From Weizmannia acidilactici (GTDB taxonomy: Bacteria; Bacillota; Bacilli; Bacillales; Bacillaceae_C), in contig NZ_BKZP01000006.1 of the NCBI RefSeq assembly GCF_008974185.1, positions 1 to 64,000 of the forward strand: DNA of 64,000 nt, in the 5' to 3' direction. Shown here in pieces: positions 1-64,000 of this stretch. Below the pieces are notes generated by a model. The model was not told where the DNA came from, did not search any database, and saw only the letters and a program-made list of their open reading frames with translations. Within the stretch, counting starts at the first letter, position 1. Every line of letters starts with the position of its first letter. The position numbers and the translations under genes are program-made.

Positions 1-1232
1 TAGGCCCTTTCTTCAAACCGTTTGGCAATTTCAACAATTACCTGAACGGCTTTTTCCATCGTTTCAACTGAAACATATTCATATTTGCCGTGCATGTTTT
101 CCCCGCCGGCAAAAATATTCGGTGTCGGCAGCCCCATGAAAGACAGCTGTGAGCCGTCCGTTCCGCCGCGTACAGGGGAAATTTTCGGCTCGATGCCGAG
201 GCTCTTCATGGCGTCATATGCAATATCGACAATTTCCTTCACCGGTTCGATTTTTTCTTTCATGTTATAATATTGGTCGGCAAGTTCAATGGTAATTTTA
301 TCCTGTCCGTATTTTTCTTTTAAGCTGTTCACGATCGACTGGAGATTGGCTTTCTTTGCTTCAAACTTTTCCCGGTCATGGTCGCGGATAATGTAATACA
401 TTTTCGTTTCTTCGACATCGCCATGAATGGAGATGAGATGATAAAACCCTTCGTATCCTTCCGTCCGTTCCGGCACTTCATCTTCTGGGAGCAAGCTGTG
501 CAGTTCCATGGCGATTTTTGCCGAATGGACCATTTTTCCTTTTGCGCTGCCCGGGTGGATATTGTTGCCGCGGATCGTAATTTTGGCGGAAGCGGCATTA
601 AACGTTTCGTATTCCAGTTCACCGAGCGGGCCACCGTCCATTGTGTATGCAAAATCGGCCCCGAAAGCGCCGACATTAAATTTATGCGGACCCCTGCCGA
701 TTTCTTCATCCGGCGTAAAAGCAACCCTGATTTTTCCGTGTTTGATTTCCGGATGGTGCAGCAAATAATCCATAGCCGTCATGATCTCGGCCACGCCGGC
801 TTTATCGTCGGCCCCGAGCAGTGTTGTACCGTCCGTCGTAATCAAAGTTTGCCCGATATAATTTTTTAAGTTCGGATATTCTTCAGGGGACAGGACAACA
901 CGCAGACTTTTGTTGAGGACAATTTCTTTTCCGTCATAATTTTCAATAATTTGTGGGTTGACATTTTTGCCGGTAAAATCTGTCGTGGTGTCGACATGGG
1001 CCAAAAATCCGATCGTTGGGACTTTTTTGTCAGTGTTGCTTGGCAATGTCGCAAAAAGATAACCGTTTTCATCAAGGGTGACTTCATCCATGCCGATGGC
1101 TTTACATTCATCAGCAAGCATGTGGAGGAGCGTCCATTGCCCCGGCGTGGAAGGGCAGGTTTCACTGTCTTCGTTGGACTGGGTATCAACTTTTACATAT
1201 GTAGTAAATCTTTTAATCAGATCTTCTTTCAC
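1..1232 (-). CDS. pepT: Peptidase T (tripeptide aminopeptidase), cut at the stop codon
   Basis: Cytoplasmic M20-family zinc tripeptidase that removes the N-terminal residue of tripeptides. Translation from the GTG at 1230-1232 gives KEDLIKRF and later HVDTT, GADDKAG and TPDEEIGRG, which hold the metal ligands and catalytic acids of the family. A strong AGGAGG lies just upstream on the minus strand. From this GTG exactly 410 codons fit down to base 3, the known length of B. subtilis PepT, and the next two bases read TA. The window therefore probably ends one base inside the stop codon, and the protein is complete. No operon partner is visible; the next gene is 62 bp upstream on the same strand. 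Confidence 0.93.
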
Positions 1233-1294
1233 GGCAATCCCTCCTAAGGATAAATTATGTGTATATTTTACCAGAACAGGAAAGGCCGGGCAGC

Positions 1295-2092
1295 TTATTC
1301 GCAGTATTTTTGGTAAAAGGTTCCGAGCGTATATTTGTAATTCGGGTGCCACGGCTTGTCTTTTCCGCAGTAATGGATAAAAATCGTATAGTTTTTGATC
1401 CAGTTTAAGTCGTGCTTCTTGCTGAAATACTTGGAGAGTTCAAAAAAACGCGCATCATAGTTATATCGGCAGCTTTCGACAGGTTTTATTTTGTTCCAGA
1501 ATAATGCGTTGAATACGTCCTGGTCGGGGAGGATCAGTTTCAGCTTGTTCTCCTCGATAAACTCGTAGATCTCTTCCATTTTCACATGCTGCCGGATTAA
1601 GGCCATATTCATCAGCAGCACACCGGTGTTAAAGTATCCTTTTGCATTCGGTGTTCGCAGGCGGAGCTTGTTGATCAGCCGGGCTTTTTTCGCCGAATGT
1701 TCATGTTCGGATGCGATAAAGAAATGGCCTTCAAAGTCTGTATAGTAAAAAGGAGCAATCGGATTAATACAGACGATATCCGGATCGAGATAGAGGATTC
1801 TTTCGACATGTTCTGGCAAAAATAAATGGGCGGCCAGCCGGTAATACATTTCTGAAGTGTAATGCCTGAGGACCGGGGCATCTTTGAACATATTGGGGTC
1901 AACCCGGATCGGAAAAAAATGGTGTCCTTTGTCTTGGATGTAGGTATCCAGCGGCGAAAGTTTCTCTTCCGGAATGGAGGAATGGAGCAAATAGATCGAA
2001 AATGCTTCTTTTTCGTTGTTTTGGAAAAGAGAATTTAATAACACTTTCAGGGGAGAAAGATAGTTTTCATTTAACGTGACGAGGATATTCAT
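1295..2092 (-). CDS. Family 8 glycosyltransferase (GspA/LPS glucosyltransferase type)
   Basis: 265-residue nucleotide-sugar glycosyltransferase of family GT8. The N-terminus has the typical [11 protein letters not shown] start followed by a Rossmann-like half. The metal-binding DxD motif is DPD at residues 103-105 within [12 protein letters not shown], and HYCGKDKPW near the C-terminus supplies the second metal and UDP contact seen in GT8 enzymes. There is no signal peptide or membrane segment, so it is probably cytoplasmic. An AAAGGTGG site is spaced 8 bases from the ATG. B. subtilis GspA is the nearest relative I can name. The acceptor is not predictable from sequence. Confidence 0.85.
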
Positions 2093-2247
2093 TGTATTTC
2101 CACCTTTAGACTGACAAGTTTCTGCTTACTTTTATGATACAAGTTTCGGTTTACATAAACAAATTTTTTTCCGTATGCGGGTTTATATTCGCCGCTGGAA
2201 TTTGAAATCAGGCATTTTTTAACAAAATAGCCCGGCCTATTAAAAGG

Positions 2248-3594
2248 TCAAGCTCTGAGAAGGGATAATCTTTCCCACGGTTTTGAAAGCCAGCGGCGGG
2301 TGGCAAATGTGCCGCGGAACCATTCATCGATTCCTTGGGCAATCCAAATGCCGAGTAGCCCAAGGCCGAAATGCACCCCGAGGAAATAACTTAGGCCGAC
2401 AGCGAACAGCCACATCGAAAAAATCCCGATCAGAACGGGGAACCGTACATCGCCAGCCGATTTTAACGAGCTCATTAATACAATATTCATCGCCCTTCCC
2501 GGTTCAGTGAAGACAATCGCCCAAAGGATTGGAAGGCTGACGGCGAGGATGTCTCCGTTTTCCGTAAACAGGCGCATAACAGGCGATCCGGCCAGCGCGA
2601 TCGCCAGTGATGTGAGGAACGACGCCGCCATGGCGAGCTTTAATGTTTTCATGCCGCGGTGCAGTGCCCGGTCGTAATCTTTCGCACCGATGTATCGGGC
2701 AACAAGCAGCTGTGTGCCGGATGCGATCGCCAGCGTAAATAAATAACAGATCATGGAAATGTTTGTTAAATAGACGCGAGCGGCAAGGGATGCATCGCCA
2801 AGCACTGCTATGAACCCTGTAATAACGAGCTGGGAAAATTGGTAAGAAAAGTTCTCGCCGGCAGACGGGACGCCGATCTCGAGCAGTGCACGGATATCCC
2901 CTTTCTTCAGAGTGACAATATCTTTGATCTCCATTTTGAGCTCCAACCTGTGGTACACAAGAAATAGAAGCGCAGAAACGGCAAATACGCGCGCGACGAC
3001 GATGGCCCACGATACGCCCGCCACGCCGGTTACCGGAAGGCCGAAAATGCCCGAAATCGCCAAAATGTTGCCGATAATGCTGATGAAATCCATCAAAACC
3101 GTCACAAACATGGACTCCTTCGTATAACCGTGGCTTCTCAAGACGGCGCTCAATGCCAAGGAGATGGATTCCAGGAACAGTGATGCCCCGCATATTTTTA
3201 CAAAAGTAAGGCCGTAATCATAAACCTTCCCGTGGATATCAAAAAACCCGAGAAGGTTCCGGCCAAAGAAAAAGACGATCAGCCCGACGGCAAGCCCGAA
3301 CCAAAAATTCAACCCGAATGCGGAGTGTGCCACTTGGCGCGCTTCCCGGATTTTTCCGGCCCCTAGGTTTTGGCCAATTAAAATGACGGCGCCGATAGAC
3401 GTCACATTAAAGATGAGAATGAACATATTTAACAACTGGTTGGCAACGCCCACCCCGGCAGCGGCATTGTCGGAATAGTGGCTGAGCATGAGCGTTGCAA
3501 TGATCCCGATCCCCATATGCAGGGAAAGTTCAATAAAAAGCGGCCAGGAAATTTGGAACAAGGTTTGGTCCTTGTAGTGCTGTTGTTCTTCCAA
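2248..3594 (-). CDS. MATE family efflux transporter
   Basis: Twelve-helix Na+ or H+ coupled multidrug exporter of the MATE family. The protein is very hydrophobic and shows two homologous halves; NAAAGVGVANQLLN, IGAVILIGQNLGAGK and LLVARYIGAKDYDRALHRG are typical segments. I place the start at a TTG (3594) because AAAAGGGG is 8 bases upstream of it, whereas the longer frame opened at 3615 has no ribosome site; this gives 448 residues, normal for the family. Substrate is unknown. The gene is divergent from the ParM-like gene, with about 410 bp of repeat-rich DNA between them. Confidence 0.88.
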   Translation of the reverse strand: MEEQQHYKDQTLFQISWPLFIELSLHMGIGIIATLMLSHYSDNAAAGVGVANQLLNMFILIFNVTSIGAVILIGQNLGAGKIREARQVAHSAFGLNFWFGLAVGLIVFFFGRNLLGFFDIHGKVYDYGLTFVKICGASLFLESISLALSAVLRSHGYTKESMFVTVLMDFISIIGNILAISGIFGLPVTGVAGVSWAIVVARVFAVSALLFLVYHRLELKMEIKDIVTLKKGDIRALLEIGVPSAGENFSYQFSQLVITGFIAVLGDASLAARVYLTNISMICYLFTLAIASGTQLLVARYIGAKDYDRALHRGMKTLKLAMAASFLTSLAIALAGSPVMRLFTENGDILAVSLPILWAIVFTEPGRAMNIVLMSSLKSAGDVRFPVLIGIFSMWLFAVGLSYFLGVHFGLGLLGIWIAQGIDEWFRGTFATRRWLSKPWERLSLLRA

Positions 3595-3785
3595 TGCTTT
3601 ATCCCCTTTTATCAATGATATTTTTCTATATGTATACGCCGGGTTCCGTTGCCATCCGGCATGTATTTCTCTTCAATACTAGAAACATTGTAATCCTTAT
3701 TAGAACGCTGTCAATCTACAGGTACTGAAATATCTTGACTTTTTTATAGATAGGATGTTTTTCGGGAAAAAGACTTAAAAAAGCT

Positions 3786-3909
3786 TTGTTTGCATGTTTA
3801 CGAAAAGGCAAACAATTGCATGCAAAAATGCAAACATGTTTACAAACATGCAAACACCCCGGTATGATTGGATTTTTGAAAAGTTTACAAAATGCAAACA
3901 TGTTTACAA
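3786..3909. repeat. Iteron-like repeat block, candidate parC centromere/operator
   Basis: A 21-bp sequence occurs twice exactly, at 3825-3845 and 3889-3909 (start-to-start 64 bp). Its core AAACATGTTT is a perfect 10-bp palindrome. Related pieces lie beside it: GTTTGCATGTTTAC at 3789-3802, GGCAAACAATTGCATGC from 3807, and CAAACATGCAAACA at 3843-3856. The block is AT-rich, has no convincing gene, and sits just upstream of the promoter of the parM-like and parR-like genes. In type II segregation systems the ParR-binding centromere parC commonly sits upstream of parM and doubles as an operator, so that is the proposed role. This is inference from position and repeat form. Confidence 0.6.
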
Positions 3910-3932
3910 TTCTATTAAAAAAGTTCAGACTA

Positions 3933-3961
3933 TTGATTATTTTCATAGACTCTTATATTCT
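3933..3961 (+). promoter_or_regulatory. Likely promoter of the parM-parR operon
   Basis: TTGATT at 3933-3938 and TATTCT at 3956-3961 are 17 bp apart and lie 24 bp after the last iteron. The start codon of the ParM-like gene is 45 bp downstream, preceded by AAGGGAGGAA. Confidence 0.5.
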
Positions 3962-4006
3962 ATAGAGTAAGTAACAGAAGAAAGCGCTATAAGGGAGGAA
4001 AAATGA

Positions 4007-5185
4007 ATGGGAAAGACCCGGATTGCAGCGGTTGATGTGGGCAACGATTCTTTAAAGGCGATTTTTGGAAAACTGGAATATGAACTCAATATTCCGAACG
4101 TAATTGCTAGAGATATTGAAGACCGGCCGGTGATCGGCATAGAGGAATTGGACAACAAAAATCCGCTCGAAGGCATCCATGTGAAAGTCCACTCCCCTGC
4201 CTTGAAAGAAAATAATGTAATTTACCGTGTCGGGGAGCTTGCGACAAAAAGTGATAATGCAACAGAACTTGACCCGGGCAGCAGCAAATCGGAAGAAGAC
4301 CAGACGCTCGTCATGCTCTTTACAAGCCTGGCGCTTGATGCTGTAAGGGAAGAAAATGCAAAAGTTTTTACAAAAAACAAAAATGTCATTGATGCCAGTT
4401 ATACCCTCGGGACAGGCCTGCCGCTCCGCGAAGTGAAAGAAGGGAAAGATGCGGGCTACCGGTCGCAGCTGCTCGGATCTGTCCATCAGGTGGAGTTTCT
4501 CGTGACGCCAAAGTACCAGGGATTAAAAGTAAATCTTAAATTTGATGAAGTAAAAGTCTACCCGGAAGGTTTTGCGGCATTCATCAACCTTGTCATGGAT
4601 AATGATTTAAATATTATCAACCGGGATCTCATTGATAAACGGATCTTAATCCAGGATATCGGCGGATTGTCGACAGATATTGCCGTGATCAAAAACAGGA
4701 CGGTCGATGATGACCGGGCGCAGGGATTTAACCTCGGCGTTTCGGAAGCGCTTGAGCAAATCCGCGAAGAAATCCGGGTGAAATACGGGGTTGAATTGGA
4801 CAGCCGGCGTGATGTGGTGGACATTATCACGAAAAAGCATGACCGCAATCATATCATGGTAAAAGGCAGCCGGACAAGCGTCCATGATATTACCGACCGC
4901 GTCCTGTTTGACCTTGCCAAAAAACAGTACCGCTTGCTCCGGAATGTCTGGCAGAAAAACTCGCAAACGGAAATTTGCTATTTTGTCGGTGGCGGTTCCG
5001 TTGTCCTTAAAGATTATTTAAAAACGTTAAACAACAATTTGGATGGGTACAACATCGATTTCTTTGAAGACGAAAAAGAAAGCATTTGGATGATGGCGAA
5101 TGCCTACTACAAATTAATTTCGGATTATGTGAGGAAAAACATTAAACCGGAAGACAAAGGAAAGAAACCTGTCGAATCCAAATAA
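4007..5185 (+). CDS. ParM/StbA-like actin ATPase
   Basis: 392-residue bacterial actin homologue of the ParM/StbA group, whose members polymerise with ATP to push DNA molecules apart. The phosphate-1 loop is DVGNDSLK at residues 10-17, the phosphate-2 loop DIGGLSTDIAV begins near residue 217, and the adenosine motif GGGSVVLKDYL is near residue 328. Spacing is that of a full actin fold, without membrane segments or a signal peptide. The ATG at 4007 is chosen because GGGAGGAAAA precedes it; an ATG at 4003 is out of frame. The next gene follows after 11 bp and looks like ParR. Flanking genes are ordinary chromosomal ones and no replication, transfer or phage genes are seen, so this appears to be a chromosomal relative of plasmid ParM. 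Confidence 0.82.
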   Translation: MGKTRIAAVDVGNDSLKAIFGKLEYELNIPNVIARDIEDRPVIGIEELDNKNPLEGIHVKVHSPALKENNVIYRVGELATKSDNATELDPGSSKSEEDQTLVMLFTSLALDAVREENAKVFTKNKNVIDASYTLGTGLPLREVKEGKDAGYRSQLLGSVHQVEFLVTPKYQGLKVNLKFDEVKVYPEGFAAFINLVMDNDLNIINRDLIDKRILIQDIGGLSTDIAVIKNRTVDDDRAQGFNLGVSEALEQIREEIRVKYGVELDSRRDVVDIITKKHDRNHIMVKGSRTSVHDITDRVLFDLAKKQYRLLRNVWQKNSQTEICYFVGGGSVVLKDYLKTLNNNLDGYNIDFFEDEKESIWMMANAYYKLISDYVRKNIKPEDKGKKPVESK

Positions 5186-5196
5186 GGTGAAAAGGC

Positions 5197-5760
5197 ATGG
5201 AAAAACAAAGTGAGATGAAGAGGGGACAGACGATTGCTTTCCGGATCCCCTCGGACACACCCGACCATATTTTAAGGGAACTCCAAAAGCTGAAAGAAAA
5301 AGAAAGAAGGAATTTTTCAAGAAAAATTGCCGAATACGTGGTACAAGGCATCAACCAATCGCTGGTAAAAGAAAAAGAAACGATCACGATCCCGCTTCCC
5401 CGGAAGCTGTCGAAAGCCCAGCATGACTGGCTCAAGCATGAACACTCGGAAGCGATGTTGGGCAGCATCGTCTACCAGCTGATCCAGGATCCACTACGGG
5501 TGACGTCGCTGTTTGCCGCGTTGGCAAGCAAATCGACAAATATTGACGAAGCCCTGTATTTGCAGGAAGACCTCCCGGAAATAGGGGCGCCGGATAAGAC
5601 GGAAACAGCGAACGCTGCTGCCCCCGGCACGGTACAGGATGATCTCGATGCTTTCGACTGGAGGACGGCGGTGCAGGAACAGGCTGCCGCGGAAGAACCG
5701 GAAAAAGAAGAGGACCTGGAAGATCTGCTTGGAGACTTTCTGGCCAGCATGAATAAATGA
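5197..5760 (+). CDS. ParR-like small DNA-binding protein
   Basis: 187-residue protein immediately downstream of the ParM-like gene. The N-terminus (residues about 9-50) reads as a ribbon-helix-helix: a strand QTIAFRIP, a helix DHILRELQKLKEKERR, and a second helix NFSRKIAEYVVQGI. The middle part is amphipathic. The tail from about residue 130 is acidic and low-complexity and ends with LEDLLGDFLASMN, a plausible short helix that could touch the filament, as the C-terminus of plasmid ParR does. Start chosen from the AAGGTGAAAAGGC site before the ATG. I do not recognise a close named homologue; the ParR call rests on size, fold pattern, position after parM and the upstream repeats. Confidence 0.62.
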   Translation: MEKQSEMKRGQTIAFRIPSDTPDHILRELQKLKEKERRNFSRKIAEYVVQGINQSLVKEKETITIPLPRKLSKAQHDWLKHEHSEAMLGSIVYQLIQDPLRVTSLFAALASKSTNIDEALYLQEDLPEIGAPDKTETANAAAPGTVQDDLDAFDWRTAVQEQAAAEEPEKEEDLEDLLGDFLASMNK

Positions 5761-5787
5761 AAAGGGTTTTCCACGCTGTCTTGTATG

Positions 5788-5841
5788 AAAAAGGGCGCCC
5801 CAGAGTCAATGATTGACTTTAAGGGTAGCCCCTTTTCATTT
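5788..5841 (+). terminator. Terminator after the parR-like gene
   Basis: AAAAGGGCGCCCC and GGGTAGCCCCTTTT enclose an inner perfect arm AGTCAAT/ATTGACT, followed by a T-rich stretch. It closes the two-gene parM-parR unit. Confidence 0.7.
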
Positions 5842-5887
5842 TAAGAAATAGTACTATAATGAAAATTAAAAAAAGGGGATGGCAAAG

Positions 5888-6667
5888 ATGGAAAACATCA
5901 TTGAACTTTCTGGGGTAAGTTTTATGCGGGACGGCAAAAAACTGCTTTCGGATATTAACTGGACCATCCAAAAAGGGGAACACTGGGCTGTCCTTGGTTT
6001 AAACGGTTCCGGAAAAACGACTTTGCTCAATATGATCAACGGATATATCTGGCCGACAACCGGCAGCATCCGGGTGCTCGGGCAGACATTCGGAAAAACA
6101 AGCCTGCCGGAGCTAAGAAAATCGATCGGCTGGGTGAGTTCGTCGATTCAGGAAAGGATTCCGCGCACCCAGCTTGCCCGCCATGTCGTCATCAGCGGGA
6201 AGTATGCCTCAATTGGATTGTATGAGGAATTTACCAAAGAAGACGAAGACAAGGCCATCCACCTGATGGAAAAATTAAATTGCGTTGGTCTTGCGGACAG
6301 CCCGTATGAACAATGCTCGCAGGGGGAAAGGCAGAAACTGCTGATTGCACGCGCGTTAATGGCGGAGCCGCGCATCCTGATTTTGGACGAGCCTTGCAAC
6401 GGGCTGGATCTGTTTGCCCGGGAAATCCTGCTGAAAAGCGTTGAAGAGCTGGCTGGTGATCCAAACGGGCCGGCATTGATTTACGTAACGCACCATCCGG
6501 AGGAAATTTCGCCGGTATTCCAAAAGACTTTGCTGCTCAGGCGCGGGGAAGTGTTTCAACAGGGGGACACTTCCGATATGATTGAAAAAACATCGCTCTC
6601 CCGCTTCTTTGAACATGAAATCCATGTGGAATGGCGGGGGAACCGGGCTTCATTTCAACTCGTTTGA
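5888..6667 (+). CDS. ylmA: ABC transporter ATP-binding protein, YlmA type
   Basis: 259-residue lone nucleotide-binding domain. Walker A is GLNGSGKTT near residue 42, the signature is CSQGERQKLLIARAL (SQGE replacing SGGQ), Walker B with catalytic Glu is ILILDEPCNGLD, and the switch His is in YVTHHPEE. This pattern and length fit B. subtilis YlmA and E. coli ModF-like stand-alone ATPases. The ATG at 5888 is preferred over that at 5879 because AAGGGG touches the first one directly but is 9 bases from the second. No permease gene is adjacent, so the partner and substrate are unknown. Confidence 0.85.
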   Translation: MENIIELSGVSFMRDGKKLLSDINWTIQKGEHWAVLGLNGSGKTTLLNMINGYIWPTTGSIRVLGQTFGKTSLPELRKSIGWVSSSIQERIPRTQLARHVVISGKYASIGLYEEFTKEDEDKAIHLMEKLNCVGLADSPYEQCSQGERQKLLIARALMAEPRILILDEPCNGLDLFAREILLKSVEELAGDPNGPALIYVTHHPEEISPVFQKTLLLRRGEVFQQGDTSDMIEKTSLSRFFEHEIHVEWRGNRASFQLV

Positions 6668-6708
6668 TTTTTGGAAAAATGATGTAAAGAAAAAATATAA
6701 AATATGAA

Positions 6709-6737
6709 TTGACAAATCCCTAGTCGTCCACTAATAT
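6709..6737 (+). promoter_or_regulatory. Consensus sigma-A promoter of metNPQ
   Basis: TTGACA at 6709-6714 and TAATAT at 6732-6737 are separated by 17 bp. The S-box leader starts about 23 bp downstream. Confidence 0.85.
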
Positions 6738-6759
6738 TTAAAGTATAACAAATGAATAA

Positions 6760-6863
6760 CTTATCAAGAGAGACTGAGGGACAGGCCCAATGACGTCCAG
6801 CAACCTTCAAAGCTGCTTTGAAAGGTGCTAATTCCTGCAGAATGTTTCATTCTGAAAGATAAG
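6760..6863 (+). promoter_or_regulatory. SAM-I (S-box) riboswitch upstream of metNPQ
   Basis: The P1 stem is CTTATC (6760-6765) with GATAAG (6858-6863). Inside are the S-box marks AGAGAGACTGAGGGA, GGCCCAATGA, CAGCAACC and AAAGGTGCTAATTCC, in the family order. It senses S-adenosylmethionine and stops transcription when SAM is abundant. It controls the methionine importer that follows. Confidence 0.97.
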
Positions 6864-6877
6864 TCACTTTTACGGCA

Positions 6878-6908
6878 AACCTCTTTCGAATGAAAGTGGT
6901 TTTTTTTT
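6878..6908 (+). terminator. S-box expression-platform terminator
   Basis: AACCTCTTTC (6878-6887) pairs with GAAAGTGGTT (6892-6901) with one mismatch and is followed by a run of eight T. It is the regulated terminator of the S-box. Confidence 0.9.
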
Positions 6909-6937
6909 GCCTGAAGCTTACAAAAGGAGATTTTCAC

Positions 6938-7978
6938 ATGCTGGTATTAGATGATATTCATAAAGTGTATGGCAAAGGAAAGGAGAAAAAGGTCGAGGCT
7001 TTAAAGGGTATCAACCTGCGCGTTGAAAAAGGGGAAATTTTCGGCGTAGTTGGATACAGCGGTGCCGGAAAAAGTACGCTCATCAGATGCGTGAACCTTT
7101 TGGAACGGCCGACATCAGGAAAAGTCCTGATTAACGGGGTTGACCTTCTCGCCCTTTCACCGAAAGAACTGCGGAATCAGCGAAAAAAAATCGGGATGAT
7201 TTTCCAGCAGTTTAACTTGCTCCAATCGAAGACGATTTTCCAAAACGTGGCCATGCCGCTTGTGCTTGAACACCGCCCGAAGGAAGAAATCAAAGCGAAA
7301 GTGACCGAGTTATTATCTTTTGTCGGTTTGGAAGACAGAATGAACCATTATCCGGAACAATTATCGGGCGGCCAAAAGCAAAGGGTTGGTATCGCGCGCG
7401 CATTGGCAACCGATCCGGACATCCTGCTCTGCGATGAAGCAACGTCGGCCCTTGACCCGAACACAACCGAAGCAGTGCTCGATCTTTTGCGGAAAGTCCG
7501 CGACGAGCTCGGCATCACCATTTTAATGATCACGCATGAGATGAATGTCATCCGCGATGTTTGCGATAAAGTAGCGGTGCTGGATGGTGGGAAAATTGTC
7601 GAGCAGGGTCCTGTCATCGATATTTTTACAGAACCGAAAACACAGATTGCGAGAAGCTTCGTCAAAACGGTTCTCAATGACTCGAACCCGAAATCGGTGC
7701 AAAAACTGATTGATGAGAGCAGCAAGGAAAACCCGCACGGCATCTATCGGATTCTGTTTAAAGGGGCATCCACCAATGTGCCGCTTTTGTCAAATACCGC
7801 GAAACATTTTTCCGTTGATTTGAATGTGCTCCACGGCATGATCACCGAACTCCAGGGCATTCCTTTCGGAAATCTGCTTGTTGAGCTGAAAGGCGATCGT
7901 GAAGAGATAGAGCGTGCCATCCAGTACATTCGGGAACATGACGCGATCATCAGGGAGGTGGAACAAAATGGCATTTGA
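6938..7978 (+). CDS. metN: Methionine ABC importer ATPase
   Basis: 346-residue ATPase that powers methionine uptake at the cytoplasmic face. Walker A is GYSGAGKST, the signature LSGGQKQRV, Walker B DILLCDEATSALD, and the switch region MITHEMNV. The C-terminal 100 residues form the NIL domain, which binds methionine and causes trans-inhibition in MetN. The ATG at 6938 is used because AAAAGGAGA lies 7 bases upstream; an in-frame GTG at 6890 lies inside the riboswitch terminator. Its 3' end overlaps metP by 11 bp, showing translational coupling. Confidence 0.97.
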   Translation: MLVLDDIHKVYGKGKEKKVEALKGINLRVEKGEIFGVVGYSGAGKSTLIRCVNLLERPTSGKVLINGVDLLALSPKELRNQRKKIGMIFQQFNLLQSKTIFQNVAMPLVLEHRPKEEIKAKVTELLSFVGLEDRMNHYPEQLSGGQKQRVGIARALATDPDILLCDEATSALDPNTTEAVLDLLRKVRDELGITILMITHEMNVIRDVCDKVAVLDGGKIVEQGPVIDIFTEPKTQIARSFVKTVLNDSNPKSVQKLIDESSKENPHGIYRILFKGASTNVPLLSNTAKHFSVDLNVLHGMITELQGIPFGNLLVELKGDREEIERAIQYIREHDAIIREVEQNGI

Positions 7979-8630
7979 TTGGTCATGGTTTTGGCCGGAA
8001 TTTTTCACGGCAATTAACCAAACACTATACATGGTCATTGTATCCTTAATCATTTCTATTATCATCGGGATTCCAGTCGGCGTCATTCTCGTTATTACCC
8101 GGGAAAACGGGATTTTGGAAAATAAATGGATTTTCAATATTTTAAACGTCATTATCAATATTTTCAGATCTATTCCTTTTATCATTTTAGTTGTCGCGAT
8201 CATCCCGTTTACCCGCCTTATTGTCGGAACGGCGATCGGAACAACGGCAGCAATCGTCCCGCTTGTCCTGTATACGGCTTTTTATATCGGGCGGCTTGTT
8301 GAAAGCTCCCTCCTTGAGGTCGATAAAGGCACAATTGAACTCGCCCAGTCCATGGGGGCAACGCCTTGGCAGATCATTTGGAGGTTTTTGCTTCCGGAAG
8401 CTTTGGCATCCATTGTCCTGAATTTAACGATTGCGACAATCGGACTGATCGGTGCATCCGCGATGGCAGGGGCTGTCGGGGCTGGCGGGGTCGGCGATTT
8501 GGCGATTACGTACGGCTACAACCAGTTCCAAACAGGGGTCATGATTATTACGGTTGTTACACTGATCGTCCTGGTACAGCTTGTTCAGACATTAGGGAAT
8601 TTCTTATCCAGGAAGATTAGGAGAAAATAA
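7968..8630 (+). CDS. metP: Methionine ABC importer permease
   Basis: 220-residue inner-membrane permease (MetI type) with five hydrophobic segments. The EAA loop that docks to MetN is seen as IELAQSMGATPWQIIWRFLLPEAL. The start is the ATG at 7968 preceded by GGGAGGTGGAACAAA, inside the end of metN. Size and order match B. subtilis metP, between metN and metQ. Confidence 0.96.
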   Translation: MAFDWSWFWPEFFTAINQTLYMVIVSLIISIIIGIPVGVILVITRENGILENKWIFNILNVIINIFRSIPFIILVVAIIPFTRLIVGTAIGTTAAIVPLVLYTAFYIGRLVESSLLEVDKGTIELAQSMGATPWQIIWRFLLPEALASIVLNLTIATIGLIGASAMAGAVGAGGVGDLAITYGYNQFQTGVMIITVVTLIVLVQLVQTLGNFLSRKIRRK

Positions 8631-8704
8631 GCTTGCATGGCATTGACCACTGTGAATAAGGTTTACACCTTTCAATAAAAATATTTTCAGGGGGATTTAT
8701 CACT

Positions 8705-9547
8705 ATGAAAAAATTTGCCATTATTTTATTGGGCCTCATTCTTGTTATGGCAGGATGCGGAACCAAGAACAATTCAAGTAGCAGCACCACCACCAAGACG
8801 ATCAAAGTGGGGACAACCACTTCTGAAGTGCCGACTTGGACATTGATCCAAAAACTTGCGAAAAAGAAAAACATCAATATTAAGATTGTCCGTTTTGATG
8901 ATTACGTACAGCCGAACCTCGCTTTAAACGACGGGGAAATTGACATTAACGCATTCCAAACGGTTGTTTATTTCGATGATTTTATTAAACAGCGCAACTT
9001 GAAGCTTTCTGCAATCGGTACAACAAATATTTGGCCGATGGGCATTTACTCGAAAAAATATAAAAAGATAAGCCAAATCAAAGACGGAGACCAAATCGTC
9101 ATTCCGAAAGACCCGACAAACCTGGGCAGGGCATTATTGCTGTTGCAAAAAGCCGGTTTGATCACGGTGAAAAAAGGATTTACAGGCAAAGGCGGCCTGG
9201 AAAACATTGCTTCAAATCCGAAACATTTGAAAATCACTGCGGTTGACGCTGCCCAAACGCCGCGTGGCATGGATGATGCGGCAGCTGCCGTCATCAACTG
9301 CGACATGGCGATCAACGCAGGCTTGAGCCCGGTAAATGACTCTATCTTCCGTGAAGATGCAAGCAATAAAGCATACATTAACATCATTGCTGCCCGTACA
9401 AAAGATAAAAACGACAAAACTTTGCAGGAAATCGTAAAAATCTACCATTCCAAAGAAGTGACAGATTTTATTAAAAAACATTATAAAGGTGCAGCCGTAC
9501 CGGTCGTTAAACCAGTATCATACTTAAAAGACTATAAACAAAACTAA
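8705..9547 (+). CDS. metQ: Methionine-binding lipoprotein
   Basis: 280-residue extracytoplasmic receptor of the NlpA/MetQ family. A lipoprotein signal peptide ends in LVMAGC with Cys at residue 18, the lipid anchor site. The mature part carries TIKVGTTTSEVPTW and the family segments NAFQTVVYFDDF and VDAAQTPRGMDDAAAAVINCDMA in the ligand cleft. It delivers methionine to MetP and MetN. It lies 74 bp after metP in the same S-box operon, and a strong hairpin follows. Confidence 0.96.
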   Translation: MKKFAIILLGLILVMAGCGTKNNSSSSTTTKTIKVGTTTSEVPTWTLIQKLAKKKNINIKIVRFDDYVQPNLALNDGEIDINAFQTVVYFDDFIKQRNLKLSAIGTTNIWPMGIYSKKYKKISQIKDGDQIVIPKDPTNLGRALLLLQKAGLITVKKGFTGKGGLENIASNPKHLKITAVDAAQTPRGMDDAAAAVINCDMAINAGLSPVNDSIFREDASNKAYINIIAARTKDKNDKTLQEIVKIYHSKEVTDFIKKHYKGAAVPVVKPVSYLKDYKQN

Positions 9548-9553
9548 TCCGCT

Positions 9554-9585
9554 GAAAAGCCCGGCATAGAAAAGCCGGGCTTTTC
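9554..9585 (+). terminator. Terminator of metNPQ
   Basis: GAAAAGCCCGGC (9554-9565) and GCCGGGCTTTTC (9574-9585) form a 12-bp stem with an 8-base loop and a short T tract. Confidence 0.9.
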
Positions 9586-9732
9586 CCATTTTGGTCAATC
9601 TACCGACTTTTGGACAGTCCCTTCCCATTTTACTCTGCTATTTGCAACTTTCTAAAAATCAAGGAATCTCTTATAATGGAAGTAAGGGTTTTCGACATGT
9701 GCGGAGTAAAAATGAAAAGGGGGAAATCTTTT

Positions 9733-11511
9733 ATGGCGGCGCTTTTGCCGATCATGCTGGAACGTGCCGGCATTCTTGTCATTGCTGCTTTTTTGTTGTC
9801 ACGCCTAAAAACTTTCCGGCAAATCATCCATCAGGAATACGGGCGGAAAGAAAAGCTCGTGCTTATCCTTATTTTTGGCATCTTCGGCATGATCAGCAAT
9901 TACACCGGGATTGTGATTGAACACGGGAAAATTTCGGAAGCTTTCGGGCATAGCCATTTGTCGGTCGAAAGCGCCATTGCCAACACGAGGATCATGGGCG
10001 TCGGCATCGCCGGGTTATTGGGCGGCCCTGTTGTCGGCATCGGTGCAGGAGTTTTCGCGGGCATCCACCGGTTAACATTGGGCGGCTATACAAATATTGT
10101 GTGCAGCCTGTCCACCATCATTGCGGGCATTTTCATGGGTCTGCTCGGCAAACGGTACAATGTGCGGGGAAAATATGCCGCTTTGCAGGCGGTTTGTGCC
10201 GGAATGCTGATGGAAATGCTGCAAATGGCAATTATTTTGTCGGTTGCAAAACCGTACGAAGATGCGCTTGAACTCGTCCGGTTGATTGCGGTGCCGATGA
10301 TTACGATTAACGGGTTCGGGACGTTCGTTTTCATTTTGATTATCCAAACGATTTTGCTTGAAGAAGAGCGGACAAGGGCGTGGCAGACGCACAGGGCGCT
10401 GCAGATTGCCCAGGAAACGCTTGCCCATTTCAGGAAGGGGCTGAACACCGAATCGTGCAAAAAGGCGGCGGAGATCATCCTAAAACGTACATCAGCCGAT
10501 GCGGTGGCGATTACGGACCGCGAGAAGGTGCTGGCACATGTCGGGGCAGCGTCTGACCACCATATTCCGCTGCAGAGCATGTCGACGAAATTGACGGAAA
10601 AAGTGCTTGAACAGGGAAAAATCATGGTTGCAACATCGAACCGGGAAATCCAGTGCACGCATGAAGGGTGTCCGCTCCAGGCGGCCATTGTTCTGCCGCT
10701 TTTAGTCCGTGAGCAAGTGGTGGGCACATTAAAGCTGTACTTTAAAACAGCTGGACAGTTAAGTTCGGTTGAACAGGAGCTTGCCGAGGGCTTAAGCAAG
10801 CTTTTTTCAAACCAGCTTGAACTGGCGGAGGCGGAACTGCAGAGAAAGTTGTTAAAAGATGCGGAAATTAAGGCGCTCCAGGCCCAGGTCCATCCGCATT
10901 TCTTTTTCAATGCGATCAACACCATTACCTGCCTTGTCCGGACGGATACCGATAAAGCAAGGGCTTTGCTTATCCAGCTCGCCGCTTTTTTCCGTAGTAA
11001 TTTGCAGGGGTCAAGAAAAATGCTGATTCCGCTCGAAAAAGAGCTGGAGCATGTGAAAGCGTATCTAGCCATCGAGCAGGCGCGGTTTCCGGGCCGGTAT
11101 GATGTTGTTTTTGACATCGATCCGTTTTTAAAAACAGCGATGGTGCCGCCCTTTACTCTCCAGCCATTGGTGGAGAATGCAATTCACCATGCATTTTCCC
11201 GGCCGGGTGCCCAAAAACCTTCCGTCGCGATCCGCGCTTTTGTCAAAAACGGGAATTTTTACATGGTTACGGAAGACAACGGTAAGGGGATCCCGGAGGA
11301 ATTGGCGCGGTCTCTCGGAAATGTAGCAGTTGACTCATCCGATGGAACGGGAACAGCGCTATGGAACATAAAGAAAAGGATGGAGGAAATTTACGGCCGG
11401 GGGGCAATGTTTCACATTGAAAGCAGGGAGAATGCGGGGACAAAAGTGACCATTTCCATACCGCTTGATGAGATGTGGGGGGAAGAATATGCTAAAAGCA
11501 TTTGTAGTTGA
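9733..11511 (+). CDS. lytS: Sensor histidine kinase, LytS family
   Basis: 592-residue membrane kinase. The N-terminal 5TM LytS domain (residues about 10-200) includes IANTRIMGVGIAGLLGG and GAGVFAGIHRLTLGG. A GAF-like region follows (about 230-360), then the His_kinase domain with phospho-acceptor His in QVHPHFFFNAINTI, and a HATPase with LVENAIHHAF and EDNGKGIPEE. I chose the ATG at 9733 because AAAGGGGG is 9 bases upstream and the length then equals B. subtilis LytS; the frame is open to a TTG at 9610. It overlaps lytT by 23 bp. Related LytS/BtsS sensors respond to external pyruvate, and the CstA-family neighbour supports that here. Confidence 0.93.
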   Translation: MAALLPIMLERAGILVIAAFLLSRLKTFRQIIHQEYGRKEKLVLILIFGIFGMISNYTGIVIEHGKISEAFGHSHLSVESAIANTRIMGVGIAGLLGGPVVGIGAGVFAGIHRLTLGGYTNIVCSLSTIIAGIFMGLLGKRYNVRGKYAALQAVCAGMLMEMLQMAIILSVAKPYEDALELVRLIAVPMITINGFGTFVFILIIQTILLEEERTRAWQTHRALQIAQETLAHFRKGLNTESCKKAAEIILKRTSADAVAITDREKVLAHVGAASDHHIPLQSMSTKLTEKVLEQGKIMVATSNREIQCTHEGCPLQAAIVLPLLVREQVVGTLKLYFKTAGQLSSVEQELAEGLSKLFSNQLELAEAELQRKLLKDAEIKALQAQVHPHFFFNAINTITCLVRTDTDKARALLIQLAAFFRSNLQGSRKMLIPLEKELEHVKAYLAIEQARFPGRYDVVFDIDPFLKTAMVPPFTLQPLVENAIHHAFSRPGAQKPSVAIRAFVKNGNFYMVTEDNGKGIPEELARSLGNVAVDSSDGTGTALWNIKKRMEEIYGRGAMFHIESRENAGTKVTISIPLDEMWGEEYAKSICS

Positions 11512-12205
11512 CGACGAGCTGCCGGCCAGGGATGAACTGATTTATTTGCTGGAAAAAACCGGAAAAGTGGAAATAGCGGGGGAAGCGGAGTCGGTAAAAG
11601 AAGCGCTCCGGAAGCTTGAAGAAACGGAAGCGGATGTATTATTTGTGGATATGATGCTGACTAATGAACATGGAATGGATCTGGTTGAGGAAATCAACCG
11701 GCGGCCGCGGCATCCGTATATTGTATTTGCAACGGCATACGATGAATATGCCGTAAAAGCGTTTGAACTCAATGCAGTGGACTATATATTAAAACCTTTT
11801 GAAGAGAAAAGGGTGGCGCAAACGGTTGATAAGATGGAAAAATTGCTGGAGAACGGCCGCTCCGCCCCGCCTAAAAATACGGGCAAATTGGCCGTTACAG
11901 TGGATGAACGGATCGTGATTATCCCGATTGAAAAACTGTTGTACGCAGAATCGGTTGAAGGTCGCACGATGATTGCCACCGACAATGAAAAATATACGGT
12001 AACAGAACCGCTTGTAAATGTAGAAAAGAAACTGCAATCTACATCCATTGTCCGTGTCCACCGCGCCTATCTCGTCAATCTGGATGCGATCGTGGAAATC
12101 CGGCCATGGTTCCATTCCACTTATAATCTCATCATGCGGGACGGGGCAAAGATCCCGGTCAGCCGCACATACAAGCATGTGTTAAAGCAGTTTATCCGGA
12201 TTTAG
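11489..12205 (+). CDS. lytT: Response regulator with LytTR DNA-binding domain
   Basis: 238-residue regulator. The receiver domain (1-120) has the acidic pair DDE near residue 7, the phospho-Asp in VLFVDMMLTNE and the Lys in ILKPFEEKR. The LytTR domain (about 135-238) shows IPIEKLLYAESVEGRTMI and VRVHRAYLVNLDAI. The start ATG lies inside the end of lytS after GGGGGGAAG. It should activate a nearby target, most simply the cstA gene 130 bp downstream. No clear paired LytTR repeat could be fixed by eye in that gap. Confidence 0.93.
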   Translation: MLKAFVVDDELPARDELIYLLEKTGKVEIAGEAESVKEALRKLEETEADVLFVDMMLTNEHGMDLVEEINRRPRHPYIVFATAYDEYAVKAFELNAVDYILKPFEEKRVAQTVDKMEKLLENGRSAPPKNTGKLAVTVDERIVIIPIEKLLYAESVEGRTMIATDNEKYTVTEPLVNVEKKLQSTSIVRVHRAYLVNLDAIVEIRPWFHSTYNLIMRDGAKIPVSRTYKHVLKQFIRI

Positions 12206-12335
12206 CTTGCAGCTCATCCTGCTTTTTTTCCCTCCTACCTTTAAATTCTTGCATTTTATACAAAAAACAACTTATCCACTGTCATAAACTTATAAAATAT
12301 AAGCGATGAGGAGAATAAAAGGAGGCTTCAAGGAA

Positions 12336-14138
12336 ATGAATGCGATTACAATCGTAATCGGCGCCATCTGTATTTTAATCATTGCTTATCGTTTATATGG
12401 CACGTTTATGGCAGTAAAAGTTTTAAAGCTGAATAATGATACGCTGACACCAGCACATGAATTCAACGATGGGAAAGACTACGTGCCGACCAACAAGTGG
12501 GTGACGTTCGGGCACCATTTTGCGGCGATTGCGGCAGCTGGCCCGCTTGTCGGCCCGATTTTGGCGGCACAGTTCGGCTATTTGCCGGGCCTTTTATGGC
12601 TGTTGATCGGTGCAGTCATCGGAGGTGCCGTGCATGACGCTGTTGTGCTGTTTGCTTCGATGCGACGGAAAGGGAAGTCGCTTTCCGAGGTGGCAAAAGA
12701 AGAAATGGGCCCGGTTGCCGGCTTCTGTACGGGCCTTGCAATGCTGTTTATTATCGTAATTACGATGGCGGGTTTGTCCATGGTCGTTTTGAACGCGCTG
12801 CAAAATAACCCATGGGGCACGTTTGCCGTGGGCATTACGATTCCGATTGCCATGGGGGTCGGTTTGCTGTACAAAAAAACCGGCAATTTGAAACTGTCTT
12901 CCACGATTGGTTTCCTGCTGATTATGGCTGGCGTTTTTTCCGGGCCGTGGATCCAGCATTCCGTCATTGGGGAGTGGCTTACCTTTGATGCGAAAACTTT
13001 GGCTATTATTCTTCCTGCTTATGCATTTTTTGCTGCGGCGCTCCCGGTATGGCTGCTTTTGGCCCCACGCGATTATTTGAGCAGTTTTATGAAAATCGGC
13101 GTGTTCGTTGCCCTGATTATCGGTGTATTTATCATTAATCCGCCGATCCATATGCCCGCGCTGTCGCAATTTATTCATGGTGGCGGCCCGACGATGACAG
13201 GTCCGGTTTGGCCGTTTATTTCAATTACCATCGCTTGCGGCGCAATTTCGGGATTCCACGCTTTTATCGGATCCGGGACAACACCGAAAATGCTGGATAA
13301 ATGGACGGATATTAAGCCTGTTGCATTCGGCGCCATGCTTGTTGAGTCCCTGGTCGGGGTGATGGCGCTGGTGGCCGCGACTGCCCTTCAGCCTGCCGAC
13401 TATTTCGCGATCAACTCGACGCCTGAAGTCTTCAAGACGCTCGGCATGCATGTTGTTAATCTCCCGCATTTGAGCAGTGAAATCGGGATGGATTTGGCGG
13501 GCAGAACAGGCGGCGCTGTCACGCTGGCTGTCGGCATGACATATATTTTCACGAAGATCCACTGGTTCAGCAACCTGGCGCCGTTCTTCTATCAATTTGT
13601 CATCTTGTTTGAAGCGGTGTTTATCCTGACGGCGATTGACTCGGGTACCCGCGTGGCGCGCTATTTGCTGCAGGACTTTTTGGGTGAGCTGTACAAACCG
13701 CTGAAAAAGACGGATTGGCAGCCGGGCACCATTTTTACAAGCGCTTTGGCCTGCTTCATGTGGGGTTATTTGCTCTACTCCGGCGACATCGGATCGGTTT
13801 GGGCGCTGTTCGGCGTGTCGAATCAGCTGATGGCTTCAATCGGACTGATTGTGGGGGCGACGGTGATTTTAAAAATTGCCGACAAAAAGCGGTATGTGTT
13901 GACCTGCCTTATTCCGCTCGCTTATCTATATGTCACGGTCAACTATGCCGGTTATTGGATGATAAAAAATGTTTACCTGAACCATGCGGCATCGGGGTAC
14001 AACGTGCTGAATGGCATATTGTCCATCATTATGCTGATCCTCGGGCTTGTCATTATGGTTGCCGCTTTGAAAAACTGGTACAATTTGATCAAAGCCCCCG
14101 CCATTCCGGATTTGGAAACTTCGGCAAGGAAAGCTTAA
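12336..14138 (+). CDS. cstA: CstA-family carbon starvation/pyruvate transporter
   Basis: 600-residue polytopic membrane protein, the length of Bacillus CstA and shorter than E. coli CstA/BtsT (about 700). Family motifs include NDGKDYVPTNKWVTFGHHFAAIAAAGPLVGP near the N-terminus and FHAFIGSGTTPKM in the middle, with about 15 membrane segments. The ATG at 12336 has AAAGGAGG 10 bases upstream; the longer frame from 12306 lacks a site. E. coli BtsT is a pyruvate/H+ symporter induced by the LytS-type BtsS/BtsR pair; the same arrangement here suggests pyruvate uptake, although peptide uptake has also been proposed for CstA. Confidence 0.92.
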   Translation: MNAITIVIGAICILIIAYRLYGTFMAVKVLKLNNDTLTPAHEFNDGKDYVPTNKWVTFGHHFAAIAAAGPLVGPILAAQFGYLPGLLWLLIGAVIGGAVHDAVVLFASMRRKGKSLSEVAKEEMGPVAGFCTGLAMLFIIVITMAGLSMVVLNALQNNPWGTFAVGITIPIAMGVGLLYKKTGNLKLSSTIGFLLIMAGVFSGPWIQHSVIGEWLTFDAKTLAIILPAYAFFAAALPVWLLLAPRDYLSSFMKIGVFVALIIGVFIINPPIHMPALSQFIHGGGPTMTGPVWPFISITIACGAISGFHAFIGSGTTPKMLDKWTDIKPVAFGAMLVESLVGVMALVAATALQPADYFAINSTPEVFKTLGMHVVNLPHLSSEIGMDLAGRTGGAVTLAVGMTYIFTKIHWFSNLAPFFYQFVILFEAVFILTAIDSGTRVARYLLQDFLGELYKPLKKTDWQPGTIFTSALACFMWGYLLYSGDIGSVWALFGVSNQLMASIGLIVGATVILKIADKKRYVLTCLIPLAYLYVTVNYAGYWMIKNVYLNHAASGYNVLNGILSIIMLILGLVIMVAALKNWYNLIKAPAIPDLETSARKA

Positions 14139-14154
14139 CCACTGAAAAAATCGT

Positions 14155-14182
14155 ACCGCTCTTTTAATGGAGCGGTTTTTTT
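14155..14182 (+). terminator. Terminator of cstA
   Basis: ACCGCTC (14155-14161) and GAGCGGT (14170-14176) with an 8-base loop and a T run. Confidence 0.9.
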
Positions 14183-14285
14183 GTATGGGGAAAAGGAATT
14201 TCGTGTTACCGGCAATAGAAATTTAGTACAGACATTGATCCTGATAGCGGCTAATCAAAAAATTTTTAAAATTTAATTAACCCTC

Positions 14286-14314
14286 TGGTAATTCGGAGGT
14301 AAAATTGTTATAAT
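14286..14314 (+). promoter_or_regulatory. Possible promoter of the aminotransferase gene
   Basis: TATAAT at 14309-14314 with a weak TGGTAA 17 bp upstream. An AT-rich stretch AAATTTTTAAAATTTAATT lies at about 14260-14278 and faintly resembles a CodY box, but it matches too poorly to call. Confidence 0.4.
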
Positions 14315-14360
14315 AAATCGAAAATAATAACTTTATACATTGGAAAGGGATGCTTTCGGT

Positions 14361-15434
14361 TTGAATCAGGTTATCGAATTAATTAAAGCAGATGTGAAAA
14401 AAGAAAAACCGGCTGTAGAATCATTAGGATTTGGCAAACACTTTACGGATTACATGTTTGTCATGGACTATAATGATGAAGATGGCTGGCATCATCCACG
14501 AATTACACCTTACGCTCCGCTTGTATTGGAACCTTCGGCGATGGTGCTGCATTACGGCCAGGCTGTTTTCGAAGGATTGAAAGCCTACCGCGCAAAGGAT
14601 GGAAGGGTTCTGCTGTTCAGGCCTGAAAAAAATGTTGCCAGGCTGAATATGTCTTGCGCGAGATTGAGCATCCCGCAAATAGACGAAGATGTTGTACTAG
14701 ATGCGATTAAACAGCTTGTCGAACTCGAAAAAGATTGGATCCCGAATGAAGAAGGGACTTCGCTTTATATCCGTCCGTTTATCATTGCGACGGAATCAAG
14801 CCTTGGCGTGCATCCGGCACATGAATATAAACTAATGATCATTCTTTCTCCGGTAGGGTCCTACTACGGAGATCAATTGAAACCTGTCAGGATTTACGTT
14901 GAAGACGAATATGTCCGCGCCGTTCCGGGAGGCGTCGGTTTTACGAAGACTGCCGGAAACTATGCGGCAAGCCTGAAAGCGCAGGAAAAAGCGGAACAGA
15001 TGGGCTATGACCAGGTGCTTTGGCTGGACGGCGTTGAAAGAAAATATATTGAAGAAGTCGGAAGCATGAACATCTTCTTTAAAATCAACGGGGAAGTTGT
15101 CACGCCGAAGCTGAACGGCAGCATCCTCGGCGGCGTCACAAGGGATTCGGTCATCCAGCTGCTGCAATATTGGAATGTTCCTGTCAGAGAAGTTCGGATT
15201 TCGATCGATGAAATTTATGAAGCTTACCAAAAAGGCCAGTTGGAAGAAGTATTCGGAACAGGGACAGCCGCTGTCATTTCCCCTGTCGGCGAGCTCGGCT
15301 GGAAAGACATTATAATGGAACTCCCGAATGCGGAAGATCCGGATACGATTGCCAAGCGGCTTTACGATGCATTAACCGGCATCCAGCTTGGGAAAACGGA
15401 AGATCCGCTGAACTGGACGCTAGAAATTAAATAA
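14361..15434 (+). CDS. ilvE: Branched-chain amino acid aminotransferase
   Basis: 357-residue PLP enzyme of fold type IV that interconverts Leu, Ile, Val and their 2-keto acids. It matches B. subtilis IlvK (YwaA) closely: HYGQAVFEGLKAY, EGTSLYIRPFIIATE, and the PLP lysine in FTKTAGNYAASLKAQEKA; WLDGVERKYIEEVGSMN and FGTGTAAVISPVGEL are conserved active-site parts. I favour the TTG at 14361 with AAAGGG 11 bases before it; a TTG at 14340 is also in frame but has no ribosome site. It stands alone, followed by a hairpin. Confidence 0.93.
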   Translation: MNQVIELIKADVKKEKPAVESLGFGKHFTDYMFVMDYNDEDGWHHPRITPYAPLVLEPSAMVLHYGQAVFEGLKAYRAKDGRVLLFRPEKNVARLNMSCARLSIPQIDEDVVLDAIKQLVELEKDWIPNEEGTSLYIRPFIIATESSLGVHPAHEYKLMIILSPVGSYYGDQLKPVRIYVEDEYVRAVPGGVGFTKTAGNYAASLKAQEKAEQMGYDQVLWLDGVERKYIEEVGSMNIFFKINGEVVTPKLNGSILGGVTRDSVIQLLQYWNVPVREVRISIDEIYEAYQKGQLEEVFGTGTAAVISPVGELGWKDIIMELPNAEDPDTIAKRLYDALTGIQLGKTEDPLNWTLEIK

Positions 15435-15449
15435 TTTTAAGATTGAGAG

Positions 15450-15480
15450 GGCCGGTCCCCAGCATAAAGGGGCCGGCTTT
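15450..15480 (+). terminator. Hairpin after ilvE, weak terminator
   Basis: GCCGGTCCCC (15451-15460) pairs with GGGGCCGGC, followed by only three T. Confidence 0.6.
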
Positions 15481-15562
15481 CCTAATGATGGCGGGCTGTA
15501 CTGGAATTTACCGGTCCAACTGTGGTTTAATTAATGCAGAAATGTAACATGGGGAGAAACAA

Positions 15563-16318
15563 ATGAAACTTAGCCAGGAAGAAGCTCACCAAGTGATGCA
15601 AGTATGTTTATTGGCTGGAAAAATTATGCTGATGGGTGGAGCGGAAACTTACCGCGTGGAGGATACAATGTCTAGAATCGCAGCCGCTTGCGGAATCAGC
15701 GGGTCGCACAGCTTTGTCACGCCGACCGCCATTATTTTTTCGCTTGATGGCGCTGAACTGACAAAACTGATCCGCATTTCCAACAGGTCAACAGACTTAA
15801 GGAAAGTCGACCAGGTGAACAGCATCTCAAGGAAGATCAGCAATCGCACGCTCACGCTCCGGGAAGCATATGACCAGTTAAAAAAAATTGAAAAAGAGGA
15901 AGAAGCCTACCCTCTATGGCTGCAGTTGCTTGCCGCTTCCATTGCGAGCGGCTGCTTTGTGATCATATTTTTAGGCGGCTGGGCGGATTTTCTGCCGGCA
16001 TGTATTGTTGGCGGGCTCGGTTTCCTCAGCACACTTTATGTGCACCATTTCGTAAAGGTGCGGTTTTTTGCGGAATTTGTCGCTTCACTCGTAATCGGCA
16101 TCACGGCATACGGCCTTGTCCAGGTCGGAATCGGCCGGGAATTGGATAAAATCATCATCGGTTCGGTCATGCCGCTTGTACCAGGGCTTGCCATCACAAA
16201 CGCGCTGCGCGACCTTATGGCGGGCCATTTATTCTCCGGCGTCTCAAAAGGCGCTGAAGCATTTTTGACCTCTTTTGCGATCGGCGCCGGCATTGCCATC
16301 ATATTAACGATTTTTTAA
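15563..16318 (+). CDS. Threonine/serine exporter, N-terminal ThrE half (YjjP type)
   Basis: 251-residue DUF1212 protein. A soluble N-terminal part (1-110, with LLAGKIMLMGGAETYRVEDTM and FVTPTAIIFSLDG) is followed by about five membrane segments, with VMPLVPGLAITNALRDLMAGH near the C-terminus. Corynebacterium ThrE exports threonine and serine as one chain; in Bacilli it is split in two. The second half follows after 11 bp. GGGGAGAAACAA precedes the ATG. Confidence 0.88.
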   Translation: MKLSQEEAHQVMQVCLLAGKIMLMGGAETYRVEDTMSRIAAACGISGSHSFVTPTAIIFSLDGAELTKLIRISNRSTDLRKVDQVNSISRKISNRTLTLREAYDQLKKIEKEEEAYPLWLQLLAASIASGCFVIIFLGGWADFLPACIVGGLGFLSTLYVHHFVKVRFFAEFVASLVIGITAYGLVQVGIGRELDKIIIGSVMPLVPGLAITNALRDLMAGHLFSGVSKGAEAFLTSFAIGAGIAIILTIF

Positions 16319-16329
16319 AAGGGTGATGT

Positions 16330-16779
16330 ATGTTGTTCCAGCAATTGTTGACCAGCTTTTTTGCCTCGGCAGGATTTGGGATTATTTTTAACGCACCGAA
16401 AAAGTCGCTTGTCCAGTGCGGGATTGTCGGCATGATCGGCTGGGGGATTTATTTTTTGTTTTATATGTTCCAATTGAACGTGGTTTACGGCACGTTTATT
16501 GCGGCTTTTTTCGTCGGGGTCATCAGCCAGGTTTTTGCCCGCCTTTATAAAACGCCGATCCTGATTTTTACGGTCGGCGGGATTATTCCCCTTGTGCCGG
16601 GCGGTTTGGCTTATGATGCGATGCGGCATTTTGTGCAAAACGATTATAACGGCGCGGTATCGCTTGCCGCGAAAGTGCTGCTTTTATCGGTTGCGATCGC
16701 CATTGGTCTTGTGGCATCAGAAGTCACGAACCAGTTCATTAAAAAGATGCCGGATAGGCGGTCAAAATTTGTAAAATAA
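16330..16779 (+). CDS. Threonine/serine exporter, C-terminal ThrE half (YjjB type)
   Basis: 149-residue membrane protein (DUF3815) with about four or five helices, including PILIFTVGGIIPLVPGG and YDAMRHFVQNDY. It completes the split ThrE exporter with the gene before it. AAAGGGTGATGT precedes the ATG. The amino acid substrate is inferred from the family. Confidence 0.87.
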   Translation: MLFQQLLTSFFASAGFGIIFNAPKKSLVQCGIVGMIGWGIYFLFYMFQLNVVYGTFIAAFFVGVISQVFARLYKTPILIFTVGGIIPLVPGGLAYDAMRHFVQNDYNGAVSLAAKVLLLSVAIAIGLVASEVTNQFIKKMPDRRSKFVK

Positions 16780-16954
16780 GCCGGATCCTGCTGTAAGGCG
16801 GGACGACTTTTTCTTTTTTTAGGCTGAAATTCATTTCAGTCCTCCCCGCCCGGCTACCCTTTACTGCTCTCGCCTATCCCGCAAATTTTGTGATCATCGG
16901 CTACAAAGACCTTGAACGTGAGCCATTCTAAAAATGTCCGACACAATTTGTACA

Positions 16955-17012
16955 TTGACACGGGCAATGCCGGTTTTTATAATTAGTTTACTTAATTAAT
17001 TAATTAATAAAC
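16955..17012 (+). promoter_or_regulatory. Consensus promoter plus palindromic operator of the marR-ABC operon
   Basis: TTGACA (16955-16960) and TATAAT (16978-16983) with a 17-bp spacer make a perfect sigma-A promoter. Directly downstream is TTAATTAATTAATTAA (16992-17007), a perfect 16-bp palindrome flanked by GTTTA and TAAAC (16986-17012). It covers the expected start of transcription, where an autorepressing MarR dimer would bind. The rest of the gap 16780-16954 holds a small palindrome CTGAAATTCATTTCAG (16823-16838) and no gene. Confidence 0.75.
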
Positions 17013-17039
17013 AAATTAAATGTGAAAGGAGCGGCAGCC

Positions 17040-17483
17040 TTGGCAGATCAGGAGGATTTGTCGCAGGAGTTGATGCATACATTGTGGCAATTAAGAAAAG
17101 TGAAGCCGCATGCCTTTTTTTATTCCGGAGAGATGAAACCGAGTGAAATGCGCCTGCTATTGGCCGTCCATTCCGGTCCCCAGGATACCGGAATCAGCGT
17201 CTCGGAATTGGGCAGGCGGCTTCACGTCACTTCTTCGACCGTGACGCAACTGATCAATGAAATGGAAGAAAGCGGTTTAATTGTAAGAAAAACAGATAGG
17301 CGTGACCGCCGGATGGTGCGGGTCTTTTTAACAGAGAAAAGTAATCATGCTATCCGCCAGGTTGAAGAAGCGGCAAATCGTTTTTTTCGGGGATTGGTCA
17401 ACCATTTGGGGGAAGAAGAAACAAGAAGATTTATTGCTTATTTAAAAAAGGCTTACCATTATTTGGATACGTTAAGCTGTTAA
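17040..17483 (+). CDS. MarR family regulator
   Basis: 147-residue winged helix-turn-helix repressor. The DNA-binding part is ISVSELGRRLHVTSSTVTQLINEMEESGLIVRK, and the wing carries TDRRDRRMVRVFLTE. The start TTG at 17040 is preferred: AAAGGAG lies 8 bases upstream, while the GTG at 17022 is ahead of that site. It is co-transcribed with the two ABC exporter genes that begin 19 bp later, and it probably represses the operon until a toxic ligand binds. Confidence 0.9.
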   Translation: MADQEDLSQELMHTLWQLRKVKPHAFFYSGEMKPSEMRLLLAVHSGPQDTGISVSELGRRLHVTSSTVTQLINEMEESGLIVRKTDRRDRRMVRVFLTEKSNHAIRQVEEAANRFFRGLVNHLGEEETRRFIAYLKKAYHYLDTLSC

Positions 17484-17502
17484 AGGAAGTGTCTACTCGC
17501 CT

Positions 17503-19233
17503 ATGATAAAGTTATTTCGTTATCTAAAACCGTTTTGGATGCAGGTGGCGCTTGTCATCGTGCTTGTTTTTCTGCAGACGATGTCGGAACTGTACTTGCC
17601 GACATTGATGTCCGATATTGTCGACAAAGGCGTTGTAAACGGCGATGTGTCGTATATTTGGAAAATAGGCGGCTATATGCTCGCAGTGGCGGCAGCCGGC
17701 ATGCTCTGCTCGATCGGGGCAAGTTTTTTTACGGCAAAATCGGCCACCGGATTTGGGCGTGTGCTGCGCAGTAAAGTTTTTTCCCATGTCGAAACGTTTT
17801 TCCAGGAAGAAATCAACCAAATCGGCACTGCTTCTTTGATTACGAGAACAACGAATGATATTTTCCAAGTTCAGCAGGTGCTGACGATTATGCTGCGGAT
17901 GATGGTCATGGCGCCTTTAATGTGCATCGGCGGTATCATCATGGCCCTTACGCGGGATGTAAAACTTTCAGGCGTTTTGGCGGTGGCGATCCCTGTGATT
18001 GCAATTGTCATCCTTTTCGTACAGTCAAAAGCGATCCCGCTGTTTCAATTGATGCAAAAAAAATTGGATGCGTTAAACCGCGTCATGCGCGAAAATCTGA
18101 CCGGCATCCGCGTTATCCGGGCGTTCAGCCGCACGGATTTCGAGAAAGAACGTTTTGACCATGCAAACGTGGATTTGACAAATACGGCAATCCGCGTCAA
18201 TAAAATAATGGCCGTAATGATGCCGATGATGATGCTGATCTTAAATTTTTCCACAATTGCGATTGTCTGGTTCGGCGGGCACCGTATTGACAGCGGGGCG
18301 ATGGAAGTCGGCGATTTGATGGCGTTTATCCAATATGCAATGCAAATCATGTTTTCATTCATTATGCTGTCGGTAATGTTTATTATGATTCCTCGTGCGT
18401 CCGTATCGGCGGGGCGGATCCGGGAAGTGCTCGATTTGAATACAAAAATCATCGATCCTAAAGAGCCAAAGCAGGCAAATGAAAACTTGTCCAGAACGAT
18501 TGTGTTTGACAATGTGGCGTTCCGTTATGAAAATGCCGAACAGCCGGTGCTATCCAATATTTCGTTTCAGGCCGGTCCGGGTGAGGTAACGGCTATAATC
18601 GGCGGGACAGGATCGGGGAAGTCCACTTTACTGAACTTGATTCCAAGGTTTTATGACGTAACAGAAGGCAGGATTTTAATCGACGGGACAGATATCCGCG
18701 AGATGAAGCAGGAAGATTTGCGTAAAAAAATCGGGTTTGTTCCGCAAAAAGCGGTTCTGTTCTCGGGCACGATCGCGGAAAATATTCGCTACGGCAATCA
18801 GCAGGCAACAGATGCCGAAGTGGAGCACGCCGCAGAAGTTGCGCAGGCCGCCTCTTTTATAAAAGAAATGCCGGACGGGTTCCAATCAGTGATTTCCCAG
18901 GGTGGCACGAACGTTTCCGGCGGGCAGAAGCAGCGCCTGTCGATTGCCAGAGCGCTCGTGAGAAAAGCGGAATTTTATTTGTTTGATGACAGCTTTTCGG
19001 CGCTCGATTTTAAAACGGATGCCGCTTTGCGCAGGGCGCTCAAAAAGGAGACGGGAGAATCTTGCGTTTTGATCGTGGCACAACGGGTGAGTACGGTAAT
19101 GGATGCGGATCGGATTATTGTGCTTGATGAAGGGAAAATTGCCGGGATCGGGACGCACCGCGAACTGCTGGAAACTTGCGGCGTTTACCGCGAAATTGTT
19201 TCATCCCAACTGGCAGAGGAGGAATATGCATGA
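17503..19233 (+). CDS. ABC exporter half-transporter with degenerate ATPase site
   Basis: 576-residue protein: six membrane helices (about 1-310), then a nucleotide-binding domain. Walker A is GGTGSGKST and the signature NVSGGQKQRLS is canonical, but Walker B reads YLFDDSFSALD, with Asp in place of the catalytic Glu, and the switch His is Gln (IVAQRVST). That is the pattern of the non-catalytic member of a heterodimeric multidrug exporter such as B. subtilis YfiB/YfiC or BmrC/BmrD. The ribosome site AAAGGA is about 16 bases before the ATG, which is long. Its stop overlaps the next start (ATGA). Confidence 0.92.
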   Translation: MIKLFRYLKPFWMQVALVIVLVFLQTMSELYLPTLMSDIVDKGVVNGDVSYIWKIGGYMLAVAAAGMLCSIGASFFTAKSATGFGRVLRSKVFSHVETFFQEEINQIGTASLITRTTNDIFQVQQVLTIMLRMMVMAPLMCIGGIIMALTRDVKLSGVLAVAIPVIAIVILFVQSKAIPLFQLMQKKLDALNRVMRENLTGIRVIRAFSRTDFEKERFDHANVDLTNTAIRVNKIMAVMMPMMMLILNFSTIAIVWFGGHRIDSGAMEVGDLMAFIQYAMQIMFSFIMLSVMFIMIPRASVSAGRIREVLDLNTKIIDPKEPKQANENLSRTIVFDNVAFRYENAEQPVLSNISFQAGPGEVTAIIGGTGSGKSTLLNLIPRFYDVTEGRILIDGTDIREMKQEDLRKKIGFVPQKAVLFSGTIAENIRYGNQQATDAEVEHAAEVAQAASFIKEMPDGFQSVISQGGTNVSGGQKQRLSIARALVRKAEFYLFDDSFSALDFKTDAALRRALKKETGESCVLIVAQRVSTVMDADRIIVLDEGKIAGIGTHRELLETCGVYREIVSSQLAEEEYA

Positions 19234-21095
19234 GCGGGGAAACGAAACAAACGCCTCCTGTAAGAAGGGGCCCGGGCGGCCACATGATGGCAGGCATGCC
19301 TGCGGAAAAGGCGAAAGATTTTAAAGGTACGCTCAAACGGCTTTTAACGTATTTAAAACCGCAATGGCTGCGGCTTGTGACGGTGCTTTTTACGGCAATT
19401 TTAAGCGTCATTTTTACGATTGTCGGGCCGAAAATTATGGGGAAGGCGACAACAAAACTGTTTGAGGGTATGGTCATGAAAATGAAAGGCGTTCCGGGTG
19501 CCTATATTGATTTTGATTATATCGGCAAAATTCTTATTTGGCTGGTCGGGTTTTATGTGATCAGCTCGGTCTTTAGTTTTATTCAGCAATATGTGATGGC
19601 TGGTGTTGCGCAAAAAACGGTGTACCAGCTGCGTAAAGATGTCGAAGAAAAGCTGGCGCGGCTGCCGCTGAAATATTATGACGCCCGTCAGCACGGGGAA
19701 ATTTTAAGCCGCGTCATCAATGATGTTGATAATATCAGTTCGACGCTGCAGCAAAGTTTGACGCAGCTGATCACATCGCTTGTGACGATTATCGGTGTCA
19801 TTGTAATGATGCTATCGATCAGCCCGCTCATGACGCTGATTGTGTTGCTGACGATCCCGCTCAGCATCTTGGCGACGGCGTTTGTGGCGAAGCAATCGCA
19901 AAAACATTTTATCAGGCAGCAGCGGGCGCTCGGAGCGGTCAACGGCCATGTTGAGGAAATGTACACGGGCCACCAAATTATCCGCGCTTTCGGCCATGAA
20001 GAAAAAACGATTCGCAAATTTGAAGAACTGAATGATAAGCTGTATGAATCAGGCTGGAAGGCGCAATTTATTTCCGGGACAATGATGCCGCTAATGAATT
20101 TTGTCAACAATATCGGCTATATGTTTGTCGCTGTTGCCGGTGGCATTCTTGTCACAAAAAACAAGATTGAAGTCGGCGATGTGCAGGCGTTTATCCAGTA
20201 TTCGCGGCAGTTCTCACAGCCGATTACACAAACGGCCAACATTGCGAATATCATCCAGTCGACGATTGCTTCTGCAGAACGCGTATTTGAAATTTTGGAC
20301 GAATCGGAAGAAGTGCCGGATGCAAAAGATGCGAAAATACTTGCCCGTCCAAAAGGCGATGTCGTTTTCGACCATGTCCGCTTCGGCTATAAAAACGGCG
20401 AGCCGGTCATCGGCAATATGAATATTAATGTCAAGGCCGGCCAGATGGTGGCAATCGTCGGGCCGACCGGTGCAGGGAAAACGACACTGATCAATCTGCT
20501 GATGCGGTTTTATGAACTGGACGGCGGCAAAATTACCATTGATGGGATCGATATCCGCGATCTTAAGCGGGATAATTTGCGGACGACATTCGGGATGGTG
20601 CTTCAGGATACGTGGCTGTTTAACGGCACGATCCGCGACAATATCGCTTACGGCCGTGAAAATGCTACGGAAGAGGAAATCATCCGGGCAGCAAAAGCGG
20701 CGCATGCCGACCATTTTATCCGCGTGCTGCCGGACGGCTATGATACGGTGCTCAATGAAGAAGCAACAAATATTTCCCAAGGGCAGAAGCAGCTTTTGAC
20801 TATTGCCCGCGCGATTCTCGCCGACCCTGCAATTTTGGTTTTGGATGAAGCAACAAGCAGCGTTGATACGAGAACGGAAGCCGCAATCCAAAAGGCGATG
20901 GCCCACCTGATGAAAGGGCGCACGAGTTTTGTTATCGCCCACAGGCTGTCGACGATCCGCGATGCCGATTTGATACTTGTGATGAACCACGGCGATGTGA
21001 TCGAACAGGGTACCCACCAGTCCCTGCTTGAAAAAGGCGGCTTTTACGCTGATCTTTATTACAGCCAGTTTGCGGCAGGAAGGCAGATTGGTTAA
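19230..21095 (+). CDS. ABC exporter half-transporter with catalytic ATPase site
   Basis: 621-residue partner of the gene before it. A flexible Pro/Gly-rich N-terminus of about 35 residues precedes six membrane helices; the ATPase domain has Walker A GPTGAGKTT, Walker B ILVLDEATSSVD with the catalytic Glu, and switch His in VIAHRLST. Its own signature is altered (NISQGQKQLLT). Together the two chains can form one consensus ATP site (this Walker B with the partner signature) and one degenerate site. The start ATG overlaps the upstream stop by 4 bases. YfiC is the closest named relative. Confidence 0.93.
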   Translation: MSGETKQTPPVRRGPGGHMMAGMPAEKAKDFKGTLKRLLTYLKPQWLRLVTVLFTAILSVIFTIVGPKIMGKATTKLFEGMVMKMKGVPGAYIDFDYIGKILIWLVGFYVISSVFSFIQQYVMAGVAQKTVYQLRKDVEEKLARLPLKYYDARQHGEILSRVINDVDNISSTLQQSLTQLITSLVTIIGVIVMMLSISPLMTLIVLLTIPLSILATAFVAKQSQKHFIRQQRALGAVNGHVEEMYTGHQIIRAFGHEEKTIRKFEELNDKLYESGWKAQFISGTMMPLMNFVNNIGYMFVAVAGGILVTKNKIEVGDVQAFIQYSRQFSQPITQTANIANIIQSTIASAERVFEILDESEEVPDAKDAKILARPKGDVVFDHVRFGYKNGEPVIGNMNINVKAGQMVAIVGPTGAGKTTLINLLMRFYELDGGKITIDGIDIRDLKRDNLRTTFGMVLQDTWLFNGTIRDNIAYGRENATEEEIIRAAKAAHADHFIRVLPDGYDTVLNEEATNISQGQKQLLTIARAILADPAILVLDEATSSVDTRTEAAIQKAMAHLMKGRTSFVIAHRLSTIRDADLILVMNHGDVIEQGTHQSLLEKGGFYADLYYSQFAAGRQIG

Positions 21096-21122
21096 AAAGT
21101 TACTTCAGGATATAATGAAAAC

Positions 21123-21169
21123 GGGGCTGTCCCAAAAGTTGGTTAACTGACTTAGGGACATCCCTTTTT
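21123..21169 (+). terminator. Terminator of the marR-ABC operon
   Basis: GGGGCTGTCCC (21123-21133) pairs imperfectly with AGGGACATCCC (21154-21164) and is followed by TTTTT. Confidence 0.75.
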
Positions 21170-21355
21170 CATGCAATGTAAAAATTATCAGAGATTGTTG
21201 ATGATCGCGAAATTCACTCGCTTTCCTCACGCGTCGTGAGCCTCCTCGCTCGTCCCTCAAGCGCACTGGGTCTCTTCTTGCTCGCTTTTCCCGCAGGAGT
21301 CTCGTGAATTTTGCGATCATTATCAAACTACTTTTCAGTGCTTTGGGACAGCCCC
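21123..21355. repeat. Bacillus-type palindromic intergenic element
   Basis: A 233-bp element bounded by 14-bp perfect inverted repeats, GGGGCTGTCCCAAA (21123-21136) and TTTGGGACAGCCCC (21342-21355). A second inner inverted pair is TTGATGATCGCGAAATTCAC (21198-21217) against GTGAATTTTGCGATCATTATCAA (21304-21326). The centre (21218-21303) has the AGCGAG, GAGGAGGCTCACGACGC and CTCCTGCGGG phrases typical of dispersed Bacillaceae intergenic repeats. A fragment matching 18 of 19 bases of the inner arm occurs at 37493-37511. It encodes no transposase, so it is either a non-autonomous element or a structured repeat. Confidence 0.6.
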
Positions 21356-21403
21356 TTTTAGTCTGAAAAACAGCATAAACGAACATGCATCGCCGGGCTG
21401 TCT

Positions 21404-21536
21404 TTCTTTAAAATCAGAATCTGATGATTTAATCATCAATACAGGAATGTCTGAATGTTGGACAACGTAATGGCTGACGCTGCCAAGGAATTCCTTAATG
21501 CCGCTTCATCCCCTGCTTCCCATGGATGATCAGGTC
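21404..21536 (-). pseudogene. Remnant of a universal stress protein (UspA) C-terminus
   Basis: Reading the minus strand gives DLII, then after a frameshift MGSRG, a TGA stop, SGIKEFLGSVSHYVVQHSD and IPVLMIK. This is the conserved C-terminal ATP-binding region of UspA proteins (usual form MGSRGxSGxxxxLLGSVSxxVxxxxxxPVLxV). Both the frameshift and the stop disable it, and nothing upstream of DLII remains: at 21546 the sequence becomes part of an unrelated gene. Confidence 0.75.
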
Positions 21537-21545
21537 GCATTATAG

Positions 21546-21932
21546 GAAGAATTATATTTAATCGTACCGGCAAACCACCGTCTGGCCGGGATCGAGGAAA
21601 TAGATTTAATAGAGGTGGCAGACGAACCGTTTATTCTTTTTAAGGATGACACTGCACTTCGAGAGGTCATTGATAAACTATGCGTTGAGGCGGGTTTCGA
21701 ACCAAAGGTGGCCTTTGAAGGATTGGAGGAACGAACTGTCGCAGATCTTGTTGGAGCTGGTTTAGGTGTAGCGCTTATTCCGTTTATCCCCGATGTGAAT
21801 GAAAGTAAAATCTCAGTCATACGGGTACGAAATCTCCAATGCTCCCGCAGAATTTACATGGTGTGGAAAGCGGAAGGCTATATGTCCCCGGCAGTTACAT
21901 CTTTTAAGAACTTTATCATTAAAAATCTGTAA
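21546..21932 (+). pseudogene. 5'-truncated LysR-type regulator (effector-binding domain only)
   Basis: The plus frame from 21546 reads EELYLIVPANHRLAGIEEIDLIEVADEPFI and continues to a TAA at 21930-21932. It corresponds to the second half of a LysR co-inducer domain (about 128 residues): FKDDTALREVIDKLCVEAGF, LVGAGLGVALIPFIPD and the C-terminal strand YMVWKAEGYMSPAV. The helix-turn-helix and linker are missing; the upstream DNA instead holds a UspA remnant on the other strand. The internal start at 21615 has no ribosome site. Probably a deletion product. Confidence 0.8.
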
Positions 21933-21968
21933 ATCGTTTTAAGCTGACGGATCATAAAGCGGTGTAGG

Positions 21969-21997
21969 ATGACAAATTCAAAGTTTTGTAGTATGAT
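21969..21997 (+). promoter_or_regulatory. Promoter of the second S-box operon
   Basis: ATGACA (21969-21974) and TATGAT (21992-21997) with 17 bp between; the riboswitch begins 20 bp downstream. Confidence 0.6.
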
Positions 21998-22017
21998 TAA
22001 TATGACAATTGAAAATT

Positions 22018-22119
22018 CTTATCAAGAGTGGCGGAGGGAATGGCCCAATGAAGCCCGGCAACCGCAGATGTCTATCTGAAAGGTGCTAATTCCAGCAGGA
22101 TTGATTCCTGAAAGATAAG
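22018..22119 (+). promoter_or_regulatory. SAM-I (S-box) riboswitch upstream of a flavin monooxygenase
   Basis: P1 is CTTATC (22018-22023) with GATAAG (22114-22119). The core has AAGAGTGGCGGAGGGAATGG, GGCCCAATGAAGCCCGGCAACC and GAAAGGTGCTAATTCCAGC in S-box order. It places the two downstream genes under SAM control and so links them to sulfur or methionine supply. Confidence 0.96.
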
Positions 22120-22131
22120 AGGCGTTTGATT

Positions 22132-22163
22132 GAAAACTTCTTCTTATCGGGGAAGTTTTTTTT
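22132..22163 (+). terminator. S-box expression-platform terminator
   Basis: GAAAACTTC (22132-22140) can pair with GAAGTTTT (22152-22159), followed by a T run to 22163. Confidence 0.85.
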
Positions 22164-22192
22164 CATACATACACAAAGGAGAGGAACAACAG

Positions 22193-23218
22193 ATGAAATA
22201 CGGCTTTTGGCTGCCGATTTTTGGCGGATGGCTGCGGAATGTTGAGGATGAAAACATGCTGCCGACGTTTGATTACGCGAAAACAGTGACCCAGTCTGCT
22301 GAAAAATGGGGATATGACACGACTTTAATCGCAGAACTCTACTTAAATGACATAAAGGGACCTGAAAGCGATTCGCTCGAAGCATGGTCGACGGCTGCTG
22401 CACTCGCAGCTGTTACGGAAAAAATCGAAATTATGGCAGCAGTCCGCCCCGGTTTCCACAATCCGGCCGTTACCGCAAAAATGGCGGCAAACATTGACCG
22501 CATCAGCAACGGCCGCTTTACCTTAAATGTTGTTTCAGCATGGTGGGAAGGCGAAGCGAAGCAGTACGGCGGCATTTTCACCGCCCATGATGAGCGCTAT
22601 GACATGACGGAAGAATTTGTGGATGTGCTGAAAGGAATGTGGACAGAAGAGACGTTTTCGTATGACGGCCGTTTTTACAAAATTGAAAATGCGCATCTTG
22701 CGCCAAAACCGGTGCAAAAGCCGTATCCGCGTCTTTATGCGGGTGGGGAAAGCGAGCGTGGCAAGCAGGCAATTGTGAACGGTTGTGATGCTTACGTGAT
22801 GCACGGCGGCACGGTGGAAGAACTGCGCGCCAAAATTGCGGACATGAAAAAGCGACGTGAAGCGGCAGGCAAAAAACCGTTTGAATCGTTCGGCATGGCG
22901 GCTTATGTGATTTGCCGCGATACGGAAGAAGAAGCGCAGGCGGAACTGGCCCGGATTACGGATGTAAAGGAAACGAGCGGGTATGCCGGCTACAAAGATT
23001 TTGTCAGCAAATCGCAACTTGAGCAGCAAGTAAAATTGTATGATTATTCCGTCTCCAACCGCGGGTTGCGGCCGAATTTAATTGGCACGCCCGAGCAGAT
23101 TGCTTCCCGCATCAAGGAATTTGAAGATGCCGGTGTTGATTTGCTGTTGTTGCAGTTTTCCCCGCAACTGGAAGAGATGGAACGTTTTTCAAAACAAGTC
23201 ATGCCGTTATTGGAATAA
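22193..23218 (+). CDS. FMN-dependent monooxygenase, luciferase-like (sulfonate/sulfone type)
   Basis: 341-residue TIM-barrel of the bacterial luciferase (LLM) family, using FMNH2 and O2. KYGFWLPIFGGWL at the start, EIMAAVRPGFHNPAVTAKMAANIDRISNGRFTLNVVSAWW and YPRLYAGGESERG resemble SsuD alkanesulfonate and SfnG sulfone monooxygenases. The S-box leader supports a role in getting sulfur from an organosulfur compound; the exact substrate is not known. The ATG at 22193 follows AAAGGAGAGGAACAACAG; the frame is open upstream only into the riboswitch terminator. It is 29 bp ahead of an ATP-grasp gene. No flavin reductase gene is adjacent. Confidence 0.88.
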   Translation: MKYGFWLPIFGGWLRNVEDENMLPTFDYAKTVTQSAEKWGYDTTLIAELYLNDIKGPESDSLEAWSTAAALAAVTEKIEIMAAVRPGFHNPAVTAKMAANIDRISNGRFTLNVVSAWWEGEAKQYGGIFTAHDERYDMTEEFVDVLKGMWTEETFSYDGRFYKIENAHLAPKPVQKPYPRLYAGGESERGKQAIVNGCDAYVMHGGTVEELRAKIADMKKRREAAGKKPFESFGMAAYVICRDTEEEAQAELARITDVKETSGYAGYKDFVSKSQLEQQVKLYDYSVSNRGLRPNLIGTPEQIASRIKEFEDAGVDLLLLQFSPQLEEMERFSKQVMPLLE

Positions 23219-23247
23219 ACAAAAACTGGAAAATAGGAGGAAACTGC

Positions 23248-24195
23248 GTGGCTAAGATTTATGTTTTGCATGAAAATCAGGAATGGACGGACCATTTGGT
23301 AAAGAGGTTCGAAGAATTGGGCCTGTCTTATGAGCTTTGGTTCTTGGATGAAGGGACGGTGGATCTGACTTCGGAGCCGCCGGAAGGGATTTTTTTCAGC
23401 CGGATGAGCGCTTCCTCACACACGAGGGAACATACCTATGCCCCTGAACTGACATCGGCCGTTTTGGCTTGGCTCGAGCGACACGGGCGCCGGGTCATCA
23501 ACGGTAGCAGCGCGCTCCGGCTTGAAGTGAGCAAAGTGAACCAGTATATGGAACTGGAGAAATACGGGATCCGCACGCCGAAAACGATTGCCGCGGTCGG
23601 AAAGAAACAAATGATCAAAGCCGCAGAAAAACTTGGGGCCTCTGCTTTTATCACGAAACATAACCGCGCGGGCAAAGGACTCGGCGTCCAGCTTTTTCAT
23701 TCGGTTGATGCGCTCAAGGAGTATGTTGAAAGTGATGTGTTTGAAGAACCGCGGGACGGCGTGACACTTGTGCAGGAATACATTGAATCACCGGAGCATT
23801 ACATTACCCGCTGCGAATTCATCGGCGGAAAATTTGTGTACGCGGTCCGGGTGGATACGTCGGGAGGTTTTGAACTCTGCCCTGCCGATGCCTGCCAAAT
23901 CGGCGGCCTGTTCTGCCCTGCCGGCGAGGAAACGGAACAAAAACCGAAGTTCCAAATTATTGACGATTTTAACGAGCCGATTATTCAAAAATACGAAGAA
24001 CTACTGCGCGGCAACGGGATCAAGGTTGCGGGCATTGAGTTTATCCGCAATGCGGACGGCGAAATTTTTACGTACGACATCAATACGAATACAAATTATA
24101 ATTCCGATGCCGAAGCGGCTGCGGGAAAATACGGCATGCTTGAATTGGCCAAGTTTTTGCGGGCGGAACTGGAAAATGTTTATGTGCAAAACTAA
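23248..24195 (+). CDS. ATP-grasp family ligase (RimK-like), function unknown
   Basis: 315-residue protein. Residues 1-95 form a pre-ATP-grasp domain (FFSRMSASSHTREHTYAPEL, GRRVINGSSALRLEVSKVNQY), followed by the ATP-grasp fold: FITKHNRAGKGLGV binds phosphate, VTLVQEYIESPEHYITRCEF contacts the adenine, and GIEFIRNADGEIFTYDINTNTNYN carries the metal-binding Asp and Asn. These enzymes join a carboxylate to an amine or thiol using ATP. It is co-transcribed with the flavin monooxygenase under an S-box, so a sulfur-linked substrate is likely. AGGAGG precedes the GTG start. Confidence 0.82.
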   Translation: MAKIYVLHENQEWTDHLVKRFEELGLSYELWFLDEGTVDLTSEPPEGIFFSRMSASSHTREHTYAPELTSAVLAWLERHGRRVINGSSALRLEVSKVNQYMELEKYGIRTPKTIAAVGKKQMIKAAEKLGASAFITKHNRAGKGLGVQLFHSVDALKEYVESDVFEEPRDGVTLVQEYIESPEHYITRCEFIGGKFVYAVRVDTSGGFELCPADACQIGGLFCPAGEETEQKPKFQIIDDFNEPIIQKYEELLRGNGIKVAGIEFIRNADGEIFTYDINTNTNYNSDAEAAAGKYGMLELAKFLRAELENVYVQN

Positions 24196-24198
24196 AAG

Positions 24199-24243
24199 AA
24201 AGGTCCCCCGAAAACTGGGCACATGGCTTTTGGGGAACCCTTT
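24199..24243 (+). terminator. Hairpin closing the second S-box operon
   Basis: AAAGGTCCCCCGAAAA and TTTTGGGGAACCCTTT are nearly complementary (24199-24243). The T tract is short, so termination strength is uncertain. Confidence 0.6.
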
Positions 24244-24349
24244 GTGTCTATAAAGGATTCAATGTAGTTTTAAAATTGGTGTATTGTTTTTCCTTAGTCG
24301 GTTGAAGGACAAAACTAACGATGCCGTCCCATAAATTGTCCTTCATACC

Positions 24350-25363
24350 TTACACCAACAAAATCACTACAAAATAAACCGCCATGGCAACAAGGCCGAT
24401 CGGGAGCCCGAATCTGGCCCATTCCCGGCTTGTGATCCGCAGTTTTCCGGCGGAGATGATATTCGGGATATTGCCCGGCACGAGCATCCCGCCGCTGATC
24501 AGCAGTCCGAGTAAAATGGCCTGGACGGTTCTATTCGCCATTTTCGAACTGATCTCGGCAGCTGCCAATGTTGCATTGTCGAGCACAGCCGAAATCATAT
24601 TGATCCAGTACAAAATAAACGGGCTTGAATCAAGCAGGAAACGGTTGATGAGCGGTTCAAACCCCGCCCCGAGCAGCGTCAGCCCCATGACAAACAAGTA
24701 AATTTTCACCGTCCGCAAAACGATATCCACATACGATTCACGGTTGTGCGCACTTTGAAGCCCCAATTCCGAGCTTTCCGGTTTAATCACCACCGCAGCC
24801 AAGATGCCGAAAATTAAAATAGCTGAAATCACTTCCGGCCCGATCAGGCGGATTAGATAAAAAAAGTCCTCGTTTAACTTGCTGATCGCAAGGGTCGAAA
24901 GTGGCTCGCCAATCGGGGTAAGCGCGGCGCCGAGCCCGATGGAAAAGCAGGAATACACCACCAGCTGTGTTTCCGATTTCCGGTCGAGCCGCAGGACGCT
25001 GACGATGACCACTAAAATCAAAGCAGAAATAATGGCGGTCACCACACTTGAAAGCAGGCCTAAAATGATCACAATCAGTGCAGCCAAAAGCGAAAACGGC
25101 ATTACACGGTTAATGGCGGAAATGATTTTTTCAAGTGGCTTTTCCAGCCAGCGGAACAATAAGCCGGCAATGAACACCGCAATTGTAATTTTAACGGGAT
25201 CCTCCAAAGCTTTTATGATCAGCGGCTTGTCCAGCACACCGCCGGCAATGGCCGCGACCCATCCCATAATAAATAAAAAAACTTCCAAATTGCGCTCGAC
25301 AAGCGGCGCGAAAAAAGGCAAAAACAATACGAGCACCAATATGACGATTAATGCGGCAATCAT
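24350..25363 (-). CDS. DUF1646 membrane protein, putative cation transporter
   Basis: 337-residue protein with about ten membrane helices. Re-entrant style motifs GLGAALTPIGEPLSTLAISKL and SGGMLVPGNIPNIISAGKL, with AVLDNATLAAAEI between them, recall the NhaD/ArsB ion transporter superfamily, and the set fits DUF1646. The ATG at 25363 is taken because AAAGGG lies 8 bases upstream; the ATG at 25393 has no site. Transport direction and ion are unknown. It is divergent from asnB. Confidence 0.78.
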   Translation of the reverse strand: MIAALIVILVLVLFLPFFAPLVERNLEVFLFIMGWVAAIAGGVLDKPLIIKALEDPVKITIAVFIAGLLFRWLEKPLEKIISAINRVMPFSLLAALIVIILGLLSSVVTAIISALILVVIVSVLRLDRKSETQLVVYSCFSIGLGAALTPIGEPLSTLAISKLNEDFFYLIRLIGPEVISAILIFGILAAVVIKPESSELGLQSAHNRESYVDIVLRTVKIYLFVMGLTLLGAGFEPLINRFLLDSSPFILYWINMISAVLDNATLAAAEISSKMANRTVQAILLGLLISGGMLVPGNIPNIISAGKLRITSREWARFGLPIGLVAMAVYFVVILLV

Positions 25364-25579
25364 CAGCTCATCCCTTTCTATAACCCAAAACATATGTTAA
25401 TTGTACCATAAAAAATTTGGGCACGATTTTGCCCCATTCCATGTTCCATCATAGGACAACTCACATTCCGGGGTATTTGCCTATATACTAATACAGCCGA
25501 AAAGAAAAAATTGCACGGTATAGCGGCTTATAAGCATCAATGCCGCAAAACCGGAGAAATTCAGGAAGGGTGAGCCGGA

Positions 25580-27427
25580 ATGTGCGGAATAACCGGATGG
25601 GTCGATTTTCAAAAAGATTTGCGGAGTGAAATCGAAACGGTAAAAAAAATGACGGAAACATTAAGCAAACGGGGTCCGGATGACACCAATATATGGCTTT
25701 CACCGCATGCGGCATTCGGCCATAAGCGGCTTGTCGTCGTTGATCCTTTATGCGGCGTCCAGCCGATGACGCGCCAAAAGGGCGGAAACACGTATACGAT
25801 TTGTTATAACGGCGAATTGTATAATACGGAAGATTTGCGTGCGGAGCTTTTGAAAAAAGGTTACACCTACCGGGGGCATTCTGATACGGAAGTACTTTTG
25901 ACTGCTTATATCGAATGGGGAGAAGCATGTGTTGAACGCCTGAACGGGATTTTTGCCTTTACAGTCTGGGACAGGAACAAAGAACAATTATTTGCCGCGC
26001 GCGACCGCCTCGGAGTAAAGCCGTTCTTTTATAAAGAACATGAAAGCGGCTTTTTGTTTGGCTCGGAATTAAAAGCGATGCTCGCACATCCGAACGTCAA
26101 AGCAGAAGTTGACTACGCAGGGCTCGCTGAAGTTTGGGGGCTCGGGCCATCCCGGACGCCGGGGACGGGTGTTTTCCGCGGCATGGAAGAACTGCGCCCG
26201 GCCCATGCGCTTACTTTCTCCAGGGACGGGTTGAAAGTTTGGCGTTATTGGAATGTGAAAAGCGCGCCGCATACGGATACGGTGGAAGAAACGGCTGAAA
26301 ACATCCGCGCGCTTATTCAGGATGCTGTTGTCAGGCAACTGGTTTCAGATGTCCCCGTTTGCACGTTCCTGTCGGGCGGCGTCGATTCGAGCGCCATTAC
26401 CGCTATTAGTGCCAATCATTTTAAACAAGAGGGAAAGGGCAGGCTGCACACTTTTTCCATCGATTATGAAGAAAATGAGCGCTATTTTAAGGTGAGCGAT
26501 TTCCAGCCGAATGCCGACGGGCTGTGGATCCGGAAAATGTCGGAAGCGTTTGATACGGTTCACCACAATTGCGTGATCAGGCAGGAAGACCTTGCCGAGT
26601 ACTTAAAAGAAGCCGTCATTGTCCGCGATGTGCCGGGGATGGCGGATGTGGACTCCTCGCTTCTCTGGTTCTGCCGCGAAATCAAAAAAGATTTTACCGT
26701 CAGCCTTTCCGGTGAGTGCGCGGATGAGATTTTCGGCGGCTACCCGTGGTTCCGGCGTGAAGATGATTTGAACCGTGAAGGCTTCCCGTGGATGCGGTCT
26801 TTGGATGAGCGCGTCAGCCTGTTAAAAGAAGGCTGGCAGGAAAAATTGCAATTGAAAGATTATGTGATGTCAAAATACGAAGCATCTGTTGCGGAAACCC
26901 CGCTCCTGAACGGGGAAACGCCGCTGGAGGCAAAGCGCCGGAAGCTGTTTTACATCAATATGCTTTGGTTTATGACGACGCTCCTTGACCGGAAAGACCG
27001 GATGAGCATGGGGGCAAGCCTTGAGGTGCGCGTGCCGTTTGCCGACCACCGGATTGTCGAATATGTATGGAATATTCCTTGGGACATGAAAATGTACGGC
27101 GGCAGGGAAAAAGGCATTTTGCGGAAAGCGTTGGAGGGCATTTTGCCGGAAGAAATTTTATACCGGAAAAAAAGCCCGTACCCGAAAACGCACCACCCGG
27201 CTTACACGGCGGCGGTAAAACAATGGCTCAGTGAAATTTTGGAGAAGAAGGATTCCATTTTGTATGAGTTTCTGCTCCGCGATCAATTAATGGAATTGGT
27301 GAACACAAACGGGGAAGCGTTCCAGACGCCGTGGTTCGGCCAGCTCATGACCGGCCCACAGCTGCTTGCGTATCTTGCCCAGATCCATTACTGGTTTGAG
27401 GCATACAGGATTGATATCAAACCATAA
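25580..27427 (+). CDS. asnO: Asparagine synthetase (glutamine-hydrolysing)
   Basis: 615 residues, like B. subtilis AsnO. Met1 is followed by Cys2, the glutaminase nucleophile (CGITGWVDF). The N-terminal class II amidotransferase domain (1-200) includes RGPDD, YNGELYN and GHSDTEVLLTAYIEWG. The synthetase domain has the PP-loop FLSGGVDSSAI near residue 265 and SGECADEIFGGYPWF, and LDRKDRMSMGASLEVRVPFAD binds aspartyl-AMP. AsnO is linked to sporulation in B. subtilis; the other paralogues there differ in length. It stands alone and ends at a hairpin shared with cidR. Confidence 0.93.
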   Translation: MCGITGWVDFQKDLRSEIETVKKMTETLSKRGPDDTNIWLSPHAAFGHKRLVVVDPLCGVQPMTRQKGGNTYTICYNGELYNTEDLRAELLKKGYTYRGHSDTEVLLTAYIEWGEACVERLNGIFAFTVWDRNKEQLFAARDRLGVKPFFYKEHESGFLFGSELKAMLAHPNVKAEVDYAGLAEVWGLGPSRTPGTGVFRGMEELRPAHALTFSRDGLKVWRYWNVKSAPHTDTVEETAENIRALIQDAVVRQLVSDVPVCTFLSGGVDSSAITAISANHFKQEGKGRLHTFSIDYEENERYFKVSDFQPNADGLWIRKMSEAFDTVHHNCVIRQEDLAEYLKEAVIVRDVPGMADVDSSLLWFCREIKKDFTVSLSGECADEIFGGYPWFRREDDLNREGFPWMRSLDERVSLLKEGWQEKLQLKDYVMSKYEASVAETPLLNGETPLEAKRRKLFYINMLWFMTTLLDRKDRMSMGASLEVRVPFADHRIVEYVWNIPWDMKMYGGREKGILRKALEGILPEEILYRKKSPYPKTHHPAYTAAVKQWLSEILEKKDSILYEFLLRDQLMELVNTNGEAFQTPWFGQLMTGPQLLAYLAQIHYWFEAYRIDIKP

Positions 27428-27449
27428 CCGGCCCTGTCAGCCGGTTTTT
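27426..27449. terminator. Terminator between convergent asnO and cidR
   Basis: AACCGGC (27426-27432) and GCCGGTT (27440-27446) followed by TTT. It overlaps the asnO stop codon. Confidence 0.8.
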
Positions 27450-27457
27450 CTGCATCA

Positions 27458-28339
27458 TCAGCCGAATAAAGTTTTTGTAAACCGGATCCATTCTTTTACA
27501 GCAAAAGAAAGGTATTGGTGCTTCGGCCAAATGATCGCCAAATTCCATGGAATGACCGGGTCGACCAAGCTGATGATTTTTACGCGTTCCGGGTTGAATG
27601 CATGGCAGATTGTATTCGGCAGCAGGGCAATCCCAAGGTTGGATGCAACGAGTTCACAGATCAGGTCCCACTGGGTGCTTTCGTAAATGATTTTCGGCAT
27701 AAACCCGAGTTTCAGGCATTCCTGGATAATCTGGTCATGCAGGGCAAAATCTTTATGGAAAAAAATGAACTCCTCATCTTTTAACTGCGCAAGCCCTACA
27801 CGGTTCTGGTCCGCAAGCGGATGGGACGGGTGCACAAGAAGAACAAGCTGGTCATGGACAAAAGAAAAATAGCTGAGCAATTCATGATTGACCGGCATGA
27901 CGACGGCGCCAAGATCCAATGTACCGTTCTCGACATCATGGATTACTTTTCTTGTGACATCCTCCACAAGCTGGATTTTGATGTTCGGGTATGTATGGTG
28001 GAACTCATCAATCACCCGGGGAAAATAGCGCGATCCGATCATCGGCGGGAGCCCGATCCGGATCGTGCCTTTTTTCAGGTTGGCGACATCATTGATTTCT
28101 TCCGTCAGCTGCCGGAAAGCTTTTAATGTTTTTTGCGCCTGATAAAAAACAGCTCGTCCGGTATCGGTCAAAACGACTTTTTTCCCTGAGCGGTCAAACA
28201 GCTGGACCCCGAGTTCATCTTCAATGCTTTTAATCATTTTGCTGATCGTAGGCTGCGACACATAAAGTTCCTGGGCGGCCTTTGTGAAGCTGCCGTGGAT
28301 GGCAACGGAAACAAAGTACTGCAGATGCTGGATGTCCAA
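27458..28339 (-). CDS. cidR: LysR-type regulator CidR (YwbI type)
   Basis: 293-residue LysR protein. The helix-turn-helix is GSFTKAAQELYVSQPTISKMIKSIEDELGVQLFDRSGK at residues 16-53; the effector domain runs from about 90 to 290. TTG start with GGGAGGGA upstream on the minus strand. It is divergent from the cidA-cidB pair, the standard layout of CidR, which activates the operon in response to acetate or acid overflow metabolites. The start-to-start gap to cidA is about 100 bp and should hold the operator. Confidence 0.9.
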   Translation of the reverse strand: MDIQHLQYFVSVAIHGSFTKAAQELYVSQPTISKMIKSIEDELGVQLFDRSGKKVVLTDTGRAVFYQAQKTLKAFRQLTEEINDVANLKKGTIRIGLPPMIGSRYFPRVIDEFHHTYPNIKIQLVEDVTRKVIHDVENGTLDLGAVVMPVNHELLSYFSFVHDQLVLLVHPSHPLADQNRVGLAQLKDEEFIFFHKDFALHDQIIQECLKLGFMPKIIYESTQWDLICELVASNLGIALLPNTICHAFNPERVKIISLVDPVIPWNLAIIWPKHQYLSFAVKEWIRFTKTLFG

Positions 28340-28442
28340 CTTTATCCCTCCCTGTGATAGATAAAATGCATGCTCAGCATACTATATATTCATTTTACCT
28401 ATAAATGTTTGCGCGGTAAACTGGTTTTAGAAGGTGAAAATA

Positions 28443-28820
28443 TTGAAAAAGATTGGGATAGGCATTTTGCAGGTTGCAGGACTTTATTTGTTCGCTGAGG
28501 TCATGGGCTTTGCGGCAAAGCTTCTGCACATTCCGCTGCCGGGAAGCATGCTTGCGATGATTGCACTCTTTCTCCTTTTGCAATTCGGTATTGTCAAAAT
28601 GAGTTGGATCGAAATCGGGGTAAATTTTTTATTGGCGGAGCTGCTGCTTTTTTTTATTCCGTCCGCTGTCGGGATGATCAAGTATAAAAGCCTGCTTTTG
28701 AAAAACGGCCCGGAAATCATCATTGTGATCATCATCAGTTTGGTCACCGCCATGGCCTGTTCAGGGTGGATCGCGGATAAAATTGCTAACCGGAGGAGCG
28801 TGAAGATGCGTGGCCATTAA
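28443..28820 (+). CDS. cidA: CidA/LrgA-family holin-like membrane protein
   Basis: 125-residue membrane protein with four helices; LLHIPLPGSMLAMIALFLLLQFGIV is the LrgA/CidA signature. Family members act with CidB/LrgB in overflow metabolism and cell lysis, and the LrgAB type has been shown to move pyruvate. The TTG at 28443 follows AAGGTG by 6 bases; a GTG at 28434 is the alternative start. It overlaps cidB by 11 bp. B. subtilis YwbH is the matching gene. Confidence 0.88.
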   Translation: MKKIGIGILQVAGLYLFAEVMGFAAKLLHIPLPGSMLAMIALFLLLQFGIVKMSWIEIGVNFLLAELLLFFIPSAVGMIKYKSLLLKNGPEIIIVIIISLVTAMACSGWIADKIANRRSVKMRGH

Positions 28821-29493
28821 AGTAGTATGCCTGATGTTTACTGTTGTAAGCTATTGGGTTTTTAAGAAACTGTATGCGAAATACAAAAAAGTGTTTATGT
28901 CCCCGCTGCTCGTGACGCCAGTTTTATTAAGCGCGTTTTTGCTCGGAGAAAATATTCCGTACAAAGATTACCAAAAAGGCACAGCGGTTTTGACGGATCT
29001 GCTGCAGCCGGCCATTGTTGCATTTGCCGTGCCGCTCTACCGCAACTTCAACGTTATCCGGAAAAATGCGGCGGAAATTTTGATCGGGATTGCGGCCGGC
29101 TGGATGATGGCGATTTTTGTTTCGTCCAGTATCGCAGCGCTTTTTCATTTTAATAAAAGCCTTGTGCACAGCTTAATTCCGTTTACGATCACAACGCCGA
29201 TTGCAATGGGGGTTTCTGAAAAAATCGGCGGCGTACCGTCCGTTACGGCCGTTTTCGTGATCATTAACGCGATCATCGGTTCAACCGTTGCGCCGTGGAT
29301 CATTAAGAGCCTTCGCATCAAGAATGAAATTGCCCATGGCGTCCTGCTTGGAACGCATGCGAACGGAATAGGCACCTCAAAAGCGTTTGAATTAAGTTCT
29401 AAATCCGGCGCGATCTCAAGCGTCAGCATGATTATCGTCGCTGCTATCTCCATTTTTGCCACGCCGTGGATGGTTTCCCACATCATTCATTAA
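28810..29493 (+). CDS. cidB: CidB/LrgB-family membrane protein
   Basis: 227 residues, about seven membrane segments. The conserved block SLIPFTITTPIAMGVSEKIGGVPSVTAVFVI, then IIGSTVAPWIIKSLRI and ARGVLLGTHANGIGTSKA-like sequence (here AHGVLLGTHANGIGTSKAFE), define LrgB/CidB. GTG start with GGAGGAG 11 bases before. It works with CidA under CidR; the substrate in this organism is not shown. Confidence 0.9.
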   Translation: MAIKVVCLMFTVVSYWVFKKLYAKYKKVFMSPLLVTPVLLSAFLLGENIPYKDYQKGTAVLTDLLQPAIVAFAVPLYRNFNVIRKNAAEILIGIAAGWMMAIFVSSSIAALFHFNKSLVHSLIPFTITTPIAMGVSEKIGGVPSVTAVFVIINAIIGSTVAPWIIKSLRIKNEIAHGVLLGTHANGIGTSKAFELSSKSGAISSVSMIIVAAISIFATPWMVSHIIH

Positions 29494-29559
29494 CCGTCTC
29501 TGCATATTCCTTTCTTTTTAACAGCAAAATATAGCTGTAAATAGGAAAGGAGCATGCAG

Positions 29560-29706
29560 ATGGGAAGGCAAAAATACGGCAACCAGAATGCCGAAAGAAA
29601 TAAAAATGCGAAACTCGGTAATGAAATCGCGGAAGAACTGGTGGAGTTTTCAACCGGCAGCCGTGGTGATATGAACCAAAAAAAGAAAAAGGGAGTACGT
29701 AAATAG
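29560..29706 (+). CDS. Small basic hypothetical protein (48 residues)
   Basis: Encodes GRQKYGNQNAERNKNAKLG after Met1, then NEIAEELVEFSTGSRGDMNQ and a KKKKGVRK tail. It is highly charged, rich in Asn and Lys, has no membrane segment, and ends just before a good terminator. AGGAAAGGAG lies 7 bases upstream of the ATG at 29560; an ATG at 29554 is in frame but too close to it. Short basic proteins of this type are often spore-specific or DNA/RNA-associated, but I do not recognise a family. Confidence 0.6.
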   Translation: MGRQKYGNQNAERNKNAKLGNEIAEELVEFSTGSRGDMNQKKKKGVRK

Positions 29707-29713
29707 ATGTGAT

Positions 29714-29745
29714 CCGACTGACCTGCCTGTGCGGGTCGGCTTTTT
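29714..29745 (+). terminator. Terminator after the 48-residue ORF
   Basis: CCGAC (29714-29718) and GTCGG (29735-29739) close a stem and are followed by CTTTTT. Confidence 0.7.
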
Positions 29746-29814
29746 GCTTTTTATGGAAAATTCCATCCAAAACCGTTACACTTTTATTAGAAGCGTTTTA
29801 AAGGATGTGGTCAA

Positions 29815-30294
29815 ATGGCGAAAATCGCGAAAACGAATGCAATGCGGCTGCTGGATGCCCAAAATATTCCATATGGCATGCTGTCGTATGAGGCAAAGGA
29901 CGGGAAGATAGACGGCGTTTCCGTTGCGGAGAAAATCGGGAAGCCGCTTGAAAAAGTATTTAAAACATTGGTCACGCAGGGGCACAGCCGGAACCTTTAT
30001 GTGTTTGTCATCCCGGTTGCAGCGGAACTCGATTTGAAAAAAGCGGCCAAAGCGGCCGGCGAGAAAAAGATCGAAATGATCCATGTAAAAGATATTCAAA
30101 AATATACCGGTTATATCCGCGGCGGCTGTTCACCCATCGGCATGAAAAAAAACTATCCGACATTCGTGGATGAAAGTGCCGCTCCACTTGACGAAATCAT
30201 TGTGAGTGCAGGCAGAATAGGGACACAAATCGTTCTGTCCCCGCATCATCTCTTAAAAGCCGCAAATGCAAAATTAGCCGCTTTAACGCATTAA
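29815..30294 (+). CDS. ybaK: Cys-tRNA(Pro)/Cys-tRNA(Cys) deacylase, YbaK/EbsC family
   Basis: 159-residue editing enzyme that hydrolyses mischarged Cys-tRNA(Pro). KTNAMRLLDAQNIPYGM at the start, VFKTLVTQG, the catalytic-site segment FVIPVAAELDLKKAAKAAGEKKIEM, and the GGCSPIGMKKNYPTFVDESA motif are diagnostic for YbaK. AAAGGATGTGGTCAA precedes the ATG. No operon partner. Confidence 0.93.
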   Translation: MAKIAKTNAMRLLDAQNIPYGMLSYEAKDGKIDGVSVAEKIGKPLEKVFKTLVTQGHSRNLYVFVIPVAAELDLKKAAKAAGEKKIEMIHVKDIQKYTGYIRGGCSPIGMKKNYPTFVDESAAPLDEIIVSAGRIGTQIVLSPHHLLKAANAKLAALTH

Positions 30295-30332
30295 GGTGAG
30301 TTCCCTTTTTGCGCCAAAGCGGCCGGCCGCAA

Positions 30333-30779
30333 TTATTTTGCTGAAGTCTGTGCAGATGTTTTCGCCGGGCTGTTATAGACCATCTTGCCGCCGTAATGGC
30401 CGGTCAAAGTTAAAGTTGTGGTGCCGGCTGTGCACAGAACAATGATGAGCGGCATCATCCATTTAAACGGTTTAAAGTACATAAGCAGTTTTAAAAATAA
30501 GATTGCCCCGAAAATGATCATCGTGATCAAGGCATAATGTTCATGCGTTTCGACCATTGAACGTGTGGCTTGTCCCCATTTTTCCCGTGCATCCGGGATG
30601 GCGGAATCCCCTGTCATATAACTTACAATTCCCATCACAAAACCGCTGCCAAATAAGTACAGCGCCATTTTATTAAAAAAATCTTTTTTCCAGAGCGCAA
30701 TAAATTGGAAGATTACCCCGAATATCAGTAGGGCAATTGGAAAGTGCACCAACAGCGGGTGGATTGGTGTATTCATCAT
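30333..30779 (-). CDS. DUF2231 membrane protein
   Basis: 148 residues with four membrane helices. NTPIHPLLVHFPIALLIFGVIF at the N-terminus is the DUF2231 hallmark; conserved His residues there and in ETHEHYALITM suggest metal or haem contact. The start is set at the second of three close Met codons, 6 bases after GAAAGGA. It is divergent from a two-component system that may regulate it. Function unknown. Confidence 0.8.
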   Translation of the reverse strand: MMNTPIHPLLVHFPIALLIFGVIFQFIALWKKDFFNKMALYLFGSGFVMGIVSYMTGDSAIPDAREKWGQATRSMVETHEHYALITMIIFGAILFLKLLMYFKPFKWMMPLIIVLCTAGTTTLTLTGHYGGKMVYNSPAKTSAQTSAK

Positions 30780-30949
30780 GTCCATTCCTTTCTTTTTTAC
30801 TTCAAGCTTAGTATAGCGGCTGTATCTGAAATGAATCTGAAAAATCACCGGCAAATTGAATTTACTTCACATCATTTGTTTTGCGTCCATGGTATGATAA
30901 AAATGTGAATGTTTTTACCTCCTTATCAAACACCTGTGAGGGGATAAGC

Positions 30950-31630
30950 GTGAAAATTTTACTGGCAGAAGATGACAAGAGATTCGGTAATCTGCTTTGC
31001 CATATGCTGGAGAAAGAAAAACACCAGGTAGCTTGGGAACAGGACGGCGTGCGCGCTTACGATGAGGCGTTATTTGTGCCTTATGACATGCTTATACTGG
31101 ACTGGATGATGCCCAGGCTGGACGGGCTAGAAATCTGCCGGAAGCTGAGGGAACAAGGTTTTCAGGGCGGCATTATCATGGTTACGGCGAGGGATGCTGT
31201 GAACGATGTTGTGGCGGGCCTTCGGGCGGGGGCGGATGATTATATTGTTAAACCGTTTGCGTTTGAGGAGCTGCTGGCAAGGATTTATGCACTGCAGCGG
31301 AGAGAATGGAAAACTTATAAAGAGACGTTGTCATGCGGATACTTGACGCTGCATTTGGAATCCAAACAGGCCGAAGCACACGGTGAAATGATCCCATTGA
31401 CGAGAAAAGAATATCAGCTTTGCGAGTACTTAATGAGGAATAAAAATCTCGTGGTTCCGCGCGAAAAAATAGTGGAGCAAATTTGGGGCCCGGAAGAGGA
31501 TGTTTCCGATAATGCGCTCGATGCGCTCGTTAAGCTTTTGAGAAAGAAAATCGACAGGAAAGGGGATAGTTCCTTGATTGAAACAGTACGGGGTATCGGG
31601 TATAGGATGAATGATGGTCGCCATGTTTAA
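30950..31630 (+). CDS. OmpR/PhoB-family response regulator
   Basis: 226 residues. Receiver domain 1-115: acidic pair AEDD at 6-9, phospho-Asp in LILDWMMPRLDG, Lys in IVKPFAFEELLARI. The winged-helix domain 125-226 has LTRKEYQLCEYLMRNKNLVVPREKIVEQIWG and a C-terminal RGIGYRM wing. The GTG at 30950 follows GAGGGGATAAGC; the frame is open to 30881 but without a site. It overlaps the kinase gene by 20 bp. Resembles CiaR/YkoG-type regulators; the signal is unknown. Confidence 0.92.
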   Translation: MKILLAEDDKRFGNLLCHMLEKEKHQVAWEQDGVRAYDEALFVPYDMLILDWMMPRLDGLEICRKLREQGFQGGIIMVTARDAVNDVVAGLRAGADDYIVKPFAFEELLARIYALQRREWKTYKETLSCGYLTLHLESKQAEAHGEMIPLTRKEYQLCEYLMRNKNLVVPREKIVEQIWGPEEDVSDNALDALVKLLRKKIDRKGDSSLIETVRGIGYRMNDGRHV

Positions 31631-32882
31631 GCCGATCCGCAGAAATTTAACGATACTGTATATCCTTACATTTTTCCTGTTTCTAGTATTTATATTGGTG
31701 ATTATGTATTTTACCGTCCAAAAAGTGGCGGAAAGGGAACAAATGAAAGAAATCAGCCAGTATATGAAACAGGAAAAAGCCATCAGCAAAGCCGGCCTGG
31801 CGCGTTTGAAGGAAAATGCATCCGGAAGTAAAGTGCAGGAAGCCGGCCACCCTTATTTTTATTATATTTTAAAACCGGGCGGCAAGCTGCTTGAAGGGGA
31901 GGAATTGATCCCGGGGCTGCATTCGGAAATGAGGAAACTGGCAGCGGAGGGCAATCTCCGTTCTGGTTACCATGAAATTGAATATAATGAGCGCAACGCC
32001 ATGTATCATGTTGAAGCGGTACATGCGGAAACTTCCGGAACCGTGTATGTTGTGTTTGGGATTGAGACGACAGGCGCACATCATGTGATGCAAAAGCTTC
32101 TCGTGTTGTTTCTGCTCCTCTCGGCCGTTTTTACGGCAATCCTGGCGCTCTTAAGTTATTTTCTCGCCGGAAAAGCCATTGTCCCGATCCATGTGGCTTT
32201 AGAGAAACAGCGAAAATTCGTTTCGGATGCTTCCCATGAACTCCGGACGCCGATCAGCGTGTTTTACAGTTCGATCGAGTTGCTGGAAAAAGAAGAGGGG
32301 GAACATTTAAGCACGTTTGGAAAAGAAGTCGTGGCCGATTTAAAAACGGAAGCAAAATTAATGGCAGAGATGCTGGAAGATTTGCTGTTTTTAGCAAGAA
32401 GCGACCAGGAAGTCCAGCAGTACCGTTTTGAAGAGGTGCAGTTGTATGATTTGTGTGCCTCCATTGCACGGCGATTTCAAGCCGGGCTGCCGAAAAATAT
32501 CCTGCTCATCAATAATTTGCTGGAACGCCCTGTTGTTTGGGGGGATCCGACAAGGTTGCAGGAGCTCATTTATATTTTTCTTGAGAATGCCAAGCAGTAC
32601 ACGGAAAATGGGTTTATAAAACTGTCATTGTACCGGAAGGACAATTTTGCCGTCATTGAAATTGAAGACAGCGGAAGCGGCATTGATGAGCATGACTTGC
32701 CCCATATTTTCGAACGGTTTTACCGCGGCGATAAAGCAAGGGTACGGGACGGGACCGGGCTCGGTTTGTCGATCGCCGAGGCCATTACCGAAAAGCACCG
32801 CGGCAGGATTGAAGTCAAAAGCAAAGTGGGGGAAGGCACTGTTTTTAAGGTCTTTATTCCATTAAAGGGGGAAGAAACATGA
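31611..32882 (+). CDS. Sensor histidine kinase, partner of the OmpR-type regulator
   Basis: 423 residues. Helix 1 (about 15-38) and helix 2 (about 163-188) flank a 120-residue extracellular sensor. Phospho-His in FVSDASHELRTPISVF near residue 210; N box IFLENAKQYTENG; G boxes EDSGSGIDEHDLPHIFERFYRGD and GTGLGLSIAEAI. No clear HAMP beyond a short linker. Starts ATG ATG within the end of the regulator gene; an ATG at 31623 is also possible. Its stop overlaps the next small ORF (ATGA). Confidence 0.92.
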   Translation: MMVAMFKPIRRNLTILYILTFFLFLVFILVIMYFTVQKVAEREQMKEISQYMKQEKAISKAGLARLKENASGSKVQEAGHPYFYYILKPGGKLLEGEELIPGLHSEMRKLAAEGNLRSGYHEIEYNERNAMYHVEAVHAETSGTVYVVFGIETTGAHHVMQKLLVLFLLLSAVFTAILALLSYFLAGKAIVPIHVALEKQRKFVSDASHELRTPISVFYSSIELLEKEEGEHLSTFGKEVVADLKTEAKLMAEMLEDLLFLARSDQEVQQYRFEEVQLYDLCASIARRFQAGLPKNILLINNLLERPVVWGDPTRLQELIYIFLENAKQYTENGFIKLSLYRKDNFAVIEIEDSGSGIDEHDLPHIFERFYRGDKARVRDGTGLGLSIAEAITEKHRGRIEVKSKVGEGTVFKVFIPLKGEET

Positions 32883-33061
32883 ATAAACGGGATGTGGAGT
32901 ACCAAATTGCCGATTTAAAAGCGGATTATGTCCGTTTACAGCATGATCTTGAAAAGCTGGAGTATGTAAAAGGGAACCTCCATCCGCTTGAAAAACAGCT
33001 GGCCGACATTGAACAGGAGCTCCGGAAATTGTACGAAAAGTTTGACCAGTTTGATGAATAG
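32879..33061 (+). CDS. SE1832-family small coiled-coil protein
   Basis: 60 residues, highly charged, with heptad-like spacing (YQIADLKADYVRLQHDLEKL, then PLEKQLADIEQELRKLYEKF), so a two-stranded coiled coil is likely. The start overlaps the kinase stop by 4 bases, making it the third gene of the two-component operon. The pattern fits the SE1832 family of Bacilli, whose function is not known. Confidence 0.75.
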   Translation: MNKRDVEYQIADLKADYVRLQHDLEKLEYVKGNLHPLEKQLADIEQELRKLYEKFDQFDE

Positions 33062-33070
33062 GGAACGCAA

Positions 33071-33109
33071 AAAGCGGCGGATACTGCCTGTTGCTGTGCC
33101 CGCCGCTTT
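33071..33109 (-). terminator. Terminator of the DUF915 hydrolase gene (and possibly of the TCS operon)
   Basis: AAAGCGGCGG (33071-33080) pairs with CCGCCGCTTT (33100-33109). On the minus strand the stem is followed by TTTTTGCG; on the plus strand only TTT follows. Confidence 0.75.
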
Positions 33110-33117
33110 AAAAAGTC

Positions 33118-33987
33118 TTATTTCTCTTTCCAGAGGAAGTTCCCAACCATATGGTCCACCTTTTTGTTTTCATGTAGGCGGCTGTGCTGCGCATTTTTGC
33201 CGTAAACAATTTTGGAAGTGTACCGGCCGGCCGGAACAATTGATTTGCCGCCGAGCGCGCTGTCAAGGGAAACAAGCGTGTCCCCGGAAGCCGGATTTTT
33301 TACCACACCTGCAATCGCAAGGACTTCGATCTTTCCGCCGAACCGGTTTTTATTGGCAAAAAGAGCTTTCAACGCGTTTGAGCCCGGAAGCAGATCGCGG
33401 GCGGCGGCGCCGGTATTGTTTGGATTTTGCTTAAACCTTTGGACAAGGACGCCGTGATATGGGCTGCCGATCGTCACCAGTTTGCGGATCACCGGATAGT
33501 TTGGCTGATGGGACGTTTCCTCAATATATTTTGTACAAATCAAACCGCCCATCGAATGCCCGACAAGATATGCCTCTTTCACATCGTATTTGGTGTAAAG
33601 AATATGCATGACTTTTTCAAGCCATTCCGCTGTTTGCCGGAAGCTGGACCGGTTTTGCGACAAAATCACCTGGATCATCGGATGCCGGTCTTGCTTTGAT
33701 ACTTGCCCATTGGCAACGATCAGCCCGTCTGCGGTCACATGAATGACCATTGCTTTTTCAGCCACCCCGCTTTCCTCTAAACGGTTGAGCATGCCGCCCA
33801 GCGAATTGGCTGTACCCTTATAGCCATGCACGAAAACGGTCGGAATCGGATCGGCTGCAGGGCGGGCTGCAGCGGCATTTCCTTTTGCTGTAAGGTGGTT
33901 CTGGAAAAACCATACGGCGGACAGGCTCATGGCGAGGAAAAAGCAAATGCTGATAAGGATCGCATGCCGATGTTGTGAATAAGGCAT
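33118..33987 (-). CDS. Secreted or membrane-anchored alpha/beta hydrolase (DUF915)
   Basis: 289 residues. An N-terminal hydrophobic segment (9-28) serves as signal or anchor. The fold opens with TVFVHGYKGTANSLGGML (oxyanion HG), the nucleophile elbow is GHSMGG near residue 150, and the catalytic His is probably H in KNAQHSRLHENKKVDH near the C-terminus. DUF915 proteins are lipase/esterase-like cell-surface enzymes of Bacilli; the substrate is not known. Confidence 0.85.
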   Translation of the reverse strand: MPYSQHRHAILISICFFLAMSLSAVWFFQNHLTAKGNAAAARPAADPIPTVFVHGYKGTANSLGGMLNRLEESGVAEKAMVIHVTADGLIVANGQVSKQDRHPMIQVILSQNRSSFRQTAEWLEKVMHILYTKYDVKEAYLVGHSMGGLICTKYIEETSHQPNYPVIRKLVTIGSPYHGVLVQRFKQNPNNTGAAARDLLPGSNALKALFANKNRFGGKIEVLAIAGVVKNPASGDTLVSLDSALGGKSIVPAGRYTSKIVYGKNAQHSRLHENKKVDHMVGNFLWKEK

Positions 33988-34239
33988 CTTAACACTCCTT
34001 GATGAAATACCTGATGTGAAATTCCTGCGAAATGATGTTTATTTTACCATATAAAACGGCCGCTGTGAATAGAAGAACACGCAAATCCGACTGATTTATG
34101 TGGCATGGCGTTGACGGCTTGCCGCAACCATTCTATGATTAAAGAAAACGCTGCACTGGGGCTGGAATAACTGTAATGGAGGGGAATCCGTCCCCAGTAT
34201 ACCTGTTTTTACTATGATGGTTGTAATGGAGGAAAATGT

Positions 34240-35088
34240 GTGGATTCATTATTGGATAGAATTCAGAAGGAGCTGCATCATTTGACCTGTGCCGAAAAGA
34301 AAGTCGGCGCTTATATTGTGCAACATCCGGAAATGGTTCCGAATATGACCACCAAAGATTTGTCGGAAAAAACCGGGGTAAGCGAGTCGACTGTTGTGAG
34401 ATTTTGCAAATCCATTGGTGTGGCAAGCTTTAAGGCGTTTAAACTGGAACTCGTGAAGAACTTAACGTTGTCGGAAATCAATATGACCGATTTTTCCATT
34501 TTACAGCAAAAAGATTCCCCGTATGATTTATTCCAGAAAGTTACTTACGGCAATAAAAAAGCCATTGAATCGTGCATTTCGACACTTGACAGGAGGGAGC
34601 TGGAAAAAGCCGCGGATGTAATGGAGAAGGCGGGAAAAGTGGTGTTTTGTGGCGTCGGTGGGTCCGTGACGGCCGCAGTGGATGCCCATTATAAATTTTC
34701 CAGGATGGGTTACCATACGATATTTTCACAAGATTTCCATTATTTGCTATCCATCATTCCATATTTAAATGAAAAGGATGTGCTTGTTGCGATCAGCATT
34801 TCCGGCAGAACAAAAGATGTGCTGGAATTGTCCGGTTTTGCAAAAAGGAAAGGGGCAAAAATCATTGCGATTACGAATATGGAAAAATCCCCCCTCTATA
34901 AAGAAGCCGATATTAAGCTGTGCACGCCGGTCGCTGAGCAGGATTTCCGGATTGGGACGACTTCTTCCAGAATGGCGCAGCTGAATATTATAGATGCCCT
35001 TTATTTAAGTGTTTTTCAGCGGAGGGGCGAAAAAATTCTGGAATACTATTATGAAGCGAGAAACGAATATATCAAACTGCGCAGGTGA
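34240..35088 (+). CDS. RpiR-family sugar-phosphate regulator
   Basis: 282 residues. The N-terminal RpiR helix-turn-helix has MTTKDLSEKTGVSESTVVRFCKSIGVASFKAFKLEL; the SIS domain (about 125-265) binds phosphosugars, with FCGVGGSVTAAVDAHYKFSRMG and VAISISGRTKDVLEL. GTG start, TGGAGG 7 bases before. It resembles MurR/YbbH-type regulators. No sugar gene is adjacent; alkaline phosphatase follows on the same strand after 117 bp with its own control region. Upstream (34155-34197) ACTGGGG and CCCCAGT form a hairpin that may be an operator. Confidence 0.87.
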   Translation: MDSLLDRIQKELHHLTCAEKKVGAYIVQHPEMVPNMTTKDLSEKTGVSESTVVRFCKSIGVASFKAFKLELVKNLTLSEINMTDFSILQQKDSPYDLFQKVTYGNKKAIESCISTLDRRELEKAADVMEKAGKVVFCGVGGSVTAAVDAHYKFSRMGYHTIFSQDFHYLLSIIPYLNEKDVLVAISISGRTKDVLELSGFAKRKGAKIIAITNMEKSPLYKEADIKLCTPVAEQDFRIGTTSSRMAQLNIIDALYLSVFQRRGEKILEYYYEARNEYIKLRR

Positions 35089-35121
35089 ACATTGCTTTGT
35101 AAACCTAATATTTATATTTCT

Positions 35122-35160
35122 TTTACAATTCCAACATACTTCCTTTAAACTCTTTTTTTA
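35122..35160 (+). promoter_or_regulatory. PhoP-box-like direct repeats upstream of alkaline phosphatase
   Basis: TTTACA (35122), AACATA (35133), TTTAAA (35144) and TTTTTA (35155) recur every 11 bp, that is TT-A-ACA-like hexamers separated by 5 bp. This is the form of Bacillus PhoP-binding sites, and it lies 46-84 bp before the start codon. Confidence 0.6.
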
Positions 35161-35205
35161 CAATCATTCGTGTAATGAGAAATCAAGGGAAGGGGAGGAA
35201 GCGAG

Positions 35206-36483
35206 TTGGAAAAGGGCAAAAGAAACGGTTTGGTGAAAGCGGCAATGGCATTGACGACTATTGCGGCATTGGGGGTGTCCGGCATCGCAAGTGCAAAATC
35301 TTATCAGCCTTCACAACACATGCACACCCCATCGCACGAAAAGGCGAAAAGCGTCATCCTGTTTGTCGGGGACGGCATGGGGGCCGTGCAGCGGGATGCC
35401 ATCCGGCTGGCAACGGTCGGCTTAAACGGGGACCTTGAAATGAATAAAATGCCGTATGCGGGGATTGTACATACAAGCTCAACGTCAACTGTGACCGATT
35501 CGGCAGCCGCCGCAACAGCCATGGCATCGGGTGTCAAAACGTATAACGGGGCCATCGGGATGGATGCCAATAAAGTAAGCAAAAAGACAGTTTTGGAAGA
35601 AGCGGAAGAAGCCGGCAAGTCAACCGGCCTTGTAACGACCAGCCAGATTACGGACGCAACGCCGGCAGCATTCGGCGCCCATGTTGCAAACCGCTCCGAG
35701 CAGAGCAAAATCGCGAAGCAGTATTTGGAAAACAGCAAGGTGGACGTCCTGCTTGGGGGCGGGGAAGATTACTGGTATCCTGCCGGCAATGCAGGCGCAT
35801 ACGAAGACCATCCGGCAAAAGATCCGTCAGAGGCAAGTAAGGGGACGGAAGGTAATCTAGTGGAGGAAGCAAAAAAACGCGGCTACCAATATGTAATGAA
35901 CGCTTCCGGGCTGCAAAAAGCAAACGGGAATAAGCTTTTGGGCCTGTTTGCCAATGAAGAAATGTTTGAGCAGCGCCCTGAAGGGGACGGCGACCAGTAT
36001 GACCCGGTTGTTTCGCTTCCAACGATGGTCGAAAAAGCGATCGGCACACTGTCGAAAAATAAAAAAGGTTTCTTTCTGATGGTGGAAGAAGAAGCGATCG
36101 ATGAAATGGCCCATGAAAACAACGCAACCCAGCTGATCAAAGCGGGGCAGCAATTGGATAACGCGGTAGATGTGGCAAAAGATTACGCGAAAAAACACCC
36201 TGACACTTTAGTGCTTGTGCTGGCCGACCATGATTGCGGCGGGATGGCGATTGAGGGCGTAGATAACAGCGATGAATCCGGTGACGGCATTTCAAAAGAA
36301 GATGGCCCGTTCCAGGTAGCCGGTTCCGACCAGCAATTTATGGTGGACTGGACAACATCCGGCCATACGGCAGCCGACATTCCTTTGACGGCTATGGGCC
36401 GCGGGGCTTCCTTGTTTGAAGGGACCTATGAGAATACGTATATCCATGATGCTTTGTTAAAAGCAATGGGTTTGGGAAAATAA
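35206..36483 (+). CDS. Secreted alkaline phosphatase
   Basis: 425 residues, PhoA family, slightly shorter than B. subtilis PhoA/PhoB (about 460). A signal peptide (1-30) ends ASA. Metal and catalytic residues are seen in order: Asp in FVGDGMGAVQ, nucleophile Ser in TVTDSAAAATAMASG, Asp and His in EEEAIDEMAHENN, Asp-His in LADHDCGGM, and His in TSGHTAADIPL. It releases phosphate from organic esters outside the cell. TTG start with GGGGAGG upstream; the PhoP-like repeats ahead imply induction by phosphate starvation. Confidence 0.93.
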   Translation: MEKGKRNGLVKAAMALTTIAALGVSGIASAKSYQPSQHMHTPSHEKAKSVILFVGDGMGAVQRDAIRLATVGLNGDLEMNKMPYAGIVHTSSTSTVTDSAAAATAMASGVKTYNGAIGMDANKVSKKTVLEEAEEAGKSTGLVTTSQITDATPAAFGAHVANRSEQSKIAKQYLENSKVDVLLGGGEDYWYPAGNAGAYEDHPAKDPSEASKGTEGNLVEEAKKRGYQYVMNASGLQKANGNKLLGLFANEEMFEQRPEGDGDQYDPVVSLPTMVEKAIGTLSKNKKGFFLMVEEEAIDEMAHENNATQLIKAGQQLDNAVDVAKDYAKKHPDTLVLVLADHDCGGMAIEGVDNSDESGDGISKEDGPFQVAGSDQQFMVDWTTSGHTAADIPLTAMGRGASLFEGTYENTYIHDALLKAMGLGK

Positions 36484-36498
36484 ATTCTAAAAAAATGT

Positions 36499-36530
36499 GC
36501 CGGGCCGTGCAAGTTTTGAAGGCCCGGTTT
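36499..36530 (+). terminator. Terminator of the alkaline phosphatase gene
   Basis: GCCGGGCC (36499-36506) with GGCCCGGT (36521-36528), then TT. Confidence 0.75.
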
Positions 36531-36629
36531 CCGTTTTCGGACATGCCCGCCGTTACTGCGCCCAAAAAATCTGATATAATAAAGGCAAGTTTTGCTTGAG
36601 GACTGGTGCTATTGGAGGGGGAAGGCAGC

Positions 36630-37496
36630 ATGATCGAATGCATCGCATCCGATATGGATGGAACGTTGTTAAATTCTAAACAGGAAGTCAGCCCGGCAAA
36701 TGCCGAAGCGATCAAACTGGCGCAAAAAAAGGGCATCCATTTTGTCGTTACGACCGGGCGTTCTTATGAAGAAGCAAGGCTGGTGCTGGATCCGGCCGGC
36801 ATTGATTGTACAGTGATCGGATTAAACGGGGCGGAAGTAAGGGATGAGGAAGGAAGACTGCTCAAAACAAGTGTCCTCAATCCAAAAACGGCTGCCCGGA
36901 TTGCAACCGTATTCGACAATCTCGGCATTTATTATGAATTTTTTACAAATGAAGGCACTTTTACCGAAGATTACGAGGAAAACATGGATATGCTTGTCGA
37001 TCTGTTCCATTCCGCCAATCCGGAAGTGCCGGTCGAAGAAGTGCGCGCCCATATCCAACAGCGCGGCATTCGGCGCTACATCCATAATAAGGGCGAAACA
37101 AGGGATATTTTCCACAACCCGTCCATTCTCTTTTATAAAATCTTGGCGTTTAATGAAGACGAACACCGGCTGCGGAAAATCGGAAAAAGCCTGGAAAAGG
37201 ACTTCCCGGATATTAAAGTCACTTCGTCGGGTTTCCGGAATATAGAAGTGAACCATGTTTCAGCCCAAAAAGGAATTGCGTTGGAGGAGTATGTGAAAAA
37301 ACACGGGCTGTCCATGAAAAAAACAATGGCGATCGGCGATAATTTAAATGATATCTCGATGCTAGAACGGGTCGGATATCCTTTTGCAATGGGAAATGCC
37401 GAAAAAGAAGTGCTGGAACTTTGCCGCTACCGGACGGAAAGGAATGATGACGACGGCGTGGCAAAGGCCATATACAGGGTGCTCGAGATGCCGTGA
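36630..37496 (+). CDS. Cof-type HAD-IIB sugar/nucleotide phosphatase
   Basis: 288 residues. HAD motif I is ASDMDGTLLNS at the N-terminus (nucleophile DxD), motif II TTGRSYEEA, motif III Lys near VNHVSAQKG, and motif IV IGDNLNDISML. A C2B cap lies in the middle. B. subtilis YxeH/YwpJ/YkrA-type enzymes hydrolyse sugar phosphates or flavin and PLP phosphates; substrate here unknown. The ATG at 36630 follows GGAGGGGGAAGGCAGC; the GTG at 36606 lies before that site. Confidence 0.88.
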   Translation: MIECIASDMDGTLLNSKQEVSPANAEAIKLAQKKGIHFVVTTGRSYEEARLVLDPAGIDCTVIGLNGAEVRDEEGRLLKTSVLNPKTAARIATVFDNLGIYYEFFTNEGTFTEDYEENMDMLVDLFHSANPEVPVEEVRAHIQQRGIRRYIHNKGETRDIFHNPSILFYKILAFNEDEHRLRKIGKSLEKDFPDIKVTSSGFRNIEVNHVSAQKGIALEEYVKKHGLSMKKTMAIGDNLNDISMLERVGYPFAMGNAEKEVLELCRYRTERNDDDGVAKAIYRVLEMP

Positions 37497-37518
37497 ATTT
37501 CGCGACCATCAGAGCAAC

Positions 37519-37561
37519 AAAAACCCCGCCGGGAAAAATGAATTTCTCAACGGGGTTTTTT
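37519..37561 (+). terminator. Terminator after the HAD phosphatase
   Basis: AAAAACCCCG (37519-37528) and CGGGGTTTTTT (37551-37561) pair around a 22-base loop. It also faces the convergent bshB2 end. Confidence 0.8.
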
Positions 37562-37569
37562 ATTGACCT

Positions 37570-38274
37570 TTATTCGACCCGGTCATTGTCCCAGTCATAC
37601 GTCCAAAAGTGTTCGTAATGGAGCCAGCGGAGCGTTTCCGGGTCTTTTCGTTTCAGTTTTTCTTCCCGTTCCCTCATCATCCAGCCGGTTTGGGAGAGGT
37701 GGGCTTTCATGGCTCCAAGTTTTTGCTCGGATGCACCGCTTACATCATTGACGATATCCGGTTTTCCGATTTCTGCCTCATGGTTTTTCGAAAATGCGAC
37801 GCAGTGGAGTTTCGGGCGTTTTTCGTCCGGGATCTGCCTGAGTGCGCGGACAACGGCCCTTCCTGTTGCTTCATGGTCGGGATGGACGGAGTAGCCGGGA
37901 TAGAATGTAATCACAAGTGATGGATTCAATTCATTGACGAGGTTCAGCACCATTTTTACCATTTTCTCATCATCTTCAAATTCCACCGTTTTATCGCGCA
38001 GCCCCATCATGCGTAAGTCCTTGATCCCCATGATTTCCGCCGCTTTTTGCAATTCTTTTTTGCGGATATGCGGGAGCGATTCTCTTGTGGCAAAAGGGGG
38101 GTACCCAAGGTTTCTCGCCATTTCCCCGAGCGTCAGGCAGGCATACGTGACCGGCGTGCCGTTTTTGACATGGGTTGCAATCGTTCCAGAAACGCCGAAT
38201 GCCTCGTCATCCGGGTGTGGGAAAATCACCAGAACATGGCGCTCTTTTTCCATTTCTTTCATCTCCTTATTCAA
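37570..38274 (-). CDS. bshB2: Bacillithiol N-acetylglucosaminyl malate deacetylase
   Basis: 234 residues of the PIG-L/LmbE zinc deacetylase family. Zinc ligands are in IFPHPDDEAFGVSGT and HPDHEATGRAV. It removes the acetyl group from GlcNAc-malate, the second step of bacillithiol synthesis. Its pairing with a YojF (DUF1806) gene identifies it as BshB2 (YojG) rather than BshB1. The genes overlap by 8 bp. Confidence 0.9.
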   Translation of the reverse strand: MNKEMKEMEKERHVLVIFPHPDDEAFGVSGTIATHVKNGTPVTYACLTLGEMARNLGYPPFATRESLPHIRKKELQKAAEIMGIKDLRMMGLRDKTVEFEDDEKMVKMVLNLVNELNPSLVITFYPGYSVHPDHEATGRAVVRALRQIPDEKRPKLHCVAFSKNHEAEIGKPDIVNDVSGASEQKLGAMKAHLSQTGWMMREREEKLKRKDPETLRWLHYEHFWTYDWDNDRVE

Positions 38275-38614
38275 AAGGTGTTTTGCTCAATTCAAGTGCA
38301 ACCGCAAGTTTTCCGTCATAACCATGGCCGGCAAACAGCAGGCGGCCGAACTCGTCTTTTTCAAAATGCGTCAAGCCTTCAGCGTAGACCCAGCCGATTT
38401 TCATTTTCAATCCGATCCGGTAAGGGCCATCTCCGGCAATTTTTCCGTGTTCGTATGAAATTTGCGCATTGCGGATGTAGGCGCCGGCGGAAAAAAAAGA
38501 CTCATTGACATGGGAGGCATAGGCGCCGTTTGTCGTTTCCAAATGGATATACAGCGGCTGATTGGCAAATTCATTGAGCCATTTTTGTGCTTCATGCGTA
38601 CGTATCGGTTCCAT
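38267..38614 (-). CDS. yojF: DUF1806 protein YojF
   Basis: 115 residues, a beta-rich small soluble protein (HLETTNGAYASHVNESFFSAGAYIRNA, then GPYRIGLKMKIGWVYAEGLTHFE). It is the usual partner of bshB2. The ATG at 38614 follows AAGGAGGAAGACG. Role in bacillithiol metabolism is inferred from its constant neighbour. Confidence 0.88.
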   Translation of the reverse strand: MEPIRTHEAQKWLNEFANQPLYIHLETTNGAYASHVNESFFSAGAYIRNAQISYEHGKIAGDGPYRIGLKMKIGWVYAEGLTHFEKDEFGRLLFAGHGYDGKLAVALELSKTPFE

Positions 38615-38685
38615 CGTCTTCCTCCTTTTTTCTGTCCGCCAATCGTTTCTTTTCAATTATAGCAAATCGGCGGGACGTCCGGTCA

Positions 38686-38733
38686 AAATAAAAACCGGCT
38701 CCTCCGTGAAGATTTTTGCCGGAGGGGCCGGTT
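38686..38733 (-). terminator. Terminator of pdxK
   Basis: On the minus strand AACCGGCCCCTCCG pairs with CGGAGGAGCCGGTT (38720-38733 with 38693-38706), followed by TTTATTTT. Confidence 0.88.
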
Positions 38734-38742
38734 ATTAGAGGT

Positions 38743-39561
38743 TTATGCATTGGAATGCGAAAAACGGGTGTACGCGCCGTGCATGACAGGGCCGACATAT
38801 TCGTTCAGCTTAAAGCCGTGCTCGATTGCCATGTGGACGAATTCTTTCGCCACTTTTACAGCACCCGGAACAGTATTGCCTTTTGCCAATTCAGCCGTAA
38901 TGGCCGCGGCAAACGTGCAGCCTGCGCCATGGTTGTAAGTCGTGTCCACTTTCGGCGATTCAAGGATTTCGAAATCTTTTCCGTCATAGAACAAATCGAC
39001 GGCATTTTCCGTATCAAGCCCTTTTCCGCCTTTAATGACAACATTTTTTGCGCCCAGTTCATGGATTTTTACCGCTGCTTCTTTCATATCGTCAACGGTT
39101 TTAATCGGGCCCGTTTTTGCCAACTGCCAGGCCTCGAACAAGTTCGGGGTTGTGATCGTTGCACGTGGCAAAAGCAATTCGCGTATCGCTTCCGTATTTT
39201 CCGGCTGCAGAACCTCGTCTTCGCCTTTACAAACCATGACAGGGTCAATGACCACTTTTTCCAAATGGTATTCATCTATTTTACGGGCTGCCAGTTCAAT
39301 AATGTCTACAGAACCGAGCATGCCGGTTTTCATTGCGTCAATTCCGACAGAAAGGATCGTTTCGAGCTGCGGTTCGACAATTTTCACATCGATTGGGAAC
39401 ACATTATGGTGCCATCCGTTTTTCGGATCCATCGTGACGATGGAAGTAATGGCGGACATGCCGTAAACGCCCAGTTCCTGGAATGTTTTTAAATCCGCCT
39501 GAAGCCCGGCACCACCGCTGGAATCAGAACCGGCGAGCGTAAAAGTTTTCTTTAAACCCAT
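38743..39561 (-). CDS. pdxK: Pyridoxal/pyridoxine kinase (ThiD-like)
   Basis: 272 residues, ribokinase fold. TLAGSDSSGGAGLQADLKTF binds substrate; VIDPVMVCKGEDEVL and the anion hole/catalytic base in TTYNHGAGCTFAAAI (the usual GxGD is GAGC, as in B. subtilis PdxK) mark this subgroup. It phosphorylates pyridoxal, pyridoxine and pyridoxamine and is close to HMP kinase ThiD. In B. subtilis pdxK is also near ung. Start taken as the ATG at 39561, 11 bases after GGAG. Confidence 0.88.
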   Translation of the reverse strand: MGLKKTFTLAGSDSSGGAGLQADLKTFQELGVYGMSAITSIVTMDPKNGWHHNVFPIDVKIVEPQLETILSVGIDAMKTGMLGSVDIIELAARKIDEYHLEKVVIDPVMVCKGEDEVLQPENTEAIRELLLPRATITTPNLFEAWQLAKTGPIKTVDDMKEAAVKIHELGAKNVVIKGGKGLDTENAVDLFYDGKDFEILESPKVDTTYNHGAGCTFAAAITAELAKGNTVPGAVKVAKEFVHMAIEHGFKLNEYVGPVMHGAYTRFSHSNA

Positions 39562-39705
39562 CACGCACCCATCTCCTTTTTTCAATATAGCTTCACACTA
39601 TTTTAGGATATAATACTGCCCGGAAAAAAACAAATATGGGGGACGGGGGGATGAATAGGTAAAAAATGTGCCTGCTGCTAAACTTCAGCCGGCCTGCGCT
39701 GGTTA

Positions 39706-40046
39706 ACAGAAGGCGCCCGATATCTCCCGGGTCTTCGTTTTTGTCCGCAGCAATGACGGCAACGGGACCTGGCCCAATCCTTTTTCGTACTGTTCCATAT
39801 CCGTCAGCCCGGGCACCTGCATTTTCGATCTTAATTTATCGCCGCGCTGCGGAATACATTTCCGGCCATATCGATGACGCCTTGCTCCCCCATGCCGGCC
39901 GATCCGGTTTCTGTTACATCTGCCAAATCTTTCGACCCGTTTTGTCGTGCGCGAAAATATAAAGATGATCTTTCGAAAATCCTTCATTTTCAAACTTGGT
40001 CACAACATACTTCCAAGCCGTTATCAACCACTTCCACTTTATACAT
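39706..40046 (-). pseudogene. Frameshifted general stress protein (YflT/GSP17M type)
   Basis: After AAAAGGGGGCTGTTC the minus strand begins ATG TAT AAA and reads MYKVEVVDNGLE; a shift then gives YVVTKFENEGFSKDHLYIF, another gives SKDLADVTETGSAGMGEQG, another RGDKLRSKMQVPGLTDMEQY, and a last one PVAVIAADKNEDPGDI. The pieces in order make a single protein of about 115 residues with the layout of YflT/general stress protein 17M. At least four shifts in 340 bases rule out a working gene. The whole 39562-40189 gap holds only this remnant and its promoter. Confidence 0.72.
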
Positions 40047-40091
40047 GAACAGCCCCCTTTTATCAGGCTGTTGCAAGACTTTGTGTACTAT

Positions 40092-40117
40092 ATATCCGCT
40101 TCCGGGTGTCCCTAAAC
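40092..40117 (-). promoter_or_regulatory. Possible sigma-B promoter of the stress-protein pseudogene
   Basis: On the minus strand GTTTAG (40117-40112) and GGATAT (40097-40092) are 14 bp apart, close to the sigma-B pattern GTTTAA / GGGTAT. It lies 46 bp before the pseudogene start, as expected for a general stress gene. Confidence 0.35.
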
Positions 40118-40189
40118 AAAAAAGTTTTTCGTCCGCCCACGGGGGAAACTGGTAGAATAATAGTATGGAAAGAAAGGGGCTGTTAACGA

Positions 40190-40876
40190 GTGAAAGCTAT
40201 TTTGAAAAATGACTGGGGCCCGCTTTTAAACGAAGAGTTCCAAAAACCGTATTATTTAAAATTGAGGGAATTCCTGAAAAAAGAATATGCGACAAAGCGG
40301 ATCCATCCGGATATGTATGATATTTACAACGCGTTCCATTATACGCCTTACCGCGATGTCAAAGTCGTACTGCTCGGGCAGGACCCGTATCACGGCCCGA
40401 ACCAGGCGCACGGGCTCAGTTTTTCCGTCAAGCCGGGCGTGGATATCCCGCCATCGCTCCAGAATATTTTTAAAGAACTGCATGATGATTTAGGGTGTCC
40501 GATCCCGAACCATGGCTGTCTTGTCAGCTGGGCGAAGCAGGGCGTCATGCTGCTAAACACAGTGCTGACAGTGCGGGAAGGGCAGGCCCACTCACATCAG
40601 GGAATGGGCTGGGAAATCTTTACGGATGAAGTTATTAAAAAAATCAATGCAAAGGAAAAACCGGTTATTTTTCTTTTATGGGGCAGGCCGGCACAAAGCA
40701 AAAAAGCTTTAATCGACACGAACAAACATTATGTTTTGACCGCTGCCCATCCGAGCCCATTGTCCGCAAACCGCGGTTTTTTCGGGAGCCGCCATTTTTC
40801 AAAAGTAAACCGGATTTTGCGGGATTTAGGGGAAAAAGAAATCCAATGGCAGCTGCCGGAACAGGAAAAGGCATAA
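40190..40876 (+). CDS. ung: Uracil-DNA glycosylase
   Basis: 228 residues, family 1 UDG. The water-activating loop [18 protein letters not shown] (catalytic Asp) and the DNA-intercalating [19 protein letters not shown] are both complete. It removes uracil from DNA in base excision repair. GTG start behind AAAGGGGC. Followed by a hairpin that contains a parS site. Confidence 0.97.
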
Positions 40877-40893
40877 AATACGCCGCTCCGATC

Positions 40894-40933
40894 AAAACCG
40901 ACAATGTTTCACGTGGAACATTGTCGGTTTTTT
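40894..40933 (+). terminator. Terminator of ung (contains parS)
   Basis: AAAACCGACAATGTT (40894-40908) and AACATTGTCGGTTTT (40917-40931) form a perfect 15-bp stem with a T run. The apex is the parS sequence. Confidence 0.92.
40905..40920. other. parS: parS site for the chromosomal partition protein ParB/Spo0J
   Basis: TGTTTCACGTGGAACA; its reverse complement TGTTCCACGTGAAACA matches the B. subtilis consensus TGTTNCACGTGAAACA at every position. ParB (Spo0J) loads here and recruits condensin in origin-proximal DNA. The position next to ung-ywdI, a region near the origin in B. subtilis, agrees with such a role. It is embedded in the ung terminator stem-loop. Confidence 0.88.
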
Positions 40934-41032
40934 GAAATGTTTGTACGTACGGATATATCAGATCATCAACATTGTTCGATATTATTGCCTTTGCTACAAT
41001 AATCCTAAAGAAAATGCGATTGAGGTGCGGAA

Positions 41033-41281
41033 ATGGCTATCACAACGAAAACGCTTTTAGCAAAAATCGAGCAGGAACTGGCAAAGGCAAAACAGGGGGA
41101 GTCGACGAAGAAAATCAGGGAGCATGTCTATGCAATAAAAGCGTTGTGCGAAATTCTTCTGGAAAGCGGGGAGGAGGAAAAGGCCATTTCTTCTTCCGTA
41201 TCCATGCCTCAAACAGTGCTGAAGACGGAGCCGCTGAAAATGGAAGATGGTGCAAATGGCGACTCTATTTTTGATTTTTAG
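41033..41281 (+). CDS. ywdI: YwdI family protein (DUF5327)
   Basis: 82 residues, mostly helical, small and soluble: TKTLLAKIEQELAKAKQG, then REHVYAIKALCEILLES and an acidic C-terminus. Position between ung and ywdK identifies it as YwdI. No known function. Confidence 0.82.
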   Translation: MAITTKTLLAKIEQELAKAKQGESTKKIREHVYAIKALCEILLESGEEEKAISSSVSMPQTVLKTEPLKMEDGANGDSIFDF

Positions 41282-41338
41282 CAGGCCGTTCCGATAGAAT
41301 AAGAATAAAAGATTATATATGAGCGGGAGTGCGTGAAG

Positions 41339-41710
41339 ATGAAAATATTTGTTTTGCTCGGCGCCATCAATGCGTTTTTGTCCGTAGCATTAGGGGCATT
41401 CGGCGCCCACGGGCTTCAGGGCAGAATGGAGCAGAAATATTTGGACATTTGGGAAACCGGCGTGCGCTATGAGATGTACCATGCGCTAGGTTTAATGGCA
41501 ATCGGTATTTTGTCGGGTATGATCAAATCATCGGCATTGCTGAACTGGTCCGGATGGCTGATGTTTATCGGTATTGTCCTTTTCTCCGGCAGCCTGTATG
41601 TTTTATGTTTAACGAAAATCAATGTACTCGGTGCAATTACACCGATCGGGGGCATCGCGTTCCTCGCCGCTTGGGTACTGCTCGGGACGGCAGCGGTGAA
41701 ATGGATGTAA
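41339..41710 (+). CDS. ywdK: DUF423 membrane protein YwdK
   Basis: 123 residues, four membrane helices. LGAFGAHGLQ near residue 20 and the repeated hydrophobic blocks are diagnostic of DUF423. The ATG at 41339 is 10 bases after GGGAG; a GTG at 41333 is the other option. Same order as in B. subtilis. Function unknown. Confidence 0.87.
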   Translation: MKIFVLLGAINAFLSVALGAFGAHGLQGRMEQKYLDIWETGVRYEMYHALGLMAIGILSGMIKSSALLNWSGWLMFIGIVLFSGSLYVLCLTKINVLGAITPIGGIAFLAAWVLLGTAAVKWM

Positions 41711-41734
41711 AAGAAAGAGGCTGCCCGTAAACAA

Positions 41735-41775
41735 GAAAACCCGCCGGAATAACATCATTTTTCCGGCGGGTTTTC
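41735..41775. terminator. Bidirectional terminator between ywdK and gerQ
   Basis: GAAAACCCGCCGGAA (41735-41749) and TTCCGGCGGGTTTTC (41761-41775) form a 15-bp stem with T runs on both strands. Confidence 0.9.
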
Positions 41776-41798
41776 CGAGTTATGGAATTTTTGTAAAG

Positions 41799-42254
41799 TT
41801 ATCCCCGTGGCGGATAGGTGGCCAATTGCTGGCCTGCCTGCGGTGTCCCGAAAGGATATTCGTACTCGATTTCCTCAGAGAATGTAATGTAATCGACATA
41901 CACCATCGGAATTAAATAACGTTGTCCGGTTTGCGGATCGCTGAGGATGACATGGTCGCGCCCGGCCGCTTCGATAATCCCGTTGAATACTTTTGCGTTC
42001 CATTCGCGGTTGTTTTCAAAAGTGGCGTACAGCGTGATCATTTTTCCTTTATTCAGCCGCAAAATATTTTCAATATAAGACTGTTCGAGCGGCAGCTGTC
42101 CAGGCAAATTTTGCGTAGGCGAAATTTGGGTTTGCGGCCCCATCGGAACTTGGTACTGCGGAAAATAAGTCCCGTAGTAAGGCTGGGTGGACTGCCGGTA
42201 GTAATAGTAATAAGGATACCCGTAAACAGGCGGTGTGTAATTCCCGTTTTCCAA
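41799..42254 (-). CDS. gerQ: Spore coat protein GerQ
   Basis: 151 residues. A Tyr/Pro/Gln-rich N-terminus (VYGYPYYYYYRQSTQPYYG) precedes the conserved C-terminal GerQ domain, QSYIENILRLNKGKMITLYATF and GRDHVILSDPQTGQRYLIPMVYVDYI. In B. subtilis GerQ is cross-linked in the coat and places the lytic enzyme CwlJ for germination. The TTG at 42254 follows GGAGGGGGAAATCAA; longer frames lack a site. The protein is about 30 residues shorter than the B. subtilis one, mainly in the repeat-rich N-terminus. Expected to be a mother-cell gene. Confidence 0.92.
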   Translation of the reverse strand: MENGNYTPPVYGYPYYYYYRQSTQPYYGTYFPQYQVPMGPQTQISPTQNLPGQLPLEQSYIENILRLNKGKMITLYATFENNREWNAKVFNGIIEAAGRDHVILSDPQTGQRYLIPMVYVDYITFSEEIEYEYPFGTPQAGQQLATYPPRG

Positions 42255-42379
42255 TTGATTTCCCCCTCCATTTTTACATATCTGAAGCCTGAACGCGGCT
42301 CCTGCCGTGCTTTCGCGCGGCAGTATAAGTAGGGCCCTCACTACATTCATGTGTATGCCGCCGGAAAACGGGATATGCT

Positions 42380-42411
42380 AAAAAATCCTTCCAGCATTCT
42401 GGAAGGATTTT
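42380..42411 (-). terminator. Terminator of hemQ
   Basis: On the minus strand AAATCCTTCCAG pairs with CTGGAAGGATTTTTT around AATG, directly after the hemQ stop. Confidence 0.92.
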
Positions 42412-42413
42412 GG

Positions 42414-43169
42414 TTACCCGATATGTAACAATGATTTTAATTTCTCTTCATCAAGCAGGCTTCCGACATAGAAAGAGCCGAATTCGCCATATCTGGCGCT
42501 TGCTTCATCAAAACGCATTTCGTAGACGATTTTTTTGAACTGCAGGGCATCATCGGATAATAAAGTGACACCCCATTCATAGTCGTCAAGCCCTGTAGAG
42601 CCGAGAATATACTGTTTCACTTTTCCGGCGTATTTGCGCCCGATCATGCCGTGGCTTTTCATCAATTCACGGCGTTTTTCCATCGGCAGCATATACCAGT
42701 TGTCATCGCCTTGGCGCCGTTTATCCATCGGGTAGAAGCAGAAATATTTGGATTTTGGCAGGGTCGGATACAGGCGCTCTCTGACCTGCGGATTTTCATA
42801 TGCGTTTTCATCCGCCTTGCCGCCGCGCACATAGTTGCTTAACTCGACAACGGCGACATAAGAGTAAGCCGGGATGGTATAGTCAGCAATTTTTAATTTA
42901 TTAAAGGCCGTTTCAATTTTCTCAAGGTCTTCTAAAGCCGGCCGCAGCGTCCATAAGACAAAATCGGCTTTTTGGCCTGTGATCGTGTATAAAGCATAAG
43001 CTCCTTCATGTTCGTTTTGAATGGCTTCTAATTTTTTAAGGAACTGCTGGAACTCTTCAATTGCAGCTTCCCTTTCCGCGCCCGGCAGTGCCCTCCAGCC
43101 CGCCCAGTCGATAGAACGAAAATTATGCAACGAGTACCAGCCATCCAATGTTTCTGCTGCTTCGCTCAT
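42414..43169 (-). CDS. hemQ: Coproheme decarboxylase (coproheme III oxidative decarboxylase)
   Basis: 251 residues, chlorite-dismutase-like fold. It converts coproheme to haem b with H2O2 in the Firmicute pathway. [39 protein letters not shown] contains the catalytic Tyr and the axial His (SHGMIGRKY), and [41 protein letters not shown] is the conserved C-terminal part. B. subtilis YwfI is the counterpart; it is again divergent from pta. Confidence 0.96.
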
Positions 43170-43338
43170 CTTTTTCCCTCCAAGCTTTTTTTCTTACCTT
43201 ACTATAACATAGGTTGGATAAAGGAACAAATAATACGCGCTGTGTGAAATGTTCAGAACAATTTCATCTTTTGCCTTTGATTTTTGGGGAGAATGGATTA
43301 TCCTAAAAAAGGACATAGTCATAAAAGGAGTGATCGAC

Positions 43339-44310
43339 ATGAGCGAGTTTTTCGACACCGTTAAACAAAAAGTGCGGGGGCACAATAAAACCATTGTTTT
43401 TCCTGAAGGCCTGGATGAAAGGATTTTAACCGCTGCTTCCCGGCTTGCCTCTGAAGAAGTCATCCGCCCGGTGTTAATCGGGAACCGGAATGAAATCGAA
43501 GCAAAAGCACGGGAAATCAGCGTTTCGGTTGAAGGAATCCCTACATATGATCCGGAAAACTATGAGGGTTTTGAAGAGATGGTGCAGGCTTTTGTTGAAC
43601 GGAGAAAAGGAAAAGCGACGGAAGAAGATGCGCGCAAGATTTTAAAAGATGTTAATTATTTCGGCACAATGCTTGTCTATTTGAAGAAAGCGGACGGACT
43701 TGTAAGCGGCGCCATCCATTCCACGGCGGACACGGTACGGCCTGCACTGCAGATCATTAAAACAAAACCGGGGGTCAAAAAAACGTCGGGTATCTTCATT
43801 ATGGTAAGGGATAAAGAGAAATATGTATTTGCCGACTGCGCCATTAATATCGCGCCGGACAGCCAGGATTTGGCGGAAACGGCTGTGGAAAGCGCCAAGA
43901 CGGCAAGAACGTTTGATATCGAGCCGAGAGTCGCCATGCTGAGCTTTTCAACAAAAGGTTCGGCCCATTCTGATGAGACGGAAAAAGTGGTGCAGGCTGT
44001 AAAAATGGCAAAAGAACTCGATCCGGATATTGTGCTGGACGGTGAGCTCCAGTTTGATGCAGCATATGTTCCGGCTGTCGCGCAAAGGAAAGCGCCGGAT
44101 TCCGTCATCCAGGGGAATGCGACTGTGTTTATTTTTCCGAGCCTTGAAGCCGGCAATATCGGCTATAAAATGGCGCAGCGGCTCGGCGGCTTCGAAGCGG
44201 TCGGCCCGATCCTGCAGGGGCTGAATGCGCCTGTCAACGACTTATCGCGGGGCTGCAATGCTGAGGATGTTTACAATTTGGCCTTGATTTCAGCGGCGCA
44301 AAGTTTGTAA
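43339..44310 (+). CDS. pta: Phosphate acetyltransferase
   Basis: 323 residues, the same length as in B. subtilis. It makes acetyl phosphate from acetyl-CoA for acetate overflow. Motifs KTSGIFIMVRDKEKYVFADCAINIAPDSQDLAETAVESA, MLSFSTKGSAHSDETEKV, and PVNDLSRGC at the C-terminus are conserved. The ATG at 43339 follows AAAGGAG; the frame open from 43249 has no site. Confidence 0.96.
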   Translation: MSEFFDTVKQKVRGHNKTIVFPEGLDERILTAASRLASEEVIRPVLIGNRNEIEAKAREISVSVEGIPTYDPENYEGFEEMVQAFVERRKGKATEEDARKILKDVNYFGTMLVYLKKADGLVSGAIHSTADTVRPALQIIKTKPGVKKTSGIFIMVRDKEKYVFADCAINIAPDSQDLAETAVESAKTARTFDIEPRVAMLSFSTKGSAHSDETEKVVQAVKMAKELDPDIVLDGELQFDAAYVPAVAQRKAPDSVIQGNATVFIFPSLEAGNIGYKMAQRLGGFEAVGPILQGLNAPVNDLSRGCNAEDVYNLALISAAQSL

Positions 44311-44436
44311 TGTCCCTATTCCTGAATGCCGGGATTTACCGTTGGAATTTAGTTCCGGTTTGGCTTGGCTGCATCCTGCACAATGGCCAAATCCTTTTTA
44401 TGTTTTTGGAAAAAGCAAATGGAGGAATGGACGGAT

Positions 44437-45270
44437 ATGGAAGAAGCGCTGCAATTGCTGAAGCAGCCGGAGTGGAGGATAATCGACCAGTCCTGCCTCG
44501 GCCCGCAGTTTGAAGCGGCCCAGTCTTTTGCAATGGACGATACATTATGCACATCGGTTGGGTCACACCTGTCTCCGGCGGTTGTGCGGACATGGGTGCA
44601 CCACCAAACAATCAGCCTCGGCATTCAGGATACGAAGCTGCCTTTTCTGGAACAGGGGCTTAAATTTCTTGAAAGCATGGGTTACCGGTATCTTGTCCGC
44701 AATTCAGGCGGTCTTGCGGTTGTTTTGGATGATGGTGTGCTGAACGTTTCGCTTGTTGTGCCGGACACGGAAAAAGGGATGGACATCAACCGCGGATATG
44801 AGGCGATGTGGAAGCTTATCCAAATGATGTTTGCCGATTTCCCCGTGCAGATTGAGGCAGGCGAAATTGCCGGCTCGTACTGCCCAGGTAGCTATGACTT
44901 AAGCATTGAAGGGAAAAAATTTGCCGGCATCTCGCAGCGGCGTGTCCGAAAAGGGGTGGCTGTCCAGATTTATTTATGCATCACAGGCAGTGGTGCGGGC
45001 AGGGCGCGGCTCGTCCGGGGATTTTACGAACAGGCAAAGCAGGGTGCTGCGACAAAATTTCAATACCCGATGATACAGCCTGAAGTGATGGCGTCGCTGT
45101 CAGAGCTCCTGCAGGAAAATTTGGCGGTACAGGACGTTTTTATGCGGCTGCTGCAAACGCTGCAGGAGCTCGGAAGCCGGCTTGTGTCCCGGCCGCTGAC
45201 GGAGCAGGAAACGGAATGGTACGGCCAATATTATGAACGCATGCTCGAACGCAATGCGCGATTTTTATAA
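44437..45270 (+). CDS. lipL: Octanoyl-[GcvH]:protein N-octanoyltransferase
   Basis: 277 residues, lipoyl-transferase fold. It moves octanoate from GcvH to the E2 subunits of 2-oxo acid dehydrogenases in the Bacillus lipoate pathway. The nucleophile Cys is residue 149 in [24 protein letters not shown] (Cys150 in B. subtilis LipL). [19 protein letters not shown] is the substrate loop. Start ATG 44437 behind GGAGGAATGGACGGAT. Same place as in B. subtilis (ywfL), downstream of pta. Confidence 0.93.
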
Positions 45271-45363
45271 GGTTTGCAGGTATGATTGGGTAGGAAAGCA
45301 TGGTTTGGCACTTGCTTTACCAAACTTGGATTATAAAGACAAAACTTTGATCTGCAAGCAGAG

Positions 45364-45623
45364 AAAAGACTTTTAGCAGCCTTATAAAGTACAAAATGGT
45401 GTCCTTGGGGCGGCAAAAAGTCTTTTAGGAGCGTTATAAAGGACAGAAGCAGGTTCGTGGAGTATCGAAATGTCCCTTAGAAGCATTATTGAAGGACAGA
45501 GCGCCGGCCCTATAATGGGAAAAGTCTTTTAGGAGTGTTGTAAGGGACAAAAGCATAGCCTTGGGACAGCGAAAAGTCTTTCATAAGCATCATGGAGGAC
45601 AAATGCCGTTCGCAACTCAGATA
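45364..45623. repeat. Five-copy degenerate tandem repeat with a 52-bp period, hairpin-forming
   Basis: Units start at 45364, 45416, 45468, 45520 and 45572, exactly 52 bp apart. Each begins AAAAGTCTTTTAGGAGC or a close variant, followed by TTATAAAGGACA-like DNA. Within units 2, 4 and 5 the arm GTCTTTTA (GTCTTTCA in unit 5) pairs with TAAAGGAC, TAAGGGAC or TGGAGGAC; unit 5 changes both sides together (C-G in place of T-A). Units 1 and 3 pair less well. A half-unit (TTATAAAGACAAAA at 45331) precedes the array. The period is not a multiple of three, so it is not a peptide repeat. Between lipL and rsfA no gene is visible; the array ends before a terminator. Confidence 0.8.
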
Positions 45624-45677
45624 AACGTTCTTCAAGGGAAGAATTGAAGCATCTATCCCCAAAGTCACTAAACAGGC

Positions 45678-45720
45678 GGAAACCCATCGAGATCATGTTT
45701 CTCAATGGGTTTCCTTGTTT
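45678..45720. terminator. Bidirectional terminator between lipL and rsfA
   Basis: GGAAACCCAT (45678-45687) pairs with ATGGGTTTCC (45705-45714); TTGTTT follows on the plus strand. If it ends lipL transcripts, the 52-bp array would be in their 3' untranslated region. Confidence 0.75.
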
Positions 45721-45757
45721 AAAAGAGCTTTTGGGATCGCGTTTTGCAATGGCAATG

Positions 45758-46444
45758 TCACTCCGCCATTTTCTCCAGGTTCCCGTTCCGGTCCATTTTG
45801 AATTTGGTTGTGCCGGTGTCGTCTTCTTCAAAGAGGACATATTTTCTGGCGCGATTCATGATTTTCATCAATGTTTCGTAATCTTCCTGCATCGTGACGG
45901 AGCCTTCTTCCAGCTCTTTGATGCGTTTTTTCAGCTCTTCCGTTTCTTTTTTTAGTTCCTGGTTTTCATGTTTCAATCTTGCATTCTCGCTTTTTAAAAC
46001 CGTTGTCTGGAATTGCGTATTGTTTAAGTATTGCAGATAGCTGATGACTTTGACCAAGTTCATTTCCCCATTGTCCGTGCCTTGTGCATCTTCTCCGGCC
46101 TGCCCTTCCGCCTCCGCTTGGTCCGTAACCAACGGTATTTCACCAAGTTCTTCAAGCGTCGGTACTGGCGGCTGGTAAAGTAGTTTCTTTTTCCCACCCT
46201 GTTCTTTTCCAAGCAGGCGCTGGCGCTGCTTTCGCTGTTTTTTGGCAAGTTGCAAAGCTTGTTCGTAGTTGTGGCGGACGACCGCATTCCAGCGGAAACC
46301 ACAGGCGGCCGAAGTGCGGTTCAGCTTATCGCCGACTTCCTCAAAAGCATTCAGCTGTGTGCTGCCTTCGCGCACATGGCGCAGCACCGTTTCGGCAAGC
46401 AACAAATCATCTTCTTCGCTCCACGCGTCTTGACGTGATTTCAT
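45758..46444 (-). CDS. rsfA: Prespore regulator RsfA
   Basis: 228 residues. The Myb/SANT-like N-terminus ([25 protein letters not shown], then [21 protein letters not shown]) binds DNA; a coiled coil ([29 protein letters not shown]) follows. In B. subtilis RsfA tunes the sigma-F regulon in the forespore. The ATG at 46444 follows GGGGGTAATGAGA. A little shorter than the 258-residue B. subtilis protein. Confidence 0.9.
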
Positions 46445-46648
46445 TCTCATTACCCCCAATTTGAATTTTTGTTTTGATACTAAGAGAATGGACAAAAAAT
46501 GCATTTTTTATACCAATATGGTAAAAAAATAATAGAGTTTTAGTGCGCGGCGGTGGAAAAATCCCTTTTTTCGGTTTGCGTACAGGCGCTTTTTTTCTTC
46601 TTTTGATCCCGGTATAATAGAATTACGACAGTAGGAAGAGGGTAAATC

Positions 46649-47965
46649 ATGGAATACGCCAAACTTAAACTCAGCGAGGAAAAGGTATTTAAAGACCCTG
46701 TCCACCGTTATGTTCATGTGCGCGACCAGGTGATATGGGACTTGATCGGGACAAAAGAGTTCCAAAGGCTGCGCAGGATCCGGCAGCTCGGCACGACTTT
46801 CCTGACCTTTCACGGGGCAGAACACAGCCGGTTCAGCCATTCGCTCGGCGTATATGAAATTGTCAGGAGAATTACGGATGATGTATTTAAAAACAGGCCG
46901 AACTGGAACGGGAAGGACAGGCTTTTATCGCTTTGCGCCGCGCTTTTGCATGATCTTGGCCACGGGCCATTTTCCCACTCGTTCGAAAAAGTCTTCGGCA
47001 TGGACCATGAAGAATTTACAAAGCAAATCATTTTAGGAAAAACGGAAGTAAACGAGGTGTTGCGGCGGGTCGGCAGGAACTTTCCGAAAAAAGTGGCGGA
47101 AGTCATAGCCAAAACTTCCGAAAATAAGCTTGTTGTCAGCCTGATCTCGAGCCAGCTCGATGCGGACCGGATGGATTACTTGCTGCGCGATGCCTATTAT
47201 ACCGGGGTCAGCTACGGCCATTTCGACATTGAACGGCTGCTCCGCGTCATGCGCCCTCATGAGGACCAGGCCGTTTTTAAATACAGCGGCATGCACGCGG
47301 TGGAAGACTATATTATGAGCCGCTACCAAATGTATTGGCAGGTGTATTTCCACCCGGTCACAAGGAGCGCGGAAGTCATCTTAACGAAAATTTTGCAGCG
47401 GGCAAAAGCCTTGTATGATGCGTCGTATGATTTCAAACACGAGCCCAGGCATTTCCGCTCGCTTTTTGAAGATCACCTTTCCCTTGAAGATTATTTGAAG
47501 ATGGATGAACATGTGATGCTGTATTATATTGAAGTGTGGCAGGAAGAAGACGATTCGATTTTGCGGGATCTTTGCTCACGCTTTGTGAACCGGAATTTGT
47601 TTAAGTATGTTGAATTTGATCCAGCAAAAGAGTTTAAAGTACATAGCCGGTTGGAGAAACTTTTCCAGGAAGCCGGGATCGATCCGAATTATTATTTGGT
47701 GATTGATTCGTCGTCTGATCTTCCTTATGATTTTTACCGGCCAGGCGAGGAGGGGGAACGGCTTCCGATCAATTTGCTGATGCGGAACGGGGACTTGAAA
47801 GAATTGTCTAGGGAATCCGATATTGTAGATGCGATTTCGGGGAAAAGAAGAACCGACCATAAATTGTATTTTCCGCTTGATTTGATCAAAGACGAGACGG
47901 AATACGGCGAAAAGAAAAGGGAAATTGCCGCTTTGTTAAAGCTGTCCCAGAATCCGGAAATTTAA
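46649..47965 (+). CDS. ywfO: HD-domain phosphohydrolase YwfO
   Basis: 438 residues. The dNTPase-like HD domain has GAEHSRFSHSLGVYEIV, LLHDLGHGPFSHSFE (metal-binding HD) and LISSQLDADRMDYLLRDAYYTGVSYG. The family (dGTPase/SAMHD1-like) hydrolyses dNTPs or related nucleotides; the true substrate of YwfO is not certain. RBS GGGTAAATC ahead of the ATG. Followed by ywgA after 18 bp in the same operon. Confidence 0.9.
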   Translation: MEYAKLKLSEEKVFKDPVHRYVHVRDQVIWDLIGTKEFQRLRRIRQLGTTFLTFHGAEHSRFSHSLGVYEIVRRITDDVFKNRPNWNGKDRLLSLCAALLHDLGHGPFSHSFEKVFGMDHEEFTKQIILGKTEVNEVLRRVGRNFPKKVAEVIAKTSENKLVVSLISSQLDADRMDYLLRDAYYTGVSYGHFDIERLLRVMRPHEDQAVFKYSGMHAVEDYIMSRYQMYWQVYFHPVTRSAEVILTKILQRAKALYDASYDFKHEPRHFRSLFEDHLSLEDYLKMDEHVMLYYIEVWQEEDDSILRDLCSRFVNRNLFKYVEFDPAKEFKVHSRLEKLFQEAGIDPNYYLVIDSSSDLPYDFYRPGEEGERLPINLLMRNGDLKELSRESDIVDAISGKRRTDHKLYFPLDLIKDETEYGEKKREIAALLKLSQNPEI

Positions 47966-47983
47966 TCAGGAGATGAATGGTTT

Positions 47984-48502
47984 GTGTTAGAAGATCATGT
48001 GAAATTAATGGGTGCGCTTGCCGTTTCGGGGGAGATTGTCGGGCGCAAAAAACTGCAAAAAATGATTTACATTGCGAAAAAATTGTCGTTTCCGTTCCAG
48101 GAAAAGTTTGAATTCCATTTTTACGGCCCGTACTCGGAAGAACTGACGCTGAGGATAGAAGAACTGACCAATCTCGGCTTTGTGAAAGAAGTCAAGGAGA
48201 AAAAAGGCGGATATGTCCAATACCGTTATACGGTTACTGATGAAGGCCATGAATTTTTAAATATGTACGAGCAGGAGCTGCCCGGGCTTGATGCCTGCCT
48301 GATAGAAATGAACGGGCAAAACGCGCGTTTTCTCGAACTCGTTTCAACGGTCATGTACTTTGATGCGCTCCCGAAGGACGAAGTGAAAGAAAAAATCTTT
48401 ACGTTAAAAGCAAAGCAGCACTATACGGAGGAAGAAATCAGCCAGGCGTATGACTACATCGAAAAATTAAAAAAAATCGCTAAGCCTGTGCAAAGGGCTT
48501 AG
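47984..48502 (+). CDS. ywgA: YwgA family protein
   Basis: 172 residues, winged-helix-like N-terminus (GRKKLQKMIYIAKKLSFPFQEKFEFHFYGPYSEEL). It is the second gene of a ywfO-ywgA unit, GTG start behind AGGAGA. Its last codons form one arm of a terminator hairpin, so translation and termination share sequence. No function known. Confidence 0.85.
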   Translation: MLEDHVKLMGALAVSGEIVGRKKLQKMIYIAKKLSFPFQEKFEFHFYGPYSEELTLRIEELTNLGFVKEVKEKKGGYVQYRYTVTDEGHEFLNMYEQELPGLDACLIEMNGQNARFLELVSTVMYFDALPKDEVKEKIFTLKAKQHYTEEEISQAYDYIEKLKKIAKPVQRA

Positions 48503-48510
48503 CGATTTCC
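48474..48510. terminator. Terminator overlapping the 3' end of ywgA
   Basis: AAATCGCTAAGCC (48474-48486) and GGCTTAGCGATTT (48496-48508) form a 13-bp stem; the first arm and part of the second lie inside ywgA. It also ends the convergent ywhB gene. Confidence 0.8.
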
Positions 48511-48514
48511 CTCT

Positions 48515-48700
48515 TTATTCGTCGCTTTTACGGACGCCGCCTACGGCATAGTGGTTTTTCGACATTTCTTCAATGAAAACCGTGATGTTTTCTTTCGGGG
48601 CGTTCACCGTTTCGCTGACAGCGGCGGTCACTTTTTCAACCAATGCTTTCTTTTGCTCGTCAGTACGGCCTTCCAGCATTTTTACCGTTACATATGGCAT
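48515..48700 (-). CDS. ywhB: 4-oxalocrotonate tautomerase family protein
   Basis: 61 residues. Pro follows Met1 (PYVTVKML) and becomes the N-terminal catalytic base; EGRTDEQKKALVEKVTAAV and NITVFIEEMSKNHYAVGG are typical. Homohexameric tautomerase. B. subtilis YwhB acts on 2-hydroxymuconate in vitro, but its natural substrate is unknown. Confidence 0.92.
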   Translation of the reverse strand: MPYVTVKMLEGRTDEQKKALVEKVTAAVSETVNAPKENITVFIEEMSKNHYAVGGVRKSDE

Positions 48701-48851
48701 ATGGCTGCATCTCCTTTTTGTTGATCGTTTCCGTTTAAAATTGTAAAGATTTTTTTGCCCGCCCGCAAGTGCCTACCGGTGGCAATCAAATGAATATACT
48801 GCGCAAATTTTGTATACTATTAATAATATCATTTTAAAAGGGGACCGGTTT

Positions 48852-49514
48852 GTGGAACCATTACAACATTTTTTGGCATATCCGTTAAGGGATATCCCGA
48901 TTGTCGCAGCGGTGCTGATCATTGCCTTTACCATCCATGAGTTTGCCCATGCTTATACAGCTTACCTGCTTGGCGACCCAACCGCCAAGCGAGAGGGGAG
49001 GGTGACGCTGAACCCGGTGCAGCATATTGACCCGCTTGGGGCGCTGCTGATTTTTGTAGCCGGTTTTGGCTGGGCGCGCCCTGTCCCGGTGAACCGATTC
49101 CATTTCCAAAATCCGCGCCTTGCCGGTGTGCTCGTGTCTTTCATGGGCCCGGCCAGCAATTTTTTGTTGGCTTTTCTAGGGAACATTATCCTGTATATAT
49201 TGATTGCGACCGGGATCGGCGCCGGCCTGCCGTGGTTTGTGCTTTCGTTTTTCAATTATTTTGTCTGGCTGAATCTCGTTTTATTTATTTTTAACTTAAT
49301 CCCGCTGCCGCCATTGGACGGCTACCGGATCATTGAAGACTTGGTTTCGCCATCGGTACGCGCGAAAATGACGCAGTATGAGCAGTACAGCATTCTGGTC
49401 TTTTTGGTTTTTCTCGTGACGCCGCTAGACCAGTATACGATTTCGCCGCTCATCAACAGCGCGGTGCCGTCGATTATGAGGGGCTTTCAAACCATTGTTT
49501 CTGTTTTTAGTTAA
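48852..49514 (+). CDS. ywhC: Site-2 protease family membrane protein YwhC
   Basis: 220 residues, six membrane helices. The zinc motif HEFAH sits in helix 1-2 (IAFTIHEFAHAYTAYLLGDPTAKREGR), and the third ligand is Asp in NLIPLPPLDGYRI. GTG start at 48852 behind AAAGGGG; the frame open from 48810 lacks a site. Target proteins unknown. The next 198 bp (49515-49712) is GC-rich and holds hairpins but no gene. Confidence 0.9.
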   Translation: MEPLQHFLAYPLRDIPIVAAVLIIAFTIHEFAHAYTAYLLGDPTAKREGRVTLNPVQHIDPLGALLIFVAGFGWARPVPVNRFHFQNPRLAGVLVSFMGPASNFLLAFLGNIILYILIATGIGAGLPWFVLSFFNYFVWLNLVLFIFNLIPLPPLDGYRIIEDLVSPSVRAKMTQYEQYSILVFLVFLVTPLDQYTISPLINSAVPSIMRGFQTIVSVFS

Positions 49515-49712
49515 AAAGCGGTGCGCCCCGCTTAGCAGGATATGGCGCCGGGTCACACGGAATATCAAAAAAATACGGGCCGGCCCCCATACTGCGAAAC
49601 AGTACGCCGGCCGCCGGAGCCGGTCAAAAACAGCGGAGGGTGCCGCGGTGCCCGGCGTTTGCATTTCAGGGCTAAAGTCTAGGGCCATCATTTGAGAAAG
49701 GGGATGTAAAAA

Positions 49713-50225
49713 ATGGCTGAACAAAAGAAAAAAGCAGAGTTTAATATCATTAAAAATGCGCCGACCGACGGGCACCGGGGTTTTGGTGTCGGGGCGCTGA
49801 ATCTGGAGAATGTGTCCCCGGTTATTATTGATATCAATGAAGGCACGGCCGTTGTCGATATCGGAGCGATGCATGCTAGGAGCGCCGTGGAAAAAAGGGT
49901 CAAATTTTCCCATGACCGTTCGGAAGTGCCGGAAGAAGGGGCAAAACCTTACTGGCTTGTGTGGGTGACGATTGAACGCGGCGAAAAAGGGCCTTATTAT
50001 CATGGGGTGACGGCTTGCGAAATGGTGGTCAACAAAGAAAAACGCCGCGGCTATAAATCGCTGCCGGAACATGTCAACCGCCTCGACAAATCGATGAAAG
50101 GCCATATTATCGTCGACCATATGGATGACAAATCGAAAAAAGTGTTGGCGGATTTCTTAAAGGGACACAGTAGGGAAATGTGGGATTTATCAAGCGACGA
50201 ACTGAAGGAAGCATTAAGGGTCTGA
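49713..50225 (+). CDS. ywhD: YwhD family protein
   Basis: 170 residues, soluble: FNIIKNAPTDGHRGFGVGALNLENVSPV, HARSAVEKRVKF, then HVNRLDKSMKGHIIVDHMDDKSKKVL. It matches YwhD in size and place. Function unknown. Confidence 0.88.
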   Translation: MAEQKKKAEFNIIKNAPTDGHRGFGVGALNLENVSPVIIDINEGTAVVDIGAMHARSAVEKRVKFSHDRSEVPEEGAKPYWLVWVTIERGEKGPYYHGVTACEMVVNKEKRRGYKSLPEHVNRLDKSMKGHIIVDHMDDKSKKVLADFLKGHSREMWDLSSDELKEALRV

Positions 50226-50254
50226 CCGCCTTTGAGCCAGACCCTTTGCTTTTT
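50216..50254. terminator. Bidirectional terminator between ywhD and pbpG
   Basis: AAGGGTCTG (50216-50224) pairs with CAGACCCTT (50238-50246), followed by TGCTTTTT. It begins within the last codons of ywhD. Confidence 0.85.
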
Positions 50255-50264
50255 AGTGTGCCGA

Positions 50265-52322
50265 TTATTTAAAAAACGGAAATAGTTTTTGCAGCCAGTT
50301 GTGGTGCTTGTGTGGATATAGGTCATTTTCTGCCGTATCAGGGTGTTTGCTGCACGGTTCAACCGGTTCGGTGCCGGAAATAAAATAGGTGAGCCTCGCC
50401 ACCGGGCAGTTGGGCGTCGCCAGTTTGCCGGTTGAGGGGTCGATTTCCACGGCGGTGACTCCTTTTGGCGGTTTAAATTCCTCTACCGGCTGATGAGCCA
50501 GTGCTTTTTCCATAAAGTGGGCCCAAATTTTTTTGGCGTACATTTTATCGGCGGCCAAAGTGATTTCCTGCCCGTTGTCATAGCCGACCCACACGCCTGA
50601 AACGAGCTGGGGCGAAAATCCGATCATCCAGCTGTCGGTGTTGGTGGAACCGGATTTTCCGGCATACGGGCGGGTGATGTCTTTGACAATGGAGGCGCCG
50701 GTTACACTTGCATATCCGTTTAAACGCTTGTCAAACATACCTGTCATCATTTGCGAGGTGACAAAAGCCGCATCCTGATTTAACACCCGTTTTTTCTCCG
50801 GTTTGTACTCGTATAAAACATGGCCTTTGTAATCTTCGACTTTTGTGATAAAAACGGGCCCGTTTTCGATTCCGTTGTTGGCAAGCAGGCTGTATGCATG
50901 TACCATATCAAGCAGGTGCACGCCGGAAGTGCCCAATGCAAGCGAAGGCACTTTTTCCATCGGCGTCGTCAGACCGAATTGCTTTGCGGTATGGACGAGT
51001 ACATTTTCCCCGAGCAGCAAATGGGTTTTGACCGCATAAATATTATCCGAAACGGCGAGCGCCTGTAGCATCGTAATGTTCCCGTCCGCATACTGGCTGT
51101 TAAAATTATGCGGTCTGTATACGGACTTGCCGCCATCGAACCGGAAAACGGTCGGTTCGCTTTTCAGCATCGTTACCGGGGTGAAACCGTGGTTCAGCGC
51201 GGCATAATATAGGAGCGGCTTCATTGTGGATCCGGGCTGCCGCGTCGCCTGTGTTACCCGGTTATAAGGGCTTTCCCCGTAATCCCGGCCCCCGACGAGC
51301 GCGGTCACAAAGCCGTTTTTCGGGTTGATGGCCGCAAAACCGAGCTGGACCTGTGAAGAATCCGGGATGGTTTCCTTCACCGTTTCTTCAGCGATCTTTT
51401 GCTGCCGGATGTCTAAAGTGGTATATACTCTCAGCCCGCCAAGCGCGATCGTTTGGTCATCAAATCCCAGTTTCGTTTTCAATAGTTTTTTGACAATATC
51501 CTGGAAATATGGGGCGGTCCGGGTTGTGTCCGGTTCGGCTTTCCGGACGATCGTTAATGGTTCATTGGCTGCTTCCGTCGCCTGTTTTTCCGTAATATAG
51601 CCGTTTTTCACCATTGATTGCAATACGGCAAGCTGCCGTTGTTTTGCTTTTTCGGGGGAAATGACGGGTGAGTAGATCCCCGGGCCGTTCGGGATTCCGG
51701 CAAGCATCGCAGCTTCGGCAAGTGTCAGGTTTTTGACGTCTTTTCCGAAATAGTATTGGCTTGCGGCCTGTATCCCGTACTTCCCATGCCCATAGTTGAT
51801 TGTATTTAAATAGCCCTCCAAAATCTGGTCTTTACTGTAATTCGATTCAAGCCTGACCGTATAGAAAGCTTCTTTTAATTTCCTTTCCCATGTCTTATCC
51901 ATCGTTAAAAATAGGTTACGTGCGTACTGCTGGGTAATGGTGCTCGCCCCTTGCACTTTTCCCATTGCCTTCATATCGGCAACCAGGGCTCCGGCCATGC
52001 GCCGGTAGTCAAAACCGTGGTGGTGGTAAAAGTTGCGGTCTTCGATTGAGATGGTGGCGTCAACGGCATCTTTGGATATGTCCTTCAACGGAACCCAATA
52101 CCGTTGCTGGCCGCTGTTTGTTTCCCCGATCAGTTTGCCGCCTTTTGCGTAATAAAGGGTGGATTGCGGGACGGAAAGCGGCGGCGGCCCGAGGATTTTT
52201 GCATAGAAATAGACAGCCGCTGCCAAGGCGGACAGCAGGATGGCGAAAGCAAAAAAGGCAAGAAGCAAAATGCGCAGGCCCCATTTTGCTTTCTGGATCT
52301 TTGGTGTTGTAAGTGTCTCCAT
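50265..52322 (-). CDS. pbpG: Class A penicillin-binding protein
   Basis: 685 residues, bifunctional cell-wall synthase. An N-terminal membrane anchor (about 15-40) is followed by the GT51 glycosyltransferase domain with catalytic Glu in ATISIEDRNFYHHHGFD, then the transpeptidase domain: SxxK in PGSTMKPLLYY, SDN in AVSDNIYAV, and KSG in YAGKSGSTNTDSW. It polymerises and cross-links peptidoglycan; B. subtilis PbpG (YwhE) is made in the forespore. Start taken at the ATG 6 bases after GAGGTG. Confidence 0.93.
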   Translation of the reverse strand: METLTTPKIQKAKWGLRILLLAFFAFAILLSALAAAVYFYAKILGPPPLSVPQSTLYYAKGGKLIGETNSGQQRYWVPLKDISKDAVDATISIEDRNFYHHHGFDYRRMAGALVADMKAMGKVQGASTITQQYARNLFLTMDKTWERKLKEAFYTVRLESNYSKDQILEGYLNTINYGHGKYGIQAASQYYFGKDVKNLTLAEAAMLAGIPNGPGIYSPVISPEKAKQRQLAVLQSMVKNGYITEKQATEAANEPLTIVRKAEPDTTRTAPYFQDIVKKLLKTKLGFDDQTIALGGLRVYTTLDIRQQKIAEETVKETIPDSSQVQLGFAAINPKNGFVTALVGGRDYGESPYNRVTQATRQPGSTMKPLLYYAALNHGFTPVTMLKSEPTVFRFDGGKSVYRPHNFNSQYADGNITMLQALAVSDNIYAVKTHLLLGENVLVHTAKQFGLTTPMEKVPSLALGTSGVHLLDMVHAYSLLANNGIENGPVFITKVEDYKGHVLYEYKPEKKRVLNQDAAFVTSQMMTGMFDKRLNGYASVTGASIVKDITRPYAGKSGSTNTDSWMIGFSPQLVSGVWVGYDNGQEITLAADKMYAKKIWAHFMEKALAHQPVEEFKPPKGVTAVEIDPSTGKLATPNCPVARLTYFISGTEPVEPCSKHPDTAENDLYPHKHHNWLQKLFPFFK

Positions 52323-52534
52323 CATCCACACCTCTTTTTTATTCTTATTTCCTTAGTATTTAGTAAGAAAGGAAATTTTAAACACAGAAGCAAGAAAAAT
52401 GAAAGGAAGCAAAAAAATTCTTGCTTTTTTCCGGAAATCTACTATACTTTTTTTCATGTGTTTGGGATGAATCATTCCTATAAGGGAAGACATAATAGAA
52501 ACTAGATATTACGCGATTAGAGGAGGACATGATC

Positions 52535-53365
52535 ATGGGCGGACTGTGGTTTACAGAAAAACAAACGAAAGATTTCGGGATCACGATGCGGGTGAACCAA
52601 ACTTTACATACCGAACAGACCGAATTCCAGAAACTCGATATGGTGGAAACGGCCGAATGGGGCAATATGCTCATCTTGGACGGCATGGTGATGACATCGA
52701 TCAAAGATGAATTTGTTTACCATGAAATGATCGCGCATGTTCCGCTTTTTACCCATCCGAATCCGGAAAATGTGCTCGTTGTCGGCGGCGGGGACGGCGG
52801 CGTGATCCGCGAAATTTTGAAGCACCCTGAAGTGAAAAAAGCAACGCTTGTCGAAATTGACGGCAAGGTCATTGAGTATTCGAAAAAGTTTCTGCCTGAA
52901 ATCGCAGGTGAACTGGATAACCCGCGCGTCGAGGTAAAAGTCGATGACGGGTTTATGCATATCGCAAAAAGTGAGAATGCGTATGATGTGATCATGGTTG
53001 ATTCCACCGAACCGGTCGGCCCTGCTGTCAACCTGTTTACAAAAGGGTTTTACGCCGGCATTGCAAAAGCTTTAAAAGAAGACGGGCTTTTTGTCGCGCA
53101 GACGGACAACCCGTGGTTTAAAGCGAACCTGATCCGTGAAGTGCAGCGCGACGTGAAAGAAATTTTCCCGATTACAAGGCTGTATACAGCCAATGTCCCG
53201 ACGTACCCGAGCGGTATGTGGACGTTTACAATTGGTTCGAAAAAATATGATCCGCTTGAAGTCAGTGAAGGACGGTTCCATGAGATTGAAACGAAATACT
53301 ATACAAAAGAACTGCATAAAGCGGCGTTTGTGCTACCGAAATTTGTAGAAGACTTGACAAAGTAA
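52535..53365 (+). CDS. speE: Spermidine synthase
   Basis: 276 residues, the same length as in B. subtilis. It transfers an aminopropyl group from decarboxylated SAM to putrescine. [21 protein letters not shown] binds dc[21 protein letters not shown] and [12 protein letters not shown] complete the site. The ATG at 52535 is 8 bases after AGGAGG; that at 52529 is only 2 bases away. First gene of speE-speB. Confidence 0.96.
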
Positions 53366-53390
53366 GCAAAGTAAGAAGAGGAGAACAGAC

Positions 53391-54263
53391 ATGAGATTTG
53401 ACGAAGCATATTCAGGCAATGTTTTTATCGGCGCCAATCCCGATTATGAGACAAGCCGGGTTGTCATTTACGGCATGCCGATGGACTGGACGGTCAGCTA
53501 CCGGCCGGGGTCCAGGTTCGGCCCGACGCGCATCCGCGAAGTATCGATCGGGCTTGAAGAATACAGCCCGTACCTCGACCGCGAACTGGCCGAAGTAAAA
53601 TATTTCGATGCCGGCGATATTCCGCTCCCATTCGGCAATCCGCAAAGAAGCCTCGATATGATTGAGGATTATGTGAAGATTTTGCTGAAAGACGGAAAAT
53701 TCCCGTTCGGCCTTGGAGGGGAGCATCTTGTTTCATGGCCGGTGATCCGTGCCGTCTATCAAAAATATCCGGATTTGGCGGTGATCCATTTTGATGCCCA
53801 TACCGATCTCCGGACGGAATATGAAGGAGAGCCGCTTTCGCATTCGACGCCGATCCGCAAAGTGGCTGAGCTGATCGGGCCGAAAAACGTCTACTCTTTC
53901 GGCATCCGTTCCGGCATGAAAGAAGAGTTTGATTGGGCAGAAAAAAATGGCATGCACATCTCGAAATTCGAAGTGTTCGGGCCGCTCAAAAAAGTGCTGC
54001 CGGAACTTTCCGGCCGCCCGGTATATGTGACGATTGACATCGACGTGCTTGATCCGGCATTTGCGCCGGGGACGGGTACGGTGGATGCCGGCGGGATTAC
54101 TTCGAAAGAACTGCTCGCATCGATCCATGCGATCTCAAATTCGAAAGTAAATGTCGTCGGCTGCGATCTTGTCGAAGTGGCGCCGGTTTACGACCATTCC
54201 GAACAAACCGCCAATACGGCAAGCAAACTGGTGCGCGAAATGATGCTTGGCTGGGTGAAATAG
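53391..54263 (+). CDS. speB: Agmatinase
   Basis: 290 residues, ureohydrolase family with a binuclear manganese centre: GGEHLVSWPVI, VIHFDAHTDLR and YVTIDIDVLDPAFAPGTG carry the His and Asp ligands. It converts agmatine to putrescine and urea, feeding the SpeE reaction encoded just upstream (25 bp apart). Confidence 0.96.
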   Translation: MRFDEAYSGNVFIGANPDYETSRVVIYGMPMDWTVSYRPGSRFGPTRIREVSIGLEEYSPYLDRELAEVKYFDAGDIPLPFGNPQRSLDMIEDYVKILLKDGKFPFGLGGEHLVSWPVIRAVYQKYPDLAVIHFDAHTDLRTEYEGEPLSHSTPIRKVAELIGPKNVYSFGIRSGMKEEFDWAEKNGMHISKFEVFGPLKKVLPELSGRPVYVTIDIDVLDPAFAPGTGTVDAGGITSKELLASIHAISNSKVNVVGCDLVEVAPVYDHSEQTANTASKLVREMMLGWVK

Positions 54264-54275
54264 GAAACGCTATGG

Positions 54276-54317
54276 CCCGGTGCTGCAGCCTTACTTGAGG
54301 CCGGCGCCGGGCTTTTA
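54276..54317 (+). terminator. Terminator of speE-speB
   Basis: GCCCGG (54276-54281) pairs with CCGGGC (54308-54313), then TTTT; the loop holds a second short stem. Confidence 0.7.
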
Positions 54318-54446
54318 AAGTTCCTCTTGTGGAATGCCGCGGTTGTTTTGTATGATAAAATAAAGATACAGGCGATGTTATTCTTCCAGTGGAAAGGTTA
54401 TAATGGATAGACAACAAACGGAAAGTTTCTCTAAGGATGTGGGAAA

Positions 54447-54875
54447 ATGGCGGAAGAAACCGTTTCTTGCCCCGTAAAAATACATATGGTGACGGAATTT
54501 TTCCAAGAAGAAGAACTTGTTTTATTCGGCCGTTATTACGAAAAAGGCGGTGCGGCTTATCTAAAATACAATGAAATGCAGGAAACGGGCGAAATCCATA
54601 CGGTTGTAAAAGTGGGCGGTGAAAAAGCACTGATTTTAAGAAGCGGAACGGTTTCTATGCGGCTTGATCTGCGACCCGGCGAAAAGCGGCCGGGTTCTTA
54701 TGGCAGCGGGTACGGCACTTTTCCGCTTGAAGTAATGGCAGATGATGTGGCACACCGCCGTACAGGGTATATGCATGGGCAGTTTTCCCTTGGTTACAGG
54801 CTTTTTATACAGGAGAGACAGGTCGGTACATACAAGATGACGATCCATTACGAGGAGGTACAAGAGGCAAAATGA
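54447..54875 (+). CDS. ywiB: DUF1934 beta-barrel protein YwiB
   Basis: 142 residues, lipocalin-like beta barrel (DUF1934): [26 protein letters not shown], then [19 protein letters not shown]. The stop overlaps the argS start by 4 bases (ATGA), so the two are translationally coupled. Function unknown. Confidence 0.9.
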
Positions 54876-56542
54876 ACATAACGGAACAAATTCAGGAAAT
54901 ATTAAAAGCGGAAATCAAAGAAGCTGTCATAAAAACCGGCCTTGTACCGGAAGAAGACATTCCGTCAATTGTGCTGGAAAAACCGAAAGAAAAGGCGTAC
55001 GGCGATTATGCCGCAAACATTGCGATGCAACTGGCGCGCGCGGCGAAAAAAGCACCGCGTGTCATCGCGGAAGCCGTTGTGGGGCAGCTTGACAAATCGA
55101 AAGCGTCCATTGAAAAAGTGGAAATCGCGGGGCCGGGCTTCATCAATTTTTACTTGGACAATGCATATTTGACGCAGCTTATTCCAACGATTTTGCAGGA
55201 AGGCGATGATTACGGCCGCTCGGATGCCGGAAAAGGGGAAAAAATTCAGGTTGAATTCGTATCGGCCAACCCGACTGGCGACCTTCACCTCGGGCATGCG
55301 CGCGGGGCGGCAGTCGGCGATTCTCTTTGCAATATCCTGGAAAAAGCGGGCTATGATGTGACCCGTGAATACTACATCAATGATGCCGGAAATCAGATCC
55401 ACAACCTGGCATTGTCGGTCGAAGCGCGTTACTTCCAGGCGCTCGGCATCGAGAAAGAAATGCCGGCAGACGGCTACTACGGCCAGGATATCATTGATTT
55501 GGGGCAGAAACTGGCAAAAGAATACGGGAAAAAGTTTGTAGATGCAGATGAAAACGAACGTTATGAATTTTTCCGCCGGTATGGCCTTGATTATGAAATG
55601 GATAAACTGAAAAAGGACCTCGAAGACTTCCGCGTGCGTTTTGACGTCTGGTATTCGGAAACTTCCCTATATAAGAGCGGGAAAATTGACGATATGCTGA
55701 AAATTATGCGCGAAAAAGGGCATATTTATGAAAAAGACGGGGCGACCTGGTTCCGTTCGACAACTTTCGGCGACGACAAAGACCGCGTGCTGATCAAAAA
55801 AGACGGGACCTACACCTATTTGACCCCTGATATAGCGTACCATAAAGATAAATTTGACCGCGGATTCAATACAGTGATTAATATTTGGGGCGCCGACCAC
55901 CACGGTTATATCCCGCGCATGAAAGCGGCAATGGAAGCCCTCGGATATGATAAGGACCATCTTGAAGTCGAGATTATCCAGCTTGTCCATCTTTATAAAA
56001 ACGGCGAAAAAATGAAGATGAGCAAACGGACGGGAAAAGCGGTGACAATGCGCGATTTGATCGAAGAAGTCGGCCTCGATGCAACCCGTTATTTCTTTGC
56101 GATGAGAAGTTCGGATACACACTTGGACTTCGACCTTGATCTTGCCGTTTCGCAGTCCAATGAAAACCCGGTTTATTATGCGCAGTATGCCCATGCCCGC
56201 ATTTGCAGCATTTTGCGGCAGGCAGAAGAGAAAGGGCTCGGTCCGGATACGAGGGGGGATTTTTCCGCGATCCGCTCTGAAAAGGAAATGGATGTCCTGA
56301 AAAAATTGGGCGAATTCCCGCAGGTGATTGCCGAAGCGGCAGAAAAGCGGATCCCGCACCGCATCACCAAATATATCAACGAGCTGGCGTCCGCGTTCCA
56401 CAGCTTTTATAATGCGGTAAAAGTGCTCGATCCGGAGCATGAAGCCGCCACAAAAGCGCGCCTTGCTTTGATCAAAGCCGTCCAAACCACGCTGAAAAAC
56501 GCTTTGCGGATGATCGGCGTTTCAGCACCGGAAAAAATGTAA
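54872..56542 (+). CDS. argS: Arginyl-tRNA synthetase
   Basis: 556 residues, class I synthetase. HLGH (in [16 protein letters not shown]) is the HIGH motif, KMSKR (in [12 protein letters not shown]) the KMSKS motif. The N-terminal Add-1 domain (1-100) and the C-terminal anticodon-binding DALR domain (about 440-556, with [20 protein letters not shown]) are complete. Essential for translation. Confidence 0.97.
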
Positions 56543-56555
56543 ACAGCACATCAAT

Positions 56556-56590
56556 CCCCCGTCCAGATACCGACGGGGGGTTTCTTTTTT
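56556..56590 (+). terminator. Terminator of ywiB-argS
   Basis: CCCCCGTC (56556-56563) and GACGGGGG (56572-56579) with GTTTCTTTTTT after it. Confidence 0.88.
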
Positions 56591-56609
56591 ATGATGATGT
56601 TGATGGATT

Positions 56610-57809
56610 TTATAAAAATTCTTCAATTGCCCGTGCGCCCCACTCTTTTGCTTTTGAAAACCAGCCGGGGTGGTTGATATCTTCAAGTGTGAGCGGGATG
56701 GCGTGCCTGGTATCTTCCATGAACACCTCGCGCATTTTTTGAATAAAGCCGGCATCATAAACGAGGCAGTTGATTTCAAGGTTCAAAAGTACGCTGCGTC
56801 GGTCGAAATTGGCAGTCCCGATATCGCAGACGGCTTCGTCTATGATCACAATTTTGGCATGATAAAAACCGGGGTTGAATAAATAAATTTCCGCCCCTTT
56901 TTTGAGCAGTTCGCGGAAAAACCGGAAAGCGGCCTCTTTTACAAGCATATGGTCGGCTTTTCCGGGCGCGAGCACCACCAATTTTACGCCGCGCTCCAAC
57001 GCCCTGACCAGTTTTTTTTGGATTTTCGCGGTCGGAATAAAATAAGGCGAGCCGATAAAAATGGAGGAGCGCGCCCGGTCAATCAGCCCGCACAACAAAT
57101 CCTCAAGGTCAATCCCTTCTGTCGGAATGATTTGGTGGCGCAATCCCTCCGTTTCGGCACGGGGTGTTACCGCCATTGCAGCGGACATTTTCTCTTTGGC
57201 GGCTTCGTTCCAATTTAAGATAAATTCCTGCTGCAAATCGCCGATGCTCCCACCTGTCAAGCGGAAATGATAATCCCGCCAAGGAGAAAGTGCCGGATTT
57301 TCACCAATGTATTCTTTTCCGACATTAAATCCGCCGATATAGCCAATCTTTCCGTCAATCACGGTGATTTTCCTATGGTTCCGCTGCTGGAGCGAAAAAA
57401 AGAAAAACGGGAATGTTGGCCGGTGGCTGACGGCAAAAGATGCGCCCGCTTGTTCGAGCTGCGAGATCATTTTTTTCGTGACCCGGCGGCTGCCCGCCCA
57501 ATCGAGCAGCACCTTGACATCAATATCTTCCCGCGCTTTTTTTGCCAAAAGGTTGAATAGATCCCGGCTGATGCCGTCATTATTCACAATATAAAAAAGG
57601 ACATAGATGCTTTCTTTTGCGTTTCCGATATCGGAAAAATATTGCGGAAATAAATCTTCCCCGGACGTAAAAATGGTAAAGTCGCCTGCCCGGATGGGAT
57701 ATTCCCGCTTATGGCAAATGCTGCAAAAATGTTTTTTTCCGAGCGTGTAATCGGTAATGAGCCAGATGACGAGTGCTGCTGCCGCTGAGAGAGACAAAAG
57801 CAAGATCAT
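56610..57809 (-). CDS. ywjE: Cardiolipin synthase-type phospholipase D protein
   Basis: 399 residues, one N-terminal membrane helix, then two HKD motifs: HRKITVIDGKIGYIGGFN and HAKIVIIDEAVCDIGTANFDRRS. It makes cardiolipin from phosphatidylglycerol. The length matches B. subtilis YwjE, a minor cardiolipin synthase, and the place next to ywjF agrees. Convergent with argS. Confidence 0.9.
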   Translation of the reverse strand: MILLLSLSAAAALVIWLITDYTLGKKHFCSICHKREYPIRAGDFTIFTSGEDLFPQYFSDIGNAKESIYVLFYIVNNDGISRDLFNLLAKKAREDIDVKVLLDWAGSRRVTKKMISQLEQAGASFAVSHRPTFPFFFFSLQQRNHRKITVIDGKIGYIGGFNVGKEYIGENPALSPWRDYHFRLTGGSIGDLQQEFILNWNEAAKEKMSAAMAVTPRAETEGLRHQIIPTEGIDLEDLLCGLIDRARSSIFIGSPYFIPTAKIQKKLVRALERGVKLVVLAPGKADHMLVKEAAFRFFRELLKKGAEIYLFNPGFYHAKIVIIDEAVCDIGTANFDRRSVLLNLEINCLVYDAGFIQKMREVFMEDTRHAIPLTLEDINHPGWFSKAKEWGARAIEEFL

Positions 57810-57936
57810 ATCATTTTCCCCGTTTCACAGATGTTCATATCCGTTAGTCTACCCAAAAGGCGCCGATTTTACATATGGATAACACACAAAATGGGAAACG
57901 TCTTTTCAGAAAATCTTAAAAAAATCAAAAAAAGGA

Positions 57937-57964
57937 TTGACTGAATGCTCATTCATTATATAAT
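57937..57964 (+). promoter_or_regulatory. FadR operator overlapping the ywjF promoter
   Basis: TGACTGAATGCTCATTCA (57938-57955) agrees at 16 of 18 positions with the Bacillus FadR box TGAATGAMTANTCATTCA. It lies between and over TTGACT (57937-57942) and TATAAT (57959-57964), spacer 16 bp, so a bound TetR-type FadR would block the promoter until acyl-CoA releases it. Confidence 0.75.
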
Positions 57965-58043
57965 AGGAGTAAGCAAGATTCGGAAAATTTCCTGTTTTCC
58001 TTAACGTGCAGCACGAATGATCGAAGGGAGTGTCGGGGGAAAG

Positions 58044-60161
58044 ATGCACATTTTATTATGGTTGAACTGGATTGCATTCCTGTCTGTAACCGCTTACGGT
58101 ATTGGCCTGTTTGTTTATTTGGTGAGGACAAGGGTGCAGTATATCAAATTGGGGAAGAAGCAGGAATTTGACAATAACGTAAAGGAGCGGCTCAAGAAAA
58201 TCTGGGTGTATGTCTTCGGGCAGAAAAAGCTGCTCAAAGATAAAAAAAGCGGCGCCATCCACGTCATGATGTTTTACGGGTTCATTCTCGTCCAATTCGG
58301 CGCCATCGATTTTATTTGGAAGGGGCTTGCGCCGGGCACGCACTTGCCGCTCGGGCTGCTTTATCCTGGATTTACCTTTTTCCAGGAAATCGTCACGCTC
58401 GTCATTTTATTTGCGGTCGGCTGGGCGTATTACCGCCGCTATATTGAAAAGCTCGTGCGCCTGAAACGGGATTTTAAAGCGGGGCTTGTGCTTATTTTTA
58501 TCGGCGGGTTGATGGTTTCCGTCCTTGTCGGAGGCGGCATGGGTCTCATCTGGCACCAGGAGGAACTGTCATGGACGGAACCGGTCGCATCAGCACTTGC
58601 CGCGGCTTTCGACTGGATCGGGCCCCGAGCAGCGGCTGTTGTCTTTTACATTGCATGGTGGATGCACCTGCTGCTGCTTTTGACGTTCCTCGTCTACATT
58701 CCGCAGTCGAAGCATGCCCACTTGATTGCTGGGCCGGCGAATGTGTACCTGAACCGGCTTGATGATGTCGGCAAGCTCCGCCCGATCGATTTTGAGGATG
58801 AGTCGCAGGAAAGCTTCGGGGTCGGCAAAATCCAGGACTTCACGCAGCTGCAGCTTGTCGATCTGTATGCGTGCGTCGAATGCGGGCGTTGCACGAATAT
58901 GTGCCCGGCGACCGGGACAGGCAAGATGCTTTCGCCGATGGATCTGATCATTAAATTAAGGGATCATTTAACGAATTACGGTGCGGCTGTCACGTCCAAG
59001 CAGCCGTGGGTTCCGGCCTTCGCTTTTTCGCATACGAAAGGGAACCAGCTCGCAATGGCAAGCGCAACCCGGGGGGCTGAAGAGGCGGCAGCTGCTCTTT
59101 CTTACCGGCCAAGCCTAATCGGCGATGTTATTACGGAAGAAGAGATCTGGGCGTGCACGACATGCCGGAACTGTGAAGACCAGTGCCCGGTAATGAACGA
59201 GCATGTCGAAAAGATTATCGACCTCAGGCGCTATCTTGTGCTGACGGAAGGGAAAGTGAACCCGGATGCGCAGCGGGCGATGCAGAACATTGAGCGGCAG
59301 GGCAACCCTTGGGGGCTGAACCGGAAAGAGCGGGAAACATGGCGCGAAGGGCGGGAGGATATCCAAGTGCCGACCGTAAAAGAAATGAAAAAATCCGGTG
59401 AGGAATTTGAATATTTATTCTGGGTCGGTTCGATGGGCTCCTATGACAGCCGCAGCCAGAAAATCGCACAGTCGTTTGCGAAGCTGCTCAATGAAGCAGG
59501 CGTCAAATTTGCCATCCTCGGCAATAAGGAGAAAAACTCCGGGGATACGGCTCGCAGGCTTGGAAATGAATTTTTATTCCAGGAGCTGGCCGGCCAGAAT
59601 ATTGCCGAGTTTGAAAAAAACGGTGTGAAAAAAATCGTAACGATTGACCCGCACGCATACAATACGTTTAAGAAGGAATATAAGGATTTCGGGTTTGAAG
59701 GGGAAGTGTACCACCATACCGAGGTGCTGTACCAGCTGCTTAAGGAAGGACGCTTAAAACCGAAATATGAAGTGAATGAGGCTGTAACGTTCCATGATTC
59801 CTGCTATCTTGGCAGATACAATGATATTTATAACCAGCCGCGCGAAATCTTAAAAATGATTCCGGGCGTAAAGCTGGTGGAAATGGAACGGAACCGTGAA
59901 ACGGCGATGTGCTGCGGGGCCGGCGGCGGCTTAATGTGGATGGAAGAAGATACCGGGCACCGGATTAATGTGGCACGCACGGAGCAGGCGCTTGCCGTCA
60001 ATCCAACCGTCATCAGCACGGAATGCCCGTACTGTCTGACGATGCTGTCCGACGGCACGAAAGCAAAAGAAGTGGAAGACAAGGTCAAAACGCTTGATGT
60101 GGCGGAAATTCTTGAACTTTCGGTTTGCGGCGTGCCGGGGCGGGCAACTGCAGTATCTTAA
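58044..60161 (+). CDS. ywjF: Membrane Fe-S oxidoreductase YwjF (ETF:quinone oxidoreductase type)
   Basis: 705 residues. The N-terminal 250 residues have about five helices like a nitrate reductase gamma subunit. Two 4Fe-4S motifs follow: CVECGRCTNMCP and CTTCRNCEDQCP. The C-terminal heterodisulfide-reductase-like part has two CCG-type domains: FHDSCYLGRYNDIYNQPRE with TAMCCGAGGG. It passes electrons from acyl-CoA dehydrogenases (through ETF) to quinone. The ATG at 58044 gives the 705-residue length of B. subtilis YwjF; an ATG at 58017 is upstream in frame without a site. Confidence 0.9.
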   Translation: MHILLWLNWIAFLSVTAYGIGLFVYLVRTRVQYIKLGKKQEFDNNVKERLKKIWVYVFGQKKLLKDKKSGAIHVMMFYGFILVQFGAIDFIWKGLAPGTHLPLGLLYPGFTFFQEIVTLVILFAVGWAYYRRYIEKLVRLKRDFKAGLVLIFIGGLMVSVLVGGGMGLIWHQEELSWTEPVASALAAAFDWIGPRAAAVVFYIAWWMHLLLLLTFLVYIPQSKHAHLIAGPANVYLNRLDDVGKLRPIDFEDESQESFGVGKIQDFTQLQLVDLYACVECGRCTNMCPATGTGKMLSPMDLIIKLRDHLTNYGAAVTSKQPWVPAFAFSHTKGNQLAMASATRGAEEAAAALSYRPSLIGDVITEEEIWACTTCRNCEDQCPVMNEHVEKIIDLRRYLVLTEGKVNPDAQRAMQNIERQGNPWGLNRKERETWREGREDIQVPTVKEMKKSGEEFEYLFWVGSMGSYDSRSQKIAQSFAKLLNEAGVKFAILGNKEKNSGDTARRLGNEFLFQELAGQNIAEFEKNGVKKIVTIDPHAYNTFKKEYKDFGFEGEVYHHTEVLYQLLKEGRLKPKYEVNEAVTFHDSCYLGRYNDIYNQPREILKMIPGVKLVEMERNRETAMCCGAGGGLMWMEEDTGHRINVARTEQALAVNPTVISTECPYCLTMLSDGTKAKEVEDKVKTLDVAEILELSVCGVPGRATAVS

Positions 60162-60283
60162 TCGAGCAACATCATACGATAACGGCGGAGAATGGCAAAC
60201 TTGGGAGGCAGCATGCAAAAGTTTGGGGAAGTTTCTCCGCCGTTTTATTTGAACCTTGGTTTGAAGCGCCTCCGCGTTTCGGT

Positions 60284-60301
60284 TGACCGAGCGTTCGTTC
60301 A
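60284..60301 (+). promoter_or_regulatory. Weak FadR-like inverted repeat before mmgA
   Basis: TGACCGAGCGTTCGTTCA resembles the TetR-type fatty-acid operators with fewer matches (about 11 of 18) than the site upstream of ywjF. It sits 46 bp before the thiolase start and could be a second control point. The rest of the 185-bp gap holds no gene. Confidence 0.4.
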
Positions 60302-60346
60302 TTTTTGGGAGCTTACAAAATATTTTAATTAAAGGGGAGAAGATGG

Positions 60347-61525
60347 TTGAAAACGGTCATTGTGAGCGGGGCACGTACGCCCTTTGGCAAATTCGGGGGA
60401 AAATTGAGCAGTTTGACGGCATCCCAGCTTGGCGGGATTGCCATCAAAAGCGTTTTGGAAAAGGCAGGTGTCCAAAGCGGCGATGTGGATGAAGTCATTA
60501 TGGGAAATGTCCTGCAGGGCGGCCAGGGCCAACTCCCGTCCAGGCAGGCGGCGAGATACGCCGGGATCCCGTGGGAAGTCAAAACGGAAACGATTAACAA
60601 AGTGTGTGCTTCCGGGATGAGAAGCGTAACGCTCGCGGACCAGATTATCCGCTCCGGGGATGGGGAAGTGATCGTGGCCGGCGGCATGGAATCGATGTCG
60701 AACGCCCCATACTTCCTGCCGAAAGGAAGATGGGGATTGAAAATGGGTGATGTGCAGCTTAAAGATATGATGACGCATGACGGCTTGACCTGTGCTTTTT
60801 CAGGTGTACATATGGGCACATATGGAAACCGGACAGCGGAAGCATTCGAACTTTCAAGGGAATTCCAGGACCGTTGGGCATTAAGGAGCCACCAAAAAGC
60901 ATTGGAAGCGATCCAGGCCGGGAAATTTGCCGAAGAAATCGTACCGGTCGAAGTGCCGCAAAGAAAAGGGCCTGCTCTGCTGGTGGAACATGACGAGCCG
61001 CCGCGCCCGGATACGACACTGGAAAAGCTGTCGCAGCTGCCGCCTGCCTTTGATCAAGACGGCACCATTACAGCGGGCAATGCGCCGGGGGTCAATGACG
61101 GCGCAGCCGCACTAGTGCTGATGAGCGGGGAGCGAGCCGCAAAAGAAGGATTGAAACCGCTTGCCACAATTATCGCCCATGCGGAAGTGGCGGTCGAGGC
61201 GCAGCACTTTCCACAAACACCTGGGCTTGTAATCAATGAAATTCTAGAGAAGACCGGGAGAAAGCTGGAAGAAATTAATTTGTTTGAAATCAATGAAGCA
61301 TTTGCCGCAGTTGCGCTTGCCAGCAGTAAAATTGCACAGCTTGATCTCGAAAAAGTCAATGTAAACGGGGGTGCGGTAGCTTTAGGACACCCGATCGGGG
61401 CAAGCGGCACGCGCATCATTTTGACCCTTGCCCACGAGCTGAAACGGCGCGGTGGGGGAATTGGCATCGCGGCGATCTGCTCCGGCGGCGGGCAGGGTGA
61501 TGCCGTCATGATTGAAGTACAGTGA
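60347..61525 (+). CDS. mmgA: Acetyl-CoA acetyltransferase (thiolase)
   Basis: 392 residues. Nucleophile Cys in INKVCASGMRSV near residue 88; NEAFAAVALAS and GGAVALGHPIGASGTRI carry the catalytic His and Asn; the second Cys is in AAICSGGGQGDA. It splits or makes acetoacetyl-CoA in the last step of fatty-acid degradation. TTG start behind AAAGGGGAGA. Followed closely by the dehydrogenase genes. Confidence 0.94.
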   Translation: MKTVIVSGARTPFGKFGGKLSSLTASQLGGIAIKSVLEKAGVQSGDVDEVIMGNVLQGGQGQLPSRQAARYAGIPWEVKTETINKVCASGMRSVTLADQIIRSGDGEVIVAGGMESMSNAPYFLPKGRWGLKMGDVQLKDMMTHDGLTCAFSGVHMGTYGNRTAEAFELSREFQDRWALRSHQKALEAIQAGKFAEEIVPVEVPQRKGPALLVEHDEPPRPDTTLEKLSQLPPAFDQDGTITAGNAPGVNDGAAALVLMSGERAAKEGLKPLATIIAHAEVAVEAQHFPQTPGLVINEILEKTGRKLEEINLFEINEAFAAVALASSKIAQLDLEKVNVNGGAVALGHPIGASGTRIILTLAHELKRRGGGIGIAAICSGGGQGDAVMIEVQ

Positions 61526-61537
61526 GAGGTGATCAGA

Positions 61538-62389
61538 ATGGAAAAACAGACTGTCATAGTGATCGGGGCTGGGCAGATGGGGTCCGGGATTGCCCAGGTT
61601 TTTGCGCAGGCGGGTTGGCACGTATATTTAAATGACCTTCAAACGGAACTGATTGAGAGGGGTCTGGCAGCCATCCGGAAAAATTTGGCACACCAAGTGG
61701 AAAAACAAAAACTTTCCAGTGAAGAAAGGGACGCGGTTTTATCCCGCCTCACCCCTTCCACAAGCCTGGAGGACGCTGCCGGGGCCGAAATGGTTGTTGA
61801 AGCGGCAACCGAAAATATGAAAGTAAAAAAAGAGATTTTTAAGCAGCTGAGCGGGATTGCGCCAAAGGATGTCGTGCTTGCGACCAACACTTCATCCTTG
61901 CCGATTACGGAGCTGGCTGCTGTGACAGACAGGCCGGAAAATGTGATCGGTATGCATTTTATGAATCCTGTTCCGGTGATGAAGCTAGTGGAAATTATCC
62001 GCGGGCTCGTAACAAGCGACCAGGTGTACGAAAAAGTGTATGATACCGCCGCGGCGCTCGGGAAGACGGCGGTTGAAGTCAATGATTTTCCGGGCTTCGT
62101 TTCCAACCGGGTTTTAATGCCGATGATCAATGAAGCGGTTTACACCCTTTATGAAGGGGTCGCCACAAAAGAAGCAATTGATGAAGTGATGAAACTTGGC
62201 ATGAACCATCCAATGGGCCCGCTTACGTTGGCGGACTTTATCGGGCTCGACACTTGTTTGTATATTATGGAAACCTTGCACGAAGGGTTCGGTGACGATA
62301 AATACCGCCCTTGCCCGCTCCTGCGGAAATACGTCAATGCCGGGTGGCTCGGCAGAAAAACAGGGAGAGGTTTCTATACGTATGAATGA
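61538..62389 (+). CDS. mmgB: 3-hydroxybutyryl-CoA dehydrogenase
   Basis: 283 residues. The Rossmann NAD site is [18 protein letters not shown]; catalytic His in [17 protein letters not shown] with Glu and Asn around; C-terminal [16 protein letters not shown]. It oxidises 3-hydroxyacyl-CoA for the thiolase encoded upstream. The ATG at 61538 follows GAGGTGATCAGA; an in-frame GTG at 61529 overlaps that site. It is 12 bp from mmgA. Confidence 0.94.
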
Positions 62390-62412
62390 CCACCCAAAAA
62401 GGGGGCCGCGCG

Positions 62413-63537
62413 ATGGACTTTCATTTTACGGAAGAACAGCTTTTGTTGAGAAAAATGGTGCGTGATTTTGCGGAAAAAGAAATTTTGCCGCTCGTTGGCA
62501 GGATGGAAAAAGGTTGGTTTCCACGGGAGATTCTTCATAAGATGGCATCCTTCGGCCTAATGGGGATGACGGTGCCCGAAAAATACGGCGGGGCCGGGCT
62601 GGATTTCACATCCTATATATTGGCTATCCATGAAATTTCAAAAGTCAGCGCAACAATCGGCGTGATCCTCTCCGTCCACTCTTCGGTCGGCACAAACCCG
62701 ATTTTGTATTTCGGGAATGAGGCGCAAAAAGGGAAATATTTGCCGAAATTGGCAAGCGGGGAATATTTAGGCGCTTTTTGCCTGACAGAAGCCGATGCGG
62801 GTTCGGATGCGAAAAACCTTAAAACGAAGGCAGTCAGGAAACGTGATTCTTATGTGATAAACGGTTCAAAAATGTTCGTTACAAACGGGGGAGAAGCGGA
62901 TACGTACATCGTATTTACCCGGACGGAAGACGGTAGCATTACCGCATTTATCGTTGAGAAAAACATGCCGGGCTTCCGGGTCGGTAAAGAAGAGAAAAAA
63001 ATGGGCCTGCACGGGTCAAAAACGGTTCAACTTCATTTTGAAAATCTGCATGTTCCGGCTGAAAACCGGCTCGGAAAAGAAGGGGAAGGCTTAAAAATTG
63101 CCATGGCCAACCTGGACGCGGGCCGGATCGGGATTGCGGCGCAGGCATTGGGCATTGCGGAAGGCGCTTACGGGCTTTCGCTTCAATATGCGAAAAACCG
63201 CTGGCAGTTCGGCCGCCCGGTTCATGAGTTTCAAGGGGTCGGGTTTAAACTGGCCGATATAGCTACACGCATCGAAGCAAGTAAACTGCTTGTCTACCGG
63301 GCATCGCATTTACGGAGCAGGGGCTTGGACTGCAAAAAAAAAGCATCGATGGCCAAACTGTTTGCTTCTCAAACGGCGGTCGATACGGCAATTGCAGCGA
63401 TGCAGATTTTCGGCGGAAACGGTTATACGGAAGATTATCCGCTTGAACGGTACTTCCGTGATGCAAAAATTACACAAATTTACGAAGGCACAAGTGAAAT
63501 CCAAAAAATGGTGATCAGCAATCAGTTCTTACGGTAA
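62413..63537 (+). CDS. mmgC: Acyl-CoA dehydrogenase
   Basis: 374 residues, FAD-dependent. FCLTEADAGSDAKNLKT binds FAD and acyl-CoA; the catalytic base Glu is in KITQIYEGTSEIQKMV; GGNGYTEDYPLERYFRD is conserved. It oxidises acyl-CoA to enoyl-CoA and delivers electrons to ETF and then YwjF. ATG at 62413 follows AAAAAGGGGGCC; the longer frame from 62386 overlaps mmgB. Confidence 0.92.
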   Translation: MDFHFTEEQLLLRKMVRDFAEKEILPLVGRMEKGWFPREILHKMASFGLMGMTVPEKYGGAGLDFTSYILAIHEISKVSATIGVILSVHSSVGTNPILYFGNEAQKGKYLPKLASGEYLGAFCLTEADAGSDAKNLKTKAVRKRDSYVINGSKMFVTNGGEADTYIVFTRTEDGSITAFIVEKNMPGFRVGKEEKKMGLHGSKTVQLHFENLHVPAENRLGKEGEGLKIAMANLDAGRIGIAAQALGIAEGAYGLSLQYAKNRWQFGRPVHEFQGVGFKLADIATRIEASKLLVYRASHLRSRGLDCKKKASMAKLFASQTAVDTAIAAMQIFGGNGYTEDYPLERYFRDAKITQIYEGTSEIQKMVISNQFLR

Positions 63538-63583
63538 AAGGGGCTATTCTGGTTCCGCAAATCATCAATGGGGGGGAGAATAA

Positions 63584-64000
63584 ATGGACTTTCGTCTGAA
63601 TGAAGAACATCAAATGATTCGGAAAATGGTGCGCGACTTTGCGGTGAAAGAAGTGGCGCCGACAGCGGCGGAACGCGATGAAAATGAACGATTTGACCGT
63701 TCAATCTTTGATAAAATGGCGGAACTCGGCTTGACGGGCATCCCCTGGCCGGAACAGTACGGGGGGATCGGGAGCGATTTTTTGGCCTACTGCATTGCGG
63801 TGGAGGAGCTGTCGCGCGTGTGTGCCTCGACCGGCGTCACATTGTCGGCGCATACTTCGCTTGCCAGCTGGCCGCTGTTTAAATTCGGGACTGAAGAACA
63901 AAAACAGAAATACCTTACTCCGCTTGCCCGCGGTGAAAAAATTGGTGCTTACGGCTTGACCGAACCGGGATCGGGTTCAGATGCGGGCTCGATGGTGACA
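63584..64000 (+). CDS. Second acyl-CoA dehydrogenase, cut by the window edge
   Basis: The first 139 codons are present ([20 protein letters not shown] after Met1, then [20 protein letters not shown] and [19 protein letters not shown]). It is a paralogue of the gene upstream, 46 bp after it, with GGGGGGGAG before the ATG. The N-terminal helical domain and the FAD-binding [10 protein letters not shown] are intact; the C-terminal catalytic part is outside the window. Confidence 0.9.

Follow-up and report, generated by a model that had tools for sequence, protein, structure and literature searches.

The DNA analyzed here, referred to as the window, is a stretch of 64,000 nucleotides of Weizmannia acidilactici. 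It contains a gene encoding an actin-like ATPase of the ParM/Alp7A type, which is preceded by a parC-like array of iterons and followed, after a gap of 11 nt according to the list of open reading frames, by a gene encoding a ParR-like adaptor. The features of the locus are collected in Table 1. A previous sequence-only reading of this DNA had proposed that an actin-like ATPase, a small protein and a repeat block form a complete cassette, and the open reading frames, the Pfam matches and the repeats all confirmed this for positions 3786-5760.

Table 1. Features of the locus and its direct flanks (positions in the window)
Feature	Position	Strand	Basis and remarks
Iteron array, parC-like	3786-3909	.	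Repeated TGTWWACA / TGYWWRCA palindromes and a 21-bp exact direct repeat
Candidate promoter in the gap between array and gene	3933-3961	+	TTGATT - 17 nt - TATTCT; 8 of 12 consensus positions; spotted by eye; weak; absent from the promoter-scan output
Second promoter-like site, within the array	3839-3868		Promoter scan; weak
Actin-like ATPase gene, ParM/Alp7A type (cParM), 392 aa	4007-5185	+	Open reading frame, Pfam, alignment, fold matches
ParR-like adaptor gene, 187 aa	5197-5760	+	Open reading frame, alignment, model, plasmid homologues
Codons of the conserved adaptor C-terminal tail, candidate ATPase-binding peptide	5707-5757	+	Alignment of 35 of 81 relatives; role by analogy with plasmid R1 ParR
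Terminator-like hairpin 3' of the two-gene operon	5821-5834	+	4 such sites in the region versus 2.5 expected; weak
MATE transporter gene, upstream flank	2248-3615	-	Pfam
ABC ATPase gene, downstream flank	5879-6667	+	Pfam; the name ylmA is that of the sequence-only reading

The genes surrounding the module encode a glycosyltransferase, the MATE protein, ABC transporters, a LytS/LytT-type pair, CstA and an aminotransferase, and are ordinary chromosomal genes according to Pfam. The flanks screened with Pfam comprise positions 1295-3615 and 5879-16318 minus the open reading frame at 7914-8630, plus three open reading frames further out; the remaining part of the window was inspected by eye. Only metabolic, transport and regulatory families were detected in the screened flanks, and none related to replication, conjugation or phages, in agreement with the earlier description of a MATE gene and ylmA as neighbours and of a locus lacking such genes.

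The ATPase, ParR-like adaptor and iteron array

The ATPase matches the Pfam families Alp7A_like_C (E 4.8e-34; 117.8 bits, above the gathering score, with a cut-off of 22) and ALP_N (E 2.3e-9; 38.1 bits, cut-off 26.3), as well as the PHROGs family "partition protein". The intact phosphate-1, phosphate-2 and adenosine motifs noted before are indeed present, as DVGNDS (residues 10-15), DIGGLSTD (217-224) and GGG (328-330), and an alignment of 35 sequences selected from 81 shows little or no variation in any of the motif columns. A sequence search of the PDB gave no match at E 0.1. The best solved folds retrieved with the structural model of the ATPase, which is weak (pLDDT 61.5), were Bacillus thuringiensis ParM, pCBH ParM, Alp7A and the chromosomal Dh-cParM1. 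Its best fold matches are ParMs, proteins with a closed beta-barrel subdomain, but the model is too weak to judge a barrel. The ATPase gene is present in a single copy in the genome to which the window belongs.

The adaptor did not match any Pfam or PHROGs family at the limits applied, and a sequence search of the PDB gave one match only, at chance level. Its model is of low confidence (pLDDT 53, too weak for dimer detail) and places a strand at residues 12-16 and helices at residues 22-35 and 39-57, which is the order of a ribbon-helix-helix fold. The small protein with a ribbon-helix-helix N-terminus that had been described 11 bp downstream of the ATPase gene is therefore recovered at that distance as a low-confidence strand-helix-helix prediction, and it has plasmid homologues encoded after ParM. 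These homologues share 26-44% identity with the adaptor across residues 4-107 in 18 records, and in the five plasmids that we examined the homologous gene is located directly after the ParM gene. The adaptor is composed of the predicted ribbon-helix-helix region (approximately residues 9-57), a conserved middle block (60-124), an acidic linker and a C-terminal tail with the sequence DDLLGDFLAxMNK. In plasmid R1, the C-terminus of ParR binds ParM, and the solved complex of these partners (4a62) was among the entries of the fold search. Because of this R1 interaction, the distinct C-terminal tail of the adaptor is, by analogy, likely to be its contact site for the ATPase.

The array contains an exact 21-bp direct repeat (3825-3845 and 3889-3909) and more copies of CAAACATG/GTTTACA besides, so that the 21-bp repeat and the additional motif copies of the sequence-only reading, which had also pointed out a palindromic core, were found again. 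The iteron motif is TGTWWACA, and Heyndrickxia loci additionally contain TGTTTGCA/TGCAAACA. Half-motifs were counted such that one full palindrome scores as two. The 420 bp upstream of the ATPase gene contain 8 half-motifs versus 0.15 expected from dinucleotide shuffles, and the upstream regions of the window locus and 80 related loci together contain 846 versus 35 expected. All 81 upstream regions exceed the expectation more than threefold, and 80 of them contain at least four half-motifs, the weakest locus (L042) having two. The most frequent spacings between iterons are 8, 12 and 20 bp, and these would hold the sites roughly on the helical phase.

Copies of the array may also exist elsewhere in the genomes. 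When 13 genomes were searched with an array pattern, the number of matches was higher than that of the reversed control in nine genomes, clearly so in some (for instance, 31 versus 9 in G303 and 29 versus 17 in G042), and lower in four; this pattern has a low sensitivity and missed the array of G133 itself. Among the pattern matches listed (G133, G069, G405, G007 and part of G009), tight clusters of two to three matches within about 90 bp were observed solely at the module, and no 300-bp stretch with at least five half-motifs was found outside the module in the 300 kb searched of G645.

The array probably also autoregulates the operon. Ribbon-helix-helix proteins are often repressors and the iterons are located directly upstream of the operon, and both points would suit a device for transcription or chromosome organization, in which adaptor and array form a nucleoid-associated or gene-control element that is tuned by the ATPase without any movement of DNA. 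However, it is the ATPase and not the DNA-binding protein that is most conserved (mean column identities of 87% versus 61% in the alignments of 35 of the 81 rows), as would be expected for a filament with many contact constraints, and we therefore regard such a device as quite unlikely.

Distribution, age and inheritance

A contig scan gave 419 relatives among 485 pattern matches. The best 80 of these 419 encode ATPases that are 83-97% identical, and they span Heyndrickxia, Fictibacillus, Cytobacillus, Neobacillus and others. Conservation of the three-part block in relatives had been suggested as a check of the cassette; the adaptor gene is located directly downstream in all 80 (48-73% identity in local alignments) and an array with at least four half-motifs is present in 79. 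The ATPase is encoded by 5 of 5 genomes of the genus (its own included), 28 of 34 genomes of the family and 208 of 397 genomes sampled from the order. Carriers at the level of the order were called at E 1e-20; for 207 of the 208 the best E-value does not exceed 1e-197, and G244 alone is weaker (1.8e-21). At the same threshold the ATPase was not found in the other 189 order genomes. In a sample of the class, 24 of 398 genomes encode it at E 1e-100, of which eight are outside the order. The Alp7A family was found in none of 14 named control genomes, including Bacillus subtilis, for which DnaA and SpoIVA do give matches. Together, the 189 order genomes and the 14 control genomes indicate that many lineages do without the module.

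We then compared the ATPase of Heyndrickxia coagulans 36D1 with that of 14 loci of other genera. The proteins are 82-86% identical, and the fourfold-degenerate sites differ by 0.60-0.78, which is similar to the neighbour genes and corresponds to saturation. In each of seven selected syntenic pairs, no other shared gene of the stretch is as well conserved as that of the ATPase, and the identity of the ATPase to the window copy is higher than that of ArgS in 43 of 43 genomes (medians of 83 and 74%). Judged from these comparisons, the ATPase and adaptor genes are under strong purifying selection. This selection speaks against the addiction-like remnant considered in the sequence-only reading, as does the result that no toxin family of Pfam or NCBIfam was matched by either protein. 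A quick protein tree was built from 81 rows, and 33 of its 76 inner branches are unresolved. In this tree, Heyndrickxia, Fictibacillus and Psychrobacillus each form one clade; the sequences labelled "Bacillus", Cytobacillus, Neobacillus, Sutcliffiella and Mesobacillus do not form single clades, and these labels are partly unreliable.

The family resemblance to plasmid ParM/ParR systems would also be explained if a plasmid or phage had recently inserted here, or if the locus were a remnant in decay, and a conserved set of neighbours pointing to such an insertion had been named beforehand as the case against a domesticated module. This was tested and not found: the genes flanking the module differ from genus to genus. 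Together with the saturated fourfold sites and the clade structure, these varying flanks led us to reject a recent insertion. The ordinary chromosomal neighbours and the constant chromosomal side (see below) also argue against an insertion or remnant, which we consider extremely improbable.

Genome G007 provides one case of loss. It belongs to the genus of the carriers G008 and G009, and gave no ATPase match genome-wide at E 1e-10. In a 220-kb stretch, about 59 to 279 kb left of its origin, the two flanks known from the sister loci are kept about 2 kb apart, and this stretch contains no ATPase gene, no adaptor gene and no iteron cluster (at most two motifs per 300 bp). As the flanks are kept but the ATPase, adaptor and array are all gone, the three parts were lost together in this case.

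Homologues of the ATPase were found in 67 plasmid records, none of them with an identity of at least 60% (the best of the 40 listed shows 43.9%), and three weak and partial matches were found in phages. In addition, two IMG/VR contigs carry an ATPase copy that is 79% identical. We rejected the possibility that these contigs are pieces of a chromosome, because the neighbouring genes belong to the Pfam families TcpC, TcpE, AAA_10 and Replic_Relax, indicative of an element of the conjugative type. The orphan ATPase is accompanied by six half-motifs, and no adaptor was found near it in the 21 kb examined of one 116-kb contig. The presence of the orphan gene on a conjugative-type element implies that exchange with mobile DNA has occurred.

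These mobile relatives bear on the possibility that the module is an autoregulated, historically retained plasmid-type cassette that helps, destabilizes or excludes incoming plasmids carrying the same iterons. Plasmids of the same bacterial group share the TGTATACA/TGTATGCA-type motif upstream, which makes cross-binding plausible, and an orphan ATPase with half-motifs but no adaptor nearby would fit such an interaction. Help to plasmids is also kept as a possibility for chromosomal ParMs in the discussion of PMC12270681. On the other hand, the best plasmid ATPase among the matches listed is only 44% identical, the plasmid adaptors differ in their tail, and conservation above that of ArgS would be unusual if the partner plasmids vary. 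We therefore consider this role fairly unlikely. We are highly confident that the locus is a chromosomal type II module that has been inherited mainly vertically.

Chromosomal position and possible function

The position of the module was mapped in 43 carriers of the order with one to four contigs (24 with a single contig and 19 with two to four); the set further contained one non-carrier, and two more carriers with few contigs, G012 and G024, were left out. In all 43 mapped genomes, which represent 22 genera, the ATPase gene is located 36-288 kb from dnaA (median 93 kb). It always lies upstream of dnaA, is encoded on the other strand and points away from the origin. Two of the eight carriers outside the order are single-contig genomes, and both show the same arrangement (-52 and -57 kb from dnaA), giving a total of 45 out of 45.

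Two genes served as controls. The flanking gene ylmA was detected in 12 of 44 genomes; 11 of these do not belong to the genus, and there it is 0.4-2.3 Mb off, on either side. The core gene argS, which is 51 kb off in the window, is present on the same side and strand as the ATPase gene in 43 of 43 genomes, always beyond it as seen from dnaA, at 116-605 kb from dnaA. Because argS keeps its side and orientation too, the position of the module is weaker as evidence of function, and much of it is accounted for by shared descent through ancient vertical inheritance. The module is thus part of an old, stable chromosome arm common to core genes, which is compatible with a role at the origin and is no proof of it.

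The explanation that best accounts for these results, and to which we give about even credence, is a chromosomal type II (ParM/ParR/parC) module for DNA positioning that has been passed on vertically. That its function is to position the origin region has, from the sequence evidence, slightly less than an even chance. The sequence-only reading had suggested, among other options, a domesticated segregation module or a system with a new role such as moving a chromosomal region. The first holds in that the chromosomal cassette is complete; movement is the best reading of its function, given an intact and very conserved block that is close to the origin in 45 of 45 mapped genomes.

Such a module might work as follows. 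Dimers of the ParR-like adaptor would coat the phased iterons to form a nucleoprotein platform, and their clustered tails would hold the end at which an ATP-driven cParM filament grows or shrinks. The array-bearing DNA, which in each sister chromosome is the left arm close to the origin, would then be pushed, pulled or anchored by the filament. This action would add to that of ParABS/SMC, and its most likely use would be to place the origin, either during the division cycle or when the cell divides asymmetrically in sporulation.

A bolder proposal, possible though on the unlikely side, is that a second chromosomal centromere exists in many spore-forming Bacillales, which uses an actin filament instead of ParA to capture or hold the left arm near the origin, possibly during the asymmetric sporulation division. 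Its absence from the model organism B. subtilis would explain why such a centromere was never noticed.

The distribution of spoIVA is a further point in favour of the positioning module. Using the same sampling settings as for the ATPase, spoIVA was detected in 381 of the 397 order genomes, and none of the 16 negative genomes is among the 208 carriers (Fisher p 5e-6, ancestry ignored). These 16 genomes fall in six genera, some of which belong to families with carriers, and the signal therefore depends on few independent events; the genomes are also on the small side (2.5-3.8 Mb). The association between spoIVA and the module is therefore confounded by ancestry and genome size, and 173 of the 381 spoIVA-positive genomes are without the module.

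Alternatively, the plasmid-derived pair may have been repurposed as a cytoskeleton for cell shape or envelope organization, with the array serving for operon regulation only. The precedent is FcmB/FcmC of Nostoc, a chromosomal pair originating from plasmid partition genes (ParM/ParR) that, according to the consulted part of PMC12645912, is needed for rod shape. In addition, the solved filament of CorM with CorR of Anabaena was among the fold matches of the ATPase, and the adaptor differs from the ParRs of the five plasmids in its tail and in a block that is specific to the chromosomal proteins. Nevertheless, the array is large and kept, with an average of about 10 half-motifs in the 81 chromosomal regions versus 1-6 in the five plasmid relatives counted in the same way, which would seem to exceed the needs of simple autoregulation, and the window ATPase scores far below the cut-off of the NCBIfam model morpho_FcmB (23.5 versus 300 bits). 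A shape function is accordingly unlikely.

A single-copy, origin-proximal and strongly conserved module in cultivable bacteria such as H. coagulans makes the function of a chromosomal ParM testable, and the defined centromere-like array offers a target to label, delete or move.

Comparison with known systems

Several features of type II partition systems are present: an ATPase with intact motifs, an adjacent gene for a predicted ribbon-helix-helix adaptor, and an iterated, centromere-like candidate site. Such systems are located on the plasmid that they stabilize, but this module is chromosomal and lies 36-288 kb from dnaA; it resembles a type II plasmid system in its parts and is not one.

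The closest described counterparts are chromosomal. According to the consulted parts of Ali et al. 2025 (PMC12270681), the chromosome-encoded ParMs (cParM) of Desulfitobacterium hafniense, Clostridium botulinum and Bacillus tropicus form filaments and their function was left open; cParM is conserved in Desulfitobacterium, "several Bacillus" and Moorella species, and no conserved cparC was identified among Clostridium strains. Those parts contain nothing on the distance to the origin: the terms "replication origin" and "origin of replication" are absent, and "oriC" appears once, in the title of a reference. Among the papers listed by our search of the open-access literature, outside which most subscription papers lie, none dealt with a cParM close to the origin in Bacillales. 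As in the cParM systems, a ParM-type gene and a ParR-like gene are present on the chromosome and conserved in related species, with very high conservation within a genus, and Dh-cParM1 (8x1i) is a fold match of the window ATPase. Unlike cParM as described in the parts consulted, the present module consists of one family across many genera, with a conserved iteron array, proximity to the origin and an enlarged adaptor.

Alp7A of the B. subtilis plasmid pLS20 shares the Alp7A_like_C domain with the window ATPase and is one of its fold matches (5ec0), but the window ATPase is chromosomal and mainly vertically inherited, and only 16% identical in the structural match. The FcmB/FcmC pair is similar in being chromosomal and derived from plasmid partition genes, and different in its shape function.

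Gene order and adaptor homology are shared with ParM/ParR systems of Bacillales plasmids such as pBM69 of Bacillus methanolicus (NZ_CP007740), and the five plasmids examined contain the same type of iteron upstream. In contrast, the ATPase is 35-44% identical to the nearest group of plasmid ParMs among the matches listed, and down to about 23% beyond it. Moreover, the five plasmid adaptors have 134-149 aa and end, behind an FxxxxF motif, in an acidic tail, whereas the chromosomal adaptors have 187-208 aa, contain an extra conserved block (approximately residues 101-124) and end in the tail described above or close variants of it (LLGDFLAxMN-type). The module looks like a known machine in a widespread, strongly constrained, chromosomal and origin-proximal variant, whose adaptor is enlarged and differently tailed.

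Further iteron half-motifs in the window

When the window was scanned, the only site besides the module with at least 3 iteron half-motifs per 300 bp was a small group of 3-4 at 53035-53190, inside a stretch called as spermidine synthase, which may be a chance occurrence.

Distant actin-like genes and record labels

Five sampled genomes contain a second, distant actin-like gene (31-33% identity), located terminus-ward at 0.83-0.90 of the distance from dnaA to halfway round. Unlike these five, genomes G084, G196 and G360 have a comparable weak match elsewhere.

In the ATPase protein tree, loci L016 and L057, whose records give Pseudomonas sp. ISL-84 and Chryseobacterium sp. ISL-80 as their sources, cluster with Cytobacillus- and Mesobacillus-type sequences, and both are therefore probably mislabelled Bacillaceae.

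Orphan ATPase on a mobile element

Two IMG/VR contigs (L186 and L185) carry an orphan ATPase with 79% identity to the chromosomal type, preceded by six iteron half-motifs and adjoined by TcpC, TcpE, AAA_10 and Replic_Relax genes. No adaptor gene was found near it in 21 kb of one 116-kb contig. Judged from these Pfam families, the element is of the conjugative type, and it may use an adaptor supplied by its host.

Locations of the additional actin-like genes
Feature	Source	Position	Record
Orphan chromosomal-type ATPase	L186	10001-11143	IMGVR_UViG_3300037312_001617
Orphan chromosomal-type ATPase	L185	4549-5688	
Second actin-like gene	G144, C1	2497190	
Second actin-like gene	G258, C1	2797785	
Second actin-like gene	G299, C1	2821133	
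Second actin-like gene	G132, C1	3324558	
Second actin-like gene	G270, C1	839746
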